Source: Desulfurobacteriaceae bacterium (GTDB taxonomy: Bacteria > Aquificota > Aquificia > Desulfurobacteriales > Desulfurobacteriaceae). Taken from it: a DNA stretch of 61,829 nucleotides. The stretch spans positions 67,074 to 128,902 of the forward strand of contig JAMOTD010000017.1 in NCBI GenBank assembly GCA_027068415.1, in the 5' to 3' direction. Both the position numbers and the translations under genes were made by a program. Under the pieces are notes generated by a model. The model had not been told where the DNA came from, searched no databases, and saw only the letters and a program-made list of their open reading frames with translations. Below, piece after piece: positions 1 to 61,829 of the stretch. Every line of letters starts with the position of its first letter. Within the stretch, counting starts at the first letter, position 1.

Positions 1-315
1 GTAATCGGCGTCTCAAAGGGCTTTGAGAAGGTCCTTGAGGTTAAAGGTCTCGGATATAGGGCTTTCGTTAAGGGAGATACCCTTGAGCTCCACCTCGGTT
101 TCTCACACCCGGTTCTCTACAAAATTCCCGAGGGGATTCAGATAGAGGTTGACAGGGATAACAACATCTACGTTCGCGGAATTGACAAGCAGAAAGTCGG
201 TCAGGTTGCGGCAGAAATCCGCTCCTTCAGGCCGCCTGAGCCTTACAAGGGTAAAGGTATCAGGTACAGAGGCGAGAAGATTATTCTCAAGCCCGGTAAG
301 TCTGCTAAGAAGTAA
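1..315 (+). CDS. rplF: 50S ribosomal protein L6, C-terminal part (truncated by window edge)
   Basis: The reading frame is open from base 1 and ends with TAA at 313-315, giving about 104 residues. It carries the second L6 domain, recognisable from the stretch VEVKGLGYR-like start (here [11 protein letters not shown]), the [11 protein letters not shown] segment and the ending [20 protein letters not shown]6 binds 23S rRNA near the sarcin-ricin loop in the large subunit. Its place directly before rplR and rpsE is the standard spc operon order. The N-terminal domain lies outside the window. Confidence 0.95.
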
Positions 316-335
316 TCCTTAAAAGGGGAGAGAAG

Positions 336-701
336 ATGGCAAAGTTAACCAGACGTGAAAGGATAGCCAAGAAGCACAGGAGAGTCAGGAAGAAGATTTT
401 CGGAACTCCCGAAAGACCCAGACTCGCCGTTTACAAGAGCTTAAAGCACATATACGCTCAGATAATTGACGATACCAAGGGCATCACTCTCGTTTCCGCT
501 TCAACCCTTGATAAGGAAATCAGACCTCGTATGCCCGAGCTTACAAAGACCGAGGAAGCTTACGAAGTAGGTAAGCTGATTGCCCAGAGGGCCCTTGAGA
601 AGGGTATCAAGAAGGTGGTTTTTGACCGTGGAGGTTTTATTTACCACGGCCGTATCAAAGCCCTTGCTGAAGGTGCAAGGGAAGGCGGACTTGAATTTTA
701 G
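336..701 (+). CDS. rplR: 50S ribosomal protein L18
   Basis: A 121-residue protein of normal L18 length. L18 binds 5S rRNA and carries it into the central protuberance of the large subunit. The basic N-terminus ([20 protein letters not shown]), the segment [18 protein letters not shown] and the C-terminal [26 protein letters not shown] are the usual family blocks. An AGGGGAGAG ribosome site lies just before the ATG. It sits 20 bases after rplF and 11 bases before rpsE in the same operon. Confidence 0.97.
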
Positions 702-712
702 GGAGGTAATAA

Positions 713-1270
713 ATGGCTAAGAGGGTTAGACCTGAAGGTTTAGAGCTAAAGGAAAGGCTCGTTCACATCAACAGGAACGCAAAAGTCGTTACCGGTGGCC
801 GTAAATTCAGCTTTACCGCTTTCGTCGTAGTCGGAGACGGTAAAGGAGTTGTCGGATTCGGAAGGGGTAAGGCTGCTGAGGTTCCGGACGCAATCAGGAA
901 GGCCACCGAGGACGCAAAGAAGAACCTCATTAAGGTTCCCGTAGTTGACGGAACTATTCCCTTTGAGGTTGAGGCTAAGTTCGGCGCTTCAAAGGTTATA
1001 ATGAGGCCTGCCGCTCCCGGTACCGGAGTTATCGCTTCTGCTCCAGTCCGTGCGGTTCTTGAGTCTGCAGGGGTTACGGACGTTCTTACCAAGGTTATCG
1101 GCTCAACGAACCCCCACACCGTTGTTAGGGCGGTTCTTAAGGGGCTTGAGCAGCTCAAAACTCCCGAGGAGTTTGCAAAGCTGAGGGGAGTTCCCGTTGA
1201 GGAGCTCAGGAAGCGCTGGAAGCTCCCCGGCAGGAAAGTTACCAAAGAGGGTGAAATCGTCAGGAGGTAA
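713..1270 (+). CDS. rpsE: 30S ribosomal protein S5
   Basis: A 185-residue S5, a small-subunit protein at the mRNA entry channel involved in decoding accuracy. The double-stranded RNA-binding-like N-terminal domain ([18 protein letters not shown], then [16 protein letters not shown]) and the C-terminal domain with [10 protein letters not shown] and the Asn-Pro-His stretch ([16 protein letters not shown]) are all present. The start follows GGGAGGTAATAA. The stop overlaps the beginning of the next reading frame. Confidence 0.97.
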
Positions 1271-1272
1271 TG

Positions 1273-1458
1273 ATGGCAAAGGTTAAGATAACTCTCGTTC
1301 GCGGCCTTGCCGGTAAGAGTAAGAGGAAGAAGGCCACTTTGGCCGCTCTCGGCCTCCACAAGAGGGGGGCTACTACCGTTAAGGAGCTGAATCCCGCAAT
1401 TGAGGGAATGATTGAGAAGGTTAAAGAACTCGTAAAAGTAGAACCTGTGGAGGAGTAA
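1273..1458 (+). CDS. rpmD: 50S ribosomal protein L30
   Basis: A 61-residue L30, a small single-domain large-subunit protein. The family core is visible as [26 protein letters not shown] and the later [13 protein letters not shown]. Two ATG codons follow each other, at 1270 and 1273. The AGGAGG at 1262-1267 is only 2 bases from the first but 5 from the second, so I choose the second. The ribosome site therefore lies inside the end of rpsE, which suggests translational coupling. Confidence 0.93.
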
Positions 1459-1459
1459 G

Positions 1460-1921
1460 ATGGGACTTGAATTACATAACTTAGCTCCAAATCCCGGAGC
1501 AGTAAGGGAGAAGAAGAGGGTAGGTAGAGGCCACGGCTCAGGCCACGGAAAAACTTCCGGTAGAGGTCAGAAAGGACAGAAAGCCCGCTCCGGTTGGAAG
1601 GGCGGAACAAGGCCTGGATTTGAGGGTGGACAGACTCCCCTCTACATGAGGTTCCCCAAGAGGGGCTTCTCCAACGCTCCCTTTAAAAAAGAGTATGCTA
1701 TAGTTAACGTCGGCCTCTTAAATGAGAGGTTTGAGGAGGGGGCCGAAATTACCCCCGAAGTTTTAAGGGAAGCCGGCCTTGTAAAGAAGAACCTTCCCGT
1801 TAAGGTTCTCGGCGACGGTGAGCTTACAAAGAAGTTCACCGTTAAGGCTCACAAGTTTTCGGCTTCTGCTAAGGAAAAGATTGAGGCAGCCGGTGGTTCA
1901 TGTGAAGTGATTGAAAAATAA
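1460..1921 (+). CDS. rplO: 50S ribosomal protein L15
   Basis: A 153-residue L15 that binds 23S rRNA during large-subunit assembly. The Gly/Arg/Lys-rich N-terminal tail ([20 protein letters not shown], near residues 22-41) threads into rRNA in known structures. The globular C-terminal part ends with the [18 protein letters not shown] motif. It follows rpmD after a single base and precedes secY by 12 bases, the usual order. Confidence 0.97.
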
Positions 1922-1933
1922 GGGGAGTAGTTA

Positions 1934-3265
1934 ATGAACCTTGCAAAGATAGTTGCAAACGTTACCGAGGTGCCGGAGCTCCGGCGCCGTTTTCTTTTTA
2001 CCCTGATAATTCTTGCAGTTTATAGGCTTGGAGCTCACATTCCCGTTCCCGGAATAAATGTTAACGCCTTGATGGAGTTCTTCCAGAAGGCGCAGGGGAC
2101 AGTCTTCGGAATGATGGACGTCTTCTCAGGTGGGGCTCTCAGTAAACTTACGGTCTTTGCCCTGGGCGTAATGCCCTACATCAGTGCTGCAATCATAATG
2201 CAGCTTTTAACCGTTGCAATTCCCTCAATTGAGAAGTTGGCAAAAGAGGAAGGGGAGTACGGTAGGAGGAAAATCAACCAGTATACCCGCTACGGTGCGG
2301 TTCTCCTTGCCTTCATTCAGGCCCTCGGAATTGCTATCGGCCTTGAGAAGATGACGAGCCCCTCTGGGGTTCCCGTAGTTCCCAACCCCGGCTTTACTTT
2401 CCTCTTCGTCACCGTTACCACCCTGACTGCAGGTGCCACTTTCCTAATGTGGCTGGGTGAGAAGATAACGGAGAGGGGAATCGGTAACGGAATGTCCCTC
2501 TTAATCTTTGCGGGTATTGTTTCAAGAGTTCCCAGTGCGGTTATCACAATGTTAACAATGCTTAAAAACGGCGATATGTCTCTCTTTAAGGCAATTGCCG
2601 TTGTTGTAATAATTCTCGTAATGATTGCGGCAATCGTCTACATTCAGGAGGCCGAGCGGAGAGTTCCCCTCCAGTACGCAAGGAGAGCCGTCGGAAGCCG
2701 CTCTGTAGGAAGGTACGCCAGCTACCTTCCCATAAAGCTCAACCCTGCCGGGGTTATTCCGATTATCTTTGCAGCTTCTGTTTTAATGTTTCCGGCAACA
2801 ATCGTCAGGTTTATCCACCACCCGATAGCTCAGGCAATCTACGACGCACTTCAGCCGGGCTCTGCTCTCTACATAGTGGTTTACGGAGCTCTAATCTTCT
2901 TCTTCACCTACTTCTATACTGCAATAGTCTTTAACCCCGAAGAGATTGCCGAAAACCTTAACAAAGCCGGCGGCTTCATTCCGGGAGTAAGGGCCGGAGC
3001 CGAAACGGCCAAATACCTTGACAGGATCGTTTCCCGCTTAACCTTTGCAGGTGCCGTTTTCTTAACGCTCGTTGCGATAATTCCCCTCCTCATAACCCAG
3101 CAGATGAAACTCCCCTTCTACTTCGGCGGAACGGCAATTCTGATTGTTGTTGGAGTTGCCCTTGACACGATTAAAAGAATGGAAGCCTTTGCCCTGATGC
3201 TCTCTTACGAGGGACTTCTCGGAAGGAAGCAGAGGAAATTCCGTCTTGCTGGAGGTGCAAAGTGA
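1934..3265 (+). CDS. secY: Protein translocase subunit SecY
   Basis: A 443-residue polytopic membrane protein, the pore subunit of the SecYEG channel that exports and inserts proteins across the inner membrane. Ten hydrophobic segments can be placed. Signature stretches are YRLGAHIPVPGIN near residue 32 (first transmembrane segment), GVMPYISAAIIMQLL and the cytoplasmic loop ending EAERRVPLQYARR. The 3' end overlaps adk by 4 bases (GTGA), so adk translation is likely coupled to it. Confidence 0.97.
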   Translation: MNLAKIVANVTEVPELRRRFLFTLIILAVYRLGAHIPVPGINVNALMEFFQKAQGTVFGMMDVFSGGALSKLTVFALGVMPYISAAIIMQLLTVAIPSIEKLAKEEGEYGRRKINQYTRYGAVLLAFIQALGIAIGLEKMTSPSGVPVVPNPGFTFLFVTVTTLTAGATFLMWLGEKITERGIGNGMSLLIFAGIVSRVPSAVITMLTMLKNGDMSLFKAIAVVVIILVMIAAIVYIQEAERRVPLQYARRAVGSRSVGRYASYLPIKLNPAGVIPIIFAASVLMFPATIVRFIHHPIAQAIYDALQPGSALYIVVYGALIFFFTYFYTAIVFNPEEIAENLNKAGGFIPGVRAGAETAKYLDRIVSRLTFAGAVFLTLVAIIPLLITQQMKLPFYFGGTAILIVVGVALDTIKRMEAFALMLSYEGLLGRKQRKFRLAGGAK

Positions 3266-3825
3266 TAAAGGTAGTCTTCTTAGGGCCTCCCGGTGCAGGT
3301 AAGGGAACTCAGGCCGTTAGAATAGCCGAGAAGTACGGCGTTCCCCACATCTCAACCGGAGATATTCTTAGGGCGGCAGTTAAGGAAGGAACAGAGCTCG
3401 GAAAGCTTGCAAAGAGCTACATGGACAGGGGTGAGCTCGTTCCCGATGAGGTAATTATCGGGATAATCAGGGAGAGGCTCTCCCAGCCCGACGTCAGGGA
3501 AAGGGGCTTTATCCTTGACGGCTTTCCCAGAACCTTAAAGCAGGCCGAAGCCCTTGACCAGATGCTTGCCGAGCTCAACATGCCCCTTGACAAGGTTATC
3601 TACCTTAACGTTGATGACGAGGAAATCGTTAAGAGGCTCCTTGCCCGCGGCCGCGCCGACGACACTGAAGAGGTAATAAGGAACAGGCTCAAGGTTTACA
3701 GAGAGCAGACCGCTCCCCTTATAGACTACTACTCCGAGAAGTGTCTCCTTGCTGAAATCTACGGCGTAGGAGAGGTAGAGGAGATTACTAAGAAAATAGA
3801 GGAAGCTTTAGGCTTAGGGGAGTAA
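3262..3825 (+). CDS. adk: Adenylate kinase, short type
   Basis: A 187-residue enzyme converting ATP + AMP to 2 ADP in the cytoplasm. The P-loop GPPGAGKGTQA is at residues 8-18, the AMP-binding region has STGDILRAAV, and FILDGFPRT is the third signature. The LID region is reduced to ARGRADDTEEVIRNRL, with no zinc-binding cysteines, so this is the short form. It starts with GTG, overlapping the secY stop. The secY-adk-map order is widespread in bacterial spc operons. Confidence 0.96.
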   Translation: MIKVVFLGPPGAGKGTQAVRIAEKYGVPHISTGDILRAAVKEGTELGKLAKSYMDRGELVPDEVIIGIIRERLSQPDVRERGFILDGFPRTLKQAEALDQMLAELNMPLDKVIYLNVDDEEIVKRLLARGRADDTEEVIRNRLKVYREQTAPLIDYYSEKCLLAEIYGVGEVEEITKKIEEALGLGE

Positions 3826-3826
3826 T

Positions 3827-4597
3827 TTGAAGAGAACCAAACACGGAATAATCCTTAAAAGCCCCGATGAGATAGCGAAGCTGAGGACGGCAGCTGCCAC
3901 CACGATGGAAATCCTCATGAAGGTAGCCGAGGATGTGGCTCCCGGAATTACGGCCCTTGACATAGACAGGCTTGCCCGGAGCTACTGTAAAGAGTACGGC
4001 GTCAAGCCCGCTTTCCTCGGCTACGGAGGGTTTCCTGGGGCGATATGCGTCTCTGTAAACGAGGAAGTAGTTCACGGCCTGCCTACCAAGAACAAAGTTT
4101 TCAAAGAGGGAGACATTGTCTCCCTTGATTTTGGCGCAATTGTTGACGGCTGGATAGGCGACGTTGCCCTGACTGTTCCGGTCGGGAAGGTTTCTGAAAG
4201 AGCTCAGAAGCTGATAGACGTTACGAGGGAAGCCCTCTACAGGGGAATTGAGGCGGCCAAGGTCGGCGGAAAGCTGATAGACATCTCAAGGACTATTCAG
4301 AAGTTCGTTGAGAAACATGGCTTTAACGTAACGAGAGGATACGCCGGCCACGGAATCGGCCGCTCCCTTCATGAGGAGCCTCAGATTACAAACTACGTTT
4401 ACAGGGGATATCCCGACATCACCTTAGAGCCGGGAATGACCTTCGCCATTGAACCGATGGTGAACGAGGGAACGGGAAAGGTGAAGGTGAAGAGGGACGG
4501 CTGGACAGTCGTAACCAAAGACGGTAAACTCTCTGCCCACTTTGAGCACGATATTGCTATTACTGAAGATGGGACTATAATTATGTCCGCAATTTAA
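3827..4597 (+). CDS. map: Methionine aminopeptidase type I
   Basis: A 256-residue metalloprotease that removes the initiator methionine from nascent proteins. Metal ligands and active-site blocks are visible: VNEEVVHGLP (His), SLDFGAIVDGWIGDVALT (two Asp), GHGIGRSLHEEP (His), AIEPMV (Glu) and the final FEHDIAIT (Glu). It lacks an N-terminal zinc-binding extension, so it is type Ia. The start is TTG, one base after the adk stop, with the GGGGAG ribosome site inside the adk end. Confidence 0.96.
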   Translation: MKRTKHGIILKSPDEIAKLRTAAATTMEILMKVAEDVAPGITALDIDRLARSYCKEYGVKPAFLGYGGFPGAICVSVNEEVVHGLPTKNKVFKEGDIVSLDFGAIVDGWIGDVALTVPVGKVSERAQKLIDVTREALYRGIEAAKVGGKLIDISRTIQKFVEKHGFNVTRGYAGHGIGRSLHEEPQITNYVYRGYPDITLEPGMTFAIEPMVNEGTGKVKVKRDGWTVVTKDGKLSAHFEHDIAITEDGTIIMSAI

Positions 4598-4609
4598 GGG
4601 AGATAAGGC

Positions 4610-4828
4610 ATGGCGAAGGAGAAAGGCATTCAGGTAGAGGGAAAGGTAGTAGAGGCACTTCCCAATGCCTACTTTAAGGTTGAGCTTGACAACGGGCATC
4701 AGGTTCTTGCCCACGCTTCGGGAAAGATGAGGGTTCACTTTATTAGGATTCTGCCAGGCGACCGTGTGGTCGTTGAGCTCAGCCCTTACGACTTAACGAG
4801 GGGAAGAATCGTTTACAGGAAAGGCTAA
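4610..4828 (+). CDS. infA: Translation initiation factor IF-1
   Basis: A 72-residue S1-type OB-fold protein of exactly the usual length. IF-1 binds the ribosomal A site during initiation. Family blocks are [23 protein letters not shown] (split across residues 9-31), LAHASGKMR, and the ending [16 protein letters not shown]. It sits between map and rpmJ as in many bacteria. A GGGAGA ribosome site precedes the ATG. Confidence 0.97.
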
Positions 4829-4883
4829 CCGTCCCTTTCTATACCGCGGCTAATGGCACGAAAACAAAGAGGAGAGGTAGCAG

Positions 4884-5000
4884 ATGAAGGTAAGACCGTC
4901 GGTCAAGAAAATCTGTCCCAAGTGTAAAATCATCAAGAGAAAGGGCGTTGTCAGGGTTATCTGTGAGAACCCTAAGCACAAGCAAAGACAAGGTAAGTAA
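4884..5000 (+). CDS. rpmJ: 50S ribosomal protein L36
   Basis: A 38-residue protein too short for usual ORF cut-offs. It starts [20 protein letters not shown] and ends [12 protein letters not shown]. The C-x2-C...C-x4-H zinc ribbon (Cys11, Cys14, Cys27, His32) is complete, so this is the zinc-binding form. GAGAGG lies 8 bases before the ATG. It sits between infA and rpsM, its normal place. L36 contacts 23S rRNA in the large subunit. Confidence 0.96.
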
Positions 5001-5011
5001 GGAGGAAAGCT

Positions 5012-5392
5012 GTGGCCAGGATAGCAGGAGTTGACATTCCTGACAACAAAAAAGTTCCCTACTCCCTTGCCTACATCTACGGAATAGGGATTAAGAGCGG
5101 CTTTAAGATTTGCGAAAAGGCCGGAGTTGACCCCGAGAAGAGGGTTAAGGACTTAACCGAAGAGGAGATTGCAAAAATCAGGAAAATCATTGAGACCGAG
5201 TACAAGGTTGAGGGTGATTTAAGAAAAGAGATTGCAATGAACATCAAGCGCCTGATTGAAATCGGGTGCTACCGCGGCGTTCGCCACAGGCTCGGCCTTC
5301 CCGTTAGAGGCCAGAGGACGAGGACAAACGCAAGAACCAGGAAGGGGCCGAGGAAGACCGTTGCCGGTAAGAAGAAGGCTCCCAAGAAGTAA
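5012..5392 (+). CDS. rpsM: 30S ribosomal protein S13
   Basis: A 126-residue S13, which sits in the head of the small subunit and contacts the P-site tRNA and L5. It begins [19 protein letters not shown] and has the H2TH-like YIYGIG motif and the basic tail [20 protein letters not shown]. The start is GTG, preceded by a strong AAGGAGGAAAG site. It directly follows rpmJ and opens the alpha operon part of the cluster. Confidence 0.97.
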
Positions 5393-5408
5393 TTGAAGGA
5401 GGTAATTG

Positions 5409-5801
5409 ATGGCAAGGCCTAAGAAGGGCGGAAAGAAAAAGCAGAAGAGGACAGTCGGTTTTGCAATAGCCCACATTCAGACAACTTTCAACAACACCAT
5501 TATCACTTTCACAGATAAAGAGGGAAATACCCTCTGCTGGGAGAGCGGCGGAACTGTCGGCTTTAAGGGAACGAGGAAGAGTACTCCCTACGCCGCCCAG
5601 CTTGCAGCTACAAAGGCAGCCCAGAGGGCTATGAAGGAGTTCGGAGTTAAGGACGTTGAAATCAGGATTAAGGGCAACGGCGGCGGAAGGGAGACTGCAA
5701 TTAAGGCAATTGCCGCTGCAGGCCTCAACGTTAAGGTAATCAGGGACGTTACTCCCATTCCCCACGACGGTTGCAGACCACCAAAGAGAAGAAGGGTTTA
5801 A
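5409..5801 (+). CDS. rpsK: 30S ribosomal protein S11
   Basis: A 130-residue S11, part of the small-subunit platform that lines the mRNA exit channel. Recognisable blocks are [33 protein letters not shown] and the C-terminus [22 protein letters not shown] three bases upstream (5406) is in frame. AAGGAGGT at 5396-5403 is spaced 5 bases from the ATG at 5409, which I take as the start. Confidence 0.97.
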
Positions 5802-5813
5802 CGGAGGTAGTAG

Positions 5814-6440
5814 ATGGGTAGGTATACAGGTCCTAAGTGGCGTATTGCCAGAAGGCTCGGCGTTAACATATACGTTGGTGAAGAGAAGTCTCAAAAGGGT
5901 AAGTCCATTCTTGACAGGCGTCCTTACCCGCCGGGACAGCACGGCCGCTCAAGGAGGAAGATTTCCTACTACGGCCGTCAGTTAATGGAGAAGCAGAAGG
6001 TTAAGTACTACTACGGAGTAAGGGAAGAGCAGTTCAGGCGCTTCTACGAGATGGCCGAGAGGATGAGAGGCCAGACCGGTGAGAACCTCTTAAAGCTCCT
6101 TGAGAGCAGGCTTGACAACGTCGTTTACAGGCTCGGTTTCGGTAAGTCCCACAGGCACGCAAGGCAGCTCGTAGTTCACGGCCACATCCTCGTTAACGGT
6201 AAGAAGGTTGACAGACCCTCTTACCTTGTTAAGCCGGGGGACGTTATTGAGGTTAAGGAGAAGAGCAGGGACATTCCTCAGATTAAAGAGGGTATGGAGC
6301 TTGCTCAGAGGAGAGGAATTCCTTCCTGGCTCGAGCTTGACGCTGAGAACTTTAAGGGAGTTGTGAAGGCTGAGCCTACAAGGGAAGAGATTGAGATTCC
6401 GATTGAGGAGCACCTGATTGTAGAGCTCTACTCCAAGTAA
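5814..6440 (+). CDS. rpsD: 30S ribosomal protein S4
   Basis: A 208-residue S4, a primary 16S rRNA-binding protein that nucleates assembly. It starts [16 protein letters not shown]. The N-terminal part has no zinc-binding cysteines. The S4 RNA-binding domain ([13 protein letters not shown] to [21 protein letters not shown]) lies around residues 98-145. It is followed by rpoA, as is common in alpha operons, where S4 can act as a translational regulator; no regulatory structure was identified here. Confidence 0.97.
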
Positions 6441-6466
6441 TCGCTAACCTGAATTGGAGGAAGGTA

Positions 6467-7417
6467 ATGGTTGAATTTATAACTCCCGAGAAGTTTCAGT
6501 GGGAGGAGCATACCGATACTTACGGCCGTTTCGTTGTTGAGCCCCTTGAGAAGGGCTACGGAATTACCGTCGGGAACGCTTTAAGGAGGGTTCTCCTCTC
6601 CTCTATTGAGGGAGCAGCTCCGACCGCTGTAAAGTTTGAGGGGGCTTACCACGAGTTTACGACTCTGCCGGGAGTGGTTGAGGACGTTACTGAGATTATC
6701 CTTAACATAAAGAAGTTGAGGTTCGTCCTTCACGGTGAAGGCCCCGTTTTCGTTGAGCTTAAAAAGAAGGGTGAGGGTAAAGTTTACGCTAAGGACTTTG
6801 AGCTTCCCCCACAGGTGGAGCTCCTGACTCCCGACCAGGAAATTGCCACCCTTGACAACGAGAACTCCGAGATAGAAATCCACCTCAGGATTGACAAGGG
6901 TAAGGGCTTTGTCCTCTCCGAGGACATTCAGGAGGTCTTTGACATTACAACAATCGGCTGGATTCCCCTTGATGCAGACTTCTCCCCCATAAAGAAGGTT
7001 GCCTACAAAGTTGAGGATACGAGGGTCGGCCGCAGAACCGACTACAACAGGCTGATTTTTGAAATCTGGACCGACGGGAGCATCTCCCCCAAAGATGCCG
7101 TTGTCAAAGCGGCAAACATCTTGATTGACCACTTCGCCCTCATCAGGGATAGGCTCGTTGAGGCCCTCTTTGCAGTTGAGGCTGTAGAGGAGGTTAAAGA
7201 GGAAACTCCCGAGCTATTCTCTCAAACCCTTGAAGAGGCAGGTCTTGGCGGGAGAGCTCTCAAAATCCTCAAAGAGCACGGAATTGAGACCGTCGGAGAC
7301 CTCGTAAAGCTCTCAAAGAAGGAGCTTGAGTCCCTTAAAGGTCTCGGTAAGAAGTCAATAGCCGAGATTGAGAAGTTCCTCTCTCAGCTCGGACTTGAGT
7401 TAGGAGGTGGTGAGTAA
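6467..7417 (+). CDS. rpoA: RNA polymerase alpha subunit
   Basis: A 316-residue alpha subunit. The N-terminal dimerisation domain shows GYGITVGNALRRVLLSSIEG near residues 29-48, the region that contacts beta. The later DGSISPKDAVVKAANILIDH closes this domain. A short acidic linker leads to the C-terminal DNA- and activator-binding domain with two helix-hairpin-helix motifs (LKEHGIETVGDLVKLSKKEL and GLGKKSIAEIEKFL). The stop overlaps the rplQ start by one base (TAATG). Confidence 0.97.
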   Translation: MVEFITPEKFQWEEHTDTYGRFVVEPLEKGYGITVGNALRRVLLSSIEGAAPTAVKFEGAYHEFTTLPGVVEDVTEIILNIKKLRFVLHGEGPVFVELKKKGEGKVYAKDFELPPQVELLTPDQEIATLDNENSEIEIHLRIDKGKGFVLSEDIQEVFDITTIGWIPLDADFSPIKKVAYKVEDTRVGRRTDYNRLIFEIWTDGSISPKDAVVKAANILIDHFALIRDRLVEALFAVEAVEEVKEETPELFSQTLEEAGLGGRALKILKEHGIETVGDLVKLSKKELESLKGLGKKSIAEIEKFLSQLGLELGGGE

Positions 7418-7815
7418 TGAGGCATAGGGTAAAGGGAAAGAAGCTCGGTAGGCCTACCGAGCATAGGATGCTGATGCTGAGAAACCTTGTTACAGACCTT
7501 ATGGAGCACGGTAAGGTTGTTACTACAGTTGCAAGGGCTAAGGAGCTCAGGAGACTTGCAGACAAGGTAATTACAAAGGCCAAGCAGGAAGACAAGGTTA
7601 AGGCCATAAGGGAAGTTCTTCAGATAGTTACAAAGAAGGACATTGCCTACAAAGTTGTTAACGAAATCGCTCCCAAGTACAAAGACAGAAACGGCGGCTA
7701 CACGAGGCTCCTCCACTACCACTTCAGGAAGGGCGACGCCGCCCCGACCGCAATAGTTATGCTCGTTGAGGCTGGCGAAGAGCTAAAAGAGGAAGCCAAG
7801 GAGTCTGAGGAATAA
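7417..7815 (+). CDS. rplQ: 50S ribosomal protein L17
   Basis: A 132-residue L17 located near the peptide exit tunnel. It starts MRHRVKGKKLGRPTEHR, followed by MLRNLVTDLMEHGKVVTTVARAKELR in which family residues are well kept, and NGGYTRLLHYHFRKGDAAP near the end. The acidic tail (KEEAKESEE) is a species-level extension. It is the last gene of the ribosomal cluster and is followed by a hairpin terminator. Confidence 0.97.
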   Translation: MRHRVKGKKLGRPTEHRMLMLRNLVTDLMEHGKVVTTVARAKELRRLADKVITKAKQEDKVKAIREVLQIVTKKDIAYKVVNEIAPKYKDRNGGYTRLLHYHFRKGDAAPTAIVMLVEAGEELKEEAKESEE

Positions 7816-7840
7816 TTTTTTTAATTTAAAAAAGACTTAG

Positions 7841-7867
7841 AGAGCCCCCGCAAAGGGGGCTTTTTTA
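7841..7867 (+). terminator. Intrinsic terminator of the alpha operon
   Basis: A hairpin with arms GCCCCC (7844-7849) and GGGGGC (7855-7860), extended by flanking A-T pairs, with loop GCAAA, is followed directly by six T. It lies 26 bases after the rplQ stop and closes the ribosomal transcript. Confidence 0.9.
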
Positions 7868-7911
7868 TTTTCCCTATAATTTTTGTAGAGGCTCTTTGTT
7901 GGGAGGTAATT

Positions 7912-8742
7912 TTGGAGTTATTAAGAGCCGGCGTTAAGCCGAGGCCTTTTGTTAAGTGGGCCGGGGGGAAGAGGCAGATTTTAAAGCACCTTCTCTTTTA
8001 CGCTCCGAAGGAGTTTAACCGCTACTTTGAGCCTTTTGTTGGGGGCGGAGCTCTCTTCTTTGAGCTGTCTCCTAAGAGGGCTGTAATTTCCGACCTAAAC
8101 GCCGAGCTAATTAACGCTTACAGGGTTATAAAAGAGCAGGTAGAGGAGTTAATTGAGAGTTTAAAAAAGCACAAAAACAACGAGGAGTACTACTACGGAA
8201 TTCGCTCCCTTAAGCCTGCGGAACTCTCCCCCGTAGAGAGGGCAAGCCGCTTTATCTACCTTAATAAAACCTGTTTTAACGGCCTTTACAGGGAAAATTC
8301 TAAGGGGGAGTTTAACGTTCCCTTTGGCAGGTATAAGAGGCCGAAAATCTGCGACGAGGAGAATTTGAGAGCCGTTTCAGAGTTTTTAAACTCAGTAGAG
8401 GTTGAGATTTTAAACGCCGACTACGGAGAGGTCTGTAAGCGAGCTGAAGCCGGAGACTTTATTTACCTTGACCCCCCTTACATTCCCGTTAGCAAAACGG
8501 CGGGCTTTACTACTTACACAGGCGGCGGCTTTGGTGAGGAAGACCACAGGAAGCTGGCTGAGGTTTTTAGGGAACTCTCAGAGAAGGGCTGTTTCGTAAT
8601 GCTCTCTAACGCCGACCACCCCTTAATAAGGGAGCTCTACAGAGACTTCAAGTTGATTGAGATTACTACAAACAGGGCAATAAACTGTAAGGGGAGCAAG
8701 AGAAAAGGGAGCAGCGGAGAGCTCCTTATTATGAATTACTGA
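7912..8742 (+). CDS. D12-class N6-adenine DNA methyltransferase (Dam/DpnM-like)
   Basis: A 276-residue DNA methyltransferase. The N-terminal KWAGGKRQ and FEPFVGGGALFF (residues about 39-50, AdoMet binding) and the catalytic DPPY at 187-190 are intact. LNKTCFNGLYREN (around residue 119) is typical of the Dam/DpnM/EcoRV class, whose members usually methylate within GATC. Start is TTG after GGGAGGT. It is monocistronic after the ribosomal terminator and faces a broken gene (8752-9291). The GATC assignment is inference; the strong lack of GATC in this window fits it. Confidence 0.88.
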   Translation: MELLRAGVKPRPFVKWAGGKRQILKHLLFYAPKEFNRYFEPFVGGGALFFELSPKRAVISDLNAELINAYRVIKEQVEELIESLKKHKNNEEYYYGIRSLKPAELSPVERASRFIYLNKTCFNGLYRENSKGEFNVPFGRYKRPKICDEENLRAVSEFLNSVEVEILNADYGEVCKRAEAGDFIYLDPPYIPVSKTAGFTTYTGGGFGEEDHRKLAEVFRELSEKGCFVMLSNADHPLIRELYRDFKLIEITTNRAINCKGSKRKGSSGELLIMNY

Positions 8743-8751
8743 TTTCCTCTT

Positions 8752-9291
8752 TTAGGTATTCCATTCCATTAACATCCTTCTCCCCGAGTAGTTCCAGTCC
8801 CTTATGTCCTGCTCAATAAACATCCACTTTAAAACTTTTAGAATAGAGATTAGGGGAAGCTCCCCTTCGGCTGGAGCGTCATGAATGCTCAGTTTATTGA
8901 CTATTTCCTCAGGCTCTCCTCCTTTAAATACCCACTCAACGGCCTAAATGAGCTCTTCCTTTTTAAGTTTATTTAGCTTTTTCTTAAGCTCTGCGGCAAT
9001 GTCTTCGTGCTTAGGGTTGCTCTTGCCGCTTTCAAACTCCCACCCTTCAAGGTGAATTACAAAGTCAAAACCTTTTTTAAGGTGGGCCGGCCTTACGAGA
9101 ACAACTCTTCCTACGGGAGTTTCCTCTGCTACGTATTTATAGCGGGAGGCCTTCTTGCCGCCTCCCGTACCGGGTTCTTCCTCGGAGAAGATTGTTAAGA
9201 CGAGTTTGCGTAGAAAGTTTCTGTCCTTAACGCTTCCCGAGGGTTTCCAAGGAAGTCTTACCATTCCGACGATGTTTAAAATCCTCTCCAC
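8752..9291 (-). pseudogene. Unknown protein gene interrupted by an in-frame TAG
   Basis: A 540-base reading frame on the minus strand begins with GTG at 9291, runs 115 codons to a TAG at 8944-8946, and then continues open in the same frame for 63 codons to TAA at 8752-8754. The part after the stop looks like real protein (VEWVFKGGEPEEIVNKLS, then ISILKVLKWMFIEQDIRDWN), with the same Glu/Lys-rich composition. The first part has VGRVVLVRPAHLKKGFDFV and a charged helix near its end. I do not recognise the family. It starts 9 bases after gltB and converges with the adenine methyltransferase, so it may have been its partner; that is a guess. Confidence 0.62.
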
Positions 9292-9300
9292 AGCGGCTAC

Positions 9301-12300
9301 CTAATCTGGGAGCTTGTCCATTCCTGAGACTTTAAGCTCAAGCTCTTTTACGCCAATCGGTACTACTTTTTTAATAGACTCAAGGAGAGCTCTGTTTTCT
9401 AAAATCCGCGCGGCGGTGGAGCTCCTTGTAAACTTGTAGTGCTTCATGAGGAGTGAGGTAATCACGTCAATATCCTGTCTGTTTAGCCTTCTGACTTCAA
9501 CGTAGTCCCTGTTTATCTTCTCCTCAATCTCCCCGTCAAGGACGAAGGCCGTTCCGCCTGTCATTCCGGCTCCGAAGTTCTTTCCTACTTTCCCCAAAAT
9601 TAGGACTATTCCCCTAACCATGTACTCGCAGGCGTGCTGGCCTGCACCTTCAACTACGGCAACCGCTCCGCTGTTCCTTACTGCAAATCTCTCTCCGACC
9701 ACTCCGCCGGCAAAGAGAGCTCCACCTGTGGCTCCGTAGAGAATTGTATTCCCGGCTATGACGTTTTCTGTGGGCTCTCCGCTGAACTCGTCGGGGAAGC
9801 GCAGGACTATCGTTCCTCCTCCGAGCCCTTTTGCGACGTAGTCGTTGGCCTCTCCTATTAGCTCAAGGGTAATTCCGGGGGGTATAAAGGCACCGAAGCT
9901 CTGGCCCGCAACTCCCCTAAACTTGAGATGGACGAGGTTTGTCGGCAGCCCTTCGTTTCCGAAGAGCTTAACTACGTAGTAGGCAAGGGGGACACCTATG
10001 CTCCTGTCGGTGTTCTTAATCTCGTACTCTTTTACGACCTTCTCTCCCCGTTTGATGTAGGGGAGAACCTCCTCAACGATTTTCTCGTTAAGGGGTGAGG
10101 AGATGGGATTGTAGGGGAGCTCCTTTCTCCTGAGCCTGTAAACAGGAATCTTTATAAGGTTTTCAAGGTTTAACTTCCTTGCCAGAGGGAATTTCTCTTT
10201 AAGTTCTTTGCTCTCTTTTAGTAAATCAACCCTTCCGATTATCTCATCTAAGCTCCTGTAGCCCATTCGGGCGAGGATGTGCCTGACGTCCTCGGCAACC
10301 AGCTTGAAGTAGTTGACCACCGTCTCAACGGCTCCCCTAAACTTCTTAATTCTCCTTTCATCCTGAGTTGCAATTCCGACCGGGCAGCGGTTTGTGTGGC
10401 AGTCCCTATCCATCACGCAACCTTCGGCAATCATGGCCGCCGTTCCGAAACCGAACTCTTCGGCACCCATCAGCGCCGAAATAACCACGTCCCTTCCGAC
10501 CTTAAAGCCTCCGTCAACCCTCAGGGCAACGCTTTCCCTGAGTCCGTTCTCAACCAGCTCCTTCTGGGTTTCCGAAAGGCCGATTTCCCACGGAAGCCCC
10601 GCCCCTTTAATTGAGGAGAGAGGGGAAGCTCCCGTTCCGCCGCAGGCTCCGCTGACCTGAACCGTGTCGGCCTTTGCCTTTGCAACTCCACAGGCTACCG
10701 TTCCGACGCCAACTTCGGAAACAAGCTTGACCGCTATCCTTGCCTTCGGGTTTGCAAGCTTTAGGTCGTAAATCAGTTGGGCTAAGTCCTCAATTGAGTA
10801 GATGTCGTGGTGGGGAGGCGGAGAAATGAGGGCAACTCCGGGAACTGAAAACCTCAGTGAGGCAATGTAGGGAGTGACCTTGTGGCCGGGGAGGTGGCCA
10901 CCCTCTCCGGGCTTTGCTCCTTGGGCAATTTTTATCTCAATCTCTTCGGCTGAAGCAAGGTAGGCGGGGGTTACCCCGAAGCGGCCTGAGGCTACCTGCT
11001 TTATTTTGCTGTTTTTAATTGTTCCGTATCTCTCGGGGTCTTCGCCCCCCTCTCCTGAGCAGCTTTTACTTCCTAAGATGTTCATTGCCTCGGCTATTAC
11101 TTCGTGGGCAACTTTGGAGAGAGCTCCGATTGACATTCCCGGAACCATAAGCCTCTTAACTATTGATTCAACGGGCTCAACCTCGCTTACCGGAATGGGC
11201 TCCCTGTCGGACTCAATCTTGAGTAAGTCCCTCAAGAATACCGGGTTTTCCTCAACCTCCTTAACTACCTCCCTAAACTCCTCGTAGCTCCCGCTTTTAG
11301 CGGCCTTAAAGATTCCCCTTACTACCTTAGGACTCCAGGAGTGGTAAATTCCGCCGGGCCTGAAGCGGAGCTCCCCGGTAAACTGGGGTTCTTTAACCTC
11401 TTCGGCCTGTTTTACTCTCTCCCTTACTACCTGCTCAATCTCCTCAAGGCCGATTCCGTCAACTGGTGTGGCAGTGTGGGGGAAGAACTCGTCAACTACT
11501 TCCTTCCCGATTCCCAAGATGTCAAAGAGGTGAGAGCGGTGGTAAGAGGAGAGGACGGAGATTCCCATCTTGGACATAATCTTTAGAATTCCCGCGTTTA
11601 TGGCCTCCTTGTAGTTGGCCTCAAGCTCTTTATAGGGTTTGTTTAGCTCAATCTCTTTGGCCTTCAGGTATTCAAAAACCAGGTAGGGGTAAACGCCGGA
11701 AGCTCCGAAGGCTATCAGGGCTGCGGTCTGGTGGGTGTCCCTAACTTCGGCCGTTTCGGCAATTATTGAAACCCTGTGTAGGAGCCCTTCCCTCTCCAAA
11801 AACGCACAGAGCCCCGAAACTGCAAGGAGTGAGGGAATCGGGTAGTCAACTCCCCTGTCTGAGAGGATTACTATCTCCGTATTCTCCTCAAGAATTGAGC
11901 GTTTAACGGCTTTGAAGAGCTCCTCTAACCCCTCTCTCAGTGAGTTTTTAAACTCCATCTTAAAGGTTTTGACATTAACGAAGGAGGTGTTTCTGATTTC
12001 CTCAATTTCTGAGGGGGTTAAAAGGGGGGAGTCTACCTCAATTCTTCGCCTTAACTTCCCTGAGAGCTCTAAGAAGTTAACCTTTGCTCCCAGCCTTAAC
12101 TTAAGGCTCATTACGGCCTTTTCCCTGATTGGGTCAATCGGGGGGTTGGTAACCTGAGCAAACCTCTGCTTAAAGTGTTTGAAGAGGAGGTAAGGCCTGT
12201 TTAAGAGGTTGGGAATCGGAGTGTCGTCCCCCATTGAGAAGACGGGCTCCTTGCCCATCTCTGCCATGTACTCAACTACCTCTGAGAGCTCTTCTTTAGA

Positions 12301-13629
12301 GTAGCAGTACTTAACCAGCTCCTTTTCAAGGTTTTCCGAAGGTTTGGGCTCAACCTCTTTTAACCTTTTGAGCCTGTAGAGTTTCCTTCTGACCTCCCTC
12401 TCTACCTGAAAGTCCGAGGCGATTCTGTTTAAAATCTCGTCGTTCTTTTCAATCTCTCCGGTTTCTGTGTCAACGGTGAAAATCTCGCCGGGCATTAACC
12501 TTCCGAACTCTGCAACTTCACTTTCGGGAATTTCAACCATTCCTACTTCACTTCCGAATACCACCAAACCGCTCTCGGTTATAACGAGCCTTGCAGGTCT
12601 TAAACCGTTCCTGTCAAGCTTTCCCCCGACTTTTTTGCCGTCGGTGAAGGCTATTGCGGCGGGGCCGTCCCAGGGCTTCATGAGGAGTGAGGAGTACTCA
12701 AAGAAGGCCTTGAGCTCCTCCGGAAGGTCGTCTAAGAGCTCGTAAGCAGGGGGAATTAAGAGGGTCATTGCAACTTCAGGCTCTGTTCCGCAGGCGACCA
12801 TAAGCTCAAAGACCCTGTCAAGGGAGGCCGAGTCGCTCTCGTCAAACTCAACCAGCGGAAGGACTTCCTTAATTCTCTCTCCTAACTTCGGGTGGGAGAG
12901 AATCGGCTCAACAACCCTTATAAAGTTCCTGTTTGCAGTAATAGTATTGATTTCACCGTTGTGGGCTATAAGCCTTAATGGTTGGGCCAGCCTCCACTCG
13001 GGGTTTGTATTTGTTGAGTACCTCTGGTGGAAGATTGCCAAAGAGGTTTTAAACTCCTCGTTCTGAAGGTCTAAGAAGAACTTCTTAAGGTCGGGAGCAA
13101 GGAGCATTCCCTTGTAGGTTATGAGCTCTTTGGAAAAGGAGACGGCGTAGTTTTCGGGGTTAATTGCTTTTAACCTCTTCTCAAGCCTCCTCCTTAAGAG
13201 GTAAACCTCAAGGGAGCTCTCGGCCGGGGCTATTACCTGAAAGAATTCTGGCATTGAGCGCCTTGCAATCTCCCCACACTCCTTATCGTTAACGGGAACT
13301 TCCCTTATTACTGCGTCTCCAAGGGCTTTTATAGTTTCGTCGGTTATTACCTTTAGGGCTTCGTCAACTTTTCCCTTCAGGAAGAAGAAACCTACGGCTA
13401 CCTCTTTAAACTCCTTCCCGCCTATTTTCTTTGCCTCTTTCCTGAAGAACTCCTGAGGGAGCTGGAACATTACCCCGGAGCCGTCTCCGGTCCTTCCGTC
13501 GGCTAAAGTAGCTCCCCTGTGGGTAAGGTTTGAAACGGCCTTGAGGGCTTTATCAAGGATTTCATAGCTCTTTTCCCCTTTAAAAGAGGCGATGAAACCC
13601 ACTCCACAGCTATCCTTAAACCTCGCCAT
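9301..13629 (-). CDS. gltB: Glutamate synthase large subunit
   Basis: A 1442-residue multi-domain enzyme that makes two glutamates from glutamine and 2-oxoglutarate. The class II glutamine amidotransferase nucleophile is Cys8 (DSCGVGFIAS), so a 7-residue leader is probably cleaved. The central domain is followed by the FMN domain (KPGEGGHLPGHKVTPYIA, then GGTGASPLSSIKGAG) and a 3Fe-4S cysteine cluster (AEGCVMDRDCHTNRCPVGIA). The C-terminal GXGXG beta-helix has GGTIVLRFPDE and GNTILYGATGGALFAGG. No small subunit (gltD) is adjacent, so the electron donor protein must come from elsewhere. Confidence 0.95.
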   Translation of the reverse strand: MARFKDSCGVGFIASFKGEKSYEILDKALKAVSNLTHRGATLADGRTGDGSGVMFQLPQEFFRKEAKKIGGKEFKEVAVGFFFLKGKVDEALKVITDETIKALGDAVIREVPVNDKECGEIARRSMPEFFQVIAPAESSLEVYLLRRRLEKRLKAINPENYAVSFSKELITYKGMLLAPDLKKFFLDLQNEEFKTSLAIFHQRYSTNTNPEWRLAQPLRLIAHNGEINTITANRNFIRVVEPILSHPKLGERIKEVLPLVEFDESDSASLDRVFELMVACGTEPEVAMTLLIPPAYELLDDLPEELKAFFEYSSLLMKPWDGPAAIAFTDGKKVGGKLDRNGLRPARLVITESGLVVFGSEVGMVEIPESEVAEFGRLMPGEIFTVDTETGEIEKNDEILNRIASDFQVEREVRRKLYRLKRLKEVEPKPSENLEKELVKYCYSKEELSEVVEYMAEMGKEPVFSMGDDTPIPNLLNRPYLLFKHFKQRFAQVTNPPIDPIREKAVMSLKLRLGAKVNFLELSGKLRRRIEVDSPLLTPSEIEEIRNTSFVNVKTFKMEFKNSLREGLEELFKAVKRSILEENTEIVILSDRGVDYPIPSLLAVSGLCAFLEREGLLHRVSIIAETAEVRDTHQTAALIAFGASGVYPYLVFEYLKAKEIELNKPYKELEANYKEAINAGILKIMSKMGISVLSSYHRSHLFDILGIGKEVVDEFFPHTATPVDGIGLEEIEQVVRERVKQAEEVKEPQFTGELRFRPGGIYHSWSPKVVRGIFKAAKSGSYEEFREVVKEVEENPVFLRDLLKIESDREPIPVSEVEPVESIVKRLMVPGMSIGALSKVAHEVIAEAMNILGSKSCSGEGGEDPERYGTIKNSKIKQVASGRFGVTPAYLASAEEIEIKIAQGAKPGEGGHLPGHKVTPYIASLRFSVPGVALISPPPHHDIYSIEDLAQLIYDLKLANPKARIAVKLVSEVGVGTVACGVAKAKADTVQVSGACGGTGASPLSSIKGAGLPWEIGLSETQKELVENGLRESVALRVDGGFKVGRDVVISALMGAEEFGFGTAAMIAEGCVMDRDCHTNRCPVGIATQDERRIKKFRGAVETVVNYFKLVAEDVRHILARMGYRSLDEIIGRVDLLKESKELKEKFPLARKLNLENLIKIPVYRLRRKELPYNPISSPLNEKIVEEVLPYIKRGEKVVKEYEIKNTDRSIGVPLAYYVVKLFGNEGLPTNLVHLKFRGVAGQSFGAFIPPGITLELIGEANDYVAKGLGGGTIVLRFPDEFSGEPTENVIAGNTILYGATGGALFAGGVVGERFAVRNSGAVAVVEGAGQHACEYMVRGIVLILGKVGKNFGAGMTGGTAFVLDGEIEEKINRDYVEVRRLNRQDIDVITSLLMKHYKFTRSSTAARILENRALLESIKKVVPIGVKELELKVSGMDKLPD

Positions 13630-13667
13630 TTGTAGCTCCTTCTCGGTTTTAATGAGAATTAATTCTA

Positions 13668-14252
13668 TCAGAGGTGGAGGATGTACTTCCCTTTCGGTGA
13701 GGAGACCTCTTCAAGGCCTATGAAGGTTGTTTCTCCCACCTTCTCCTTCTTGTACTCTCGGGCGGGGTAGAAGACGAACTTGGGCTTTGTCTCCTCAACA
13801 ATCCTCTTTATGGGCGGTTTCTCCGGAGAGTCTGCAAGGGCCAAAAAGTCAAGCCTCTCAATGGGAGAGTTCTTAAAAGGTATTAAGAGGCCGTCGTAGT
13901 CTTCCTTGAATAGGTAGTTTCTCTTTTTTCTCTCTATTTTTCCCTTTGCCCTAATCCACTCCTGCCGGGTAAACTTCTCGGTTGAGGGGTGGTAAACGCC
14001 GCTTAAACCGCTGAAGGTTATTCCCTCTTTTGTTCTGAAAATCCTTGAGAGAATGTCTATTCCGTCGCTCTTTGAGAGGACTTCAAGAGAGTCTGTGGCG
14101 CCCCTTACGAAGAACCAGCTTTTGCCCAGCTTTAAAGGCTCTTTTAGCTCAAGGGGGCCGATTACGGCTATAAGCTCGGGCTGGGCCACCTCTATAAGGC
14201 CTTTTAACCTCTCAACGTTTCCTTTTAAAGGGCCTGTTATAAGGGCTTTCAT
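13668..14252 (-). CDS. Degenerate metallophosphoesterase-like protein
   Basis: A 194-residue protein. I start it at the internal ATG 14252, which has GGAG 8 bases upstream, rather than 10 codons earlier. The order of blocks resembles the metallophosphoesterase domain of lariat-debranching (Dbr1) and Cwf19-like proteins: KGNVERLKGL near residue 10, AVIGPLEL, WFFVRGATDS, then GITFSGLSGVYHPSTEKFTR. The metal-binding residues are missing: GP replaces GD and RGATD replaces GNHE. It is therefore probably non-catalytic. It lies 39 bases upstream of gltB on the same strand. The family assignment is by eye only. Confidence 0.5.
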   Translation of the reverse strand: MKALITGPLKGNVERLKGLIEVAQPELIAVIGPLELKEPLKLGKSWFFVRGATDSLEVLSKSDGIDILSRIFRTKEGITFSGLSGVYHPSTEKFTRQEWIRAKGKIERKKRNYLFKEDYDGLLIPFKNSPIERLDFLALADSPEKPPIKRIVEETKPKFVFYPAREYKKEKVGETTFIGLEEVSSPKGKYILHL

Positions 14253-14361
14253 CTCTGTCTCCGGTGAAGTTTTGTTTCTCAATTATAGTTGCTCTGGCGT
14301 CAGAAATTTTGAGGGAGCTCCGTTAATAACAGGTGGACAGATTTTGAGAGGAGGAAAGAAG

Positions 14362-15255
14362 ATGCTTCCTTTTATTTTCCTCGGTCTTGCGGCTGGTGCT
14401 TCCTTAGTAGGTTGTGGAGCTGCCATGGACGGAGTTGAGAAGTCAAGAGAGGCCGAGAGGGTTGTTGAGAGGGCCAAGAGGAGGCTCAAAAAGGCAGAAA
14501 AAGAGCTTGAGAAAGAAAGGAGAGGGCTTCAGAGGAGCCTTGAGCGTTTTGCCCGAGAAAGGGCTGAGCTTGCAAAGCTTTACGTAGAAATTCTCTCTCT
14601 CTTGGGACTGAAGGAAGGAAGTGCGGTTATGAGGTTTTTGATTCCGGAGGTTCCTGGGGGAGTAAGCCTGAAAGAGCCGACTTCAGAGATTGCTGAGGCC
14701 TTTTTTAAGGGAAGTCTCAAGGCAGTTGCAGCGGGTCTGAGCAGTTATGCTTCTACTCTGGGGCTTGCCTTTGCCTTTGGAACCGCTTCAACGGGAACCC
14801 CTATAGCCTGCCTTGCGGGAGTTGCCGCTGAAAATGCTGCCCTTGCGTGGCTTGGTGGGGGAGCTCTCAGCGCAGGTGGCGGAGGAATGGCCTTAGGGAG
14901 TGCTGTTCTTGGAGGGGCTACTGTGGGTCCGGCCGTACTTATCTTTGGTATTAGCTTAGCAAAGGAGGGAGAGAAGAGGCTTACGCAAGCCCACGAGTTT
15001 GAGAAGAAGGTTCTAAAGGAGGTGGAAAAGCTTACAAAGTTCGGCTACAAACTGAAGGAGAAGGCTCTTAAGGTAGAAGGAGCTGCTGAGACCTGCAGGA
15101 TTATGGCCAAGAAGTTAAGGGACTCTAAAAAGGAGCTTGAGGAGCTCCTTGCCAGTGGTGGCTCTGTCTCAAGAGTAAAGCTTGAGCTTTTGAAACTTAA
15201 GCTCTTTCCGAGGCTCTATAACTCAAGGAAGCTGTTGAAAGCAGAAATTCTTTAA
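14362..15255 (+). CDS. Unknown membrane protein with coiled coil and glycine-rich core
   Basis: A 297-residue protein. The ATG at 14362 follows GAGAGGAGGAAAG. Residues 1-20 are hydrophobic (MLPFIFLGLAAGASLVGCG) with a lipobox-like LVGC but no basic n-region, so it may be an anchor rather than a lipoprotein signal. Residues 28-70 form a charged coiled coil. Around residues 130-195 lies a Gly/Ala-rich stretch (GTASTGTPIACLAGVAAENA, GGGALSAGGGGMALGSAVLG) long enough for two or three membrane passes. A second coiled coil follows. I have seen this Gly-rich block in uncharacterised bacterial proteins; no function is established. It is coupled to the 101-residue gene 13 bases downstream. Confidence 0.72.
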   Translation: MLPFIFLGLAAGASLVGCGAAMDGVEKSREAERVVERAKRRLKKAEKELEKERRGLQRSLERFARERAELAKLYVEILSLLGLKEGSAVMRFLIPEVPGGVSLKEPTSEIAEAFFKGSLKAVAAGLSSYASTLGLAFAFGTASTGTPIACLAGVAAENAALAWLGGGALSAGGGGMALGSAVLGGATVGPAVLIFGISLAKEGEKRLTQAHEFEKKVLKEVEKLTKFGYKLKEKALKVEGAAETCRIMAKKLRDSKKELEELLASGGSVSRVKLELLKLKLFPRLYNSRKLLKAEIL

Positions 15256-15268
15256 CGGGAGGTTTTCT

Positions 15269-15574
15269 ATGACAGCACTAAAACCTGTTATTAAAGTAGT
15301 TTCAAGGTTGCCCAAAACACCCCTTCCAACTCCGCTGCCAGTAGAGTTTCTGGTTGAGTTTGTTGACTACATGAAGGAAAAGGAGCGTCAAGAGACTGCA
15401 AGGAGAGAAGTTGAAGTTGAGCTTGAGAAGCTTAAAGTTTTGAAGAAGGAGCTCAAGTACAGGTACAAGCTGAAGAAGGAAACTCTTGACGCCTTCCTTA
15501 AAAAACTGGAAGAAGTTGAAGGTGAAGACCTTGAAAGAGTCTTAGACTCCATTTTAAGGTTGGTAGGGGCTTAG
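15269..15574 (+). CDS. Small coiled-coil protein, unknown function
   Basis: A 101-residue protein starting with ATG after CGGGAGG, 13 bases downstream of the glycine-rich membrane protein and surely co-transcribed with it. Residues 13-32 are proline-rich (LPKTPLPTPLPVEFLVEF). Residues 33-95 are a long charged helix (REVEVELEKLKVLKKELKYR and on) predicted to form a coiled coil. No catalytic motif is visible. It may bind the coiled-coil parts of its neighbour; that is inference. Confidence 0.7.
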   Translation: MTALKPVIKVVSRLPKTPLPTPLPVEFLVEFVDYMKEKERQETARREVEVELEKLKVLKKELKYRYKLKKETLDAFLKKLEEVEGEDLERVLDSILRLVGA

Positions 15575-15597
15575 TGCCTCCTTTTTATTTTGGGAGG

Positions 15598-15625
15598 TTG
15601 ACAACTCCTTTAAAGGTCGTATATT
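15598..15625 (+). promoter_or_regulatory. Promoter of tRNA-Glu
   Basis: TTGACA at 15598-15603 and TATATT at 15620-15625 are separated by 16 bases, a good sigma-70-type promoter. The tRNA begins 19 bases after the -10 box. Confidence 0.7.
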
Positions 15626-15644
15626 ATTCCCAGGCATTTAGAGC

Positions 15645-15722
<78 letters not shown>

Positions 15723-15825
15723 CTTTATATAAAAGGAATTCAGATATTTCTAATATTCGGAAGGGTGGATGTTGAAGGTTCGTCTTCATAATCCCCCCTT
15801 TTCCCCCTCCCTCCCCTTAATGGAG

Positions 15826-15854
15826 AAAGGGGCGACTTCGGTCGCCCCCTCTTT
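15826..15854 (+). terminator. UUCG-capped hairpin, probable terminator
   Basis: Arms GGGGCGAC (15829-15836) and GTCGCCCC (15841-15848) enclose a TTCG tetraloop; AAAG and CTTT can extend the stem with a bulge. The downstream T content is only moderate (CTCTTTCT). It lies 104 bases after tRNA-Glu. The intervening stretch 15723-15825 has no open frame or tRNA that I can see. Confidence 0.6.
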
Positions 15855-15872
15855 CTGAACTGTGATTCTAAT

Positions 15873-15904
15873 TTTCAAATATCATAATTTTTTGGTTTTA
15901 TAAT
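15873..15904 (+). promoter_or_regulatory. Possible promoter of the queF-mtnP pair
   Basis: TATAAT occurs at 15899-15904 in an AT-rich stretch. The best -35 candidate, TTTCAA near 15873, is spaced about 20 bases, longer than ideal. The ATG of queF is 37 bases downstream of the -10 box. Confidence 0.4.
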
Positions 15905-15940
15905 GTAAATTTGTTTAACTCGGAATTTTCGGAGAGCTCC

Positions 15941-16432
15941 ATGGGAAAGAAGCCTTCCGGCATAACAAAGCTGGGGAAAAAGGTTGACTACACCTTTGAC
16001 TACTCCCCTAACCTCCTTGAAAAGTTTGAAAACCGCTTCCCCGATAGAATCTACTGGGTCTCCTTTAACTGTCCGGAGTTTACGACCCTCTGTCCCATAA
16101 CAGGCCAGCCCGACTTTGCAACTATTTACATTCAGTACATTCCCGATAAGTGGCTGGTTGAGAGTAAATCTTTAAAGCTCTATCTATTCTCTTTTAGGAA
16201 TGCCCGGGGCTTTCACGAGGATACCGTAAATACCGTAGCCGACGACCTCTTTAACCTCCTTGAGCCTTACTACCTTGAGGTTTACGGTGAGTTTAACCCT
16301 CGGGGAGGAATCTCAATAGACCCCTTCGTTCAGAGGTACAGGAGAGGAGTTGACTGGGTGGAAGAGCTTGCAAGGGAAAGGTTTAAGCTCCACAGGATAA
16401 CTCCTCCGGAAATCAGGAGGAACCGTGGCTAA
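15941..16432 (+). CDS. queF: NADPH-dependent 7-cyano-7-deazaguanine reductase
   Basis: A 163-residue QueF, which reduces preQ0 to preQ1 in queuosine tRNA modification. The catalytic Cys lies in FTTLCPITGQPDFA, preceded by the substrate Glu in FNCPEFT. The NADPH-binding QueF motif is YIPDKWLVESKSLKLYLFSF. ATG 15941 is chosen because CGGAGAG lies 5 bases upstream; an in-frame TTG at 15911 has no such site. It overlaps the next gene by 8 bases. QueF acts with tRNA-guanine transglycosylase, not present here. Confidence 0.93.
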   Translation: MGKKPSGITKLGKKVDYTFDYSPNLLEKFENRFPDRIYWVSFNCPEFTTLCPITGQPDFATIYIQYIPDKWLVESKSLKLYLFSFRNARGFHEDTVNTVADDLFNLLEPYYLEVYGEFNPRGGISIDPFVQRYRRGVDWVEELARERFKLHRITPPEIRRNRG

Positions 16433-17297
16433 GCTGATGGTAATAGGGGGGAGCGGAGCTTACACTCTTTCTAAGGGCGATTTCGGGGAGGTTAAGGAGG
16501 TTAAAAGGCTTGAAACTCCTTTCGGCCTCTCCAACCCCGTTTACCTAATTACCCACCCCGAGGGCTTTGACTTTTTTTTCCTCTCCCGCCACGGTGAAGA
16601 GGACTACGACACCACCGCCCCATTCGTTAACTACAGAGCGAATGTTTACGCGGCCAAGGAGCTCGGGGTTGAGAGGATTTTGGCCTGGACGGGGCCGGGC
16701 TCACTAAGAGAGGAGTTTAAGCCGGGAGACTTCGTAGTTCCTACCGACCTCCTTGACTTTACTAAGGGAAGGAAGAGCACCTTCTTTGAAAACGGGGGCT
16801 TAGGGTTTGTAAGACAGAATCCCGTTTTCTGTCCCGAGATTTCGCAGGTTCTAAAGGAGACTCTGGCAGAGCTCTCTCTGCCCCATCACTACGGAGCAAC
16901 CTACGCCTGTACCGAAGGACCCCGCCTTGAGACTCCGGCCGAGATTAAGGCCTTTAAGAAGTTGGGAGCAGACCTTGTGGGAATGACTCTGATACCTGAG
17001 GTCTTCTTGGCTAAGGAGCTTGAAATCTGCTACGGAGCTCTCTGCTACGTTACCAACTACGCCGAAGGAGTTAAGGATTACGCTTTTAAAGAGGGGGTTC
17101 TCTTTGAGGGAATGCTTTTAGAGGAGCAGAAAGAGAGGGTTGACAGGGCTGTTAAGACTTTCCCGTTAATAGTAAAGGAGGTTTTGAGCCGTTTGAACAC
17201 CCTTTCACGGGAATGTCCCTGCGGAAGGCTGATGGAGAGGTACAGGAGGAAGGGGAAAATCGGAAGCGACTGGAAGAAGTGGATTTTCGGGGGTTGA
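16425..17297 (+). CDS. S-methyl-5'-thioadenosine phosphorylase-like enzyme
   Basis: A 290-residue member of the PNP/MTAP phosphorylase family. The N-terminal GGSGAY, the phosphate-binding SRHGEEDY, WTGPGSLREEF, and the substrate-binding CTEGPRLETPAEI with VGMTLIPEVFLAKEL are all present. The family cleaves methylthioadenosine to adenine and methylthioribose-1-phosphate. MTA is the by-product of the SpeE and BpsA aminopropyl transfers encoded at 27289-29209, so it probably recycles it. The C-terminal 40 residues include a CPCGRLMER stretch outside the core. Start is GTG within the queF end. Confidence 0.82.
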   Translation: MAKLMVIGGSGAYTLSKGDFGEVKEVKRLETPFGLSNPVYLITHPEGFDFFFLSRHGEEDYDTTAPFVNYRANVYAAKELGVERILAWTGPGSLREEFKPGDFVVPTDLLDFTKGRKSTFFENGGLGFVRQNPVFCPEISQVLKETLAELSLPHHYGATYACTEGPRLETPAEIKAFKKLGADLVGMTLIPEVFLAKELEICYGALCYVTNYAEGVKDYAFKEGVLFEGMLLEEQKERVDRAVKTFPLIVKEVLSRLNTLSRECPCGRLMERYRRKGKIGSDWKKWIFGG

Positions 17298-17321
17298 ATC
17301 ATAACAAATTCCTCCTATATT
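17294..17321 (+). promoter_or_regulatory. Possible tmRNA promoter
   Basis: TTGAAT (17294-17299) and TATATT (17316-17321) are spaced 16 bases, ending 22 bases before the mature tmRNA start. The -35 box overlaps the stop of the upstream phosphorylase gene. Confidence 0.45.
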
Positions 17322-17343
17322 TATTATCTGGAAAGTTGAATAC

Positions 17344-17697
17344 GGGGGTGAACGGTTTCGACGGGGATGCAGAGGCTCAGGTAGTGGCAGGCCGAGGAGC
17401 CAACCTCGTAAAAAAGGCACCCAAAATAGTTGCCGACGAAACTCTCGCTCTCGCCGCCTAACTAAACGCGGCGACGCCCCCCGGAGCTCCGCCCGTCGGC
17501 TCCGGCAAGGGCGACAGAGAGGCGGGCTCGGTAGCTCCCTCTCGCCCTCGGAGGGGCTACGACACTTTAGAGGGCTGGCCTCGGGGCGCCTGCCCGTGGG
17601 CTAACCCTGAGGCGAGAGGTTAAAACACGGGCTAAGCCTGTAGAAGCTACCTGGGTCGCATCTCCGGACGCGGGTTCGAATCCCGCCACCTCCACCA
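17344..17697 (+). ncRNA. ssrA: Transfer-messenger RNA
   Basis: The 5' end GGGGGTGAACGGTTTCGACG and the 3' end with GGGTTCGAATCCCGCC and encoded CCA form the tRNA-like domain; GGGGGTG pairs with CACCTCC with one G-U. The tag frame follows the conserved TAGTT context at 17427-17431: GCC at 17432 to TAA at 17459-17461, giving ADETLALAA after the charged Ala. The C-terminal ALAA is the usual ClpXP recognition signal. tmRNA frees stalled ribosomes. Length is 354 bases, one-piece form. Confidence 0.95.
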
Positions 17698-17699
17698 AA

Positions 17700-18443
17700 T
17701 TAAAAATCAATTTTCAGCACTGCTTTTCCCTTATCTTTATACAGCCTTAATGAAAAAGGCAGACCGACAATTCCGTTTACTCTCTCTACTGCCCTTTCTA
17801 ACCTCGTTATAAAGCTACCTTTTCTCGTATAGACTCCCAGCCACTTTTTCCCGAACTCCCACGGGTCTTCCCCTAAGTTTATCCACTTCTTCCGGCTAAA
17901 GTAGAAGTAATAACTTACAGTTAAGAGGCTGTAGGCCATACCTTTAGCCTGTTCGCTCAACAGGTGAATTAGGGGAATTTCGTAGCCTTTACCCCTGTTT
18001 GCGAGGAATTCTTTTAGAGCTCCTGAGCTCACCTTTACCCTCAGGGTTCCGAGGGAATATTTAAAGTCCTCTATCAGCTTAAGTTTTGTGGTAGTTTCTT
18101 TACCGTTTTGAAGATTTGGTATTTCAAGGGTTGCCCTCTTTAGAAAAGAGAGGGATGTAAGGAGGGAGCTGTAGGAGCTCCCCGAGCTCCCCCTACCGAG
18201 CCACCTGAGAAACCTCCCGGCGGGGATTTCTACTTCTTCTTTACCTTCAATTAGTGAGAGGGCTAAGAGGAGGCAGTAAACTTTGCCGTCGCTCCAGAGT
18301 AGTCCCGGCTCTACGGTTAGCCTTCTGTACTTAAATTTCTTTGTTAGAGCTCCCCTCTCTATCCTTTCGGGCCTTTCCCTTCCGGAGCTCCAAAAAATGT
18401 TAAGGAAGTAGGTCTTTGAGAAGGGAATTTTATATCCGAGCAT
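17700..18443 (-). CDS. Putative plasmid replication initiator-like protein
   Basis: A 247-residue protein ending 2 bases from the tmRNA CCA. The region with VEPGLLWSDGKVYCLLLALS and, after VEIPAGRFLRWLG, a Ser-rich helix followed by LLTSLSFLKRATLEIP resembles the winged-helix part of RepA/RepB-type initiators, where a hydrophobic helix precedes an SLxxLxxA helix. The C-terminal half holds a second possible winged helix (DPWEFGKKWLGVYTRKGSF). The match is by eye and weak. The position at the ssrA 3' end, a common integration site, and the inverted repeats just upstream support an element remnant. It could also be a host DNA-binding protein. Confidence 0.45.
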   Translation of the reverse strand: MLGYKIPFSKTYFLNIFWSSGRERPERIERGALTKKFKYRRLTVEPGLLWSDGKVYCLLLALSLIEGKEEVEIPAGRFLRWLGRGSSGSSYSSLLTSLSFLKRATLEIPNLQNGKETTTKLKLIEDFKYSLGTLRVKVSSGALKEFLANRGKGYEIPLIHLLSEQAKGMAYSLLTVSYYFYFSRKKWINLGEDPWEFGKKWLGVYTRKGSFITRLERAVERVNGIVGLPFSLRLYKDKGKAVLKIDF

Positions 18444-18458
18444 TTGCGCCTCTTTAAA

Positions 18459-18484
18459 TAAAATAGATTTCGTAATCTATTTTA
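18459..18484. repeat. Perfect inverted repeat upstream of the Rep-like gene
   Basis: Two 11-base arms, TAAAATAGATT (18459-18469) and AATCTATTTTA (18474-18484), are separated by TCGT. The repeat starts 16 bases upstream of the minus-strand ATG at 18443, where an autoregulatory operator would sit. It is not followed by a T-run in the gene direction, so a terminator is unlikely. Confidence 0.75.
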
Positions 18485-18519
18485 CAACTGTGGCCGTTAA
18501 CCCTTTGAAGGGCCGGCTT

Positions 18520-18548
18520 TTAGTTTTTCTTTTAATAAATAAAACTAA
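18520..18548. repeat. Second inverted repeat in the same intergenic region
   Basis: Arms TTAGTTTT (18520-18527) and AAAACTAA (18541-18548) flank a 13-base AT-rich spacer. Between this and the first repeat is a CCCTT-TG-AAGGG mini-palindrome at 18501-18512. The 200-base gap 18444-18643 thus holds three dyads and AT-rich DNA, as seen at operators or small replication origins; no iterons (direct repeats) are visible. Confidence 0.6.
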
Positions 18549-18643
18549 CCTTAATATACATTTAATGGAAAGAAGGAAAGGCGAAGCTTTTGTTCCTCAA
18601 GCTCTCCCCACATATTGAGAGAAAAAGATTTGAAGGAGGTAGT

Positions 18644-19066
18644 ATGCTTACGGGAGAGCTTGAGGTTCAGGTTAGGTGGGACGGAGGCCGCAAGATTAAG
18701 CTCTCTGAGGCTGTTCAGGTGGAAGAGGTTGCCTCTAAACTGTTTGAGAAGTACGGTGAAGAGAAAGAGAACTTTTTTAAGTGTGAGGAGGTTTCTGAGG
18801 AGTTCGGAAGGGAGCTCTTACATGGTCTTCTAAACAGAGCTTCTGCCCTTTTGCCCGGCTACAGGTTTTACTTTGAGGAGGAGGGAGAAGAGCTAAAAAT
18901 CGTCTGTACTTCCCACAAGGGAAGATTTGAGGTTATTGCAAAGAAGGGCTATCCCAAAACAGTGTTTAGGGCACTGAACGCCCACGGCGTCAGGGGGATA
19001 CTCACCGCCCTTGACTCTGTACTTGAAAAGGTAGAGAGGTTTTTAAGAGAGCCGGGTTGCTGTTAG
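18644..19066 (+). CDS. Unknown 140-residue protein
   Basis: The ATG at 18644 follows an ideal AAGGAGGT with a 3-base gap (or 7 to the core). The frame is open upstream to 18590, but without a ribosome site. The protein starts MLTGELEVQVRWDGGRKI and ends in CC, with mixed alpha/beta predicted content and no membrane segment. No family is recognised. Its last 24 bases overlap the convergent PHP-domain gene. It is divergent from the Rep-like gene and shares the repeat-rich intergenic region. Confidence 0.65.
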   Translation: MLTGELEVQVRWDGGRKIKLSEAVQVEEVASKLFEKYGEEKENFFKCEEVSEEFGRELLHGLLNRASALLPGYRFYFEEEGEELKIVCTSHKGRFEVIAKKGYPKTVFRALNAHGVRGILTALDSVLEKVERFLREPGCC

Positions 19067-19894
19067 GGGGAAGTTGACATCCTTCTCCGTGGCGTTTAAG
19101 AAGCCCAGTTTTATGCAGGGCTTGTTGTCTCCGTGGAAGTCGGAGCCGGCGGTGTAGTAGAGGGAAAGTTCCCTGCAGATTTCCCTGATCTCCCTTGAGT
19201 AGGGGGCACAGTGGCGGTAGTGGAGGTACTCAAGGCCTTCCAGCCCTTCCTCCTTTGCCCTTTTAACGAAGCAGTAGAGCTCTCTTACGGGGAGCTTTAG
19301 TGTAATCGGGTGGGCTATTACGGGGATTCCCCCGGCCTCCCTGATTAACCTGAAGACCTCCCTGTAGTCCATCTTCTCCCTCTTTACTCCCAAGGAGGAG
19401 AGGAAGTCAATGGCCTCCTCCCTCTCTTTAAAGTAGCCGAGCTCTATTAATCTTTTGGCTATGTTGGGCTTCCCGAAGTTCTCTCCGTGTCTCTTGACCA
19501 TTTCCTCGTAGGTAATCGGGTAGCTCAGCTCCTCAAGGCGGGCCAGGAGCTCCCTGTTCCTTTTCTTCCTTGAGCTCTGGAAGAAGTCAGTAAGCTCCCT
19601 CATTGCAGGTGAGTCGGGGTTAAAGTGGTAGCCGAGAATGTGAAACTGCCTCTTCCCCTCCCCTAAGAAGGAGGTATCGGCAGTTACCTCAATTCCGGTT
19701 ATAAAGTTTATCCCGAGCCTTTCGGCCTCCTCTCCGGCCTCCTTTAGCCCGGCTACCGTGTCGTGGTCGGTTAAAGACAAGTGCTTTATCCGATTTTTGT
19801 AGGCAAGATTTACCAGCTCTTTCGGCCTTAAACTTCCGTCTGAGGCGGTAGAGTGGCAGTGGAGCTCTACTTTGTAAAGAGATATCCCTTCCAT
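19043..19894 (-). CDS. PHP-domain phosphatase (RnaAM/YciV-like)
   Basis: A 283-residue PHP-domain protein. Metal-binding motifs are ELHCHSTASDGSL (residues 11-23), LTDHDTV, GIEVTAD, IAHPITL and GSDFHGDN. In this family the best-known members are 3',5'-nucleoside bisphosphate phosphatases or 5'-3' trimming RNases of the TrpH/YciV group. It lies downstream of prmA with a 28-base overlap, so it is co-transcribed with alr and prmA. The exact substrate cannot be told from sequence. Confidence 0.83.
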   Translation of the reverse strand: MEGISLYKVELHCHSTASDGSLRPKELVNLAYKNRIKHLSLTDHDTVAGLKEAGEEAERLGINFITGIEVTADTSFLGEGKRQFHILGYHFNPDSPAMRELTDFFQSSRKKRNRELLARLEELSYPITYEEMVKRHGENFGKPNIAKRLIELGYFKEREEAIDFLSSLGVKREKMDYREVFRLIREAGGIPVIAHPITLKLPVRELYCFVKRAKEEGLEGLEYLHYRHCAPYSREIREICRELSLYYTAGSDFHGDNKPCIKLGFLNATEKDVNFPLTATRLS

Positions 19895-20673
19895 CTTCCT
19901 TCCTCAACCTCTTTTATAAGCTTAAGCCCGAGCTCTTTGCACCTGTTCAGGAACTCCTCCCCCTGCTCCTTCAGAATTCCAGATAAAACTACCTTACCCC
20001 TTGCCCTTTCAACGATTTCGGGGAGAAGCGGCTCAAGGAGGTGCTTTTCAATGTTTGCCGCTACTAAGTCAAACTCCCCCTTAATTCTATCTACGCTGCC
20101 CTCAATGAACTTTATCCCCGAGACTCCGCTGAGCCGGGCGTTTCTCTCCACCTCCTCCCCTATCCCTCTCTGTACGTCGCAGGCAACCACCTTGCCCGCT
20201 CCCAGCTTCCTTGCAAGGATTGAGAGGATTCCGCTTCCCGTTCCCACGTCAAGGAAGGATTCTCCCTCCTTCAGGCTCTCTTCAATCAGCCTCATTGAGA
20301 GCTTGGTGGTCTCGTGGGTTCCCGTTCCGAAGCCCCTTCCGGGGTAGATGTAGATTATGACGGCCTCCGGGGGTTCCTTGAACTCCCCCTTGAGCCAGGA
20401 GGGAACCACCCAGACCCTTTGGGAGACCTTTACCGGTTTGTAGTACTTTTTCCACTCCTCGTTCCAGTCCCTTTCGGGGAGGGAGCTCTCTCCCTTTAGC
20501 AGTCCTTTAAGCTTCCCCGGAAGTTGCGGCTTTTCCCTGAAGTAGGCCTTAAACTCAACCTCTTTGCCCTCTTTTAAAACTTCCGTTCCCAAGCACCCGA
20601 TTTCAAAGAGCTCCGCTACAACCTCTTCAAACTTTTCAGAAGGTACCTTAAAGACCAGCTCCTTATACTCCAC
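19867..20673 (-). CDS. prmA: Ribosomal protein L11 methyltransferase
   Basis: A 268-residue enzyme that trimethylates ribosomal protein L11. AdoMet-binding motif I is FLDVGTGSGILSILARKLGA, with the acidic VACDVQ end of beta-2 and the catalytic-side LVAANIEKHLL. The N-terminal substrate-recognition domain occupies about residues 1-75. I prefer GTG 20673 (AGAGG upstream) to the in-frame TTG at 20688. It overlaps the alr 3' end. The motif GFGTGTHETT before motif I is typical of PrmA. Confidence 0.9.
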   Translation of the reverse strand: MEYKELVFKVPSEKFEEVVAELFEIGCLGTEVLKEGKEVEFKAYFREKPQLPGKLKGLLKGESSLPERDWNEEWKKYYKPVKVSQRVWVVPSWLKGEFKEPPEAVIIYIYPGRGFGTGTHETTKLSMRLIEESLKEGESFLDVGTGSGILSILARKLGAGKVVACDVQRGIGEEVERNARLSGVSGIKFIEGSVDRIKGEFDLVAANIEKHLLEPLLPEIVERARGKVVLSGILKEQGEEFLNRCKELGLKLIKEVEEGRWKGYLFTK

Positions 20674-21721
20674 GGTAAACCCTCTCAACCCTTTGACTTA
20701 TTCGGCACATCAGTTCGTAGGGTATCGTTCCGCACTCCTTTGCTACCTCGTCAAAAGTTAACCCTTCGCCGAAGAGCGTGGCAACAGCCCCCTTTTTTAC
20801 CCCTTTCGGCACAGAGACTACAACCATATCCATGCAGACCCTTCCCCTTACGGGGCACACTCTTCCGTTAATCAGGACCCTTCCCTTATTTGATAGCTCT
20901 CTCGGATATCCGTCTGCGTAGCCGAAGGCAACAACCGCAACCCTTTCCCTCTTAGGGGTTCTGTAGGTTGCTGAGTAGGAAATCGGGTGGCCGGGGGGGA
21001 GCTCCTTAACAGTTAGGATTTTGGCTTTTACTTCCATAACCTGCTTTAGGTCTACCGGGTAGGATGGGAAGGGTTTTGAGCCGTAAAGGGCGAGGCCTAC
21101 CCTTGAGTGGGTCAGGACTTCGTTTAGCCCCTTTGATAGGGCGGCGCTGTTCTCGGCGTGGACTATAAGGGGGCGGGAGAGCCTTTTTCGGAGCTCCTTT
21201 AAGAACTTTTTAAACTCCTCAAGCTGCTTGAAGGTAAACCCGTTCTCCTCGTCGGCACAGCAGAAGTGGGTCATTACTCCCTCAACCTTGAGCCCTTTTA
21301 CCTCTTTTAGGAGCTCTCCCCACTCATTTTTTAAGAAGCCGAGTCTTCCCATTCCCGTGTCAACTTTAAGGTGGAAGGGGACTTTAAGCTCCTTAACCAG
21401 CTTAAGCTCTTCAAAGTCGTAAACTACCGGAGTGAGGGGGAGCTCCTTTAAGTACTTTTTTCCCTCTTCAACGGTTGAGGACATTACGAGAATCGGCCTT
21501 TTAACTCCTCCTTCGCACAGCTCCGCTCCCTCGCCGTAGGTCGCAACGGCAAAGCCGTAAACGCCGGTCTTTTCCTCTAAGAACTTTGCTACCTTTAAGC
21601 TTCCGTGGCCGTAGGCGTTTGCCTTAACTACGGCAAATATCTTCTTACCCCTTGCTAACTTCTCTACCTCTGTGTAGTTGCTTAAGAGCCTGTCAAGGTG
21701 AACTTCAGCCCACCGAAGCAT
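20663..21721 (-). CDS. alr: Alanine racemase
   Basis: A 352-residue PLP enzyme making D-alanine for peptidoglycan. The PLP lysine is Lys33 in FAVVKANAYGHG. The second catalytic residue lies in the Tyr-containing GHPISYSATYRT block, and VCMDMVVV and the C-terminal CRISQRVERVY are also typical. ATG 21721 overlaps the preceding nfeD stop by one base, giving the operon SPFH-nfeD-alr-prmA-PHP on the minus strand. Confidence 0.95.
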   Translation of the reverse strand: MLRWAEVHLDRLLSNYTEVEKLARGKKIFAVVKANAYGHGSLKVAKFLEEKTGVYGFAVATYGEGAELCEGGVKRPILVMSSTVEEGKKYLKELPLTPVVYDFEELKLVKELKVPFHLKVDTGMGRLGFLKNEWGELLKEVKGLKVEGVMTHFCCADEENGFTFKQLEEFKKFLKELRKRLSRPLIVHAENSAALSKGLNEVLTHSRVGLALYGSKPFPSYPVDLKQVMEVKAKILTVKELPPGHPISYSATYRTPKRERVAVVAFGYADGYPRELSNKGRVLINGRVCPVRGRVCMDMVVVSVPKGVKKGAVATLFGEGLTFDEVAKECGTIPYELMCRISQRVERVYRGV

Positions 21722-22152
21722 CAGGAGACCTTCTCCACCACCAGCTTATTCCCCTTTATTCCGATAACCCTAACCCTGTCTCCGTATTCCAATTCCTCCT
21801 CGCTGTAGGCGTTCCACACCTCCTCACCTGCCGCTCCGAGGGGGAAGCGAACTTCGTAGGTGAACCGGTCAAGTTTCCCTATTACTACCCCATCCTGCCT
21901 CTGGAGCTCCTCAAGCACGCTCTTAAGCCCCTTCACCCTCTTTATGTGCTTAAAGGAAATGTAGTAGCCTGCAGCGGTCAGGATAAAGAAGGTAAGTGCC
22001 GAGAGGGTAAAGTTCTCCGTAAAGTAGTAGAAGAGCCCCGAGGCGATAAAGCCCACTCCCGCCGGGAAGAAGTAGAGGGTGGGGGAGAGGAGCTCCAGCA
22101 GAACCAAAGCCACGCCTACGGTAAAGAAGAGTAGCCCTAAGTTAACTTTCAT
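21721..22152 (-). CDS. NfeD-family membrane protein (short form)
   Basis: A 143-residue protein with three or four hydrophobic segments in residues 5-70 (VNLGLLFFTVGVALVLLELL and on) followed by a soluble OB-fold domain (GVVIGKLDRFTYEVRF to GDRVRVIGIKGNKLVVEKV). This is the short NfeD form, without the ClpP-like protease part. NfeD proteins are routinely paired with SPFH/stomatin proteins, as here (11-base overlap with the gene upstream). The role is probably in membrane-domain organisation or quality control. Confidence 0.85.
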   Translation of the reverse strand: MKVNLGLLFFTVGVALVLLELLSPTLYFFPAGVGFIASGLFYYFTENFTLSALTFFILTAAGYYISFKHIKRVKGLKSVLEELQRQDGVVIGKLDRFTYEVRFPLGAAGEEVWNAYSEEELEYGDRVRVIGIKGNKLVVEKVS

Positions 22153-22999
22153 CTCTCTTCCTCAGAATTTCAATTAAAGAGTCAACCGAAGGGGGAAGGA
22201 CTACAACTTTTGAGCTGTTTGATGAGGCTACCTTTTCAAAGGATTTAACGAGGGCATCTCCCAAAATCAGCTTTCCTGCAAGCTCCCCGTCTCCTATGGC
22301 CTCTTTAACGCTGTTTACGGCGTTTGCTTGAGCCTGACCGATTCTCTCTATTGCCTCGGCCTCCTGCCACTTTGCAAGTTTGTACCCTTCCGCCTCTAAG
22401 ACCTGAGCCCTCTTTTTACCTTCGGCCTCTGTAATCATCGCCCTCTTCTTCCTGTCGGCCTCAATGAGCATGCTCATCGCCTGAACGATGTTTGCAGGGG
22501 GCTCTATCTCCTTAACTTCAACCCTGTTAATTAAGATTCCCCAAGTAGAGGCGGCTCCCTGTAAAACCTCCTTAATCTTTGCGTTGATTTTTTCCCTTGA
22601 GGAGAGGATTTCGTCAAGCTCCATTCCCCCGATTATGTCCCTCAGGTTGGTCTGAATCGTCTGGATTATTGCGTACTCAAGGTTTTCAATGTTGTAAACG
22701 GCGTCTTCGGGCTTAACGACCGTAAAATAGCAGACGGCGTCAATTTTCACTACGACGTTGTCCTTTGTTATTACCTCCTGTTTGGGAATGTCAAGGACTT
22801 GTTCCTTGAGGCTTACCTTTGCCCTTATTGAGTCTATGAAGGGGACGATAAAGTGGAGCCCTGCGTGGAGGGTCCTGTGGTACTTTCCGAGCCTTTCAAC
22901 TATCCAGGCCTGCTTCTGGGGAACGATTTTTACCGCCTGAAGTATAAAGATTACGGCCACTACAAATAGAATCAGAATAAATGGAAAGAGGCCTTCCAT
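22142..22999 (-). CDS. SPFH/band 7 (stomatin-like) protein
   Basis: A 285-residue protein with one N-terminal membrane helix (residues 4-22, FPFILILFVVAVIFILQAV) and a band 7 domain starting IVPQKQAWIVERLGKYHRTL. The stomatin signature RAKVSLKEQVLDIPKQEVITKDNV and the coiled-coil ending with repeated EAEGKKRAQVLEAEGYKLA are clear. Such proteins oligomerise at the membrane and regulate proteases or channels. It begins the operon that runs through nfeD to the PHP gene. It diverges from purH. Confidence 0.92.
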   Translation of the reverse strand: MEGLFPFILILFVVAVIFILQAVKIVPQKQAWIVERLGKYHRTLHAGLHFIVPFIDSIRAKVSLKEQVLDIPKQEVITKDNVVVKIDAVCYFTVVKPEDAVYNIENLEYAIIQTIQTNLRDIIGGMELDEILSSREKINAKIKEVLQGAASTWGILINRVEVKEIEPPANIVQAMSMLIEADRKKRAMITEAEGKKRAQVLEAEGYKLAKWQEAEAIERIGQAQANAVNSVKEAIGDGELAGKLILGDALVKSFEKVASSNSSKVVVLPPSVDSLIEILRKRDES

Positions 23000-23080
23000 T
23001 TTTCCTCCGGAATCAATTTTCCCAATTATACGCCTGGGTAAGTTAAAATTCAGCCAGCTAAAGATGAACGGGAGGAAAAG

Positions 23081-24676
23081 ATGAGACCGGTTAGAGCTCT
23101 AATCTCCGTTTCCGATAAGAGGGGAGTTGTTGAGTTTGCTAAGGAACTGTCAAAGCTTGGAGTTGAAATCGTCTCAACCGGCGGAACGGCGAAACTCCTT
23201 AAGGAGGCCGGCATTCCCGTAAGGGAGATTTCCGAGCTTACGGGCTTCCCCGAAATTATGGAGGGAAGGGTAAAGACCCTCCACCCGAAAGTTCACGGTG
23301 GAATTCTGGCCGACAGGGGTAAGGACGAGCACTTGAGGGCTATGGCCGAGCTCCAGATTGAGCCGATAGATATGGTCGTTGTAAACCTCTACCCATTTAA
23401 GGAGACCGTGAAGAGGGGAGCCGACTTAGATGAGATTATTGAGAACATAGACATCGGCGGTCCCACTATGGTTAGGGCTGCGGCAAAAAACTTTAAGCAC
23501 GTTGCGGTTGTTGTAGACCCTGCCGATTACGAGAAGGTTTTAAAGGAGCTTAAGGAGAGCGGGGAAATCTCCCTTAAGACCCGCTTTTACCTTGCAAGGA
23601 AAGCCTTTAACTTAACCGCCCACTACGATGCTCTTATCTCAGAGTTCCTCCACTCAATTGACGAGGAGGGTAAAAAACTTGAGTGCAGGGAGCTCCCCAA
23701 CCCCCTGACAATCACCTTTGAAAAGGTTCAAGACCTTCGCTACGGCGAAAACCCCCACCAGAGGGGAGCTTTCTACAGGGAGGTCTTCGTAGAGGAGCCC
23801 TGCGTAGCCCTCTCTGAGAAGCTTCACGGAGAGAAGGAGCTCTCCTTTAACAACATCTACGACTTAGACGGAGCTCTCAACCTCGTTCTTGAGTTTGACC
23901 CCGAAACCGAAGGGGTTGTCTGCGCAATCATTAAGCACGCAAACCCCTGCGGAGTGGCCCTCGGTAAAACCCCTCAAGAGGCCTACGAGAAGGCCTTAAA
24001 GGTTGATCCGATTTCCGCCTTCGGCGGAATAATCGCCTTTAACTCTAAAGTAAACAGGAAGGTTGCTGAGCTCATAACCCAGAGGTTCTACGAGTGCGTA
24101 ATAGCCCCCGACTACGAGCCCGAAGCCTTAGAAGTTTTAAAGAGCAAGAAGAACTTAAGGGTTCTGACTACTAACGGTCTTAAGGGAATTGAGAAGAGGG
24201 GAGAGAGCTCCCCCTTTGACTACAGGCGGGTTGTAGGGGGGCTTTTAGTTCAGGATAGAGACCTTATAACCGTTATCCCCGAAAAGCTGAAGGTTGTAAG
24301 CGACAGGGAGCCGACCGAGAAGGAGTGGGAAGACCTTCTCTTTGCCTTTAAGGTTGTTAAGTGGGTTAAGTCAAACTCGGTCGTTTACGCCAAAGACAAG
24401 GTTGCTGTAGGCATCGGAGTCGGACAGACCTCAAGGGTTGACTCTGCCCGCTGTGCGATAGAGAAGGCACAGATGGTCGGAATTGACCTTTCGGGGGCAG
24501 TAATGGCCTCTGAGGCCTTCTTCCCCTTCAGGGACAGCGTTGACGAGGCCGCTAAAGTTGGAATTACCGCAATTATTCAGCCCGGCGGTTCAATAAGGGA
24601 TAAAGAGGTAATAGAGGCTGCGAACGAGCACAACATTGCGATGGTCTTTACGGGAGTAAGACACTTCAGGCATTAA
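23081..24676 (+). CDS. purH: Bifunctional AICAR transformylase / IMP cyclohydrolase
   Basis: A 531-residue enzyme that performs the last two steps of IMP synthesis. The N-terminal MGS-like IMP cyclohydrolase domain has VSTGGTAKLL and GGRVKTLHPKVHGGI-like residues (here EGRVKTLHPKVHGGILADR). The C-terminal transformylase domain has DLRYGENPHQRGAFY, IIKHANPCGVALG and the ending DSVDEAAKVGITAIIQPGGS. Start follows GGGAGGAAAAG. It stands alone, divergent from the SPFH gene and convergent with minE. Confidence 0.97.
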   Translation: MRPVRALISVSDKRGVVEFAKELSKLGVEIVSTGGTAKLLKEAGIPVREISELTGFPEIMEGRVKTLHPKVHGGILADRGKDEHLRAMAELQIEPIDMVVVNLYPFKETVKRGADLDEIIENIDIGGPTMVRAAAKNFKHVAVVVDPADYEKVLKELKESGEISLKTRFYLARKAFNLTAHYDALISEFLHSIDEEGKKLECRELPNPLTITFEKVQDLRYGENPHQRGAFYREVFVEEPCVALSEKLHGEKELSFNNIYDLDGALNLVLEFDPETEGVVCAIIKHANPCGVALGKTPQEAYEKALKVDPISAFGGIIAFNSKVNRKVAELITQRFYECVIAPDYEPEALEVLKSKKNLRVLTTNGLKGIEKRGESSPFDYRRVVGGLLVQDRDLITVIPEKLKVVSDREPTEKEWEDLLFAFKVVKWVKSNSVVYAKDKVAVGIGVGQTSRVDSARCAIEKAQMVGIDLSGAVMASEAFFPFRDSVDEAAKVGITAIIQPGGSIRDKEVIEAANEHNIAMVFTGVRHFRH

Positions 24677-24684
24677 AGCAAATC

Positions 24685-24707
24685 GAGGCGGGGGCTCTCC
24701 CCGTCTC
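24685..24707. terminator. Weak hairpin between convergent purH and minE
   Basis: GAGGCGGGG and CCCCGTCTC can pair around GCTCT with one mismatch. No T-run follows on either side, so a role as terminator for purH is only possible. Confidence 0.35.
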
Positions 24708-24715
24708 CTACATCC

Positions 24716-24970
24716 CTAATTGTTCTTTACGGGAACTTCAATCTCAATTTTGCCGTCGGTGTCGCTCTCGGGAATGTGAATGTTCACTCCGTCAACGTCT
24801 ATGAATGGAAACTCCTTTAGGGCGTTAAGAATTGCCTCCTTTACCGCCTCTATTGCGTTGGGAGGTAGACCTGCTCTGTCGTACTTTAAAATCAGCTGAA
24901 GCCTCTTTTTGGCTACCTCCTTTGCGGGCGGCCTCCCGAAAGCTCCCCTTATTTTATCCATAAACCCCAT
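24716..24970 (-). CDS. minE: Cell division topological specificity factor MinE
   Basis: An 84-residue MinE of typical length. It activates MinD ATPase and drives MinCD off mid-cell. The amphipathic N-terminal membrane helix (MGFMDKIRGAFG), the MinD-contact helix (AKKRLQLILKYDRAGLPPNA) and the dimerisation domain with KIEIEVPV are visible. It follows minD by 2 bases and is last in the minC-minD-minE operon. Confidence 0.93.
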   Translation of the reverse strand: MGFMDKIRGAFGRPPAKEVAKKRLQLILKYDRAGLPPNAIEAVKEAILNALKEFPFIDVDGVNIHIPESDTDGKIEIEVPVKNN

Positions 24971-24972
24971 TT

Positions 24973-25770
24973 TTATTCACTCCCGAAAAGTTTTTTAAGC
25001 TTATCAAGGAACCCTTCCTGAACTTTGAGCTCCATAAAGGGTACCTCTTTCCCCAAGAGTCTTTCGGCTATGTTTCTCATGGCCTTCCCTGCCGGAGATT
25101 CGGGGAAGAGGACTGCCGGCTCTCCTCTATTAATGTAGGCGACCATGTTCTTATCTTCGGGAACTACTCCTATAAGCTCAAGGCTTAAAATCTGGACTAC
25201 ATCGTCAACGTCAAGCATATCTCCTCTTGCAACCTTCTTGGGGTCAATTTTGTTAATTACCAGTTTGGGCTCCGATTTCTGCATGGCCTCACACAGGCCT
25301 ATTACCCTGTCAGCGTCCCTTATTGAGGCCATCTCGGGGTTTGCAACGACTATAACCGTATCTGCGGGGGCAACTGCCGTCTTAAAGCCCTCCTCAATTC
25401 CGGCCGGAGAGTCAATGAAGATGAAGTCAAACTTGTCCCTCAGCTCCTCAACTACCCTTACGAGGTCTTCAGGTTTAACTGCGCTTTTATCCTTCGTCTG
25501 AGCTGCTGGAAGGAGGAAGAGGTTTTTGGTTCTCTTATCCTTTACCAGGGCTTTTTCAGGGGGAACTACTCCCTCAACGACGTGAACAAGGTCGTAAACT
25601 ATTCTATTCTCAAGGCCTAAGACCAAGTCAAGGTTCCTTAGGCCTATGTCGGCGTCAATTGCACATACCCTGTAGCCCTTCATTGCAAGGGCCGTTGCCA
25701 CGTTTGCCGTTATGGTGCTCTTTCCTACTCCTCCCTTTCCGGAAGTAATGCAGATTACCTTGTCCGCCAT
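24973..25770 (-). CDS. minD: Septum site-determining ATPase MinD
   Basis: A 265-residue ParA/MinD ATPase. The deviant Walker A SGKGGVGKST is at residues 10-19, the switch I stretch is CAIDADIGLRNLDLVLGLE, and DFIFIDSPAGIEEGF is Walker B/switch II. The C-terminal amphipathic membrane-targeting helix is seen in FLDKLKKLFG. MinD recruits MinC to the membrane to block FtsZ. Its start overlaps the minC stop by one base. Confidence 0.95.
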   Translation of the reverse strand: MADKVICITSGKGGVGKSTITANVATALAMKGYRVCAIDADIGLRNLDLVLGLENRIVYDLVHVVEGVVPPEKALVKDKRTKNLFLLPAAQTKDKSAVKPEDLVRVVEELRDKFDFIFIDSPAGIEEGFKTAVAPADTVIVVANPEMASIRDADRVIGLCEAMQKSEPKLVINKIDPKKVARGDMLDVDDVVQILSLELIGVVPEDKNMVAYINRGEPAVLFPESPAGKAMRNIAERLLGKEVPFMELKVQEGFLDKLKKLFGSE

Positions 25771-26420
25771 TAAATTCCCCTTTTAAGATGTTCTAACTTA
25801 ATTTTGCCACTTTTTACTTTAGCTCTAAAGTTGATAAACCTCTCTTTCCTTTCAAATTCCATCTCTTTGCCGCACAGCTCCAACCTCGGAGCCTCAAAGT
25901 AGAGAGCTCTTACCTCCCCTTCGCTTTTTCCTATTCCTGCCCTAACAAAACCCCTCAAACTCCCCAAGACGAAGACGTCTCCTCCCGCTTCTACTTCGGC
26001 TCCCGGGTTTACGTCGCCCATTATAACCAAATCTCCCGTTGATGTTATTTTATCGCCTGAGCGAAGGGTTTTTTTAACTAACTTTACCTCTTCGGTGGGG
26101 GAGCGCTCTTTGCTCTTTTCAAGCTCCAAGGTTGAGATATCACAGGGAACGCCCAGTGAAACGCAGAGCTCCCTGTTCTCCTTCAGGTTCGTCTTAAACC
26201 CGCAGAAAGTTATACCCTCCTCCTTTGAGAAGAAGTTAACGAGCTCCTCAACCTCTTCCCTCTTTAGGGGATAGTCCTCAACCAAAATCAGGAACCTTGC
26301 CCCTTTTAGGAGCTGCCTCTTTTCAGAGACAAACTGCTTAATCCCCTCTACGCTGAAGTTGTCCCTGTTTGTAAGGAGCTCTATCCCTATTACGTTTGTT
26401 CCCCTCAGTTTAAATTCCAT
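25770..26420 (-). CDS. minC: Septum site-determining protein MinC
   Basis: A 216-residue FtsZ inhibitor. The N-terminal domain (MEFKLRGTNVIGIELLT to about residue 105) contacts FtsZ. After a linker rich in Ser/Glu/Lys the C-terminal beta-helix begins at LRSGDKITSTGDLVIMGDVNPGAEV (residues about 117-141), with GDVFVLGSLRGFVRAG, the part that binds MinD. It is the first gene of the min operon and diverges from speB. Confidence 0.92.
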   Translation of the reverse strand: MEFKLRGTNVIGIELLTNRDNFSVEGIKQFVSEKRQLLKGARFLILVEDYPLKREEVEELVNFFSKEEGITFCGFKTNLKENRELCVSLGVPCDISTLELEKSKERSPTEEVKLVKKTLRSGDKITSTGDLVIMGDVNPGAEVEAGGDVFVLGSLRGFVRAGIGKSEGEVRALYFEAPRLELCGKEMEFERKERFINFRAKVKSGKIKLEHLKRGI

Positions 26421-26478
26421 CGGCTAAAATTCCCCTTAAAACGTTGTTCTACGAAATTCTACACCCGGGAGAGGAAAA

Positions 26479-27285
26479 TTGAAGTTTATCTCTGCTAAAG
26501 ATAGGGGAGACGTGGTAATTTTCGGAGCTCCCTACGACTCTACAACCTGCTTTCGCCCCGGAGCCCGCTTCGGCCCCGACGGAATAAGGCTTTTCTCCGA
26601 AAACCTTGAGGAATACAGCCCCGAGCTTGATAAGAGCCTTGAGGACTTGGAGTTTACCGACGCGGGGAACTTGGAGCTCCCCGCTCAGCCCGAAAGGATG
26701 GTTGAGGAGATTTACTCTTTTGTAAAAGGGGTAAAAGTACCGGTAATGCTCGGCGGTGAGCACTCGGTAACCTACCCGGTTGTTAAGGCTTTGAGTGAAA
26801 GGTTTACCGAGCTAACGGTTATCCAGTTTGACGCCCACGCAGACTTGAGAGAGGAGTACTCGGGAACTCCCTACTCCCACGCCTGCGTTATGAGGAGGGT
26901 TTTGGAAATCCCCAACACCCGCTTAATTCAGGTCGGAATAAGGAGCGGGACAGAAGAAGAGTTTGAGCTGATGAGGGAGAGCGACAGGATAACTTTCGTA
27001 AGAGAGGTTTCGGAGCTCGCCGAGCTCCTTTCCGGCGTTAAAACTCCCCTCTACTTTACGGTTGACATAGACTTCTTTGACCCCTCTTTTGCTCCGGGGA
27101 CGGGGACTCCCGAGCACTGCGGGGCTTCACCTGTTGACTTCTTTAAAGCTATCTATAAATTACCCGCCGCAGAAGTCGTGGGGTTTGACGTTGTGGAGGT
27201 AAGCCCCCCTTACGACCCGAGCGGGATTACTCAGGCGTTGGCTGCAAAGCTCGTAAGGGAGTTTTTACTAAAGTTCTGGGGGTAG
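26479..27285 (+). CDS. speB: Agmatinase / agmatine-ureohydrolase family enzyme
   Basis: A 268-residue ureohydrolase of the arginase superfamily. Manganese ligands are in GGEHSVTYP (His), QFDAHADLR (Asp-His-Asp) and FTVDIDFFDPSFAPGTGTPE (two Asp). The family includes agmatinase (agmatine to putrescine) and, in thermophiles, aminopropylagmatine ureohydrolase, which gives spermidine directly. The following speE and bpsA show a polyamine role. The sequence alone does not choose between the two substrates. TTG start after GGGAGAGG. Confidence 0.88.
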   Translation: MKFISAKDRGDVVIFGAPYDSTTCFRPGARFGPDGIRLFSENLEEYSPELDKSLEDLEFTDAGNLELPAQPERMVEEIYSFVKGVKVPVMLGGEHSVTYPVVKALSERFTELTVIQFDAHADLREEYSGTPYSHACVMRRVLEIPNTRLIQVGIRSGTEEEFELMRESDRITFVREVSELAELLSGVKTPLYFTVDIDFFDPSFAPGTGTPEHCGASPVDFFKAIYKLPAAEVVGFDVVEVSPPYDPSGITQALAAKLVREFLLKFWG

Positions 27286-27288
27286 AGA

Positions 27289-28167
27289 ATGCTCTGGTTT
27301 ACCGAGTACTACGGCGGCGAGGGAATGGAGCTCAGCGCCACCGGGCTTACCGTTAAGGCCAAAAGTGCCCGCTATAAAAAGACCCCCTTTCAGGAGCTCC
27401 TCCTACTTGAAAGTGAAGACTGGGGGAAAGTTTTAGTCCTTGACGGGGCGATTCAGACCACAGAGAGGGACGAGTTTATCTACCACGAGATGATTGTTCA
27501 CCCGGCCTTTTTTACCTTTACCCGCCCGATTGAGAGGGTTTTGGTAATAGGGGGCGGAGACGGGGGAACGGTTAGGGAGGTTCTCAAGCACCGGCCCGAA
27601 GAAGTTGTTATGGTTGAGATAGATAGGGAAGTGGTTGAAACCGCCATTAAGGAGCTCCCCTCAATTTCAAAAGGCTTAAAAGACAAAAGGGTAAAACTCC
27701 TCTTTGAAGACGGAAGAGAGTTTGTTAGAGGAAAAGAGGCGGAGTTTGACGCGATAATAGTTGACTGCTCCGACCCTATCGGCCCCTCTAAAGTCCTCTA
27801 CCAGGAAGAGTTTTACAGGGACTGCTTTAAAGCTTTAAAAGAAGACGGAATCTTTATTACTCAGTCGGAATCCCCCTTTGCCCAGAACAGGGTTCACAGG
27901 CAGGTGGTAAGGGAGCTCTCAAAAGTCTTCCCAATCGTCCGCCCTTACCTTGCCTTTATTCCGACCTACCCAAGCGGGATGTGGAGCTTTACGATTGCTT
28001 CAAAGAGACTTGACCCCCTCGGAGTTGCCCCTTCGGCTTTGGGGAAACTTTACAAAGAGTTTGTAGAGAAAGAGGGGGAGCTCCGCTACTACAACCCCGA
28101 AATCCACTACGGAGCTTTTGCAATACCAAACTTCGTTTACAGGGAGGAGCAAAATGGAAATACTTGA
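27289..28167 (+). CDS. speE: Spermidine synthase-family aminopropyltransferase
   Basis: A 292-residue aminopropyltransferase using decarboxylated AdoMet. Motifs are LVLDGAIQTTERDEF, YHEMIVHPA, VLVIGGGDGGTVREVLKH (AdoMet fold), VEIDREVV, DGREFV and the catalytic-side DCSDPIGPS. The end FVYREEQNGNT overlaps bpsA by 14 bases. The product may be spermidine or related thermophile polyamines, with MTA as by-product. It begins 3 bases after speB. Confidence 0.92.
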   Translation: MLWFTEYYGGEGMELSATGLTVKAKSARYKKTPFQELLLLESEDWGKVLVLDGAIQTTERDEFIYHEMIVHPAFFTFTRPIERVLVIGGGDGGTVREVLKHRPEEVVMVEIDREVVETAIKELPSISKGLKDKRVKLLFEDGREFVRGKEAEFDAIIVDCSDPIGPSKVLYQEEFYRDCFKALKEDGIFITQSESPFAQNRVHRQVVRELSKVFPIVRPYLAFIPTYPSGMWSFTIASKRLDPLGVAPSALGKLYKEFVEKEGELRYYNPEIHYGAFAIPNFVYREEQNGNT

Positions 28168-29209
28168 GAGGATTGCACAGGAGGCCGAAAAGAACACTCA
28201 GGTTCCGGCCTACAGCAGGAGCGTTGAGAAGGTTCTTGCTGCGGTAATGTCAACTCCGAACTTCTGGAAAATTGTTGACCTTTCCGACGAGCCCCTTCCC
28301 TTGGTTGCCGAAATCCTCAAACTCCTCAACAAGCACGACCTCGTTGTATTTGAGGGCGAGCAGATTCTTTTGACCGAGGCGGGAGCAGAGCTCGTTAAGA
28401 GGTTGGGAATAGAGCCCTTCGTCTCCCACAGGTGCCCCACCTGTAAGGGAAGGGGAGTAATTATTGACGAGAGCCTAAAGCCCGCCTTTGAGAAATTCCT
28501 CAAAATCCAGGAGAACAGGCCCCCTGCAATTCACCAGTACGACCAGGGCTACGTTACTCCTGAGAACACCTTTGCAAGGGTAGCCCTTGCAGACGATAGG
28601 GGAGACTTAAGGGGCAAAAAGGTCTGCGTTCTCGGGGACGACGACCTTATGAGCATTGCCCTTGCTTTAACGGGACTTCCCGCTAAGGTAACCATCTTAG
28701 AAATTGACGAGAGGCTCGTAAACTTCATTAAAGAGGTTTCGGACGAGTACGGCCTCAATATTGACGCAAGGGTTCACGACCTTCGCCAGCCCCTTCCCGA
28801 GGACGTTGTCGGGGCTTACGACACTTTCTTTACAGACCCGCCCGAAACCGTTGAGGCAATTAAGGCCTTCGTAGGCAGGGGAGTTGCAACCCTTAAAGGC
28901 CCCAGGTGTGCCGGCTACTTCGGAGTAACGAGGAGAGAGTCTTCCCTTGACAAGTGGAGGAGAATTCAGGTGGAGCTCCTCAACATGGGGCTCGTGATAA
29001 CCGACCTCCTTCACAACTTTAACGAGTACGTCAACTGGGACTACTACCAGGAGATGAGGGGCTGGCAGCTTACCCCCGTTAAGGTTCCTCCTAAGGACAT
29101 CTGGTACAAGTCAACCCAGTTCAGGGTTGAAACGGTTAGAGGATTTAAGGGCTTCAACGAGCCGATAGTCGGCGACATCTACAACGACGCCGAGAGCTCC
29201 ACAACTTAG
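28154..29209 (+). CDS. bpsA: Branched-chain polyamine synthase (N4-bis(aminopropyl)spermidine synthase)
   Basis: A 351-residue protein of the BpsA family, known from Thermococcus and other thermophiles. The start is ATG 28154 with GGGAGG 7 bases upstream, inside the end of speE. The N-terminal winged-helix region is followed by a zinc-like HRCPTCKGRG, then the AdoMet-fold VCVLGDDDLMSIALAL with the GDDD motif, TILEIDERLV, and the catalytic FTDPPET. BpsA adds two aminopropyl groups to the central nitrogen of spermidine, giving a branched polyamine that protects nucleic acids at high temperature. Strong sign of a thermophile. Confidence 0.93.
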   Translation: MEILERIAQEAEKNTQVPAYSRSVEKVLAAVMSTPNFWKIVDLSDEPLPLVAEILKLLNKHDLVVFEGEQILLTEAGAELVKRLGIEPFVSHRCPTCKGRGVIIDESLKPAFEKFLKIQENRPPAIHQYDQGYVTPENTFARVALADDRGDLRGKKVCVLGDDDLMSIALALTGLPAKVTILEIDERLVNFIKEVSDEYGLNIDARVHDLRQPLPEDVVGAYDTFFTDPPETVEAIKAFVGRGVATLKGPRCAGYFGVTRRESSLDKWRRIQVELLNMGLVITDLLHNFNEYVNWDYYQEMRGWQLTPVKVPPKDIWYKSTQFRVETVRGFKGFNEPIVGDIYNDAESSTT

Positions 29210-29574
29210 TCTCTTCCCGCCCCCTCCCCGGGGGCTTTTTCCTGTTCTTCCTTTAAAAGGCTTTCCACTTCCCTTTTTAAAGTGGGTATTGATTCGTTAA
29301 CTACCTTCCACACTAATTCGTAATCAACTCCAAATTATTCGTGGATAAGTACGTCCCTCATTCCTGCAATGCGTTTCCACGGAATTTGCGGGTGTTTGTC
29401 CCTAAACTCTTTTGGAAGGTTTTTGACGGCTTCCCCTATTGCCTCTAAGCTTCTTTGGAGAATGGAGTCGTTTACGAAAGCCTCAAAGCCTCTTTGCTCA
29501 AGTTTGAAAAGTCGCACTCCTGAATGATGTGTTTCAAGTAAACTCAAATAAACTTTGGACTCTTTTGGTTTCAC
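29206..29574 (-). pseudogene. HepT-like toxin gene with an in-frame TAA
   Basis: The frame starts with GTG at 29574, overlapping the mntA stop by one base, and encodes a HepT/DUF86-type helical RNase: SILQRSLEAIGEAVKNLPKE, then RIAGMRDVLIHE. Family members continue with a Tyr (the R-x4-6-H then Y motif). Here that codon is TAA at 29335-29337, and the frame continues open beyond it as FGVDYELVWKVVNESIPTLK and about 20 more residues to a TAA at 29206. So one base change (TAT or TAC to TAA) removed the catalytic-site end. The product, if made, is 79 residues. Confidence 0.82.
29219..29240 (+). terminator. Terminator of the speB-speE-bpsA operon
   Basis: GCCCCC (29219-29224) and GGGGGC (29230-29235) pair around TCCCC and are followed by five T. 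The hairpin begins 9 bases after the bpsA stop and overlaps the 3' end of the broken hepT frame on the other strand. Confidence 0.85.
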
Positions 29575-29889
29575 TAAAAAACCTCTACTGTATTTTCTTT
29601 TATGTAAGGACTTAAAAAGGGGCTTATTCCCCTATCTGATACAAGGTTAACACGCAGGCCCGTAATTTCCTCAAGGTAGAGTTTTAGACCTACAAACCCC
29701 CAGCAAGTCTACCTTTCCGTCTAAAGAGACGATTAAGTCAAGGTCGCTCTTTTTATTTTGTTCGTTTCTGGCGTAGGAACCGAAAATCTTTAGATGTTTA
29801 ACGCCGTACTCTTTTTGCAGTTTCTTTTTATATTCCAGCAGCAGGCTTACTATTTCTTCGGTTTCAAGCACCTTTCTTAAACGGGGCAT
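29574..29889 (-). pseudogene. MntA-like antitoxin nucleotidyltransferase gene with +1 frameshift
   Basis: The first 64 codons give a minimal nucleotidyltransferase: KHLKIFGSYARNEQNKKSDL with the GSx10DxD signature (GSY...SDLDLIV) followed by VDLLG. Then the frame turns to VCRSKTLP and stops. In the next frame the homologous ending follows at once: FVGLKLYLEEITGLRVNLVS and on to VEVF, stopping at 29574-29576. The shift lies at a run of five G (29696-29702 area), and the whole span is 316 bases, one more than a multiple of three. MntA normally AMPylates HepT. The shift may be a real mutation or a homopolymer sequencing error. Confidence 0.82.
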
Positions 29890-29934
29890 CTACTTCCTAA
29901 GATTGGGTTCAGAGAAAATTTATACTACAAAAAA

Positions 29935-30876
29935 TTATCGGGCGTTAAGGTGCTTGCCGTGAATCAGTCTGAAGAGCTTAATTACAAAAGGCCCTACCAA
30001 GTTCTGGACAACGCTGTAGAAGACTGCAGGGAGGGCGGCCAGAGCTCCCCACTGCGAAACGGCCAGGACGGTAGCAAGGCCGGAGTTCTGCATTGCGGTC
30101 TCAATTGAAATCGTTATTCTCTCTTTTGGCTCTAAGCCTAAAAACCTCGGAATTAGGTAGCCCAGCCAGAAGCCAAAGAGCAGGTGAAAAAGGGAAGCTA
30201 AGAAGAGGTAGATGAAGGCCTTCGGGGGAAGTGAGAGGATTTTGGAGCTCCCTGCCGCAACTACAAAGCCGACTATTAAAACTACTGCAAAGGTTGAGTA
30301 GGCCGGCAGGTACGGTTTTACTTTTTCAATCTTTTCCGGCATTATGGAGTTAAGGCCGATTCCGACCAAGACGGGAATTAGGGTAATCTGAACCATATCA
30401 AGGAAGAGTTTTAAACCGTTGACGGCGACCAGTTTACCGACCAGAACCTTTGTTAAAACGGGGGTTAAAAGGGGAGAAACTAAAGTATTTACCCCCGAGA
30501 GGGCTATTGAGAGGGCAACGTTTGCTCCGGTTAAAAAGTTATAGACGTTTGAAACAACTCCCGTAGGGCAGCTTCCAGTTAAAACCTGCCCGGCAACCAG
30601 CTCAGGGTTAATATTTTTGAGGAAAATAAGGCCGAAAACCAGCCCTAAGAGGGGCATTGCGGAGTACTGGGTAAAGAGGCCGACGATTAGGAGTTTGGGT
30701 TTTTTAAAGATAGAGAGGAGTTCCCTTCCCTTTAGCGTCAGCCCCATCGCTAAGATAACGCTTGCAAGGAGGGGCTTAATTAAGGGTTTCAGTGGGAGAA
30801 AGAGGGATGGGAGTTTAAGGGCAACAGGAACTGCTAAAAGAACCCACAACCACAGAAAGTCTGAAAACCTCTTCAT
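29935..30876 (-). CDS. BASS-family (bile acid:sodium symporter-like) transporter
   Basis: A 313-residue membrane protein with about ten hydrophobic segments. Family marks are the crossover helix stretches VLTGSCPTGVVSNVYNFLTGANVALS near residues 99-124 and ISIETAMQNSGLATVLA near 255. Bacterial members move organic anions such as pantoate or other small acids with sodium. The substrate is unknown here. It stands alone next to the CRISPR array with no clear operon partner. Confidence 0.87.
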   Translation of the reverse strand: MKRFSDFLWLWVLLAVPVALKLPSLFLPLKPLIKPLLASVILAMGLTLKGRELLSIFKKPKLLIVGLFTQYSAMPLLGLVFGLIFLKNINPELVAGQVLTGSCPTGVVSNVYNFLTGANVALSIALSGVNTLVSPLLTPVLTKVLVGKLVAVNGLKLFLDMVQITLIPVLVGIGLNSIMPEKIEKVKPYLPAYSTFAVVLIVGFVVAAGSSKILSLPPKAFIYLFLASLFHLLFGFWLGYLIPRFLGLEPKERITISIETAMQNSGLATVLAVSQWGALAALPAVFYSVVQNLVGPFVIKLFRLIHGKHLNAR

Positions 30877-30892
30877 AGGTGGAATTATACCC

Positions 30893-31287
30893 CTCTAAAT
30901 CCCGCTCAAATTTTCGGGCATTTCAACCATTTTTCTGAAATTGAATTACACCCGTTGAGCAAACAGTCGCAATCCCGCTCATTTTTTCGGGCCTTTCAAC
31001 GTAGTTTACATCATCAATCTTTAAAACTAAATAAATGTCGCAATCCCGCTCATTTTTTCGGGCCTTTCAACGAAGATGGCTGAAGTAAGAATCAAAAAAG
31101 TCTCAAGTCGCAATCCCGCTCATTTTTTCGGGCCTTTCAACAGGAGACGGGTGGACTTTAAGCTTGGACTGCACAAGTCGCAATCCCGCTCATTTTTTCG
31201 GGCCTTTCAACAAAAACTCTAAAGGAGGTGTGAAATGATGAACGAGAAAATTGTCGCAATCCCGCTCATTTTTTCGGGCCTTTCAAC
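30893..31287 (-). CRISPR. CRISPR array, five intact repeats plus one degenerate
   Basis: The 35-base repeat on the plus strand starts GTCGCAATCCCGCTC and ends TTTTTTCGGGCCTTTCAAC. Intact copies start at 30966, 31037, 31107, 31177 and 31253; spacers are 36, 35, 35 and 41 bases. A degenerate copy ends at 30927, with a 38-base spacer after it. Because the decayed repeat marks the trailer, the array should be read on the minus strand from a leader above 31287; the repeat then starts GTTGAAAGGCCCG and leaves the 8-base 5' handle ATTGCGAC on the crRNA. CCCG...CGGG can form a small stem. It lies 181 bases from the Lon-SAVED gene. Confidence 0.95.
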
Positions 31288-31468
31288 CGCACCTTTTCTG
31301 AAGCTCTTGTAAATCAAGGGTATTACTTTTAACTTAAATCGTAATAAATGGCCCAAGCCCTTACAGGGCAATAGTCCCGAAGTAGACAATTGTTAGAATT
31401 CCCTAATTTCCTATTCTACTGTTAAAGACCTCTTTATCTAATTTATGCAGTTATTCTTTAAAAAGCAA
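31288..31468 (-). promoter_or_regulatory. Probable CRISPR leader region
   Basis: An AT-rich 181-base stretch with no gene lies between the last intact repeat and the end of the Lon-SAVED gene. By position it should hold the array promoter on the minus strand. I cannot point to convincing -35/-10 boxes. A short GCCC...GGGC dyad is at about 31351-31370. Confidence 0.5.
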
Positions 31469-32860
31469 CTAAGGGCTGTCTACTTTCTCTAATTTCGGGA
31501 GCTCCAAAACCGGTAAGTAGTCTCTCTTCTCCTTAAAATACTGCCACACCTTTATTGGCCAGTAGTTATCCACCGCCATACCGAGGGCAAAGGCAATCGC
31601 AACCGGAACGCTCATTAAGAGGTTTATCTCTTCGTATTCTGAGGAGTTGTAGACTCTGTTCATCACCTCGTAGGCTTCGGCAACGGTCTCCTCCCACTCT
31701 GAAGGCTCTTTGGGGAGAGCTCCTTTGTTTTTGTGCTCGGCGTAGAAAAAGTCGGCATCAAGCTCCTCTGCCAGAGCTCTTGCCCTCTTTTCGGTTTCGT
31801 GTGAGGCTATTTGAAGCGCTACTACGGCTTTCTTTTTCCCTTTTAACTCCGATTTCATAGTGAACCTTGAGAGTGTGCGGATTCTTCTCTTTATCTTCCT
31901 TGGGGAGTCTATAAGGTCTATTAGCTTATAGTAGTTCTGGTTCTCAAAGTGATATATAGCTAAAGGAATCTTTCCCGCTCCTAAGGTTGCTCCTATTGCA
32001 AATGCCAGGGCCGATGGAGCTCTGATTCCCAAGTGGATTTTGGCCTTTATGGGAGAGTAGGTCAACTCTCTTACTTCTCTCAAGCTCTCTACTACTCTTT
32101 TAACGAACTCTTCCCATCTACCGGCAGGGAGCTTCGGAGGTAAAACTACGCTTAACCTTTCTCCGTCTAATCCTTTAACGGTTTTAACTCCCGCTGTCTC
32201 TTGTAGAAGTTTAAATGTTGCTTTTACCTCCTCGTAAGGTATAGTTGCTATTAAGAAGGGTAGCTCAATCTCTTTTTGGCTGAGGAGAGTGTGGAGCTCC
32301 TTTACATTCCCCTTCCAGATTAGGAACTTTCTGAGCTTTCTTGCAAGCTTCCTCTTCTCTTTAACTCTGTCGGCGATGAAGTCTCCTGAGCTTTCAAGTT
32401 TTCCGCTTATTGCCACTTTCTCGGGAATTCCTCCGGCAAGTAGGGCGTAAGCCAGAGGAGCCTGGAATGAGCTCCCGCTAAAGTTTGTTTCTTCAAAGAA
32501 GACCGCCACTTCGCTGTTTAAAAACTCTTTAACCGGCTCAAGGGAGGCGTCTTTTTTGTTTTTTACCTCTTTGGAGCTCTTAAAGGCTATTGCCTTCACC
32601 ATTTTATTTTTAGAGCCCACTACGGGGAACTCAAACTCAACGGGCTCTGATAGGAGCTCTGCACCGATAACTTTTTCTAAAAACTCCCTATCCCTCTCAA
32701 GAGCTCCCTTCACAATCCAGTAGAGGATTTCGGGGTTTCCCGAGTTTGCGGCATAAAGGAGCTCTTCCCTTTTAAGCTCAACTTTATCCTCTACCCAATC
32801 CTTTAAAGCTGCAAGTGCCGCTGTAATTTTTCCCTCTTCTATAAGGCTCTTTAGAACCAT
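31469..32860 (-). CDS. Lon-SAVED cyclic-oligoadenylate-activated protease (CalpL-like)
   Basis: A 463-residue protein. Residues about 85-185 look like a Lon protease domain: NFSGSSFQAPLAYALLAGG places a nucleophile Ser at 131 (Lon PSAG position), and FIADRVKEKRKLA places the dyad Lys at about 167. Residues 270-463 are a SAVED domain: HLGIRAPSALAFAIGATLG, LAIYHFENQNYYKLIDL, VVALQIASHETEKRARAL and MSVPVAIAFALGMAVDNYWP. This is the architecture of CalpL from Sulfurihydrogenibium, which binds cyclic tetra-adenylate made by Cas10 and then cuts CalpT. Its start overlaps the stop of the CalpT-like gene by one base. The dyad assignment is by alignment to Lon in my head. Confidence 0.83.
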   Translation of the reverse strand: MVLKSLIEEGKITAALAALKDWVEDKVELKREELLYAANSGNPEILYWIVKGALERDREFLEKVIGAELLSEPVEFEFPVVGSKNKMVKAIAFKSSKEVKNKKDASLEPVKEFLNSEVAVFFEETNFSGSSFQAPLAYALLAGGIPEKVAISGKLESSGDFIADRVKEKRKLARKLRKFLIWKGNVKELHTLLSQKEIELPFLIATIPYEEVKATFKLLQETAGVKTVKGLDGERLSVVLPPKLPAGRWEEFVKRVVESLREVRELTYSPIKAKIHLGIRAPSALAFAIGATLGAGKIPLAIYHFENQNYYKLIDLIDSPRKIKRRIRTLSRFTMKSELKGKKKAVVALQIASHETEKRARALAEELDADFFYAEHKNKGALPKEPSEWEETVAEAYEVMNRVYNSSEYEEINLLMSVPVAIAFALGMAVDNYWPIKVWQYFKEKRDYLPVLELPKLEKVDSP

Positions 32861-33681
32861 TACTCCTTTACCTCAACTTTTAGTCTTGAGAGAGCTCCGA
32901 AAGCTTTTTTGCTGATTCCCCTTACAGTTAAAACTTTGGGAAGGACTCCCCAGAAAATAGGAACTTCTCCCTCTGGGGTTTCTATTTTTACCTCACCCTC
33001 TTTTCCCCTTAAGTTCTCGTCAATTACAATCTCTACGGTTTCCGGAGTGAAGACTGCAACTGCTCCTTTTCCTTCTATTACTCTTCTATCGGAAGCAGCG
33101 GCAACTTCAAGGGCTGCAGTTTCTTCAAGGAGGCTCCTGATAAATTTCGGGATTTTAACCTCTTGGGCAATACTCTTTGAGCTTTTCTCGGCTTCGTCAA
33201 TTGACGATAGGAGCTCTTCAACTAAAAACTTGTAGCGTTTGTACTCAAAGTCTTTGAATTTTTCGTGGATTACATCATCATATCCCCTTCCTCTTTTCTC
33301 TTTAGGCAAGGGAGCTTCTCCCTTTAATGTTTTCTTTAAAATTCTTAAATCTTCATCTTTTAGCTTTCCTATGAGCTCTGCTTCCTTTAAAAGCTTTTTA
33401 GGGGTGCTTGCGGCAAGGTCTGTCTGGACTATCCAGATATCGGAAAATGGATGAGGGAGCTCAACGATAAGGTCGTGTCTGGTGGCTAAAGGCCAGCAGA
33501 AGGAAAGAGGAGCCACTTCAACGAAGCTTCCCTCTTTATTGATTACTGCAACAAAAAGGGGCTCGTCGGCCGGCAGCCTGTAAACGCCCCCTTCAATAAC
33601 TTCCCCGCAAGAGGCGGTAGGAGTTTTCTCGTACATCTCAACCATTTTTATGTAATCCTCCAGGATATCCTCAAGCCTCAT
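32860..33681 (-). CDS. CalpT-like cleavable anti-sigma protein
   Basis: A 273-residue protein. ATG 33681 is chosen for the CAGGAGGAAAA site before it; the frame is open 14 codons further but inside the sigma gene. The N-terminal half has a beta-rich MazF-like feel (GEVIEGGVYRLPADEPLFVA, VEVAPLSFCWPLATRHDLIV). The middle is a charged linker (KGEAPLPKEKRGRGYDDV), and the C-terminal half has another alpha/beta domain (IEGKGAVAVFTPETVEIVID). In the characterised system CalpT holds the sigma factor until CalpL cleaves it. Identity rests on size, fold feel and gene order between the sigma and protease genes. Confidence 0.72.
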   Translation of the reverse strand: MRLEDILEDYIKMVEMYEKTPTASCGEVIEGGVYRLPADEPLFVAVINKEGSFVEVAPLSFCWPLATRHDLIVELPHPFSDIWIVQTDLAASTPKKLLKEAELIGKLKDEDLRILKKTLKGEAPLPKEKRGRGYDDVIHEKFKDFEYKRYKFLVEELLSSIDEAEKSSKSIAQEVKIPKFIRSLLEETAALEVAAASDRRVIEGKGAVAVFTPETVEIVIDENLRGKEGEVKIETPEGEVPIFWGVLPKVLTVRGISKKAFGALSRLKVEVKE

Positions 33682-33701
33682 TTTTCCTCCTGACAACTTC
33701 T

Positions 33702-34316
33702 TTAACGGAATCTCTTCTGACATTCTGACAGTAGAAGCTGACCGAAGATTCCGGCCTCTTCCCCGTCAAAGTCAAACTCCTTTAAGAGCTTTTCTACCTT
33801 CGGCCGAAGTCTGCTCCACGCTTTATCCCTTGCATTTCTTGATTTATCCTTTAAGTACAGGTTCTCTTCCTTTTTGTATAGGGCCGAGTGGACTCTGTAG
33901 CAGAGGATTTCAAACTCTTTCTCCGTTAGCTCTTTCTTTAGGAGCTCCACTGCTTCCCGGGCGTTTAAGAGGGCAATTACATTGAATGGGCTCGCTTCTA
34001 AGCGCTCTTCAAGCGGTTTTTCTTCCTCTTCCCGTTTCTCGGAAATACTGACCGTTTCAAAGCTCTTTCTCCTAAGATACCTGTCTATAAGTCTGTTCCT
34101 TACGGATATAATGAGGAATGAGAGGTTAAGCTCTTTGCGGCTGCAGAACTCCTTTCGCTTTTCAAAGAGAATTAGGGCTATCTCCGAGACCAAATCATCA
34201 AACTCCAGTTTGGTGCTGAACTCCTTTTGAATTATTCCGGCAATCTTTCGGGAGAGCTCTTCAATCTCCTCTCCCTTCCCTTTACAGAGTTTCTCCTTAA
34301 TCCTCTCCGCACTCAT
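33702..34316 (-). CDS. ECF-like sigma factor (CalpS-like)
   Basis: A 204-residue sigma factor. Region 2 is visible as KLEFDDLVSEIALILFEKRK and LSFLIISVRNRLIDRYLRR (the -10-binding and melting helix). Region 4 is near ELTEKEFEILCYRVHSALYK and KSRNARDKAWSRLRPKVEKL, where the helix-turn-helix should lie. ATG 34316 is preferred to the TTG directly before it. It overlaps the upstream unknown gene by 20 bases and is followed by the CalpT-like gene. Freed CalpS is thought to redirect RNA polymerase to stress or defence genes; its target promoters are unknown. Confidence 0.8.
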   Translation of the reverse strand: MSAERIKEKLCKGKGEEIEELSRKIAGIIQKEFSTKLEFDDLVSEIALILFEKRKEFCSRKELNLSFLIISVRNRLIDRYLRRKSFETVSISEKREEEEKPLEERLEASPFNVIALLNAREAVELLKKELTEKEFEILCYRVHSALYKKEENLYLKDKSRNARDKAWSRLRPKVEKLLKEFDFDGEEAGIFGQLLLSECQKRFR

Positions 34317-34722
34317 CAAGCAACCTCTTCTTTATTTCTTCTTTACACGTTCCGCAGGGTAGGCTTGCAAGCCTATCTTTCAGAAACCTCACTGGTATTG
34401 TAAATAGGCAATTACCGCTGTTTAAGTCAACGAAAACAAAGGAGGTTATTTTCTTAACCTCTTTATAACGTCCGACCGTACACTCTCTTCCTATCTCTAC
34501 CTTAGGCTGTCTCGGGAAGAGCTTTTTGGTTGATAAGAAAACAACTTTAGCTACCTCAAGCTTTTCACCTTCAGCTTCCAAAAACTCAAGTACTATTCCC
34601 GGTCGGCGCTCTTTTTTTAAGTCGGCTTTGATTTCTTTTGAGAGCTCCCTTGCCCTTAGAAAGTACCACAGGCAGGGAGTTTTTCTCTCTTTTAGACAAA
34701 GGGCTTCAACAAGTTGCTCCAA
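34297..34722 (-). CDS. Unknown 141-residue protein heading the Calp operon
   Basis: The first gene of the minus-strand operon, starting TTG with GGAGGGGAAAA upstream. It begins MEQLVEALCLKERKTPCLWY, has a beta-rich middle (GIVLEFLEAEGEKLEVAKVV, then CTVGRYKEVKKITSFVFVDL) and ends with a short Cys motif PCGTCKEEIKKRLLDEC. The six cysteines could bind a metal. I recognise no family. The 20-base overlap with the sigma gene implies translational coupling and a shared role. Confidence 0.75.
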   Translation of the reverse strand: MEQLVEALCLKERKTPCLWYFLRARELSKEIKADLKKERRPGIVLEFLEAEGEKLEVAKVVFLSTKKLFPRQPKVEIGRECTVGRYKEVKKITSFVFVDLNSGNCLFTIPVRFLKDRLASLPCGTCKEEIKKRLLDECGED

Positions 34723-34743
34723 TTTTCCCCTCCGGCGTCAGCC

Positions 34744-34772
34744 TTTACAGCTTTTCTCCGTTTTAGTATAAA
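34744..34772 (+). promoter_or_regulatory. Promoter of the csm operon (plus strand)
   Basis: TTTACA (34744-34749) and TATAAA (34767-34772) are spaced exactly 17 bases, close to the sigma-70 consensus. The csm1 ATG is 34 bases downstream of the -10 box. Confidence 0.65.
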
Positions 34773-34794
34773 GGAAGGTAAAACAGAAGTAAAA
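34765..34794 (-). promoter_or_regulatory. Promoter of the Calp operon (minus strand)
   Basis: Read on the minus strand, TTTTAC (34789-34794) and TATACT (34765-34770) are spaced 18 bases. It would start transcription about 10-12 bases before the TTG of the 141-residue gene region, leaving a leader of about 35 bases. The -10 box overlaps that of the csm promoter. Confidence 0.55.
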
Positions 34795-34806
34795 GGCGGA
34801 GGGAGA

Positions 34807-37383
34807 ATGGAAAGAGAGAAACTCCACCTGGCTACCCTTACAGCCCTCTTTCACGATATAGGTAAGTTCTACCAGAGGACTCAGGATAACCCCAGGAAAA
34901 GAAAGCACTACCAGTTTTCTGCCGACTTTTTAAAGGAAAAAAGGGAAAAGATAAAGAGGCTGTTTAACTTAACCGACGAAGAGTTTGAGGCCCTAAAGAA
35001 GGCGGTAGAGAGACACCATGGAAGGTTAACTCCCTCTGAGCCTCTACCTTTTATAGTTCAATCTGCCGACTGGCTTAGCTCGGGTCTTGACAGGGTTTCA
35101 ATAGACGAAGAGGCCTTTGTTGAAGGAAAAAACCCGGAAGACGACAAAGGGATTTACAAGCTCTTAGTCTCTCCCTTTGCCCTGATTAAGATAAAGCAGA
35201 AGGATAAGGCCTACCACCCCTGCATCACCCACCTTAAAGAGGAGAGAACTTGGGGATACAAGTTTAAGGAGCTCACCTCCGAAAATCTCTTTCCCGTAAA
35301 GGAGGGGGAGTACCCAATTGAGGAGAGGAAAAGAGACTACAAGGAGCTCTGGAAGAAGTTTTTAAGAGAGTTTGATGAGCTCCCTGAAAGCGGAGACTTT
35401 AACTTTAGGTTTGAGACCCTCAGAGCTCTCTTTCTCAAGTACATGTGGTGCGTTCCATCCTACACCTACGCAAAGAAGAGAATTGCGCTACCCGACGTCT
35501 CCCTTGCCCACCACCTTTTAACTTCTGCTGCAATTGCAACTGCTCTGTGGAAGTACGAAGAAAGTAAAGGTTTTGACCCTAAAAGCCTAAAGAGTAAGGA
35601 TGTGGAGAAGTTTATCTTTCTCAGCGTTGACTTTTCGGGAATTCAGAGCTTCATCTTCAGCCCTCCGAAGGATACAAAAAAGTGGGCGGCGAAAATTCTC
35701 AGGGCCCGCTCTTTCATTGTCTCCTTGGCACTGGAAACGGTTGTAAACAGGCTTTTGGAGGCGTTTGGAGTAAACGCCTCAAGTCTCTTAATGAACGCCG
35801 GAGGAAAGGCTTGGCTTCTTCTTCCAAACCTGTCTGATGCTGAGGATAGGATAGAAGAGGTTAGAAAAGAGGTCGTTGAGGCTCTTTTAAGCAGCGAAAA
35901 GAACTTCTTTGGGGAGGTGAAGTTAAAGATTGCCTACTTGGAGCTCCCTCCCAGACGGCTCCACCTGAAAAACTTTGGAAAGATAGTTGAGGAGCTTACC
36001 CAGAAGGAGGCCGAGGCTAAGTTTAGGCTCTTTAAGCCTGAGGACTTTTCCAAATTGATAATAAGTGGCTACTGTGGAAGGGTTTCTGAGGGGGACGAGA
36101 GCAAAAAGCTCTGCCCGGTTTGCGGAAAGGCTCCGGCAAGTGAGGAGCTCTACGGTGAAAAGGTCTGCTCCCTCTGTAAGTACCTGATTGAACTAGGGGA
36201 GAAACTGCCAAAGAGCGACTACGCAAAGGTTTCATTTAAAAGTTCCTCCTACTTTCCCCTTCCGGAGGTGGAGCTTTTTAAGTGTGATTTAGAAGAAAAG
36301 CTGAAGGAGCTAAAGGAGGGCGAAAAGATTTACTCCTTTACGACAAAAACTTCCCGTCCTCTACCCCTTAAACCCCTTGAAAACGCCGTTCCTATTTACG
36401 ACAAGGAAAAGGAGAGGGACGAGCTTAAGGAGCTGGTAGAAAAGTGCTACGAAGGGGAAAAGGCGCAGGAGTTCGTCGGGAAGCCCAAAAACTTCTGCCA
36501 CATAGGCCTCTATGCTCTCAAAAAGTCTGAAGGCTCCTTTTGTGGAAGACCCTTTCTTGGGGTTTTGAAAGCCGACGTTGACAACTTGGGGTACATCTTC
36601 GCCAAGGGCTTTGTAAGGGCACCTGAAAGCGACGGAGACGAGGAGTGTAGGGGCTCAATCCACTCTCTCTCAAGGCTTCTGCAACTTAGCTGGTTCTTAG
36701 ACTTTTTCTTCTCCGAGGTTGTAAGGGAGAAGATTGTGAAAGAGAAGTTTGAGAACATTTACAGCGTTTTTTCCGGGGGCGACGACCTCTTTTTCATAGG
36801 GCCCTGGGAGGATGTTCTTAAATTTGAGGGAGCTCTGAGAGAGGAGTTTAAAGAGTTCACCTGCAGGAACGATAGCTTCACCCTTTCTGTAGGAATAGCC
36901 GTCGTTAAGCCCAACCTTCCAATCTACGCCTTTGCAGAAGAAGCCGAGGAGGCCCTTGAGCGCTCAAAGAGGGAAGGGAAAAACTCCACCACACTCTTTG
37001 ACAGGAGAGTTGACTACAGGGAATTCACCCTTAAAGAGCTCCTAGAGGTTGCCGACGAAATAGTTAAGCGTGCCGGAGACTGTGCAGACGCAAGGAAGAT
37101 TTCCAACTCCTTCCTCTACAAGCTTTTAACACTGTCAGAAATGGCGAATAACGAAGGTAAGAGCGTTAAAAATCTTCTATGGAGGGCCTACCTCAGGTAC
37201 TTAACCTCAAGAAACTTTAAGAAAGAGGATGCTGAGGAGTTCTTTAAGGAGTTTGAGAAGTGGATTAGGAAGTACTCAGAGAACATTTCAGAGGAAGAAA
37301 AGAAGGGTAAAGACAACCTCTTTTACATACCACTTGCAATAGCAATTTACAGGAGGAGGAGATATGAGAGCTCAGCACAGTAA
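34807..37383 (+). CDS. csm1: Type III-A CRISPR Cas10/Csm1
   Basis: An 858-residue Cas10. ATG 34807 follows GGAGGGAGA; the longer open frame upstream is not used. The N-terminal HD nuclease motif is LFHDIGKF (His16, Asp17) with a later ERHHGRL. A zinc finger starts at Cys436 (LCPVCGKAP ... VCSLCKYL). The palm domain has the intact catalytic GGDD at residues 657-660 (FSGGDDLFF), so it should make cyclic oligoadenylates when target RNA is bound. Both DNase and cyclase sites look intact. It leads the csm1-5 operon. Confidence 0.95.
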   Translation: MEREKLHLATLTALFHDIGKFYQRTQDNPRKRKHYQFSADFLKEKREKIKRLFNLTDEEFEALKKAVERHHGRLTPSEPLPFIVQSADWLSSGLDRVSIDEEAFVEGKNPEDDKGIYKLLVSPFALIKIKQKDKAYHPCITHLKEERTWGYKFKELTSENLFPVKEGEYPIEERKRDYKELWKKFLREFDELPESGDFNFRFETLRALFLKYMWCVPSYTYAKKRIALPDVSLAHHLLTSAAIATALWKYEESKGFDPKSLKSKDVEKFIFLSVDFSGIQSFIFSPPKDTKKWAAKILRARSFIVSLALETVVNRLLEAFGVNASSLLMNAGGKAWLLLPNLSDAEDRIEEVRKEVVEALLSSEKNFFGEVKLKIAYLELPPRRLHLKNFGKIVEELTQKEAEAKFRLFKPEDFSKLIISGYCGRVSEGDESKKLCPVCGKAPASEELYGEKVCSLCKYLIELGEKLPKSDYAKVSFKSSSYFPLPEVELFKCDLEEKLKELKEGEKIYSFTTKTSRPLPLKPLENAVPIYDKEKERDELKELVEKCYEGEKAQEFVGKPKNFCHIGLYALKKSEGSFCGRPFLGVLKADVDNLGYIFAKGFVRAPESDGDEECRGSIHSLSRLLQLSWFLDFFFSEVVREKIVKEKFENIYSVFSGGDDLFFIGPWEDVLKFEGALREEFKEFTCRNDSFTLSVGIAVVKPNLPIYAFAEEAEEALERSKREGKNSTTLFDRRVDYREFTLKELLEVADEIVKRAGDCADARKISNSFLYKLLTLSEMANNEGKSVKNLLWRAYLRYLTSRNFKKEDAEEFFKEFEKWIRKYSENISEEEKKGKDNLFYIPLAIAIYRRRRYESSAQ

Positions 37384-37876
37384 CCCTTTAACGGTTAAAC
37401 CGGCAGAGATTGTTGAAAAGTTCTTTTCGGGGAAGCGGGAGGAGCTCCTGAAAGTTCTGGTTGGCGTTGACGGAGAGAGCCTCCTTGAGAAGTTTGCAAA
37501 GAGTTTAGGAGGGAAAAGGGAGAGAGAGAAGCTCTCTTTTACTAAAGTTAGAAAGTACTACGAGCAGTTCCTAAACATCTATGAGGAGGCCCTTGGCAGA
37601 GTTCTTGAGGGTAAAGCCTTAAAACAGGATTCGCTTCCTGAGGAAATTCTTGTGAAACTCTATCTCCTTAAGAGCCACGTGGTTTACGACCAGGCAAGGG
37701 AAGGAGGGAAAGTTAGAGAGGATAAGTTTAAGAACCCAAAAGCACAAAAGTTTGAGAACTTTAAGGAGTTTGTTAACTCACTAATTTTAAAAATCAACAC
37801 TTACGACGAGCTTGAAAAGGCAAAGCGCCTTTTTGAAGCCTTCGTAGGCTACGCTAAGCTCTACCTTGGAAGCTAA
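37364..37876 (+). CDS. csm2: Type III-A CRISPR small subunit Csm2
   Basis: A 170-residue all-helical protein. The C-terminal stretch LLKSHVVYDQAREGGKVRED and RLFEAFVGYAKLYLGS is typical of Csm2, the small subunit that lines the crRNA-target duplex along the Csm3 backbone. The N-terminal 60 residues are longer and less conserved. It overlaps csm1 by 20 bases and has AGGAGGAG before its ATG. Confidence 0.9.
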   Translation: MRAQHSNPLTVKPAEIVEKFFSGKREELLKVLVGVDGESLLEKFAKSLGGKREREKLSFTKVRKYYEQFLNIYEEALGRVLEGKALKQDSLPEEILVKLYLLKSHVVYDQAREGGKVREDKFKNPKAQKFENFKEFVNSLILKINTYDELEKAKRLFEAFVGYAKLYLGS

Positions 37877-37893
37877 AAAGGAAGGAGGAGAAA

Positions 37894-38661
37894 ATGAAGA
37901 GACTGAAGAAGATTGTGGAGATAACTGGAACTTTAGAGCTCTTAACAGGCCTTCACGTTGGAGCCGGAAAAGACGAGGTAAAGATTGGAGGGGTTGATAG
38001 CCCGGTTATTAAAAACCCCCTTACCGGAGAACCCTACATTCCCGGCTCAAGCCTTAAGGGAAAGATGAGAATGCTCCTTGAGCTTGCGACAGGCTCCTAC
38101 CAGTTTGACGGCAAAGATGCCGGCGACGTTCTAACCTATTCCTACTACAAAGCACACAAGAACGATAAGGAGAGACTCCCAGACCCAGAGGCGGCGAAGA
38201 ACATCTTAAAGCTTTTTGGAACTTCCGGCTCAGACTATAAAGAAATAGACGAAGAAGCAAAGGAGCTTGCAATTACCAGGCTCTCCTTTTACGACTTGTT
38301 TCTGACCAAGGAAAGTAGGGAGAAGTACAACGAAATTCTTGAAAAGCGCCTTGAAGAAAAGACGGAGGTGAAGATAAACAGGATTACGGGAACCGCTTAC
38401 GGAGGAGCTCTCAACACCAAAGAGAGGATCCCTGCCGGTATGGAGTTTGGATTCAGGCTGATTTTAAAAATCTTTGATTGCGATGATGAAAAAGCTCTCC
38501 TTGAGATGGTAAAGAGGGGCTTAAAGCTCCTGGAGTTTGACTCCTTAGGGGGAAGCGGTTCAAGGGGCTACGGAAAAGTAAAAGTAAGAGAACTCTCTTT
38601 CAGAGAGATTAACCCTTTAGAACTTGGAAAGGAGAAGAGCGGTGAGGAAGTTTCAGGCTAA
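37894..38661 (+). CDS. csm3: Type III-A CRISPR backbone RAMP Csm3
   Basis: A 255-residue RAMP protein. The catalytic Asp that cuts target RNA every six bases is Asp35 in KIGGVDSPVIKNPLTGEPYI. The glycine-rich loops are YIPGSSLKGKMR and LGGSGSRGYGKVKV near the end. Several copies form the filament that holds the crRNA. Preceded by AAGGAGGAG. It ends 20 bases inside the start of csm4. Confidence 0.95.
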   Translation: MKRLKKIVEITGTLELLTGLHVGAGKDEVKIGGVDSPVIKNPLTGEPYIPGSSLKGKMRMLLELATGSYQFDGKDAGDVLTYSYYKAHKNDKERLPDPEAAKNILKLFGTSGSDYKEIDEEAKELAITRLSFYDLFLTKESREKYNEILEKRLEEKTEVKINRITGTAYGGALNTKERIPAGMEFGFRLILKIFDCDDEKALLEMVKRGLKLLEFDSLGGSGSRGYGKVKVRELSFREINPLELGKEKSGEEVSG

Positions 38662-39553
38662 GCTCAGAATAATTACGCCCCTTGCAACTACCTTTCAGTC
38701 AGACACGCTCTTTGGGGAGTTCTGTTGGCACTTTAGCTTCCTTTACGGTTCTGACAGGCTGAAGGAGCTCCTGAGTAAGGGGGCGTTTGTGGTCTTTTCA
38801 GACATATTTCCCGAAGGCCGGCTCCCTATGCCCAAGTTCCCCGTAAAGGGAGGGTTTGATTCAATAGAGAGTTATAAGAAGTTTAAGGAGCTGAAGAAGA
38901 AAAGGTTTGTAGGAGTGGAGACCTTTAAAGAGGCTCTTGAGAAGAGTTCTACTTTTGAAGAATTCTGTAAGGAACTCTACTCTTTAGCAGAGCAGGAAAA
39001 GGATGAGAGCTTTTTCAAGCAGAGCTCCAGAGTTAGAGTAGCGATAAACCGCCTTACCGGAACGGCCTACGAGGGGAAGCTCTTTCAGGTTGAGGAACTC
39101 TTTCCGAAAGTAAAGTTTTTCACCCTCTACGGCCTCTTTGAGCCGGAGCTAATAAGTGCCGACGAAGTTAAAGCCACCCTTGAGTTTTTAGGTTTAAGCG
39201 GTTTTGGGGCCAAAAAGAGCTCCGGAGCAGGCAAATTTGAGATAGTTGAGTTTAAGGAGGAATGGGAGCTCCCGGAAAGAGGAGAGAACTGGTTTGTCTC
39301 TCTCTCAACGGGCCTTCCCGAAGGTGGAGAGGTTGAAGAGTTCTACGCCGACTTCTTTACAAAGTTCCCGAAACACGGAAGGGAAGTCGCCCGGCCGGAA
39401 ATCTTTAAGGAGCCTTTGATTCTCTCAAGGTCCGGCTCAACCTTTAAGGCAAGAGAGAAGAAGGAGTTCTACGGCTCCTTGGTTGAGATATCTGCGCCGG
39501 CCCTTAAAGGCCACAAACACTCAAGAGTCGTAGTTCCTCTATTTGTGGGGTAG
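38642..39553 (+). CDS. csm4: Type III-A CRISPR RAMP Csm4
   Basis: A 303-residue Csm4, which caps the 5' handle end of the crRNA and contacts Cas10. The GTG at 38642 is chosen: AAGGAG lies 7 bases upstream. It starts VRKFQAKLRIITPLATTF, has FGEFCWHFSFLYG, a RAMP loop with VAINRLTGTAYEGKLFQ, and the G-loop LSGFGAKKSSGAGKFEIV. It ends with HKHSRVVVPLFVG. csm5 follows 4 bases later. Confidence 0.92.
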   Translation: MRKFQAKLRIITPLATTFQSDTLFGEFCWHFSFLYGSDRLKELLSKGAFVVFSDIFPEGRLPMPKFPVKGGFDSIESYKKFKELKKKRFVGVETFKEALEKSSTFEEFCKELYSLAEQEKDESFFKQSSRVRVAINRLTGTAYEGKLFQVEELFPKVKFFTLYGLFEPELISADEVKATLEFLGLSGFGAKKSSGAGKFEIVEFKEEWELPERGENWFVSLSTGLPEGGEVEEFYADFFTKFPKHGREVARPEIFKEPLILSRSGSTFKAREKKEFYGSLVEISAPALKGHKHSRVVVPLFVG

Positions 39554-39557
39554 GGAG

Positions 39558-40766
39558 ATGAGAAGTGAACCCGTTTCAATTAAAGTTCGCCTGAAAGTTA
39601 AAACGCCAACGGCAATTGGCACCGGAGAGAGCTATACTCTCTTCAGCTACGCTGTAAAGGAGAGAGAGCTTTTAGTAATCAACTTTAAAAAGCTGATAGA
39701 GAAGTTAAAGTCCACAGGGAGGTTGGGCGAGTTTAAGGAGCTCCTTAAAAGGTTTACGCCCTTTGACGTCGTCAAACTTCAAAACTTCTACTCTCGGGTA
39801 GTAGGTCGGGACGAGGCAATAGCAGTTTTAAAGCTTGAGCCAGAAGTTGCAGAGTACTTTAAGGGGAAGTTTGCGAGGTTAGCCGAGCTTTTAAGGGGAA
39901 GGAACTTCAAAGAGTATTTTGAGGAGCTTGGGGCCGCTGAAGTAAGAGAGGCTTTTAAGAATCCGCTAACCGGGAAAGCTTACATTCCCGGTTCAAGCCT
40001 TAAGGGGGCCATAAGAACCTCGCTACTCAACTACTTGATTAAGAAGGGCAAGATAGACAAGGAAAAATTTATAGGGGAACTCCAAAGGGCTTTTAATCAG
40101 GTTGGCCTTCACTGGCCGGGAGTTTACTCCAGGGAAGAGCTCCCAACAAACTTCGGAGAGCTTGAGAAAGCGCTGAAGAGGATTTTTAACGAGATAGATT
40201 CCCACCTCCTCTGTGATTTCCTGACGGCAGTTGATTCCTCTGACTTCGGAAGGGACTTAATGAGGTTTGTAAAAGTTTCCGATTTCTCTCCGACAGGGGA
40301 AGTTTCCACTTCAGTCGGAAGGCTCAGAAGAGTAAGCAGAAAGGGTAAGGAAAATGCCTTTGGTTTTGTTGAGTTCGTTGAACCGGGAGCTCTCTTTGAG
40401 GGAACCATTACTTTCTACCCTGAATTTATTGAGAAGTACGCAGAGTGTCCCTTAAAGGTTAACCCCCAGCTGGTGGTTAAGGCCCTTAGAAGTGAGTACT
40501 CAAAGGTTCTCCGTTGGGAAAGGGATTTTCTGGGGAAATCTCCTCTGCCCTTTACTAAAGAGGAGGTAAAGCTCTACCAGAGGGAGAACTCTCCGCTTGC
40601 CCCGATTAAACTCGGTTTTGGAGCCGGAGCTCTCTCTAAAACCTTCTCAGACGCTCCCGAGCTTAGGGTAATAGGAAACAGGCACACGGGAATCAGGCCG
40701 GAACCTACCGAAATTTCGGTAATGAGAGGCAGGCCGATGGGCTGGTGTCTTCTGGAGGTCTGCTGA
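39558..40766 (+). CDS. csm5: Type III-A CRISPR RAMP Csm5
   Basis: A 402-residue Csm5, which caps the 3' end of the crRNA and helps its trimming. ATG 39558 follows GGTAGGGAG; the open frame begins 5 codons earlier without a site. It has an N-terminal KTPTAIGTGES loop, the RAMP block NPLTGKAYIPGSSLKGAIRT near residues 135-154 and a helical middle. The C-terminus reads IRPEPTEISVMRGRPMGW. Its TGA overlaps the ATG of the PLD-HerA gene by one base (TGATG). Confidence 0.92.
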   Translation: MRSEPVSIKVRLKVKTPTAIGTGESYTLFSYAVKERELLVINFKKLIEKLKSTGRLGEFKELLKRFTPFDVVKLQNFYSRVVGRDEAIAVLKLEPEVAEYFKGKFARLAELLRGRNFKEYFEELGAAEVREAFKNPLTGKAYIPGSSLKGAIRTSLLNYLIKKGKIDKEKFIGELQRAFNQVGLHWPGVYSREELPTNFGELEKALKRIFNEIDSHLLCDFLTAVDSSDFGRDLMRFVKVSDFSPTGEVSTSVGRLRRVSRKGKENAFGFVEFVEPGALFEGTITFYPEFIEKYAECPLKVNPQLVVKALRSEYSKVLRWERDFLGKSPLPFTKEEVKLYQRENSPLAPIKLGFGAGALSKTFSDAPELRVIGNRHTGIRPEPTEISVMRGRPMGWCLLEVC

Positions 40767-42688
40767 TGGAGATTTTAACCAGCGACCAAATTTACGGTAA
40801 GATAGAGGAGCTCGTAAAAAGGGCTGAAGTTTCTATCTGGCTCTCTTCAGCTTGGCTTAAAAGTAGCGTTCTTGAGAGGCTTTTTGCTCAGGTTCCGGAA
40901 AATACTAAAGACTTAAAAGTTGTTTTAAGGGCTTCAGAGCTTCAGGATTTGCTCATTACCGACGAGAAGGTTTTTGAGATTTTAAGAAAGTGGGAAATCT
41001 ACCTCCATCCCCGCCTTCACGCGAAGTTTATCCTTGTAGACGGCAGGTACGCCGTTGTCGGCTCTGCCAACTTTACCTATTCGGGGCTTTCAGAGTTCTC
41101 AAAGGGGAACGTTGAGGCGGCCGTTTACTACGATGAAACCGATGACCCGGAAGAGGTTGAGAAGCTTAAAAACTATTTCATAGATATAGTAGAGAGTAAA
41201 GAGACTTTCAGGGTTGACGGCTCTCTGGTCGGCTTTGCAATGAATCCGGTAAAGTCCCGCTCCTTTGAGTTTGTTGCCCTTGAGGAGGTTAAAGAGCAGG
41301 ATTATGTAGAAATCAGAGACGGTGATAGAAAACTAATAGGGAGAGTTCTGGAGCTCTACTCCTACGATATGGACTTTTTTGCAAATCCCTTCACCGCCGG
41401 GGAGTCTCCCGTTTTCGGCTCTTTGGATACTTTTAAGCTCCTCTTTGCTAAAGGTGAGAATTCCGACTGGAAAAAGGCTGCTGTTTGGGCCTACCTTAAC
41501 GACAACGGAGCTAAACTTAAGCTTGCGGTTGCAAGTGTTGTAGGTGAATTAAAAGAGGATAAACTTGAGACCTCTCTCTCTCCCGTTTCGGTGGGCTCGC
41601 CCGTTTTTAAACTTTCTGAGGATGATATTTCTTCCCTTTTGAGGAAAAACTTCTCGGGCGCAGATATGGTTAGACCGGTGAAAGTTGGGAAGTTGGTGGG
41701 GAGCTCCGCCGAGGCCTTTATTGATGCCTCGGAGGTTCTTTCTAAACACCTGTTGGTTTTAGGAACCACCGGCTCGGGTAAGAGCTACTTTACGAAACTC
41801 TTCCTCAAGAGGCTGTTGGAGGCCGACCCTGAGGTGAAAGTTTTTATCCTTGACCCCCACGGTGAGTACAGGGAAGGGCTTGGTTCTTCCGCTATTGAGG
41901 AGCTCACCGTTGAAGACCTGCTTCTGCCGGTTTTTCCAGAAGAGGTTGAGGAGCTAATAAAGCAGGAGGGAGGGTCCTCCCTGATTTCCGGGAACTCAAA
42001 GGAGGCTTCTAAGAACAGGTCTTTAATCTCAAAGGCCGTTAGGCCTTCCCTCGGCCTTACCGCTTTTAGGGAGAAGAGCTTAAGGGAATTGATAAGGGAG
42101 TTTTCAGATAGAAACAACGAGAAGGAGGCTCTCCTCTCTTCCCTTTCTGATGTATATGACGGTCAGCCGAACCTTGTCAGAGCTCTTGAGAGAGCTCTCA
42201 ACTCGGCGAGCAGAGTTGTGATTTTTAACTTTAAAAGGGTTAGTGAGCCCTCTACGAGGGTTAACGTTGCCGGCCTTGTGATGAGGGAGCTCTTTGAGAG
42301 GGCCAAGAGGGGAGATATCGGAAAGACCTTCCTCGTTCTTGAGGAGGCCCACAGCTTTGCCCCCGAAAGGGGATTCGGAGATACCTCTGCCGGAAGGGAT
42401 AACTTGGCCTTGACTATGGCCAGGAAAATAGCCTCCGAGGGGAGGAAGTTTAACTTGGGGCTCGGCGTTATAACGCAGAGGCCGGCTCAGGTAAGTAAGT
42501 ACGTTCTCTCCCAGACCAACACTCAAGTAATGTTCCGAACAATTAACTCTTCGGACCTTGACGTTATCTCCTCTTTTGTTGAGTATGCAGGTGAGGACGT
42601 TGTCTCCCTTCTTCCGTCCCTTCAAACAGGAATGGGAGTTGTCTGCGGAATAGGAACTCCCTTCCCCCTGCTAATTAACGTTGAGTAA
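40766..42688 (+). CDS. PLD nuclease-HerA ATPase fusion, coupled to csm5
   Basis: A 640-residue fusion. Residues 1-145 are a phospholipase D-type nuclease domain with one HKD motif: HPRLHAKFILVDGRYAVVGS gives His85, Lys87, Asp92, Ser100 and Asn102. Residues about 160-300 form a HAS-barrel-like domain. The rest is a HerA/FtsK-type motor: Walker A GTTGSGKS at 333-340, ILDPHGEY, Walker B FLVLEEAHSF at 522-531, a sensor-like ITQRPAQVSKYVLSQTNTQV and an arginine-rich stretch. HerA motors pump DNA in repair (with NurA) or defence. No NurA is here; the PLD domain would be the built-in nuclease. One-base overlap with csm5 suggests co-translation. Not a standard Csm component. Confidence 0.88.
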   Translation: MEILTSDQIYGKIEELVKRAEVSIWLSSAWLKSSVLERLFAQVPENTKDLKVVLRASELQDLLITDEKVFEILRKWEIYLHPRLHAKFILVDGRYAVVGSANFTYSGLSEFSKGNVEAAVYYDETDDPEEVEKLKNYFIDIVESKETFRVDGSLVGFAMNPVKSRSFEFVALEEVKEQDYVEIRDGDRKLIGRVLELYSYDMDFFANPFTAGESPVFGSLDTFKLLFAKGENSDWKKAAVWAYLNDNGAKLKLAVASVVGELKEDKLETSLSPVSVGSPVFKLSEDDISSLLRKNFSGADMVRPVKVGKLVGSSAEAFIDASEVLSKHLLVLGTTGSGKSYFTKLFLKRLLEADPEVKVFILDPHGEYREGLGSSAIEELTVEDLLLPVFPEEVEELIKQEGGSSLISGNSKEASKNRSLISKAVRPSLGLTAFREKSLRELIREFSDRNNEKEALLSSLSDVYDGQPNLVRALERALNSASRVVIFNFKRVSEPSTRVNVAGLVMRELFERAKRGDIGKTFLVLEEAHSFAPERGFGDTSAGRDNLALTMARKIASEGRKFNLGLGVITQRPAQVSKYVLSQTNTQVMFRTINSSDLDVISSFVEYAGEDVVSLLPSLQTGMGVVCGIGTPFPLLINVE

Positions 42689-42691
42689 TTA

Positions 42692-42717
42692 AAAGCCCCG
42701 CCTTCCTGCGGGGCTTT
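42692..42717. terminator. Bidirectional terminator between the csm operon and ccsA
   Basis: AAAGCCCCGC (42692-42701) and GCGGGGCTTT (42708-42717) pair perfectly around CTTCCT. T and A flanks make it usable in both directions. It lies between two convergent genes. Confidence 0.88.
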
Positions 42718-42722
42718 ATCTT

Positions 42723-43730
42723 TTACTGGGCGTAGCTGTGGAGTCCGGGGATAATCAGGTTAACTCCGTAGTAGGTAAAGATAACGCTTAGGAAACCTAC
42801 AATCGTAAAGTAGGCAAGGGGTTTACCCCTTAAGCCCTTAATGTAGCGGGCGTGGAGGTAGGCGGCGTAAACGAGCCAGGTAATTAGAGACCAGGTTTCC
42901 TTCGGGTCCCAAGACCAGTATCCGCCCCAGGCGTACTTAGCCCAAACGGCCCCGAGGATAATTCCGATTGTCAAGAAGACAAATCCCACGGCAACAGACT
43001 GGTACATAATTTGTTCCATCGTTTCAACGGAGGGGAAGAGCTTTGCGATTCCTACCTTCTTAATCAGGTAGAGGAATCCGCAGAAGAGGGCCGCAACTAC
43101 GGCCGATATCCCGAGGTAGTAGACAAAGTTTTCCCTGTAGGCCGAGTAGATGATGAAGAAGAAGATAAACCACGTTGTTATGAAGATAACGGCCCAGTCC
43201 TTGGCAGTTGTGTCGTCCCTTTTTACGAAGTAGGCGTAGGCTATTCCCGCGCTTACCGCCGCTGCCGCGTAGCCTATGAAGGTCGTAACGACGTGGAAGA
43301 GGAGCCAGTTGCTCTGAAGCGCCGGAACGAGGGGTTGAGCTTCGGAGTTGAAGCCGAGGATTTGGGTTGAGAGCTCCCCGATTAGGGCAAGGGGCATTAC
43401 GAACATTCCAAAGGCTTTGTTCTTGTACTTCCACTCAAAGAGGAGGTAAATGAGAACCGCCGTCCAGCCGAAGAGCATGAGGGACTCGTACATGTTGGTG
43501 AAGGGGGCGTACTTGTAGAAGGCCGTCCAGTCAGAAACCATGTTAACCTTGGCCTTTTCCATTCCCCTTACAATAAAACCGGCTCCCTGAATAACCACTC
43601 CCAGCCAGGCAAAGCCGGTTGCAAGTTTTGAAGCCCAGGAGCTCTTACTGAATGTGTAAATCGTGTAGAAGAGGAACGCCAGAAAGTAGGCAACCATTCC
43701 TCCGTTAAAGAGCTCTACTGACGTAATCAT
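42723..43730 (-). CDS. ccsA: Cytochrome c biogenesis protein CcsA (ResC) type
   Basis: A 335-residue membrane protein with about eight hydrophobic segments. The tryptophan-rich heme-handling WWD motif is YAWGGYWSWDPKETWSLI (near residue 267), flanked by His residues in ALQSNWLLFHVVTTFIGY and YLHARYIKG. With ResB it forms system II for heme transport and attachment to c-type cytochromes. Its ATG overlaps the ResB stop by 4 bases, a coupled pair. A c-type cytochrome respiratory chain is implied. Confidence 0.92.
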   Translation of the reverse strand: MITSVELFNGGMVAYFLAFLFYTIYTFSKSSWASKLATGFAWLGVVIQGAGFIVRGMEKAKVNMVSDWTAFYKYAPFTNMYESLMLFGWTAVLIYLLFEWKYKNKAFGMFVMPLALIGELSTQILGFNSEAQPLVPALQSNWLLFHVVTTFIGYAAAAVSAGIAYAYFVKRDDTTAKDWAVIFITTWFIFFFIIYSAYRENFVYYLGISAVVAALFCGFLYLIKKVGIAKLFPSVETMEQIMYQSVAVGFVFLTIGIILGAVWAKYAWGGYWSWDPKETWSLITWLVYAAYLHARYIKGLRGKPLAYFTIVGFLSVIFTYYGVNLIIPGLHSYAQ

Positions 43731-45055
43731 AGCTCTTCCTCCTTAGGGGTATTCTTGCAGTATGAAGACTTTAAAACCCCTAAGACCTCCTCAAGCTCCT
43801 GAGCCAGCCCCTCAGAGCCCTTACTTGAAAGCCCTCCTATAACGAGGCGAACCTTGTCCTCGCCTTTCTTCTCAATTCTGGCCCACACTCTTCTGTGGGG
43901 AATGAAGAAGGCAACTACCAGACCGATTATCATTATCGTACTTCCTACCCAAACGACCCAAGTTCCCGGGTCTTTTGCAACTTGAAGCCCGGTGTAGAAG
44001 ACCGGTTTAAAGTCAACCATTGCAAATACCTTATCTGTTCCGGGAACTTGATAAAAGATGAAGGGTTTTATTACTCCTTCTCTAATTTCTCCGTCCTTTA
44101 TAAACTCAATTCCGATGTTCATGGTTCTTCCATCAAGGCTCACGATTCTGAGATAGGTTTTAGGAGCCAGTTTTATGGGCTGGCCGAAGGCAACTCCTAC
44201 AATTCTTTCACTGCTTTTATCCTTTATTTTGAGGAATGCCTCCCCCCGACCGTAGCTCGCCTGGTAGAAGTAGACTCCCTTGTACTTTAGGGGGTCGTTA
44301 ACCTTTATTTCTCTCCTTAAAACCTCTTTTCCGTTTTCAATTATTGACAGGTCTGATATGTAGGCCTTTGGCATTCCCGAGGGGTAGAAGTCAATTGTGA
44401 ACTTGTTGCACTTAACGTAGAAGGGGAGTTCTATTACCTTGGGGCCCGAGAAGAAGCTTACCAAGTTGCTCATAGTCCCTTCTGCAAGGTTCATGTAGCC
44501 CCTATAACCGAAAATTGCCGTTATCAGCCCCCCTATTAAAACTATTAAAACTCCGAGGTGGACTATGTAAACTCCGAAGCGGGCGTAAACGTTTTTATCC
44601 GCAAAAATGTGGACTTCGCTCTCCTCTTCTTTTGAGACTTCTACTTTGTACCTTTTGGCCTTTAAAGCCTCTATCAACTTCTCTTTAACTTCCTGCAGCT
44701 TTGCCTGAAGGGTAATTGATGAGGATATCCTGAGGCTCTTCTCCTGCCCCGGTGAGAAGGTTTTTCGGGGCTCCATTGCAACTTTCCAGATTTTCGGAAG
44801 CCTCTTTATAGAACAGACAATCAGGTTTACTCCCAAAAGAGTTAGGAGTGCTATGTACCACCAGGAGTGGTAGACGTCGGTAAACCCTAAGAACTTGAGG
44901 ATTTTGTAGGTGGTCTGGCCGTACTCCATTAGATACTTTTCGGGGTCCTGCTGCTGCTCAATTATCGTTCCAACTATTGAAGTGATGGCCAGGGTCAGGA
45001 GGAGGAAGATTGCAAGTTTTACAGAGCTAAAGAAGTCGTACAGTTTCTTGAACAT
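43727..45055 (-). CDS. resB: Cytochrome c biogenesis protein ResB (Ccs1) type
   Basis: A 442-residue membrane protein. The first hydrophobic helix region VKLAIFLLLTLAITSIVGTI is the usual ResB start, followed by VYHSWWYIALLTLLGVNLIV and YIVHLGVLIVLIGGLI. A large periplasmic domain lies in residues about 190-360, and a last helix (WVVWVGSTIMIIGLVVAFFI) carries heme-contact residues. It partners with CcsA downstream. The last 40 residues are cytoplasmic and charged. Confidence 0.9.
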   Translation of the reverse strand: MFKKLYDFFSSVKLAIFLLLTLAITSIVGTIIEQQQDPEKYLMEYGQTTYKILKFLGFTDVYHSWWYIALLTLLGVNLIVCSIKRLPKIWKVAMEPRKTFSPGQEKSLRISSSITLQAKLQEVKEKLIEALKAKRYKVEVSKEEESEVHIFADKNVYARFGVYIVHLGVLIVLIGGLITAIFGYRGYMNLAEGTMSNLVSFFSGPKVIELPFYVKCNKFTIDFYPSGMPKAYISDLSIIENGKEVLRREIKVNDPLKYKGVYFYQASYGRGEAFLKIKDKSSERIVGVAFGQPIKLAPKTYLRIVSLDGRTMNIGIEFIKDGEIREGVIKPFIFYQVPGTDKVFAMVDFKPVFYTGLQVAKDPGTWVVWVGSTIMIIGLVVAFFIPHRRVWARIEKKGEDKVRLVIGGLSSKGSEGLAQELEEVLGVLKSSYCKNTPKEEEL

Positions 45056-45102
45056 TAGCAGCTCCTTGCTGTCTGTGTTTTCGCACTCTTTGGGCTATTT
45101 AA

Positions 45103-46236
45103 TCAAAGGGGCTGTGAGAAGTCAAGTATTTCAAACTCTAACCCTTCTGAGAGCAGGGGCGAGAAGGGCTCAGGATAAACTATTTCGCATCTTAGAAAAG
45201 TAAAAACTGCCCTCTTTCCGTACTCCTCAATCCTCAGTACTTTAGCCCCGCTGCTCGTGATTAAAGGTAGGAGCTCCCTGACAGAGACCTCCCCTCCGTG
45301 CCCGTAGTAGATGGCCTTTAGCTCCTCTACCACAGAGAGAGAGGTATTTGTGCTGAGGCCGTCGGTTCCGATGGCAAGTTTTTCGTAGCCAAGGAGCTCC
45401 TTTAAAGGGGGCTTCCCGACCTTCAGGTGGGCATTACTCCGGGGGCAGAGGACAATCCCGGCATTTGTCTTCGTTAACTCCTCAAGCTCTCTTTTTGTTA
45501 GGTTTGTACAGTGGACTGCTATAAGGAGCTCGCTCAGAGCTCCCGCCCTTTTGAGGTACTCGGTTAGGCTTTCGGTGCAGGGGGCGGGATATCTCTTCCT
45601 TCCGATTAAGGGATAAACCTCCTCCTCAAACCGATTTTTCTGGCAGGCGATTAACTTCCTCTCCTCTGCAGTCTCCCCTAAGTGAATTTGAAAGGGTTTT
45701 TCCCTTTTTGTGCTCTCCCGGGCAATTGCCTTTAAGGCCTCAAAGGAGACCGAGTAAGGGGCGTGGGCCGAGACGGGGAAGTTAAACTCCTGCGGGTTAA
45801 ACTCTTTCCCTATAAACTCCCTGAAGGCGATTACTTTTAAATCTGTTTTAAAGTCGGGCGAAACCCCGAAGGAGGAGATATCACCAATGTAGTAAACCCC
45901 TGCTCCCCTTGAGAGTTTAAGCCCCTTCTCTACCGCCCCTTTAACCTCCTCCAGCGAAAAGGATGCCCTTTTGCCGATTACAAAGAGGAGCCACTGGAAG
46001 AAGTCCTTAAAGCTCTCGGGAGCAAAGGGGAGGTTTGAGAGCTCTAAGTGGGTGTGGGCGTTAACGAAGGGCGGGTAGAGAATTCCCTTAAGCTGCAGGG
46101 TTCTGCCGAATTCCCCTTCCGGCTTTTTCCTTGAAATTTCTCTTACTTTCCCCTTCTCTACTACGACCCAGCCCTTCTTAATCGGCTCAAGGTTTACCGG
46201 TTCAACTACCCAGTCTGCCCCGATTAAGAGCCTCAC
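45103..46236 (-). CDS. Amidohydrolase-family deaminase (possibly aminodeoxyfutalosine deaminase)
   Basis: A 377-residue TIM-barrel amidohydrolase. Metal and catalytic residues lie in PPFVNAHTHLELSNL, IQIHLGETAEER-like QIHLGETAEERK, VHCTNL and IGTDGLSTNTSL. This layout matches the MTA/SAH/6-amino-6-deoxyfutalosine deaminase group. Menaquinone by the futalosine route would fit a respiring chemolithotroph, but substrate choice needs more than motifs. GTG start overlaps the preceding cca-type gene by 4 bases. Confidence 0.78.
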   Translation of the reverse strand: MRLLIGADWVVEPVNLEPIKKGWVVVEKGKVREISRKKPEGEFGRTLQLKGILYPPFVNAHTHLELSNLPFAPESFKDFFQWLLFVIGKRASFSLEEVKGAVEKGLKLSRGAGVYYIGDISSFGVSPDFKTDLKVIAFREFIGKEFNPQEFNFPVSAHAPYSVSFEALKAIARESTKREKPFQIHLGETAEERKLIACQKNRFEEEVYPLIGRKRYPAPCTESLTEYLKRAGALSELLIAVHCTNLTKRELEELTKTNAGIVLCPRSNAHLKVGKPPLKELLGYEKLAIGTDGLSTNTSLSVVEELKAIYYGHGGEVSVRELLPLITSSGAKVLRIEEYGKRAVFTFLRCEIVYPEPFSPLLSEGLEFEILDFSQPL

Positions 46237-47654
46237 TCCTCCTCCTTAACGGTAAAGCCCTTTACGAAGGCCACCGCCTCCTCTCTGGTTTTAATCTTCC
46301 CGATTGCCTGGAGTTCCAACATCTTCTCCTTTATCCTTCCCACCCACCTGTTGGGCCTCTCAAAGCCTTTAATCTCCATAATTTCCTCTCCTGTTAAGAG
46401 GGGTTTTAAGTCCTTTAGCCTCTCCCTGTAGAAGGAGACGAGGTAAACGATAAAGTCAAGGTAATCGCCGATGCTCCTCTCCATCTCTTCAGAGGTTGCC
46501 ATGTAGTCTGCAACGCTAACGGTAAGGGTGTGGAAGCCGTAGCCCTTACAGTCCCTGAAGAAGCGGTAAACGGCCTTTTCGCTCAGCTTCTTTTCCTTAA
46601 AGAGCTCGTAGAGGAAAAAGGGACGAAGGTGGTTCCTTACAACGTAGTAGGCGATTTTCCCCCACTCCCTGCCAAAGCCCAGTCTAATCAGGGCGTCTCG
46701 GGCTATGGGAGCCCCTACCTTATCGTGGCCGTAGAAGGTTAACCTCCCCTCTCTCTCCTTTGCCGTTAGGGGCTTTCCAACGTCGTGGTAGAGGGCAGTC
46801 AGCTTTAAGGCCTGAGCGTCCCTTAAAACCGCCTCTGAAAACTCCTTTAGGTAAGAGGGGCTTTCGGGAATTGCAAACTTTTCGGCAAACTCAACGGTTC
46901 TTAAAGTGTGCTCAAGGAGGTCAAACTGGTGGAGGCCTCCTGGAGGTATCTCCTCAATACCCTTTAGCTCTTTAAAAACAGGGAAGAAGGCCTTTAACTG
47001 AACCATCTCCCTTAAGGCCGGAGAGAACCTGTCGGCCTTTAAGAGTTTCAGGAGTTCCTCCTTTATCCTCTCCTCGGGAATTTCTTGAAGGAGCGGAGCA
47101 GAAAGGGGAGCAAGCTCAAGGAATTTCTCCGAATATTCAAAGTCAAGCAGGTTTTTCAGCCTTATTCCCCTTAAAACCCTCAAGGGGTCGTCTTTGAGGG
47201 AGCTCCCGCTTACCGGCCTTATAACTCCCCTTATCAGGTCTTCGTACCCTCCCGTAGGGTCAATGAGGAGGACGTCGTCGTTAAAGGGAAGAATTAACTC
47301 CCTCAGGTTAACGGCAATTGCGTTAATCGTAAAGTCCCTCTTCTTAAGGTCCTCCTCTATCCTCTCCCCCTCCATAGTTGAAAAGTCAAATCGGCTTCCT
47401 CCGGAGACGAAAGAGAGGACCTCCTTTGTCTTCTTTATCTTAAAGCCCCTGCTTCCGAAAACCTTTTCAAGGCAGGAGATTTCCTCGTCAGCCAGCTTCC
47501 TTACCACAAAGTCAACGTCAAGGTAGTCCTTCTTTACCCTCAGGAGCCTGTCCCTTACGAAGCCCCCTACTAAGTAGGCCTCTTCCTCAAGGCACTCTGC
47601 CGCCTTTTCAACTTTCGGGTGGTAAAAGGTGAGCTTGTGGACTCTCTTTTCCAT
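46233..47654 (-). CDS. tRNA nucleotidyltransferase / poly(A) polymerase family with HD domain
   Basis: A 473-residue class II nucleotidyltransferase. The head has YLVGGFVRDRLLRVKKDYLD with the DxD catalytic pair (DVDFVV), the RDFTINAIAVNL motif and GVIRPVSGSSLKDDPLRVLR. The HD domain is near residues 290-370 (TALYHDVGKPLTAKER, later VVRNHLRPFF). In Aquifex the CC- and A-adding activities are split between two such proteins, so this may be a full CCA enzyme or one half. It is the first gene of a two-gene operon and diverges from the LolD-like gene. Confidence 0.85.
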   Translation of the reverse strand: MEKRVHKLTFYHPKVEKAAECLEEEAYLVGGFVRDRLLRVKKDYLDVDFVVRKLADEEISCLEKVFGSRGFKIKKTKEVLSFVSGGSRFDFSTMEGERIEEDLKKRDFTINAIAVNLRELILPFNDDVLLIDPTGGYEDLIRGVIRPVSGSSLKDDPLRVLRGIRLKNLLDFEYSEKFLELAPLSAPLLQEIPEERIKEELLKLLKADRFSPALREMVQLKAFFPVFKELKGIEEIPPGGLHQFDLLEHTLRTVEFAEKFAIPESPSYLKEFSEAVLRDAQALKLTALYHDVGKPLTAKEREGRLTFYGHDKVGAPIARDALIRLGFGREWGKIAYYVVRNHLRPFFLYELFKEKKLSEKAVYRFFRDCKGYGFHTLTVSVADYMATSEEMERSIGDYLDFIVYLVSFYRERLKDLKPLLTGEEIMEIKGFERPNRWVGRIKEKMLELQAIGKIKTREEAVAFVKGFTVKEEE

Positions 47655-47690
47655 AATTTTCTCCCTGAAACCTGTGAAAGTGGAGGCAAG

Positions 47691-48368
47691 TTGGAAGCTA
47701 TTATAAAGGCTGAGAATTTGGTCAAGGTTTACAGAACCGAAAGCGAAGAGGTCGTTGCCCTTAAGGGAGTTAACCTTGAGCTTTCTAAAGGGGAGTTCTC
47801 CCTTCTGATGGGGGCCTCGGGCTCGGGAAAGTCAACTCTCCTTCACCTTCTCGGAGGCCTTGACAAACCCACCAGAGGGAGAGTTCTCTACAAGGGAAGG
47901 GACTTAAACACATTTTCCCCCAAGGAGCTTGCCCTTTTCAGAAACAAAAAGGTCGGCTTTGTCTTTCAGTTTCACTACCTTATAAACGAGCTTACTCTTC
48001 TTGAAAACGTTATGGCTCCGGCTTTAATCGGGGGAGCTCCTTACGAGGAGGCCGAAAAGAGGGCTGGAGAACTGTTGAAAAGGGTAGGGCTGGGGCATAG
48101 ATTATCTCACAAACCGTTTGAGGTTTCAGGAGGAGAGAAGCAACGGGCGGCAGTTGCCAGAGCTCTCATAAACTCCCCTGAAGTTGTCTTAGCAGACGAA
48201 CCCACCGGAAACCTTGACTCCCAGACTGCCCACTCGGTCGTCTCCCTGATGAAGGAGCTCAACGCCGAGCTCGGTACGGCCTTCCTGATAGCCACCCACA
48301 ACAGAGAGTTGGAAACTTACGCCGCTCGCATATACTTTATTAGAGACGGCGTTGTAGTAAATGCTTAA
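47691..48368 (+). CDS. LolD/MacB-type ABC transporter ATPase
   Basis: A 225-residue ATPase. The start is TTG 47691 (GGAGG 7 bases before); the longer open frame would run into the divergent cca-type gene. Walker A is MGASGSGKSTLLHLLGG, the Q loop FQFHYLIN, the signature VSGGEKQRAAVARAL, Walker B VVLADEPTGNLDS and the switch His in IATHNRE. The LLxx/LPNxx pattern fits lipoprotein release (LolCDE) or MacB. No permease gene is adjacent. Confidence 0.88.
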   Translation: MEAIIKAENLVKVYRTESEEVVALKGVNLELSKGEFSLLMGASGSGKSTLLHLLGGLDKPTRGRVLYKGRDLNTFSPKELALFRNKKVGFVFQFHYLINELTLLENVMAPALIGGAPYEEAEKRAGELLKRVGLGHRLSHKPFEVSGGEKQRAAVARALINSPEVVLADEPTGNLDSQTAHSVVSLMKELNAELGTAFLIATHNRELETYAARIYFIRDGVVVNA

Positions 48369-48388
48369 ACCCAATTGAAGGAGCGTGT

Positions 48389-50854
48389 ATGTTTGAAAGG
48401 TTTACAAGCAAAGCAAGGCAAATCATCATCAAGGCCAAGGAACAGGCCGTAAATTTAAGGTGTGAGAAATTGGGAACCGAGCACATTCTCCTTGCCCTCT
48501 TAAGGGAAGATGAGATTACAAATCAGATACTGGCCAAGTACAACATCTCAAAGACCAGAATTCAGGACATAATTGTAAATCAGATCCAGCCCGTTCCCTT
48601 TGAAGTTGACATAAACACAATCAACTTCTCAACTGAGGCAAGGCGGGTTCTTGAGCACGCCCTTGAGGAGTCAAAAATCCTCGGCCACGCCTACGTCGGC
48701 CCCGAGCACCTCTTTATTGCCCTTGCAAAGGAAAAGCTGGGGCTTGCCGGGAGAATTTTGAGGAGCTACGGCCTTGACCACTACACTTTAAGGCGCGAGG
48801 TCTCCAACCTCCTTAAGGGAATAAGCAAGGAGAGAAAGAGCTCCAAGCGCTCCTCAACTCCCAACCTTGACAAGTTCGGAAGAGACTTAACTGCCCTTGC
48901 TCAGGAGGGTAAACTTGACCCGGTAATCGGAAGGGAGAAGGAGATTGAGAGAGTTACCCACATCCTCGCAAGGCGCAGGAAGAACAACCCCGTTTTAATC
49001 GGAGAGCCGGGAGTAGGTAAGACTGCAATAGTTGAGGGCCTCGCAATAAGGATTGCCAAGGGCGAGGTTCCTGAAAAGTTAAAGGATAAGAGGATTGTCT
49101 CTCTTGATATGGCCTCACTTATTGCGGGAACCAAGTACAGGGGACAGTTTGAGGAGAGGTTAAAGGCGATAGTTAAGGAGCTTGAGAACAACAAGGACGT
49201 AATCCTCTTTATTGACGAAATCCACACCCTCGTCGGTGCAGGTGCGGCCGAGGGCAGTATGGACGCTTCAAACATTTTAAAACCCTCACTCTCAAGGGGC
49301 GAAATTCAGGTAATCGGCGCCACCACGATAGACGAGTACAGGAAGTACATTGAGAAGGACGGAGCCCTTGAGAGGAGGTTCCAACCTGTAATGGTTGAGG
49401 AGCCTTCGGTTGAGGACGCAATTGAGATTTTGAAGGGGCTAAAGAGTAAGTTTGAGGAGTTTCACAACGTCGTTATTACAGACGAGGCAATTGAGAGGGC
49501 AGTAAAGCTCTCCGTCCGCTACATAAACGACAGGAAGCTCCCCGATAAGGCCATAGACATAATTGACGAAGCCGGAGCAAAGGCCCAGCTTCAGGCCACG
49601 AAGAAGGACGACAGAGTAAGGGAGCTTGAGAGGAAAATTGAAGAGGTCAGGGCTATGAAAGAGGAGGCCCTGGCCATGGCTGAGTACGAAAGGGCTCACC
49701 AGTACAAGCAGCAGGAGCTCCGCCTCATGACAGAGCTTGAGGAGGTTAAGAGGGAGCTCTCGCTGAAGGCCAAGGAAGAGAAAATCGTAATTGACGAGAA
49801 GAAGGTTGAGGAAATCGTTGCCATCTGGACCGGAATTCCCGTCCAGCAGCTCCACGAGAAAGAGGCCGAGAAGTTAAAGAGGCTTGAAGAGGAACTCCAC
49901 AGGAGAGTTGTCGGCCAAGAGGAGGCCGTCAGAGCCGTTGCGAGAGCGATTAAGCGCTCAAGGCTCGGAATTCGCGCAAGCGCCAACAGGCCTATAGGTA
50001 GCTTCCTCTTCCTCGGGCCTACCGGCGTAGGTAAAACCGAGCTTGCCAAAGCCCTTGCAGAGTACCTCTTCGGCGATGAGAAAGCCCTAATCAGGATAGA
50101 CATGTCCGAGTACATGGAAAAGCACACGGTTTCAAGGCTAATAGGTGCACCTCCGGGGTACGTCGGCTACGAGGAGGGCGGACAGCTTACCGAGGCAGTA
50201 AGGCGCAAGCCCTACTCCGTAATTCTCCTTGACGAGATTGAGAAGGCTCACCCCGACGTCCTCAACATTCTCCTCCAGATAATGGAGGACGGAAGGTTAA
50301 CCGACGGCCTCGGAAGGACGGTCTCCTTTACAAATACAATCCTCATAATGACCAGCAACCTCGGTGCAAAGCACCTTATTTCAAGCCAGAAGGGGCTCGG
50401 CTTTGAGGTTGCCGACGGCAGGGAAGAGGAGCGCTCCTTTGAGCGTATGAAAGAGTTTGTTATGGAAGAGGTTAAGAGGTTCTTTAAGCCCGAGTTCATC
50501 AACAGGCTTGACGGAATAATCGTCTTCCACCCGCTAACTAAAGAAGACGTCAAAGAGATTGTCCGCAAACAGGTTGAAAGGCTCAACGAGGAGCTCAAAG
50601 AGAAAGGCCTCAAGGTTCACGTTACAAACAGGTTCGTTGAGTACGTTGTTGATAAGGAGTTTAAGAAGGAGTACGGTGCAAGGACAATTAGGAGGGCTCT
50701 CCAGAGTCTCATAGAGGATAGGCTTACAGACGAAATCCTTATGGGAAGGTTCACCGAAGGGGGCGAGGTCGTCTTTGACGTCACCCCCAAGGGGAGGATT
50801 TCTGTAAGGGAGAAGAAGAAGAGGAAGAAAGAGAAGGAAACAACCGGGGTGTAG
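48389..50854 (+). CDS. clpC: ATP-dependent Clp protease ATP-binding subunit ClpC type
   Basis: An 821-residue AAA+ unfoldase. The N-terminal double Clp-N repeat (MFERFTSKARQIIIKAKEQA, then STEARRVLEHALEESKILGH) spans about residues 1-145. The first ATPase has Walker A GEPGVGKT, Walker B ILFIDEIHTLVGAGAAEGSMD. A short middle domain includes a UVR-like helix pair (AMAEYERAHQYKQQELRLMT). The second ATPase has GPTGVGKTELAKALAEYLFG and LLDEIEKAH. The ClpP-contact LGF loop is present (QKGLGFEVADG). The C-terminal tail is very basic. Confidence 0.93.
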   Translation: MFERFTSKARQIIIKAKEQAVNLRCEKLGTEHILLALLREDEITNQILAKYNISKTRIQDIIVNQIQPVPFEVDINTINFSTEARRVLEHALEESKILGHAYVGPEHLFIALAKEKLGLAGRILRSYGLDHYTLRREVSNLLKGISKERKSSKRSSTPNLDKFGRDLTALAQEGKLDPVIGREKEIERVTHILARRRKNNPVLIGEPGVGKTAIVEGLAIRIAKGEVPEKLKDKRIVSLDMASLIAGTKYRGQFEERLKAIVKELENNKDVILFIDEIHTLVGAGAAEGSMDASNILKPSLSRGEIQVIGATTIDEYRKYIEKDGALERRFQPVMVEEPSVEDAIEILKGLKSKFEEFHNVVITDEAIERAVKLSVRYINDRKLPDKAIDIIDEAGAKAQLQATKKDDRVRELERKIEEVRAMKEEALAMAEYERAHQYKQQELRLMTELEEVKRELSLKAKEEKIVIDEKKVEEIVAIWTGIPVQQLHEKEAEKLKRLEEELHRRVVGQEEAVRAVARAIKRSRLGIRASANRPIGSFLFLGPTGVGKTELAKALAEYLFGDEKALIRIDMSEYMEKHTVSRLIGAPPGYVGYEEGGQLTEAVRRKPYSVILLDEIEKAHPDVLNILLQIMEDGRLTDGLGRTVSFTNTILIMTSNLGAKHLISSQKGLGFEVADGREEERSFERMKEFVMEEVKRFFKPEFINRLDGIIVFHPLTKEDVKEIVRKQVERLNEELKEKGLKVHVTNRFVEYVVDKEFKKEYGARTIRRALQSLIEDRLTDEILMGRFTEGGEVVFDVTPKGRISVREKKKRKKEKETTGV

Positions 50855-51574
50855 ATGAGAAGGTTCAAGATAGATAGGGTCAAGAACGGCGAGGCTTACC
50901 TGCGGGGGCAGGAGGCCCGCCACGCCCTTAAAGTTCTGAGGCTAAAAAAGGGAGATGAAATAATCGTCTTTGACGGAGAGGGGAAGGAGTACCTGGCGGT
51001 GATTTCCGCCGCCTCTCCGACCTCCGTTAAGCTCAAAATCCTTGAGGAGACTAACGTAAACAGGGATAGCCCCTTAAACTCAACCCTCTACATGGGGATA
51101 ACCAACAAAATCCAAAAACTTGAGCTTGCAATTCAGAAAACGACGGAACTCGGCGTAACCAGAATTGTTCCCGTAGTCTGCCGCCGCTCCTCAACGGCCC
51201 AGCTGGTTAGGAACTGGGAGGGGAAGTTAAGAAGGTGGCGGGAGATTGCGGTAAATGCCTCAAAACAGTGCGGCAGAACGGTTATACCCGAGATAGCAGA
51301 GCCGGTAAGGATTGAGGAGATTGAGGATAGCTCGGAGCTCTCATTCGTCCTCTGGGAAAAGGGCGGAAAGTCCTTTAAAGACTATCAGGGTTATTCTGCC
51401 TCTTCCGTTTCCTTCTTAGTAGGCCCCGAAGGAGGCCTTGAAAAAGAGGAGATTGAGATTTTGAAGGATAAGGGCTTTAAACCGATTTACCTCGGAAAGA
51501 GAATTCTGAGGGCCGAAACAGCCGCAATTGCCGGTATGACCTTAATCCAGTTTATCTGGGGAGATTTGGGGTAA
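50855..51574 (+). CDS. rsmE: 16S rRNA (uracil-1498-N3)-methyltransferase
   Basis: A 239-residue SPOUT methyltransferase. The N-terminal PUA-like domain is [20 protein letters not shown] and on; the knot has [29 protein letters not shown], the [15 protein letters not shown] loop and [15 protein letters not shown], all typical. It methylates U1498 in mature 30S. It starts directly after the clpC stop and overlaps the macrodomain gene by one base. Confidence 0.95.
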
Positions 51575-52164
51575 TGGAAGTTCTGGCCGAAAGAGTTATT
51601 AACGGTGTGGTTTTAAAGGCCGTCCACGGCGACATTACCGAAGAGGAAACCGATGCAATAGTTAACGCCGCAAACTCCCTCTTAAAACACGGCGGGGGTG
51701 TTGCAGGAGCGATAGTTAAAAAGGGCGGCTGGATTATTCAGGATGAGAGCGACAGAATAGTTGAAGAGAGAGGCCCCGTTCCGGTCGGAGGTGCAGTCTA
51801 TACGACGGCGGGGAATTTAAAGGCAAAGTACGTAATCCACGCAGTAGGTCCAATCTGGGGCGAGGGAGACGAGGAGAGAAAGTTAAGGAATGCCGTCCGC
51901 TCGGCCGTGAAGCTTGCCGACGAGCTGGGGCTTAAATCCGTTGCCCTTCCTGCAATCAGCACCGGAATTTTCGGCTACCCGAAGAGAAAAGGGGTAAGGG
52001 TAATAGTTGACGAAGTTGTCAGGTACTTAAAGGAGAACCCGAGTACTTCCCTGAAAGAAATCCACTTTACCGCAATAGACCGGGAAACTGCGGAGTTCTT
52101 CAGAAAAAGTCTGTGCCTATTCCATGAAGGGAGGTATGATGGAAAAGATAAAGAAAATACTTAA
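51574..52164 (+). CDS. Macrodomain protein (ADP-ribose deacylase-like)
   Basis: A 196-residue single macrodomain protein. The ADP-ribose-binding loops are [19 protein letters not shown] (Asn and Gly-rich loop 1) and [17 protein letters not shown] (loop 2), both intact. Such proteins hydrolyse O-acetyl-ADP-ribose or remove ADP-ribose from macromolecules. The last residues ([11 protein letters not shown]) are encoded inside the start of the AT-rich restriction-modification gene, so the original 3' end was probably replaced when that gene arrived. Confidence 0.88.
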
Positions 52165-55100
52165 CTCTAGGGGTATTAAATTTTTAAATAAGGGCATATT
52201 TGCACAGGAAGTTATAGAAGACTTGGAAGGTTCTATATATGAGAAGGAAACTAAAAAAGGAAAAAGATTTTATACTAAATGCTTTATTAGAAATGCTTTA
52301 TTAGAGGTAGAGAAATCCAATTAAAACCTGAAGAAGTTATTAGACAGTTATTCTTGAGAAAACTTGTGTGGGACTATGGATATCCTAAGGAACTAATAAA
52401 AGTAGAGTATCCTGTTCACTTTGGAAGAGAGATTAAAAAAGCTGATATTGTGGTTGAAAATCCTAAAAATCCTACTTATGCTTACATAATTGTAGAAACT
52501 AAAAAACCCACGCTAAAGGAAGGTAAAGAACAACTTAAGAGTTATACCAACGCAACAGGGGCACCTATAGCAGTATGGACTAATGGTGAACGGATAGAAG
52601 TTTTTCACAGGAAAGACCCTAATTATTTTGAGAACATACCAGACTTACCTAAATACGGACAAAGTTTAAGAGAGCTTCTACAGGAGAAGTTCACAATAGA
52701 AGACCTTAAAAGAGTTGATAAGCTAACTAATGAAAAGATTTCATTAAAAGAAATAATCCTTGATTTAGAAGATGAGGTTCTGGCCAATGCTGGTGTTGAT
52801 GTTTTTGAAGAGGTTTTGAAACTTATCTTTGCAAAACTTTATGATGAACTTCAAAGCTTTAGAAATCCAAGGAGACCTTTGGAGTTTAGAAATTACGGTG
52901 AAAGCGATCCAGAACTAAAGGAAAAGATACAAAGACTTTTTGACGAAGCTAAAAGGAAGTGGGAAGGTATTTTTCCCGATGATGCAAAAATAGAATTATC
53001 CCCTTCTCATTTAGCAGTATGCGTTGGCTCTCTTCAAGATGTAAAAATTTTCAATACTAATTTGGATGTAATAGATGATGCTTTTGAATATTTGGTAAAT
53101 AAAACGAGTAAGGGAGAAAAGGGACAGTATTTCACTCCCCGTTATGTGATTGATATGGTTGTGAAAATGCTTAATCCTACTGAGAATGAATACATAATAG
53201 ACCCTGCTTGTGGAAGCTTTGGATTTCCAATCCATGTAGTTTTCAAAGTTTGGAAGGATATTTACGAGAAAAATGGTTTAGACTCTAAAGATTTATTAAC
53301 TGCAGAGGAGAAAATACCTGAAGCTATAGACTACGTAAGAGAAAAGGTTTTCGGTATAGATTTTGACGAAAAAGTTGTGAGAGTAGCCAAACTTCTAAAT
53401 CTTATTGCGGGAGATGGACACTCCAATGTCATAAGGCTTAACAGTTTAGATTATGAACAATGGAAGGAATGGATAGACGATGAGGATTGGAGAGATAAAT
53501 ACTACGAAGGTTGGAAAAAATTAAAGAAACTTTTAAAGGATAAAAGATTTTATAGGGACTTTAACTTTGATATTGTTATGACAAATCCTCCTTTTGCAGG
53601 AGATATAAAAGAATCACGGATAATCCATAAATATGAATTGGCGCAAAAATTTAATAAAAAATGCGAACCGACAGGGAAATACCCTAAAAAAATAAGCAGA
53701 GACATTCTTTTCATTGAGAGAGCTTTACAATTCCTAAAACCAGGCGGAAGGTTAGCTATAGTTCTTCCTCAAGGGAGATTAAATAACGCTTCCGATAGAT
53801 GTTTAAGAGAATGGATTTCTAAACACGCAAGGATTATAGCGGTTATTGGACTTCATCAGAATGTTTTTAAACCCCATACGGGAACTAAAACAAGCGTTTT
53901 AATACTCCAAAAGTGGGATGATAAACTTTGTCCCTATAAGGAAGACTATCCGATATTTTTCGCCACAATGCAAGAACCGAGTAAAGACAGTAGCGGAGAA
54001 AAGATTTATGTCAAATATAAAGATTTCCTAAAGTGGGAGGAAGAAGGGAAAATACCACCTCTACCTGAGGATTTCAAAGAAATTGCTAAGAAAAACCCCG
54101 AAGAAAAGGTTTTAGATAATCACGGCCATTTGATAGTTAAGCATGACCTATTCTCCGTTCAGACTTGGCATCCCGAAGTTAAAACTCCCGAAGGTATAGC
54201 AGAGGCCTTTTTGGAATTTGCCAAAAAGGAAGGTTTAAGTTTTGTAAAAAAAAACTTAACTCCTTTTAATAAAGGGAAATATAAGCGTTTAATGGATAGA
54301 TTGGAAGCGGTAGAACTTAAACTTAGTGAAATTAGAGAGGATAATCCGGATTTTAGGATAAATTCTGAGTTTTTTAGAAAGAAATACTTGCGAAATTTAT
54401 TTCTCCTTACTTCTTTACCACACAAAAGGTTAAAGGATTTAAGAAAAACTAATAAACGGTTCAAACAACCAATTTATGATGAAGGCGGAAACTTAAGAAT
54501 AGTAAATAGTCAACACTTAAGGAATCACTTTATAGACTTTGAATCAACAAGAAAGGGATTTAGTGAGGAAATCGTTCCTTATAAAGCTATTTTAATTAAT
54601 TCTACGGGTGTAGGAACTTTGGGAAGAGTTCATTTGAATTATGCAGAATTTCCTTTTACTGTAGATAGTCATATTACAGTGATTACTACAAAAAGGGAAT
54701 TAAATCCCTACTATTTAATGAGTTTTCTACAATCGCAGTACGGTCAGGACTTAATCAATAGATATTATAGTGGAAGTTCAGGACAAATAGAAATATATCC
54801 TAAAAATTTTGATATTTTTCCTATTCCTCTTTTATCCCCTAAATTCCAAAATTTTATAGAGGAAGTGGTAAAAACAGCTCATCAAAAGTTAGAAAAAAGC
54901 AAGAAACTTTACAAGGAAGCAGAAGAAATATTACTTCAAGAGCTGGATTTAAAGAATTTTAGACCCACAAACAGGAACTATAACATTGTTTCCTCTAAAA
55001 GTGCCTTTTTAAACGGTCGCCTTGATGCGGAATATTATTTGCCTAAGTACGAACAACTTATTAAGCATTTACAAAAATTTGAATTGGAGCCTTTGAAGGA

Positions 55101-55689
55101 GATAGTTGTTGTTAAAAAATCTATAGAACCTGGTTCTAAATATTATCAAGACTCGGGAATACCTTTTATCCGTGTAGCGGATTTTTCCAAATACGGAATA
55201 GATACTCCAAAGGTATATTTACCTGAAGATTTCCTAACAGAGGAAGAGATTGAGAAGCTTAAACCAAAGAAAGGAACAATTCTTTTATCTAAAGATGGAA
55301 CAGTGGGCATAGCTTATGTAGTTAAGTATCCAGAGGAAGAGCAAGTAATAACTTCCAATGCCATACTTCACTTGAAAATTAAACAATCAAAAGAGAAAGA
55401 ATATACTCCTGAATATATAGCGTTTGTTTTAAATTCTCTTGTGGGTCAGCTTCAGGCAGAGAGAGATACTGGGGGAAGTCTAATACAACATTGGCGTATA
55501 GAAGATGTAGGTAAAGTTTTAATTCCTAAAATAAATAAGGATAAGCGAGAGGCTTTAGAGCTACTCTTAGAAGAAGTTTTTAAACTTAGAAAGGAAAGTA
55601 AGCTTCTGCTACAAAAAGCATCAGAATTAGTAACCAGAGCTATTGAAATGGGGGAAGATATGGTTTTTCCCTCGTTAACTACAATTTAA
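52139..55689 (+). pseudogene. Single-chain restriction-modification gene, out of frame by a 14-bp duplication
   Basis: The first part (ATG 52139, after GGGAGG) reads [20 protein letters not shown] and stops at 52322-52324. The second part is open from before 52305 to TAA at 55687-55689, over 1100 residues. Dropping one copy of the 14-bp tandem repeat at 52277-52304 joins them as FYTKCFIRGREIQLKPEEVI. The product would hold a PD-(D/E)xK nuclease (KADIVV ... AYIIVETKKPT), an N6-adenine methyltransferase (IIDPACGSFGF, note F for the usual G; NPPF in DIVMTNPPFAGD), and a C-terminal specificity part with two target-recognition blocks. This is a type IIG/fused type I layout. Codons are AT-rich, unlike both neighbours. 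Confidence 0.85.
52277..52305 (+). repeat. Perfect 14-bp tandem duplication inside the R-M gene
   Basis: AAATGCTTTATTAG at 52277-52290 is repeated exactly at 52291-52304, and the next base (A, 52305) also continues the period. Because 14 is not a multiple of 3, two copies put the downstream 1100 codons out of frame while one copy restores them. Confidence 0.95.
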
Positions 55690-56619
55690 GTATTCCAGAA
55701 CCCTTTTGTAGCCTGTAGGGAGCTCCACCTCAAACTCCATCCTCTTGCCGGTTCTCGGGTGGTTAAAGGCGAGGTAGTAGGCGCAAAGGGCGTGCATTCC
55801 CATCTCGTCTATCAGCTTCCTTAAAGTTTCGTCCTCTATCCTGCTTGGTTTGTAGCCGTAGGTTCTGTCTCCGAGTAGCGGGTGGCCGAGGTTTGACATG
55901 TGAACCCTTATCTGGTGGGTTCTGCCGGTTTCAAGTTTACACTTTATCTCTGCCACGTTGTGCTCGGGGAACTTCTCAATAACCCAGTAGTTTGTTATGG
56001 CCTCCTTAGGGCTTGTAGTGTTTGGGGAGAACTTCTTCCTGTCAAACCTGTCCCTTCCTATTGGAAGAACTATTCTGTCGTAGTCTTTCTTCGGGATTCC
56101 GTAGATTAGAGCTCTGTAAAATCTACCAACTGTTCTGTTCTTAAACTGCTCAATCAAAGACTGCTGGGCAAGGTCGTTCTTTGCAACTACTAAAAGGCCT
56201 GCAGTATCCTTGTCTATTCTGTGGACTATTCCAGGCCGCAGTGCCCCTCCGATTCCTCCCAAGTCCTTACAGTGGTAGAGGAGGGCATTAACCAAAGTTC
56301 CGGAGTAGTGGCCGGGTGCCGGGTGAACTACCATTCCTGCAGGTTTATTTATGACAATAACGTCCCTATCTTCGTAAACTACGTCTAAGGGAATGTTCTC
56401 CGGCTTAACCTCTATAGGCTCAGGTTCAGGGATTTCAAACTCTACAACCTGTCCTTCCTTTACTTTCTGGGATGGTTTTTTAACTACCTTTCCGTCAACT
56501 TTAACAAGTCCCTCTTCAATTATCCCCTTTGCCTGAGAGCGGGAGAGCTCACTTACCTCGCTTATGAACTGGTCAAGCCTCTTCTTTGAGTGTTCTTTTT
56601 CAACGACTACTTTTTCCAT
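55675..56619 (-). CDS. rluD: RluD-type ribosomal large subunit pseudouridine synthase
   Basis: A 314-residue RluA-family enzyme. An N-terminal S4 domain (KKRLDQFISEVSELSRSQAK to VKVDGKVVKKPSQKVKEGQV) is followed by the synthase domain with VINKPAGMVVHPAPGH, the catalytic-Asp motif RPGIVHRIDKDTAGLLVVAK and LETGRTHQIRVHMSNLGHPL. It fits RluD, which modifies helix 69 of 23S rRNA. It overlaps mutS upstream by 13 bases and the R-M gene tail-to-tail by 15. Confidence 0.92.
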   Translation of the reverse strand: MEKVVVEKEHSKKRLDQFISEVSELSRSQAKGIIEEGLVKVDGKVVKKPSQKVKEGQVVEFEIPEPEPIEVKPENIPLDVVYEDRDVIVINKPAGMVVHPAPGHYSGTLVNALLYHCKDLGGIGGALRPGIVHRIDKDTAGLLVVAKNDLAQQSLIEQFKNRTVGRFYRALIYGIPKKDYDRIVLPIGRDRFDRKKFSPNTTSPKEAITNYWVIEKFPEHNVAEIKCKLETGRTHQIRVHMSNLGHPLLGDRTYGYKPSRIEDETLRKLIDEMGMHALCAYYLAFNHPRTGKRMEFEVELPTGYKRVLEYLNCS

Positions 56620-59111
56620 TCTACTCCCTTTAAGCTCTCCTTTAGCCTTGCAAGGAGCATTAAGGCCTCTAAGGGTGTGGTGGTTGAAATCTCTATCTTC
56701 TCAATCTCGCTCAGGACTCTTTCAACTTCGGGAGGGATAACCTCAACTCTCTCTACCCTGTACTCAACTTCCCTCTCTGCGGCCGAAAAGAGGGGGAGCT
56801 CCCGCTCTTTCCTTCCCTCAAGCTCGGCCAAAATCTCCTTTGCCCTCTCAACAACCTCCTTAGGAAGGCCTGCAAGCTCTGCGACGTGGACTCCGTAGGA
56901 CTTCTCCGAGGCTCCCGGAACAATCCTGTGGGTAAAGACGACGTGGCCGTCAACCTCCTTGACTTCGGCGTGGTAGTTCTTAACTCCCCTTACCTTCCCC
57001 TCAAGCTCGGTTAACTCGTGGTAGTGGGTAGCAAAGAGAGTCTTTGCCCCGATTTTCCCGCTGATGAACTCAACAACCGCCCTTGCTATGCTCATTCCGT
57101 CGTAGGTGCTCGTTCCCCTTCCGATTTCGTCAAGGATTACAAGGCTCTTGGGGGTGGCGTTTTTAAGGATATTGGCAGTTTCAACCATCTCCATCATAAA
57201 GGTTGAAAGGCCTCTGCTCAGGTTGTCTGCCGCTCCTACCCTCGTGAAAATCCTGTCTGCAACGGAGATTTTCGCCCTCCTTGCCGGAACGAATGAGCCC
57301 ATTTGGGCCATGAGGGTAATCAGGGCGGTCTGCCTTAAGTAAACCGATTTACCTCCCATGTTTGGGCCTGTGATTATGAGGATAAATTCCTCAGGAGTCA
57401 GTCTTGTGTCGTTGGGAATGAAATCCTCCTCAAGGATTTTCTCAAGGACGGGGTGTCTTCCCTCCTCTATTACCGTCTCGTAGCCCTCGTGGACCTGAGG
57501 TCTGGTGTATCTCCTTTCAACTGCAACCTTTGCAAGGGACTGAAGGACGTCAAGTTGGGCTATCCTCTCGGCCGTCTTTGAAATCCTCCCTGCGTGGCTT
57601 GAGATGAAGCTCCTGAGCTGACAGAAAAGCTGGTACTCAATCTTCTCAATTCTCTCCTTTGCAGAGAGGACTTTCTCCTCAAACTCCTTGAGCTCCGGGG
57701 TTATGAAGCGCTCGGCGTTTACGAGGGTCTGCTTCCTTATGTAATTTTCGGGAACGAGGTGGAGGTTCGGCTTTGAGACCTCTATGTAGTAGCCGAAGAC
57801 GTTGTTGTATCCCACTTTCAGGCTTGCTATTCCCGTTCTTTTTCTTTCTCTCTCTTCAATTTCCTTTATGATTTTCTCTGCCTCGTTCTTTACCCTTCTC
57901 AGCTTGTCAAGTTCGGGATGGACGCCCTCTTTAATCAATCCTCCCTCTTTTGGGGAGAAGGGCGGGTTTTCAACCAATACCCTTTCAATTTCGCAGTAAA
58001 CGTCCTCAAGGGCATCAAAGCCTTCTGAGAGCTCCCTTAGAAGGGGTGATGAGAACTCGCTTAAGAGCTCCTTTATTTTGGGAAGGTTTTTGAGAGAGCT
58101 CCTCAGTGAGGCAATCTCTTTCGGGTTGGCCATTCCGGAAGTTATTTTCGTTAAGAGCCTCTCTACGTCGTAAACTCTTGAGAGGGTTTCCCTCAACTCG
58201 TCTGCAATCAGAAAGCTCTCTGAGAGCTCCTCAACTGCCGAAAGCCTCTTTTCAATCTCCTTTACATTTTTAAGTGGGTGGAGGAGCCAGAACTTTAAGA
58301 GCCTGCGCCCCATTCCCGTTTTCGTCCTGTTTAAGACGTTAAAGAGAGTTGCTCCGGCCATTTTCTCGTTTATGGGCTCAAGGAGTTCTAAATTCCTCTG
58401 GGTCTGAGGGTCAACGTAGGCGTAATCCCAGCCCCTATACTCCTTGGGCTCTTTTAACTTGGGAACGAACTCCTTCTGGGTCTCCCTTACAAACTCCCTT
58501 AAGGCCTCAAGGGCACCCTCTTTAAAGAGCTCCTCCCTCTTTTCAATAACGGCCTCAGGTAGGATAGTCTTTAACTTCCTCTCGTCAAACTTTTCTGGAA
58601 CGAGGATTTCTTTAGGTTTAAATTTTGATAGGAGGCTCTTTAGCTCTTCCCAGCTTGCTTTTGCGTGGTAGAGGTCTCCCGACGATATTTCCGCCCAGGC
58701 TACCTGATAGCTTTTACCTTCTGGCTTAATTGCCATCAGGAAGCGGTCTTCGCTCTCGTCTTCAAAGTATGTTCCGGGCGTTACTACCCTTACTACTCCC
58801 CTTTCAACAACCTTCTTTCCGGGCTTGGGCTCCTCAAGTTGCTCGCATATTGCAACCTTGTAGCCCTTCCTGACCAGCTTGGGGAGGTAGCTCTCAAGGG
58901 CGTGGTATGGAATTCCGCACATGGGAGCTCTCTCCCCGCCCTTACCGAAGGAGCGGGAGGTAAGGGCAATCTCAAGCTCCCTTGAGGCTATTTCTGCGTC
59001 CTCAAAGAACATTTCGTAAAAGTCGCCCATTCTGAACATTAAGATTGCGTCCTTATACCTCTTTTTAAACTCAAGGTACTGCTTAAGGGCCGGCGTTATC
59101 TTCTTTGACAA
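56607..59111 (-). CDS. mutS: DNA mismatch repair protein MutS
   Basis: An 834-residue MutS. I place the start at TTG 59111 because AGGAGG lies 5 bases before it; the open frame starts 6 codons earlier. The mismatch-reading Phe-x-Glu is MFRMGDFYEMFFEDAE near residue 36. The ATPase has Walker A ITGPNMGGKSVYLRQ, LSTFMMEM, Walker B VILDEIGRGTSTYDG and ATHYHEL. The C-terminal region ends with a short helical dimerisation tail. MutL is not in the window. Confidence 0.94.
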   Translation of the reverse strand: MSKKITPALKQYLEFKKRYKDAILMFRMGDFYEMFFEDAEIASRELEIALTSRSFGKGGERAPMCGIPYHALESYLPKLVRKGYKVAICEQLEEPKPGKKVVERGVVRVVTPGTYFEDESEDRFLMAIKPEGKSYQVAWAEISSGDLYHAKASWEELKSLLSKFKPKEILVPEKFDERKLKTILPEAVIEKREELFKEGALEALREFVRETQKEFVPKLKEPKEYRGWDYAYVDPQTQRNLELLEPINEKMAGATLFNVLNRTKTGMGRRLLKFWLLHPLKNVKEIEKRLSAVEELSESFLIADELRETLSRVYDVERLLTKITSGMANPKEIASLRSSLKNLPKIKELLSEFSSPLLRELSEGFDALEDVYCEIERVLVENPPFSPKEGGLIKEGVHPELDKLRRVKNEAEKIIKEIEERERKRTGIASLKVGYNNVFGYYIEVSKPNLHLVPENYIRKQTLVNAERFITPELKEFEEKVLSAKERIEKIEYQLFCQLRSFISSHAGRISKTAERIAQLDVLQSLAKVAVERRYTRPQVHEGYETVIEEGRHPVLEKILEEDFIPNDTRLTPEEFILIITGPNMGGKSVYLRQTALITLMAQMGSFVPARRAKISVADRIFTRVGAADNLSRGLSTFMMEMVETANILKNATPKSLVILDEIGRGTSTYDGMSIARAVVEFISGKIGAKTLFATHYHELTELEGKVRGVKNYHAEVKEVDGHVVFTHRIVPGASEKSYGVHVAELAGLPKEVVERAKEILAELEGRKERELPLFSAAEREVEYRVERVEVIPPEVERVLSEIEKIEISTTTPLEALMLLARLKESLKGVEWKK

Positions 59112-59271
59112 CCTCTCCTCCTGACTCAATTTCCTCGCAAACCAGGTATTCCTCGCTCAGCCACTTGTGGAGGTCTGCCAGTTTACACTCTTCACAGCAA
59201 AAGGGCCTGAAGGGATTTCCTTCCCAAAAAGCTTCCTTTCCACAGTGGGGGCATTTAATTTTCTTCCTCAT
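59083..59271 (-). CDS. yacG: YacG-type zinc protein (DNA gyrase inhibitor family)
   Basis: A 62-residue protein. Four zinc ligands are seen as KCPHCGK and FCCEECK (Cys9, Cys12, Cys28 or 29, Cys32), then DLHKWLSEEY, the family block. In E. coli YacG binds GyrB and inhibits gyrase. It is the first gene of the yacG-mutS-rluD run, overlapping mutS by 29 bases. The acidic tail is species-specific. Confidence 0.85.
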   Translation of the reverse strand: MRKKIKCPHCGKEAFWEGNPFRPFCCEECKLADLHKWLSEEYLVCEEIESGGEVVKEDNAGP

Positions 59272-59398
59272 AGAATCTCCCTATGTCATTTTCCATAAAA
59301 TTAGGAAATTTCCGGTTGGCTTCAAAAGTTTTGAGAAACTGCAATTAAAGAGGAGTATATTATAGAGGTCACAATAGTCTATGGCTTGGGAGGTGAAA

Positions 59399-59716
59399 AT
59401 GAAAGTTGCAGTTCCTTTAAAGAGCGATTCCGGACTTGATTCTCCTATATGTGAGCACTTTGGTAGAGCTCCCTACTTTGCTTTGGTTACTCTTAAAGAC
59501 GGGGAAGTTGACGTTAATATATTTGAAAATCCCGTAGTTGAGCACGCTGCAGGAGCAATTCCTCAAATGCTTGCAGAGCGTGGCGTGAATAAAGTTATAG
59601 CTACAAGGATGGGAGAAAAGGCGAGAGTTTTCTTTAAACAGCTGGGTATAGATGTAGCAATCGGAATTACGGGAACGCTGAGGGATGTTTTAGAAATCTT
59701 AAAGAAAGAGAATTAA
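59399..59716 (+). CDS. NifX/NifB-like dinitrogenase cofactor-domain protein
   Basis: A 105-residue single domain. ATG 59399 has GGGAGGTGAAA before it. The fold marks are MKVAVPLKSDSGLDSPICEH, FGRAPYFALV, a loop with ENPVVEHAAGAIPQMLAERG, and VNKVIATRMGEKARVFFKQL. In other bacteria this domain binds iron-molybdenum cofactor precursors, but many stand-alone copies have no nitrogenase link. No nif genes are nearby. The gap upstream (59272-59398) has a possible TTGAGA/TATATT promoter spaced 19 bases. Confidence 0.85.
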   Translation: MKVAVPLKSDSGLDSPICEHFGRAPYFALVTLKDGEVDVNIFENPVVEHAAGAIPQMLAERGVNKVIATRMGEKARVFFKQLGIDVAIGITGTLRDVLEILKKEN

Positions 59717-59760
59717 TACAGCTTTTGTGGTAATCAGTGTGTTAAACCCTCCTGTACTTC

Positions 59761-59789
59761 TTGACACTTCTAAAGATGAGGCCTATATT
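59761..59789 (+). promoter_or_regulatory. Promoter of tRNA-Leu
   Basis: TTGACA (59761-59766) and TATATT (59784-59789) with a 17-base spacer, 16 bases before the mature tRNA start. Confidence 0.75.
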
Positions 59790-59805
59790 TCCTACCAGCG
59801 CTTAA

Positions 59806-59892
59806 GCGGGAGTGGCGGAATCGGCAGACGCGCCGTCTTGAGGGGGCGGTGCCCTTACGGGCGTGCGGGTTCAAATCCCGCCTCCCGCACCA
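59806..59892 (+). tRNA. tRNA-Leu (anticodon GAG)
   Basis: An 87-base class II tRNA. The acceptor arms are GCGGGAG and CTCCCGC, with discriminator A and encoded CCA. The anticodon arm CCGTC-TTGAGGG-GGCGG gives anticodon GAG (Leu). A long variable arm (TGCCCTTACGGGCG) and T loop GGGTTCAAATCCC are present. Confidence 0.95.
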
Positions 59893-59894
59893 CT

Positions 59895-60920
59895 TTAATC
59901 CTCTTCCCCCCTTACAAGTCTCTTCAACTTTTCAGCCTGTTCCTTCGTCCCGATAATAATCAGCTTATCCCCTTCTAAGACCATCGTTGAGGAAGTAGGG
60001 TTCAGAATAAATGAGCCGTCCTCTCTCCTTATTCCTATTACGATAACTCCAGTCTTTTTGGGTATATTAAGCTCTCTGAGGAGTTTCCCGTGGAAGGGGC
60101 TACCTTTCGGAACCTCAACCTCCTCAAGCCTTAAATCAATCTCCCCGTGGTGGGTTACTATGTCAAGAAATGAGACTACGCTGGGCCTTATTGCTAAGGA
60201 GGCCATTCTCAGCCCCCCTATAACGTTTGGGAGGATTACCTCTGTTGCTCCCGCCCTTTTTAGCTTTATCACGTTCTCCTCTCTGTTTGCCCTCGTGACT
60301 ATCCTGAGCCTCGGGTTGAGGTTCTTTGCCGAGAGGGTTATAAAGAGGTTGTCTGCGTCGTCGGCCGTTGCAACTATGAGGTTTGCTGCAGACTTCACTC
60401 CCGCCTTTATGAGGGTTTCGTCCTGGGTTGCGTCTCCGTGAATGTAAATCAGGTTGGGGTACTTCTCTCTGGCCTCCTCAATCTTCTCCTCGCTCTTCTC
60501 AATTACGACGAACGGAACTTTCTCCTTTGCAAGCTCTTTAACTGCCGCTTGCCCCGTTCTTCCCAGGCCGCAGACTATCGTGTGGTTTTTCAGTTTCGCC
60601 ACCATTTTCTCCATCCTCTTGGTAGTAAAGATTTTCTGGAGCTCCCCCTCAAAAATCATTGAAGCCACGCTTGAAGCTCCGTAGGCGAAGACCGCAAAGG
60701 CCACCACGATGATTAACATCGTGAAAATCTTGCCCGGGGTTGTTAAAGGATGAACCTCCCCGTAGCCTACAGTTGAGATTGTTATAATTGTGTGCCAGAG
60801 GGAGTCAAGCCAGCTCCAGCCCTCAATCAGCTTTATTCCGACGGTTGAAATCAGAACTAAAAGGATGAGAATTGTTAGAATAAAGACAAACCGTTTGACT
60901 GTTGTTCCGTAGGCTACCAT
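59895..60920 (-). CDS. Two-transmembrane potassium channel with RCK (TrkA-N/TrkA-C) domains
   Basis: A 341-residue MthK-like channel. ATG 60920 is preferred (AGAGG upstream) to the ATG 15 bases earlier. One helix (RFVFILTILILLVLISTVGI), a pore loop with selectivity filter TVGYGE, and a second helix (FTMLIIVVAFAVFAYGASSV) are followed by the RCK NAD-type fold (HTIVCGLGRTGQAAVKELA, IHGDATQDETL) and a TrkA-C domain (LRELNIPKKTGVIVIGI). It controls potassium flow gated by a ligand. It ends 2 bases from tRNA-Leu, convergent. Confidence 0.92.
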   Translation of the reverse strand: MVAYGTTVKRFVFILTILILLVLISTVGIKLIEGWSWLDSLWHTIITISTVGYGEVHPLTTPGKIFTMLIIVVAFAVFAYGASSVASMIFEGELQKIFTTKRMEKMVAKLKNHTIVCGLGRTGQAAVKELAKEKVPFVVIEKSEEKIEEAREKYPNLIYIHGDATQDETLIKAGVKSAANLIVATADDADNLFITLSAKNLNPRLRIVTRANREENVIKLKRAGATEVILPNVIGGLRMASLAIRPSVVSFLDIVTHHGEIDLRLEEVEVPKGSPFHGKLLRELNIPKKTGVIVIGIRREDGSFILNPTSSTMVLEGDKLIIIGTKEQAEKLKRLVRGEED

Positions 60921-60956
60921 TTTTCCTCTCCACATTGATTTTTACAGGAGTTTAGG

Positions 60957-61463
60957 GTGAAGTTCAAGTTCTTTTTCGTCGGTAAAATCCCCAGTAAAGC
61001 CAATTACAAAAAGATTTCCCACAGGAGGGTTAACGGGGAGCTTAAGCCCTTTATCATGAATAATCCTCAGGTTCTCTCCTCTCAGAGGGAGGCCCTCTAC
61101 CAGCTCCACGTTCAGAAGCTTGCCTACGGCCTTGAGAACTTCCCGATAACCGAGCCGGTGAAGGTCTCCCTTACCTTTTACCTTTCGGGAAGGGTGAAGC
61201 AGAGGGACATTGACAACGCCGAGAAGTTCGTGGGAGACATCTTAGAAAAGGGGGAAGTCTTAAAGAGAGACTCTCTGATTTACCAGAAAGAGAAGGTTGA
61301 GAAGAGGTTGGGGATAAAGGGATTTGACGAAATTGTTGAGATAGACATTGAGGTAATTCCGGAAGAGGTAAGGCTTGAGCTTGAAAGGGGAAAGCCTGCA
61401 TTTCCCCCCGAGTTTTACGAGTTTTTAAAGAAGATGAAGATGGAGCTCCCTGAAAAAGGGTAG
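60957..61463 (+). CDS. RusA-like Holliday junction resolvase
   Basis: A 168-residue protein. The central VSLTFYLSGRVKQRDIDNAE, followed by ILEKGEVLKRDSLIYQKE and KVEKR, matches the RusA pattern in which Asp residues (RDIDN, and D in the KRDS stretch) bind metal. RusA-type enzymes resolve four-way junctions and are often phage-derived. GTG start with CAGGAG upstream. Neighbours are not phage-like, so it may be a resident copy. Confidence 0.75.
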   Translation: MKFKFFFVGKIPSKANYKKISHRRVNGELKPFIMNNPQVLSSQREALYQLHVQKLAYGLENFPITEPVKVSLTFYLSGRVKQRDIDNAEKFVGDILEKGEVLKRDSLIYQKEKVEKRLGIKGFDEIVEIDIEVIPEEVRLELERGKPAFPPEFYEFLKKMKMELPEKG

Positions 61464-61516
61464 GATAGAGGGCTTGTAAGTTGAAAATTGGTTAAGTAAA
61501 GGGCGGGAGAGAGGAG

Positions 61517-61829
61517 ATGAAGGTAGAGGTAGAGGTAAAAGTTCCCTTAGAAAGCTCTTTAGAGGAGAAGTTGGCAGAGCTCGGGATAGCCGAGTTTGAG
61601 GTAGTGAGGGAGTCTATTGACGCCCGGAAGAAGCCGATTTTCGTCTATAAGGTTGTGGCGGAGCTCCCCGATGAAAAGGCAAGGGAGCTCATAGAGAAGG
61701 GGGTTGCGAGGGAGTACAGGGAGGTTGAGGAGCTCCAGATTCCGAAAGTTCCGGTTAAAAAGAGGGTTCTCGTTGTTGGGAGCGGGCCGGCAGGCCTCTT
61801 TGCGGCCCTCACCCTTGCACAGGCCGGCC
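61517..61829 (+). CDS. FAD-dependent dehydrogenase, N-terminal part (cut by window end)
   Basis: ATG 61517 follows GAGAGGAG, and the frame is open to the window end. It starts MKVEVEVKVPLESSLEEKLA, has RESIDARKKPIFVYKVVAEL, a family mark of the uncharacterised COG2509-type dehydrogenases, then the FAD-binding Rossmann motif VLVVGSGPAGLFAALTLAQA. The catalytic part is outside the window. Confidence 0.8.
   Translation, partial: MKVEVEVKVPLESSLEEKLAELGIAEFEVVRESIDARKKPIFVYKVVAELPDEKARELIEKGVAREYREVEELQIPKVPVKKRVLVVGSGPAGLFAALTLAQAG

Follow-up and report, generated by a model that had tools for sequence, protein, structure and literature searches.

The 61,829-nucleotide stretch of a Desulfurobacteriaceae genome analyzed here (the window; contig JAMOTD010000017.1) carries, on the evidence of its sequence, a genuine member of the CalpL-CalpT-CalpS family, which here works alongside a Csm complex of type III-A. 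Calp itself is a known system, to which this locus adds a member; what is new from the comparison with its relatives is a constant fourth gene, P141, and a predicted CalpS promoter element. The comparison set comprised about 50 relatives of the Calp locus, and motifs were counted over 56 Calp loci; protein identities, active sites, the CalpT cut site, gene order and motif statistics were all read from sequence comparison. We consider it highly probable that the locus combines a Calp module with a type III-A Csm complex, CalpS promoters giving a feed-forward output, and P141 as a fourth component.

Composition of the Calp locus and its csm operon

The minus strand encodes P141, CalpS, CalpT and CalpL between positions 31469 and 34722, and csm1 to csm5 (34807 to 40766, plus strand) run divergently from them. 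Open reading frame positions are those of the list given in the initial annotation, and the identities it assigned to both gene sets were confirmed, narrowly so for the sigma factor. The csm1/cas10 gene (34807 to 37383; TIGR02578, 1e-176) contains both motifs described as intact, HD (FHDIGK) and GGDD, the latter as expected for a cyclase-competent Cas10. It is followed by csm2, csm3, csm4, and csm5 (37364 to 40766, plus strand; Csm2_III-A, 8e-11, and RAMP matches). Overlapping csm5, and probably belonging to the same operon, is a gene for a PLD-nuclease-like and HerA ATPase protein (40745 to 42688, plus strand), with matches to PLDc_2 (5e-10), DUF87 (3e-27), and PADLOC HerA models including “Type III coevolved” (2e-26). 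Just 3′ of calpL lies a CRISPR array (30881 to 31287) with a 35-nt repeat, GTCGCAATCCCGCTCATTTTTTCGGGCCTTTCAAC, in which one degenerate copy (about 30893 to 30927) precedes five full repeats (30966 to 31287); the same repeat also occurs on contigs C8, C9, C11, C16, and C18.

CalpL (31469 to 32860, minus strand; 463 residues) is predicted to be a Lon-like protease with a C-terminal SAVED cA4 sensor and ring nuclease. It matches the PADLOC CRISPR-Lon model (1.5e-72), the CalpL structure 7qda over residues 104 to 450 (5e-25), and Pfam SAVED (2e-17), in agreement with the SAVED domain initially annotated. The proposed Lon-type Ser/Lys pair stands for Ser131, but its lysine is K169, which aligns with K193 of 7qda, rather than a residue near K167; this dyad is invariant in all 54 aligned homologues. 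H304, R321, K324, and H354 correspond to H345, R361, K364, and H392 of Sulfurihydrogenibium sp. YO3AOP1 CalpL, which serve cA4 binding and ring-nuclease activity. In the homologue alignment, R321 is kept in 54/54 and H354 in 50/54. Two further YO3AOP1 residues, R338 and H474, are replaced in the window protein by G296 and Q440.

The listed calpT frame extends to 33723 (287 residues), and its real start is likely Met15 at 33681, giving a 273-residue protein (32860 to 33681, minus strand). This putative anti-sigma factor has a MazF-like N-terminal domain, a long helix and a CalpT10 domain. Its identification as CalpT-like was upheld by an AF2 model (pLDDT of 87) that matched MazF-mt1 (3e-4) and CalpT10 of 8b0u chain C (5.5e-4) in Foldseek. 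Profile comparison found no relation between CalpT and MazF by sequence, although the folds match, and the MazF-like domain lacks the catalytic Arg of MazF/PemK (PF02452). Cleavage is predicted around Ala207 to Ala211 (EVAA|ASD), between the two domains, a placement based on column alignment and on the start of CalpT10 in 8b0u at S196 of YO3AOP1 CalpT.

CalpS (33702 to 34319, minus strand) is a probable, very divergent ECF-type sigma factor starting at either ATG 34316 (204 residues) or TTG 34319 (205 residues). Its annotation as a sigma factor was borne out for region 2, where the Sigma70_r2 score of 24.3 bits is barely above the Pfam cut-off of 24.0, but the Pfam search found no match for region 4. 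Among 42 CalpS family members, the window protein alone reaches the Sigma70_r2 cut-off; its match to TIGR02937 (1.7e-7) is below the cut-off of that model. The gene order P141-calpS-calpT-calpL is conserved across Calp loci, 45 of which have a complete calpS, and synteny and sequence together make orthology of CalpS in these 45 loci strong.

Relation to characterized Calp systems and other cyclic oligoadenylate effectors

Activation of CalpL by cyclic oligoadenylate, with cleavage of CalpT and release of CalpS, is established only in Sulfurihydrogenibium (PMC11417357). The YO3AOP1 system (PDB 7QDA, 8B0R, and 8B0U) shares with the window a Lon-SAVED protein with the Ser/Lys dyad and cA4-pocket residues, a MazF-like CalpT with CalpT10 and an Ala|small cut site, a CalpS that is probably of ECF type here too, and a P141-family gene 5′ of calpS. 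The dyad, pocket residues R321 and H354, the CalpT domain architecture and the conserved cut site agree with the earlier proposal that this locus runs the same signal path. The two CalpL proteins are about 26% identical, and YO3AOP1 Calp precedes a Cmr operon, whereas in the window a csm operon of type III-A runs divergently from Calp. The proposed setting in “another lineage” is correct at the family level, but the phylum is the same.

Nor is the locus the natural second example it was taken for: CcaCalpL (PDB 9EYI/9EYJ/9EYK), likewise a Lon-SAVED protease and ring nuclease, has already been solved from another organism, and CalpL is present in 61 of the 136 Aquificota genomes searched. CcaCalpL is 549 residues long and is matched weakly by window CalpL (3.5e-8). 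A scan of the genome-contig collection queried with CcaCalpL gave no relative, and a second scan returned only Aquificota. The usefulness foreseen for the locus was realized, since predicted cleavage sites and target promoters were both derived by comparison. A CARF nuclease is missing from the window, as noted initially, but not from the genome, which has Can2/Card1-like and TM-CARF (Cam1-like) genes on contig C18 and a Csx1 fragment at the end of contig C7. The idea of Calp as the sole cyclic oligoadenylate effector therefore fails.

P141 is a constant partner of calpS

P141 (34297 to 34722, minus strand; 141 residues) is not a stray gene. All 45 loci with a complete calpS, reference YO3AOP1 included, have a member of its family immediately 5′ of that gene, overlapping or closely spaced with it. 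The YO3AOP1 homologue is PADLOC PDLC01080 (C3a162; 2e-60), a model that the window protein is too diverged to match itself; PADLOC lists C3a162 as “unknown function” and does not state its constant partnership with CalpS. The family has MazF-like features (invariant Arg40-Pro41 and a conserved Thr/Ser in FLTT/FLST) and four conserved cysteines (C-x6-C and CGxC), although the window protein retains the first pair only in part.

P141 is probably a fourth core component, binding or modulating CalpS or acting with it, and its role could take two forms. A second CalpS-binding regulator (a co-anti-sigma factor, a chaperone, or a zinc or redox switch acting through its cysteines) rather than an enzyme comes close to an even chance in our estimate. 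It would fit the strict co-occurrence and tight spacing with calpS, the conserved Cys pairs, and the binding of CalpS in the published system by CalpT, which also has a MazF-like fold; the invariant Arg-Pro speaks against it by suggesting a preserved active or binding site. The same residues favor an active MazF-like RNase forming a toxin arm, with CalpT as a MazF relative that lost the catalytic Arg and took on an anti-sigma role, which we judge rather unlikely. The catalytic-type Arg and the Thr/Ser fall at MazF positions, an equivalence taken from a weak alignment, and comparison with Aquificota MazF by hhalign gave an E value of 0.0012 at a probability of 19%. The AF2 model of P141 (pLDDT of 84, pTM of 0.81) resembles that of CalpT in how strands and helices follow one another in the C-terminal half, and its best PDB match in Foldseek is MazF (5wyg), but that match is weak (E value of 0.32, probability of 0.66). 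Moreover, Pfam and NCBIfam searches gave no MazF match (PF02452 or NCBIfam), the P141 profile showed no relation to the CalpT profile by sequence and no match in the PDB, and four cysteines are not a MazF feature. Since the gene stands beside calpS in YO3AOP1 as well, the reconstituted three-protein Calp complex may miss a part.

A predicted CalpS promoter element

The predicted element, GTCAGA-N16-NGTTWW, was initially spotted by eye, and its first counts come from those very loci. In the 56 Calp loci, 37 CGTT-type sites occur at a spacing of 16, against 0.35 expected from Markov shuffles; 17 other spacings gave 0 to 3 sites each, and 300 letter-permuted motifs a mean of 0.34 and a maximum of 4. 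An independent scan of the phylum found 104 sites in the 61 genomes scored as Calp-positive and 33 in the 75 scored as negative, a rate per genome about four times higher with Calp, compared with 21 matches in all for a backward-pattern control. Outside the discovery loci, 39 of 90 sites precede defense genes, mostly cas genes, and the other 51 precede unrelated or no genes. With the discovery loci included, all 69 defense-gene sites lie 8 to 99 nt ahead of the start codon, with a median of 35, and targets across loci include calpT, cas10, cmr1, csm2, cas6, cas7, cas1/2, and a PDC-M09A-like gene.

We infer from these patterns that CalpS itself reads the sites. That a housekeeping ECF sigma factor would read them instead, placing CRISPR under stress control and CalpS targets elsewhere, draws on the 33 sites in Calp-negative genomes and on the lack of strict sites in YO3AOP1 and some other Calp clades; no promoter variants were recognizable in Sulfurihydrogenibium-type loci either. 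This alternative appears improbable given the enrichment with Calp, and because the calpS-calpT junction is the commonest placement (28/45 junctions; none in control segments) and the type of motif clusters along the CalpS tree (7 changes versus 13.6 when shuffled). At least one “negative” genome (G061), moreover, has a diverged P141-S-T-L operon directly before cas10. Since the calpT-proximal element falls within the coding frame of calpS in many loci, it could also follow simply from conservation of the C-terminal CalpS peptide (L/M)SE.C.K and be no promoter. We rejected this reading, to which we give very little credence, on a codon test: GTCAGA is kept at synonymous positions in 27 of 28 calpS ends, with Ser encoded by TCA after a codon ending in G, against 25% TCA among calpS Ser codons (P of about 1e-15, relatedness ignored). 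The same element also stands outside long reading frames before cas7, cas6, c15, cas2, and cas10.

Predicted CalpS targets in this genome

The predicted promoter of calpT-calpL (GTCAGA-N16-CGTTAA; 33702 to 33729, minus strand) lies inside the 3′ end of calpS. That of csm1-csm5 (GTCAGC-N16-CGTTTT; 34737 to 34764, plus strand) has one mismatch and stands 42 nt before the ATG at 34807, and strict sites occupy the aligned place in three related loci (L032, L033, and L035). On contig C18, a predicted site precedes a second cassette, csm3-csm5-cas6-Can2-Cam1, the csm3 site having one mismatch. A further site (GTCAGA-N16-CGTTAA; 14299 to 14326, plus strand) precedes a phage-defense candidate (14362 to 15255, plus strand), a 297-residue coiled-coil, Gly/Ala-rich hydrophobic protein that matches PADLOC PDC-M09A models (PDLC04407, 2e-25; another, 1.3e-23). 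Homologues occur in only 6 of 136 Aquificota genomes, and the site recurs upstream of homologues in G002 and G073, with a variant in G108. The site is present in three genera, and the gene is a predicted member of the CalpS regulon. A match on contig C27, 136 nt before a gene and with the same sequence in G134, was not counted as a member, nor were those at C9:209231, C13, and C17:53622.

A looser pattern, GTCAG-N15-18-CGTTW, is no commoner in this genome (19 matches) than its backward control (17), and the regulon therefore rests on position and strict matches. Sites before cas and defense genes, together with an element held at synonymous calpS positions, make it likely that CalpS drives a CRISPR feed-forward regulon.

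Proposed mechanism and significance

Detection of phage RNA by Csm1/Cas10 would produce cyclic oligoadenylate (cA4 in the homologue that has been characterized), which would bind the SAVED domain of CalpL and cause it to oligomerize. The Ser131/Lys169 protease would then cut CalpT in the Ala-rich linker that leads to CalpT10, which would set CalpS free; for this locus, we infer cA4 specificity, proteolysis and sigma release by analogy. Freed CalpS would bring RNA polymerase to GTCAGA-N16-[C/G]GTTWW promoters of calpT-calpL, csm1-5, the csm3-csm5-cas6-Can2-Cam1 cassette, and the PDC-M09A-like gene. From these predicted targets would follow feed-forward amplification of CRISPR interference with additional effectors, and new synthesis of anti-sigma factor and protease would act as a brake.

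Known Calp biochemistry ends at sigma-factor release, and PMC11417357 names no CalpS target gene or promoter; earlier literature may mention P141 or targets. The element makes CalpS targets directly testable, and it predicts a CRISPR machinery that amplifies itself while bringing in other defenses. More tentatively, and at somewhat less than even chances, one cA4 signal in Aquificota may switch on a dedicated CalpS regulon as a cell-wide immune transcription state, with P141 (MazF-like, its catalytic-type Arg kept) as an obligatory partner and interference, crRNA processing, spacer acquisition, Can2/Cam1, and a non-CRISPR defense gene as targets.

Organization of the locus and likeness to the reference system

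The Calp genes lie on the minus strand (31469-34722) in the order P141 (the 141-residue product of the gene 5′ of calpS), sigma factor CalpS (204/205 residues), anti-sigma factor CalpT (287-residue ORF), and protease-sensor CalpL (463 residues), with overlapping ends, and are divergent from csm1-csm5 (34807-40766, plus strand). The initial annotation had described this arrangement with intact HD and GGDD motifs, in agreement with the ORFs and with the profile, PDB, and PADLOC matches. CalpL matched the Pfam SAVED domain (2e-17), CalpL 7QDA over residues 104-450 (5e-25), and PADLOC CRISPR-Lon (1.5e-72), while Csm1 matched TIGR02578 (1e-176) and retained both FHDIGK and GGDD. CalpS was the weakest of the Calp parts by profile match, and its orthology was assigned from position and sequence. 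A PLD-nuclease, HAS-barrel, and HerA ATPase gene (40745-42688; PADLOC HerA matches including the "Type III coevolved" model) overlaps csm5 and is probably cotranscribed with it.

Since the CalpL of locus L062 (genome G100) is identical to PDB 7QDA, this locus is that of Sulfurihydrogenibium sp. YO3AOP1 itself and was used as the reference for residue numbering. The protease dyad Ser152/Lys193 was invariant across 54 aligned CalpL proteins and corresponds to S131/K169 in the window; Ser131 had been correctly annotated, and the lysine, initially placed at about 167, is K169. Four SAVED pocket residues are likewise present in the window protein: R361 (window R321) was kept in 54/54 sequences, H345 (H304) in 52/54, and K364 (K324) and H392 (H354) in 50/54 each. 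In YO3AOP1 mutants, R361, K364, and H392 matter most for cA4 cleavage and H345 less (PMC11417357).

The CalpT10 chain in 8B0U begins at Ser196 of YO3AOP1 CalpT, which places the cut at A195|S196. Across 48 aligned CalpT proteins, P1 was Ala in 38 and P1′ was Ala, Gly, or Ser in 43, and the window equivalent by alignment is the AAA of LEVAAASD (residues ~207 to 211). As anticipated for a CalpT-like protein, the AlphaFold2 model of window CalpT (pLDDT 87) contained an N-terminal domain matching MazF toxins (E 3e-4) and a C-terminal domain matching CalpT10 (8B0U_C; E 5.5e-4, TM 0.77). Judging from sequence, the window locus thus appears to be the same system as YO3AOP1 Calp in parts, active sites, cut site, and gene order. 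Activation by cA4, CalpT cleavage, and CalpS as the client were established outside the window organism (PMC11417357, PMC12751052).

Relatives of window CalpL were found in 61 of the 136 Aquificota genomes searched; the window Calp thus belongs to a known kind and is no rarity in the phylum. A literature count gives 17 CalpL among 1,113 type III loci (PMC11229360). At 6737-8659 of locus L043, CalpT and CalpL are joined in a single 640-residue ORF, a natural fusion useful for a self-cleavage test.

A predicted CalpS promoter

Side-by-side reading of the 5′ regions revealed GTCAGA ... CGTT facing calpT and cas10. In the 56 Calp loci, where the element was both first spotted and first counted, 37 sites had a spacer of exactly 16, compared to 0 to 3 at 17 other spacers tried. 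First-order shuffles of these loci gave 0.35 sites and 300 letter-permuted motifs a mean of 0.34 (maximum, 4); because of relatedness among the genomes, p-values are nominal. Across the 136 whole genomes, GTCAGAWW-N14-CGTTWW occurred at 137 sites, versus 21 for the backward pattern, and 104 of the 137 fell in the 61 genomes scored as Calp positive. By estimate, CRISPR genes account for a share of these genomes on the order of 1%. For 90 sites outside the discovery loci, the genes that follow were read as well, and in 39 cases the site stands before a defence gene, usually a cas gene (csm2, 9; cas6, 6; cas10, 5; cmr1, 4; calpT, 3; cas7, 3; cas2, 3; and others). When the discovery loci are included, the defence-gene sites number 69, and all fall 8 to 99 nt upstream of the start codon, with a median distance of 35 nt. 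The -10 variants GGTT, TGTT, and AGTT add 42 sites at N16.

The element was also present at the calpS-calpT junction in 28/45 loci, with none in a control segment. In 27 of these 28, it includes the Ser codon TCA after a G-ending codon, although TCA accounts for 25% of calpS serines, which indicates that the DNA is conserved at the junction and not just the peptide. On the CalpS tree, loci of the same motif class tend to group together, and genome G061, which had sites despite being scored as Calp negative, has a diverged P141-S-T-L operon immediately upstream of cas10. These patterns suggest that CalpS reads the GTCAGA-N16 element. The strict site (GTCAGA-N16-CGTT type) was not found in YO3AOP1, and the reference system may therefore read another sequence.

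Three other occurrences were observed. In L220 (G077:C143), four consecutive genes, two encoding lipoprotein-like proteins, each have the element 29 to 36 nt upstream, possibly a lineage-specific regulon expansion. A helicase/NTPase-like protein of ~995 residues is preceded by it at 9 to 18 nt in L195, L197, L198, and L265 (four genomes, two genera). Locus L083 (genome G124) has a CalpT-CalpL pair without calpS or P141, with the element still before calpT; the same genome carries a second, complete Calp locus (L072), by which the pair may be cross-regulated.

Predicted regulon in the window genome

Sites were located before calpT-calpL (33729-33702, minus strand, 20 nt before the ATG at 33681) and csm1-5 (34737-34764, plus strand, GTCAGC, 42 nt before the ATG at 34807); the latter position holds the strict form in L032, L033, and L035. 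On contig C18, a GTCAGG site lies 31 nt before csm3 of a csm3-csm5-cas6-Can2-Cam1 row. A fourth site (14299-14326) lies 35 nt upstream of a gene (14362-15255) for a coiled-coil, Gly/Ala-rich protein of 297 residues matching the PADLOC phage-defence candidate PDC-M09A (2e-25). This gene occurs in only 6/136 genomes, from six genera, with the strict core upstream in three genera and a variant in a fourth. Being unrelated to the cas genes and distant from the Calp locus, it is the most telling of the predicted regulon members.

P141 as a fourth component

The P141 family was directly upstream of calpS in 45/45 loci with a complete calpS, including tandem copies in L043 (5159-6096) and L045 (6403-7340). 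A homologue is present in the YO3AOP1 locus (PADLOC C3a162, "unknown function," 2e-60) and in the G061 operon. Members share an invariant Arg-Pro, an FLTT-like strand, and conserved cysteines (C-x6-C ... CGxC). The P141 model (pLDDT 84, pTM 0.81) had MazF as its best PDB match, and hhalign against Aquificota MazF aligned RP and TT (E 0.0012). P141 was not filed as MazF because the PDB match was weak (E 0.32, probability 0.66) and the hhalign probability was 19%. In CalpT, which does have the MazF fold, the Arg of the RP position is missing, whereas P141 keeps the Arg-Pro. Tentatively, at slightly less than an even chance, P141 could be a CalpS-binding regulator; a role as an RNase arm is a less likely working idea.

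Other cOA effectors in the same genome

Calp had been proposed as possibly the only cOA effector, a suggestion contradicted by the rest of the genome. The Csm cassette at C18:24428-29114 (L098) comprises csm3, csm5, and cas6, followed by a Can2/Card1-like gene (Card1_endonuc, 5e-15; PADLOC CARF-PDDEXK, 9e-36) and a Cam1-like TM-CARF gene (PADLOC TM+CARF, 1e-42). It is without csm1, csm2, and csm4, may borrow subunits from the window csm locus, and adjoins a CRISPR array sharing the window array's repeat. A C-terminal Csx1 HEPN fragment, cut by the contig end, lies at C7:118632-119039. The presence of several effectors here fits the published statement that CalpL seldom acts as the only one (PMC12751052). 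A second cas10 locus (C9:140450-146150; L097 4953-10655), inserted beside TCA-cycle genes, encodes csm3/4/5-like RAMPs and a 255-residue small subunit; its cas10 ORF keeps GGDD, and no HD domain was seen in it.

Proposed role of the cascade

Freed CalpS would drive self-amplification of CRISPR interference and adaptation and induce extra effectors, with newly made CalpT and CalpL acting as the presumed brake. The proposed regulon agrees with the published view of Calp as a reversible transcriptional adjustment, not suicide.

Follow-up and report, generated by a model that had tools for sequence, protein, structure and literature searches.

Gene X, the first gene of the Calp operon in the stretch of Desulfurobacteriaceae DNA studied here (61,829 nucleotides, henceforth the window), is, we conclude with high confidence, a standard fourth component of Calp with a MazF-class fold. 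Its predicted structure and the MazF residues kept in its sequence point first to a ribonuclease, and the reading we favor, with a probability of about one half, is that X is a MazF-type endoribonuclease that would serve as the infection-induced effector arm of Calp. The Calp switch of these heat-loving bacteria may, on this combination of model and alignment, carry an RNA-cutting arm. The published CalpL/T/S complex is described as tripartite (PMC11417357), and the original prediction took the cascade to have three parts, to which the window would have added a fourth: our survey indicates instead that four genes are the rule.

Gene X in the window and across Calp loci

On the minus strand of the window four overlapping genes follow one another in the order X, CalpS-like sigma factor, CalpT and CalpL. 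These genes and the features around them are as follows:

30966–31287, minus strand (presumably, from the repeat orientation): CRISPR array with the repeat core in 5 copies, immediately 3′ of calpL
31469–32860, minus strand: CalpL-like SAVED-Lon protease (Pfam SAVED, 2.2e-17; PADLOC PDLC01159, 6.6e-74)
32860–33723, minus strand: CalpT (anti-sigma), with an N-terminal predicted MazF-fold domain without the catalytic Arg
33702–34316, minus strand: CalpS-like sigma factor (Pfam Sigma70_r2, E 2.8e-5), with an ATG start and a TTG at 34319 possible
34297–34722, minus strand: gene X, at the head of the Calp operon (C3a162-like, predicted MazF fold, 141 aa, TTG start)
34737–34762, minus strand: ECF-like promoter motif (candidate) AACG-N16-GCTGAC, whose end is 14 nt from the start codon of X
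34807–37383, plus strand: cas10 (Csm1-like), with HD and GGDD motifs present
40745–42688, plus strand: PLD-HerA fusion gene, 3′ of the type III genes

A GGAGGGG run lies just 5′ of the TTG start codon of X, and the C-terminal end of the protein reads ...LPCGTCKEEIKKRLLDECGED (ORF 34297–34722, minus strand). The overlap with the sigma gene amounts to 20 bases if the latter starts at the ATG at 34316 and to 23 bases if it starts at the alternative TTG at 34319. The neighbor on the other side is cas10, divergent from X, with 84 bp between the two. The 141-residue gene overlapping the sigma gene by 20 bases, as first proposed, is confirmed by the open reading frame, by positional homologues in many genomes and by the dN/dS ratios given below.

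A first search, in which the window X protein was compared with 151 genomes, returned three relatives, all of one family and each 5′ of a sigma gene. A profile of these first relatives was next run against 136 genomes of the phylum: CalpL was found in 68 of them and a match to X (E ≤ 0.05) in 31, the weakest of these by chance. When the regions of the matches were annotated with iterated profiles, X proved to be the immediate upstream neighbor of sigma in 62 of the 63 Aquificota loci that could be assessed (another, interrupted by a contig end, falls outside the 63). The sole exception with room for the gene is L146, where a different gene lies upstream of sigma. Outside the Aquificota CalpL was present in only three genomes among 391 relatives. 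One of the three led to a small second phylum, in which 8 of 25 genomes have CalpL and the order X–S–T–L holds in 6 of 6 assessable loci, the X frame being broken in one. With both phyla pooled, 68 of 69 loci have X in this position; X is present in neither of the two Calp loci of other phyla (L189 and L190). Two entries do not count in the locus tally: L143, which duplicates the stretch of L112, and, at L102, where the sigma gene is split, its second half.

Counted from the side of X, a sigma gene lies just downstream in 73 of 76 cases, the other three being two contig-end cuts and one remnant. The overlap between the two genes is likewise general, with most loci between +3 and −31, and the proposal that the fourth gene is translationally coupled and linked to CalpS-like sigma genes is thus borne out. 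Two tandem X genes are present in four genomes (G033, G067, G088 and G126). Purifying selection is evident in all nine close pairs compared, with dN/dS values of 0.06–0.32 (calculated for stop-to-stop frames). The original prediction was to be given up if the gene were found widely without any link to CalpS-like or CRISPR genes, or if the frame were not conserved; neither occurred, the frame being conserved and X being tied to Calp.

The survey also covers the strain of the original three-part cascade. CalpL of genome G043 is identical over 494 residues to the CalpL of solved structure (7qda, 8b0u), whose source is given as Sulfurihydrogenibium sp. YO3AOP1 (PMC11417357), and X is found in G043 5′ of calpS, with a one-base stop–start overlap. 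X therefore belongs to the locus behind the three-part description, and its presence in the native operon suggests that a native part is missing from the published reconstitutions with three proteins. Far from being the extra gene that it was at first taken for, X is nearly universal in the Aquificota Calp loci seen.

Away from Calp no X was found in the 391 genomes save one truncated remnant and contig-cut copies, and none was found in phage and plasmid collections queried with the window protein and with the YO3AOP1-type protein. These data bear on the possibility that X is only a passenger of the operon, an old toxin gene that plays no part in Calp. That X is absent from L146 and from both loci of other phyla fits such a gene, and means that the Calp switch can run without X. 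Against it stand the near-absence of X elsewhere in the 391 genomes, its constant place in the loci of two phyla and the purifying selection, and we regard a passenger as very improbable.

The remnant itself (L211, 4965–5213) belongs to genome G048, which has no CalpL match, and is probably what is left of a decayed Calp locus. Genome G017 has a second Calp locus, L137, with CalpT and CalpL and without sigma or X. In G088 (L088, 5239–7170) CalpT and CalpL share one 644-codon frame, which may be a fusion or reflect a lost stop codon.

Predicted fold and active-site residues of X

Neither X nor its family found a useful match in Pfam, NCBIfam, PHROGs or PDB sequences, and none of the 48 X rows has Pfam PemK (PF02452) among its matches at E ≤ 1. 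(Of 52 non-redundant X rows and 55 CalpT rows, four each were dropped from the alignments as partial or near copies.) The claim that the protein matches no family nonetheless does not hold: 14 of the 48 relatives match the PADLOC entry C3a162 (PDLC01080, ‘unknown function’; best 7.3e-55), and the YO3AOP1-type X matches it over nearly its whole length (E 7.2e-56). The window X gives no match to C3a162. The family was already known in part, as a nameless PADLOC entry: a profile match for some X, to which neither a fold nor a function nor a place in Calp was attached.

Structure prediction of X alone, which had been suggested as a check, gives a further answer to the same claim. The AlphaFold2 model, based on 48 family members, is confident (pLDDT 91.4, pTM 0.87), and the predicted fold is that of MazF. 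The top solved structures returned by Foldseek are MazF-mt3 and MazF-mt1, both weak (E 0.16 and 0.54). VIA-align also places MazF-mt1 first, with an rmsd of 3.7 over 107 residues and a Z of 8.6 that is only just above the best values usually reached by unrelated models; all 50 of the 50 matches listed belong to the MazF, Kid, CcdB or CptN-type toxins. In a viral structure library PemK-like proteins account for two of the eight best matches of the model.

At the level of sequence the similarity between X and MazF is weak (hhalign probability 15–35%). Aligned with a profile of 30 Aquificota MazF/PemK proteins (PF02452), the X profile obtained a score of 26.0, which none of 200 column shuffles reached (maximum 16.6) and which is by itself modest, because the unrelated long CalpL profile reaches 22.9. 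More telling than the score is the register of the alignment: made blind, it sets R40–P41 of X on the Arg-Pro of MazF and S64 on the MazF Thr.

Both R40 and P41 are present in 48 of 48 rows of the X family, and position 64 is Thr in 34 rows and Ser in 14, Ser being the residue in the window. In B. cereus MazF the matching Arg and Thr are reported to be required for RNase activity, and a natural MazF with Ser in place of Thr is reported to occur (PMC7354611); the same two residues are reported as required in MazF-sth (PMC10893535). X accordingly has in common with MazF/PemK/Kid (PF02452) the fold, as predicted, and the active-site Arg-Pro plus Thr/Ser. It differs from them in its want of a Pfam match, in its extra cysteines, in the sigma/anti-sigma/protease setting and in that no antitoxin gene was seen: the ORF lists of a subset of loci show no small partner gene by X, and in the window its neighbors are sigma on one side and cas10 on the other.

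The cysteines form a C-x(n)-C and a CGxC motif that the family adds to the MazF features, with Cys in 47 of 48 rows at each of four columns; the window X is without the first of them, having E80 there. The PCGTC...DEC pattern pointed out at the start stands in part: CGxC is a family signature and the closing DEC is not. The four cysteines are probably a zinc site. Such a Cys4 site is unusual for MazF and could, we infer, be an RNA- or protein-binding knuckle. It raises the possibility that X, by way of the RNA groove of the MazF fold together with the Cys4 site, binds RNA (for example the mRNA of its operon, or CRISPR RNA) and does no cutting, acting as a post-transcriptional regulator. The kept active-site residues count in favor of binding of this kind; we consider it unlikely.

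CalpT offers an instructive comparison. Residues 39–138 of the CalpT model have a MazF fold (VIA-align Z 10.2), and the CalpT family profile matches the CalpT10 fragment in PDB 8b0u (E 5.4e-14); the original Calp paper is said to have named CalpT as a MazF homologue. CalpT resembles X in the MazF fold and in the kept S/T, which is found in 51 of 51 rows, and differs from it in having a further C-terminal part (CalpT10) and no conserved Arg where MazF has its Arg-Pro. Since the S/T is invariant in a protein that has no such Arg, it is alone no proof of catalysis in X. No homology between X and CalpT was seen at the level of profiles, which do not align (probability 0.9%).

The same comparison provides the precedent for a different reading, in that a MazF fold of the same operon has turned into a non-catalytic sigma partner. 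X could be an RNase-inactive MazF-fold regulator that binds CalpS and/or CalpT and tunes the release of sigma, whether as a second anti-sigma, a sigma chaperone or a scaffold, and the gene overlap would then keep it stoichiometric with CalpS. The generality of that overlap is in keeping with this, as is the fact that X co-varies slightly more with CalpS and CalpT than with CalpL, in a signal that is weak throughout (partial r: X–T 0.28, X–S 0.27, X–L 0.19). However, an RNase-dead X is not expected to keep its Arg in 48 of 48 rows, and because CalpT has lost this very residue, its retention in X counts against such a protein; Calp loci without X also exist. We treat a regulator as possible while leaning against it. 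The roles suggested at the outset (regulator, chaperone of the sigma factor, second anti-sigma protein) have found no specific support, and structure and MazF residues favor a ribonuclease.

A candidate promoter motif in front of X

The motif that precedes X in the window recurs, in the form A(A/T)CG-N16-(T/G)(C/T)TGAC, 5′ of X in 10 of 68 loci (the window, L225, L228, L231, L233, L245, L250, L254, L273 and L274) and is missing in the other 58. The upstream regions of L087, L143, L144 and L211 were left out of this comparison. A −10 box resembling TCTGA is typical of ECF sigma factors. When the spacing was varied, a gap of 16 was found in 10 loci, gaps of 10–15 and 17–22 in none and a gap of 23 in one; the strict form of the motif has no match on the opposite strand. 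An exact k-mer search 5′ of X returned AT-rich words only. The motif was spotted by eye before it was tested, and the evidence for it is thus post hoc. ECF factors are stated to autoregulate often (PMC10028731), and a motif in this position suggests control of X by CalpS; it constitutes a first handle on CalpS targets.

The motif was also sought across whole genomes. In five genomes of the family of the window there are 23 sites as against 2 for the backward pattern; in five genomes of another family the numbers are 29 and 20, which indicates a high background for the motif there. The ten genomes of the window's family with CalpL contain 32 sites, of which 12 are CRISPR- or Calp-related: five at X, four at arrays (26, 116, 427 and 1019 nt upstream of them), two at cas1 and one at a gene next to a second Calp locus. 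The remaining 20 consist of five at sigma 3′ ends, 14 inside genes and one intergenic. The 12 genomes of this family without a CalpL match contain 17 sites; long frames enclose 16 of these, and none is at an array, cas1 or X. The difference (12 of 32 versus 0 of 17) has a Fisher p of 0.004, a value that stems from hand-assigned classes and from related genomes that are not independent.

A general promoter of cas1 was rejected as an explanation: 22 genomes of the family have 24 cas1 genes between them, and the motif is present at 2. Both motif-bearing cas1 genes adjoin a Calp locus, and neither is in the window's own genome; nor does the window's own CRISPR array have a motif site. The sites before X, before CRISPR arrays and before Calp-neighboring cas1 genes in some Calp genomes make up a candidate CalpS regulon.

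The motif also occurs elsewhere. It is found antisense at the sigma 3′ end in the window (33704–33729, plus strand) and in G007, G010, G017, G020, G052, G066 and G122, where it probably reflects conserved coding (LLSE..R). At L137 in G017 it points away from the Calp locus, toward a 105-aa gene. A further window site (14299–14324, minus strand) is located 16 nt before a 204-aa ORF (13668–14282), upstream of a glutamate synthase gene; it lies inside a long opposite-strand frame and is probably due to chance.

A possible course of the Calp response

If X is a MazF-type endoribonuclease, the response could proceed as follows. In the resting cell there would be little X, and its operon partners would probably keep it sequestered, the simplest route being the pseudo-MazF domain of CalpT. 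Upon infection cA4 from Cas10 would activate CalpL and CalpT would be cut, a cleavage that has been published for SsCalpL (PMC11417357). Freed CalpS would transcribe its own operon from the ECF-like promoter before X; X would be made first, and its cutting of RNA would slow growth or phage. The release of CalpS is said to potentiate ‘an anti-viral transcriptional response’ (PMC11229360), and a conserved and probably catalytic MazF-like protein, as predicted here, bears on the output of the Calp response against phage.

A more speculative proposal, which we put forward as doubtful, is that the two MazF-fold proteins of Calp have split one toxin module between them, with CalpT, its catalytic arginine lost, as the anti-sigma brake and X, its active site kept, as the RNase, and that CalpS switches on X and, in several genomes, CRISPR arrays as well. 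If true, a single cA4 signal would lead both to growth arrest and to more CRISPR RNA through one promoter class (AACG-N16-TCTGAC).

No description of a fourth Calp gene was found in the literature searched, which did not cover the original Calp paper (doi 10.1038/s41586-022-05571-7); within the same scope, no mention was found of the near-universal place of X in Calp, its fold or its kept active site. The closest parallel in setting is provided by Csx31 of the type III-E CASP/Craspase system, described as a conserved fourth protein beside a protease, the anti-sigma substrate Csx30 and an ECF sigma, and termed a ‘potential third arm’ (PMC10028731). The comparison of X with Csx31 is one of gene setting.

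Two minor observations concern the surroundings of the operon in the window. The short CRISPR array that follows calpL could be co-transcribed with the Calp genes, and the PADLOC HerA models that match the PLD-HerA fusion gene include one labeled ‘Type III coevolved’.

Follow-up and report, generated by a model that had tools for sequence, protein, structure and literature searches.

HerA-type DNA motors are known to act in concert with nucleases. In HerA-NurA, the HerA ring is capped by the nuclease NurA, and translocation and resection are coupled (PMC9960219). A HerA ring with a nuclease can also be an anti-phage dsDNA nuclease, as DUF4297-HerA has this function and needs both of its parts for it (PMC11291478). 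In SIR2-HerA (Nezha; PDB 8wod and 8j4u), a HerA motor is combined with a separate SIR2 effector. HerA genes near CRISPR loci have been reported as well: a CRISPR-associated nurA-csm6-herA cluster occurs in Pyrobaculum (PMC3396285), and HerA and NurA are listed as putative CRISPR auxiliaries (PMC10910872). The accessible parts of these two sources deal with separate genes and mention neither a coupling to csm5 nor a PLD fusion. Neither HerA near CRISPR nor HerA combined with a nuclease is therefore new in itself. For a single chain joining an HKD domain to HerA, and for the two-clade distribution reported below, we found no description in the open-access papers searched.

The gene considered here, PLD-HerA, is the final gene of a type III-A csm operon in the window, i.e., the whole analyzed stretch of 61,829 nucleotides. 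The host is a heat-loving Aquificota bacterium of the family Desulfurobacteriaceae. The operon runs on one strand in the order cas10-csm2-csm3-csm4-csm5-PLD-HerA, no gap exceeding 17 nt, and comprises, together with its surroundings, the following features:

30966..31287, + strand: CRISPR array of five perfect 35-nt repeats (its repeat recurs elsewhere in the genome)
31469..34319, − strand: divergent calpL (31469-32860), calpT (32860-33723) and calpS (33702-34319) (SAVED/CRISPR-Lon 7e-74, Unk_02, sigma-70 ECF)
34807..37383, + strand: cas10/csm1 with HD (FHDIGK) and palm GGDD motifs (TIGR02578, 1e-176; motifs in the translation)
37364..37876, + strand: csm2 (profile scans)
37894..38661, + strand: csm3 (TIGR02582, 5e-60)
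38624..39553, + strand: csm4 from its first possible start, the exact start being unsure (TIGR01903, 6e-33)
39543..40766, + strand: csm5 from its first possible start, with an ATG at 39558 (TIGR01899, 2e-23)
40764..40768, + strand: TGATG, overlap of the csm5 stop and the PLD-HerA start (sequence)
40766..42688, + strand: PLD-HerA fusion gene, 640 aa (ORF, translation, Pfam PLDc_2/HAS-barrel/DUF87, AF2 model with pLDDT 86)
42692..42717, + strand: intrinsic terminator closing the csm operon (10-bp stem with 7 G-C pairs, the best match of the region)

The csm5 stop codon TGA (40764-40766) and the PLD-HerA start codon ATG (40766-40768) share their A, and an SD-like GGAGG lies upstream of the latter at 40754-40758. 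As start and SD are clear, an artefact or a misplaced start was ruled out. The sequence-only reading of this stretch had described the TGATG overlap, a terminator behind the gene and a single HKD nuclease joined to a HerA pump in one chain; the first two are confirmed at the coordinates listed, and the third by the Pfam matches and the one HKD motif given below. Translational coupling of PLD-HerA is, however, non-specific for csm, since within the family its start also overlaps other upstream genes: an unrelated 99-aa gene by 4 nt in neighbourhood L034, and cas6 by 20 nt in L032.

Because Cas10 keeps both its HD and its GGDD motif and the CalpL/T/S effector set is complete (for the Calp pathway, see PMC11417357 and PMC11229360), the csm locus appears, by its gene content, to lack neither a DNase nor a signalling output. 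The calp genes are also found at other Desulfurobacteriaceae csm loci. Two substitution scenarios were ruled out. PLD-HerA does not replace a lost Cas10 nuclease, as the HD motif is intact, nor does it replace Cas6, whose gene position it occupies in comparison with relatives, as the genome carries two Cas6 genes in trans. An additional degenerate repeat of the CRISPR array ends at 30927.

Within PLD-HerA, the following elements were located:

40766..41215, + strand: N-terminal PLD domain (single HKD, putative nuclease), residues 1-150 (Pfam PLDc_2 15-138; phmmer)
41018..41071, + strand: HKD catalytic motif HxKx4Dx6GSxN, H85-N102 (conserved in 51 sequences)
41252..41491, + strand: HAS barrel, residues 163-242, the face of HerA proteins used for docking (Pfam 3.6e-5)
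41678..42685, + strand: HerA/FtsK-type motor domain, residues 305-640 (DUF87 3e-27; structural match)
41762..41785, + strand: Walker A GTTGSGKS, residues 333-340 (G333, T335, G336, G338 and K339 invariant in 51 sequences)
42329..42352, + strand: Walker B FLVLEEAH, residues 522-529 (E526 and E527 invariant in 51 sequences)
42443..42484, + strand: Arg-finger/sensor stretch R560-P573 (R560, K561, Q571, R572 and P573 invariant in 51 sequences)

Pfam matches PLDc_2 at residues 15-138 (5e-10), with the PLDc motif at 83-105, a HAS barrel at 163-242 and DUF87/HerA from residue 305 onwards (3e-27). The HAS-barrel score is slightly below the cut-off; the structural alignment to HerA covers this barrel. 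The N-terminal part carries the HxKx4Dx6GSxN signature of the PLD superfamily exactly once (H85xK87x4D92x6GSxN102), and its PLD identity is drawn from Pfam and this motif. A phmmer search with residues 1-150 retrieved a PDB phospholipase (1e-4) and, weakly, the exonucleases PLD4 and PLD3; that the domain acts as a nuclease rather than a lipase is deduced from its fusion to a DNA motor. The remainder shows the full set of HerA-branch features, i.e., a HAS barrel, a RecA-like motor, Walker A and B and an Arg finger. In an alignment of 51 PLD-HerA proteins, which come from three families of Aquificota plus two non-Aquificota genomes and have identities down to 30%, the HKD residues H85, K87, D92, G99, S100 and N102 are invariant. 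As both active sites are invariant in these 51 sequences, both catalytic halves are under selection, which is evidence, at the level of conservation, for a nuclease and a motor activity.

The scores of PLD-HerA against the NCBIfam HerA anti-phage equivalogs NF042943 and NF042944 (119.7 and 67.6 bits) stay below the curated cut-offs of 800 and 850. The same holds for the classical HerA equivalogs NF040819 and NF040937 (103.5 and 87.8 bits against 970 and 800), cut-offs so strict that the genome's own classical HerA likewise falls below them. Among the PADLOC models, HerA 'Type III coevolved' fits worse than other HerA models. The PLD domain matches the models of DISARM DrmC, DpdK and NucT weakly and far below their cut-offs; for DrmC, it reaches 33 bits against 133, and no DISARM partner genes occur among the neighbours scanned. 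Scans with Pfam, NCBIfam and PADLOC detected no CARF or SAVED sensor of the kind that a type III cyclic-oligoadenylate effector would carry.

An AF2 model built from the 51-sequence alignment (pLDDT 86, pTM 0.79) supersedes an earlier, poor one from 11 close sequences (pLDDT 62). In this model, residues 151-640, the part that was compared, adopt a HerA fold. The best structural match is the HerA of the anti-phage ATPase-nuclease complex HerA-DUF4297 (PDB 8xau, 8xav), which likewise unites a HerA ring with a nuclease (8xau_E: Z 32.5, rmsd 3.2 over 408 residues including the HAS barrel). HerA-NurA (PDB 9x1m, 4d2i and 7f6d) has the same layout of HAS barrel and motor, with Z 32.1 for archaeal HerA 4d2i and 32.0 for the HerA of 9x1m. 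All these alignments begin at about residue 151. Because residues 151-640 align with complete HerA structures, the model depicts PLD-HerA as an entire HerA with some 150 extra N-terminal residues bearing the PLD domain. This arrangement differs from the described systems: HerA-DUF4297 relies on a separate nuclease of the PD-(D/E)xK family and HerA-NurA on a separate NurA, while PLD-HerA has its own HKD domain in one chain in a genome that keeps classical HerA and NurA. Unlike SIR2-HerA, it has no SIR2.

A PLD-HerA profile matched 78 of the 136 Aquificota genomes at ≤1e-40, most of them across both domains. Among some 255 genomes sampled outside the phylum, two relatives turned up, a full-length one in G230 (48% identity) and a distant one in G164, and viral contigs yielded no PLD-HerA fusion, merely three distant HerA-type motors. 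Within the Desulfurobacteriaceae, 12 of 22 genomes carry PLD-HerA. The window was assigned to this family by its named relatives in the genome collection, namely Desulfurobacterium, Thermovibrio and Desulfurobacteriaceae MAGs. The PLD-HerA tree splits into two clades with a support of 100/100 (midpoint root only): a patchy, mobile clade I, which includes the copy in the window, and a settled clade II. Neighbours of clade I are type III R-M genes (directly downstream in L113, also in L038, and a broken copy in L172), AbiEii-type toxins (L111, L116, L040 and its close counterpart L041) and a HerA/McrB-like/trypsin operon (L034). Other members lie in csm operons (two genomes), on the Aquifex plasmid ece1 or, in the case of L168 from a non-Aquificota genome, in a stretch rich in IS elements. 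For L037, L112, L114 and L117, the neighbouring genes examined include no known defence gene, a point against a defensive role. Among the 64 immediate neighbours of clade I, at least 8 match PADLOC models at E ≤ 1e-10, versus 1 of 102 for clade II (p = 0.002); the former count is a lower bound from a family list and includes csm5 and cas6 of G018. On balance, we consider it probable, though by no large margin, that the clade I PLD-HerA of the window is an autonomous, defensive DNA pump with a built-in nuclease that joined the csm operon. Among the three roles offered by the sequence-only reading, a separate defence unit of this kind fits the data best. Defence-gene neighbours may also just reflect shared genomic islands.

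Clade II keeps other company. In eight to nine genomes of Hydrogenothermaceae (L138-L146), PLD-HerA adjoins obg and lies within a few genes of nurA (confirmed by PF09376, 2e-22), and in Aquificaceae its neighbours are of a housekeeping type and conserved per genus. Classical HerA is present in all 22 Desulfurobacteriaceae genomes and nearly all Hydrogenothermaceae, but in no Aquificaceae genome (60 genomes matched, none of them Aquificaceae), and NurA is present in most Aquificaceae. By these profile matches, PLD-HerA seems to be the sole HerA in Aquificaceae. A hand-compiled table of Aquificaceae genomes at least 90% complete contains 31 with both NurA and PLD-HerA, five with NurA only, one with PLD-HerA only and five with neither (p = 0.0016, uncorrected for kinship and with divergent or split copies possibly miscounted). 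Together with the modelled motor fold, which resembles the HerA of HerA-NurA, both the obg and nurA context and this co-occurrence speak for PLD-HerA as a DNA-repair enzyme, a HerA paralogue that would resect ends like HerA-NurA and whose location behind csm5 would be an insertion accident or a matter of shared expression. We regard this as unlikely, though deserving of serious attention, as the genome of the window already has classical HerA and NurA, the gene belongs to a patchy clade missing from 10 of the 22 family genomes, and copies are broken in G020, G100 and ece1, unlike a core repair gene. The housekeeping neighbours and NurA co-occurrence of clade II are also a counterpoint to the defence reading, as the family may originally have served in DNA repair.

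A dedicated type III accessory, recruited by Csm or acting after it, would destroy target DNA and might be controlled by the Calp sigma factor. PLD-HerA is indeed the final gene of a csm operon with an overlapping start in two genera, the second case (G018) having the order csm5-cas6-PLD-HerA, where PLD-HerA overlaps cas6 by 20 nt; the identity of this cas6 was confirmed by a profile scan. Eight Desulfurobacteriaceae genomes carry both PLD-HerA and III-A cas10, and linkage in two of them has a probability of about 1e-5 under random placement, or of 0.003-0.03 if PLD-HerA and csm both sit in defence islands. The association, recurring as it does in a second genus, is thus probably not pure coincidence. 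Furthermore, both linked modules group in the csm gene trees, where the window joins G018 and G017 (support 94/93, 98/98 and 80/83). Nonetheless, the consistent csm or cmr linkage of a type III accessory family is not seen: among the Cas10/RAMP matches listed, PLD-HerA lies in a csm operon in two of the 52 neighbourhoods read (the window and 51 others). In L115, a CRISPR array lies one gene away. Other csm operons of the family with a readable 3' end run from csm5 to cas6 and other genes without PLD-HerA. Among the 22 family genomes, III-A Cas10 occurs in 12, no co-occurrence with PLD-HerA beyond chance was found (8 with both, p = 0.39) and four carry PLD-HerA without III-A cas10.

The history of the locus can be read in two ways. 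In G020, of the same genus, both chromosomal flanks are conserved (which we take by eye to be a bile-acid-symporter-type transporter gene and cytochrome c biogenesis genes), with PLD-HerA between them some 50 bp from the transporter gene and the array, calp and csm genes absent. In G019, the transporter gene is present with neither PLD-HerA nor csm adjoining. Given these two genomes, either PLD-HerA predates the csm cassette at this site, or loss of the cassette was followed by decay of PLD-HerA. The G020 copy is decayed by 1-nt and 10-nt deletions that shift the frame, and this decay accompanying the absence of csm is a point in favour of an accessory role. In the PLD-HerA tree, however, the csm-linked copies are not sisters: those of the window and G020 form a pair (100/100), and that of G018 is placed with copies lacking csm linkage (95/95). 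As this disagrees with the csm trees, the linkage appears to have arisen at least twice or to have been lost several times. Taking in also the missing CARF/SAVED sensor and the HD motif that Cas10 retains, an accessory role is rather doubtful. Degradation of target DNA on behalf of Csm, as the sequence-only reading had envisaged, finds no support where homologues lie off csm operons in 50 of 52 neighbourhoods, each gene occurs without the other and Cas10 keeps its own HD and GGDD motifs. That reading had also named homologues consistently away from CRISPR loci as evidence against the csm link, and this is largely the situation encountered.

A composite scenario, in which a single-chain HerA-nuclease operates throughout the Aquificota, its settled form having replaced classical HerA as the partner of NurA in Aquificaceae and its mobile sister having been recruited by type III systems in two genera as a co-expressed DNA-destroying arm, is in our view quite improbable. 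Least credible by far is a spacer-acquisition helper replacing cas1/cas2, suggested by their absence, which holds at the locus but not genome-wide, and by archaeal HerA-NurA pairs near CRISPR arrays proposed for adaptation (PMC3396285): two cas1-cas2 loci and cas6 are present elsewhere in the genome, contigs C9, C11, C16 and C18 carry the repeat of the array either unchanged or with one or two mismatches (on C11 near a cas1-cas2 pair), and PLD-HerA mostly has no array nearby.

For the preferred reading, an autonomous defensive pump in clade I, a mechanism can be proposed. PLD-HerA would form a HerA-type ring translocase, expected to be a hexamer, in which every subunit bears an HKD nuclease of its own at the N-terminal end. 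As this nuclease immediately precedes the HAS barrel, it is expected on the face to which separate nucleases bind in other HerA rings. Single-HKD nucleases function as dimers, two chains forming one active site; HKD dimers on a hexamer could give three active sites at the channel mouth. ATP hydrolysis would then feed duplex DNA to these sites, resulting in translocation-coupled cutting or resection. The defence-gene company of clade I suggests invader DNA as its target, and the context of clade II suggests DNA ends in repair. The clade I form in the window probably attacks invading DNA by itself, and through its operon position would be made together with the Csm complex. Because the operon position recurs in two genera, a benefit of co-expression is plausible also for a machine that acts by itself.

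In repair and anti-phage systems, HerA motors are known to work with separate nuclease or SIR2 partners, and a one-chain HKD-HerA would be a compact version thereof. The family is widespread in Aquificota and usually located far from CRISPR, which also holds a caution for CRISPR biology: a tail gene with translational coupling is not necessarily a Cas accessory. With one clade repair-like and the other defence-like, PLD-HerA lends itself to a natural comparison of two versions of one enzyme. If PLD-HerA is truly the sole HerA in Aquificaceae, DNA end processing in that family would need rethinking.

Two features on the (-) strand adjoin the csm operon of the window:

Window 31469-34319, (-) strand: full CalpL-CalpT-CalpS set, divergent from the csm operon.
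Window 34297-34722, (-) strand: 141-aa protein, between calpS and cas10.

The set comprises a SAVED-Lon protease (CalpL), a putative anti-sigma factor (CalpT) and an ECF sigma factor (CalpS), and most csm loci of the Desulfurobacteriaceae are adjoined by such a set, as in the window. The 141-aa protein gave no family matches; its homologues (23-31% identity) occupy the equivalent position in six other Calp loci of the family and share invariant residues (Cys and RP/FL). It may represent a fourth Calp component.

The same genome carries further CRISPR modules outside the window:

Contigs C9, C18, C22 and C11 (loci L157-L160): further CRISPR modules.

One is a second III-A-like set, in which Cas10 is short and does not extend over the model's HD part. 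Another is type I-like and includes cas1/cas2; csm3, csm5 and cas6 make up a partial set, and a further cas1/cas2 lies separately. Near-identical repeats occur at several places in this genome.

PLD-HerA, the nuclease-translocase fusion that ends the csm operon, also occurs in other settings:

L033 (same-genus genome), 9555-11483: broken PLD-HerA copy.
L034, 392-9988, (-) strand: compact operon behind one PLD-HerA.

The broken copy, with two deletions that both shift the frame, lies at the same chromosomal site as the window copy, and CRISPR genes are absent there. The L034 operon encodes a second protein of the HerA type together with an AAA_5 (McrB-like) protein, a protein resembling trypsin and one with weak similarity to Cas4, and looks like an undescribed defence operon. 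In Hydrogenothermaceae (L138-L146), PLD-HerA, obg, one to three genes and nurA form a conserved cluster, which suggests a housekeeping role for PLD-HerA of the core clade.
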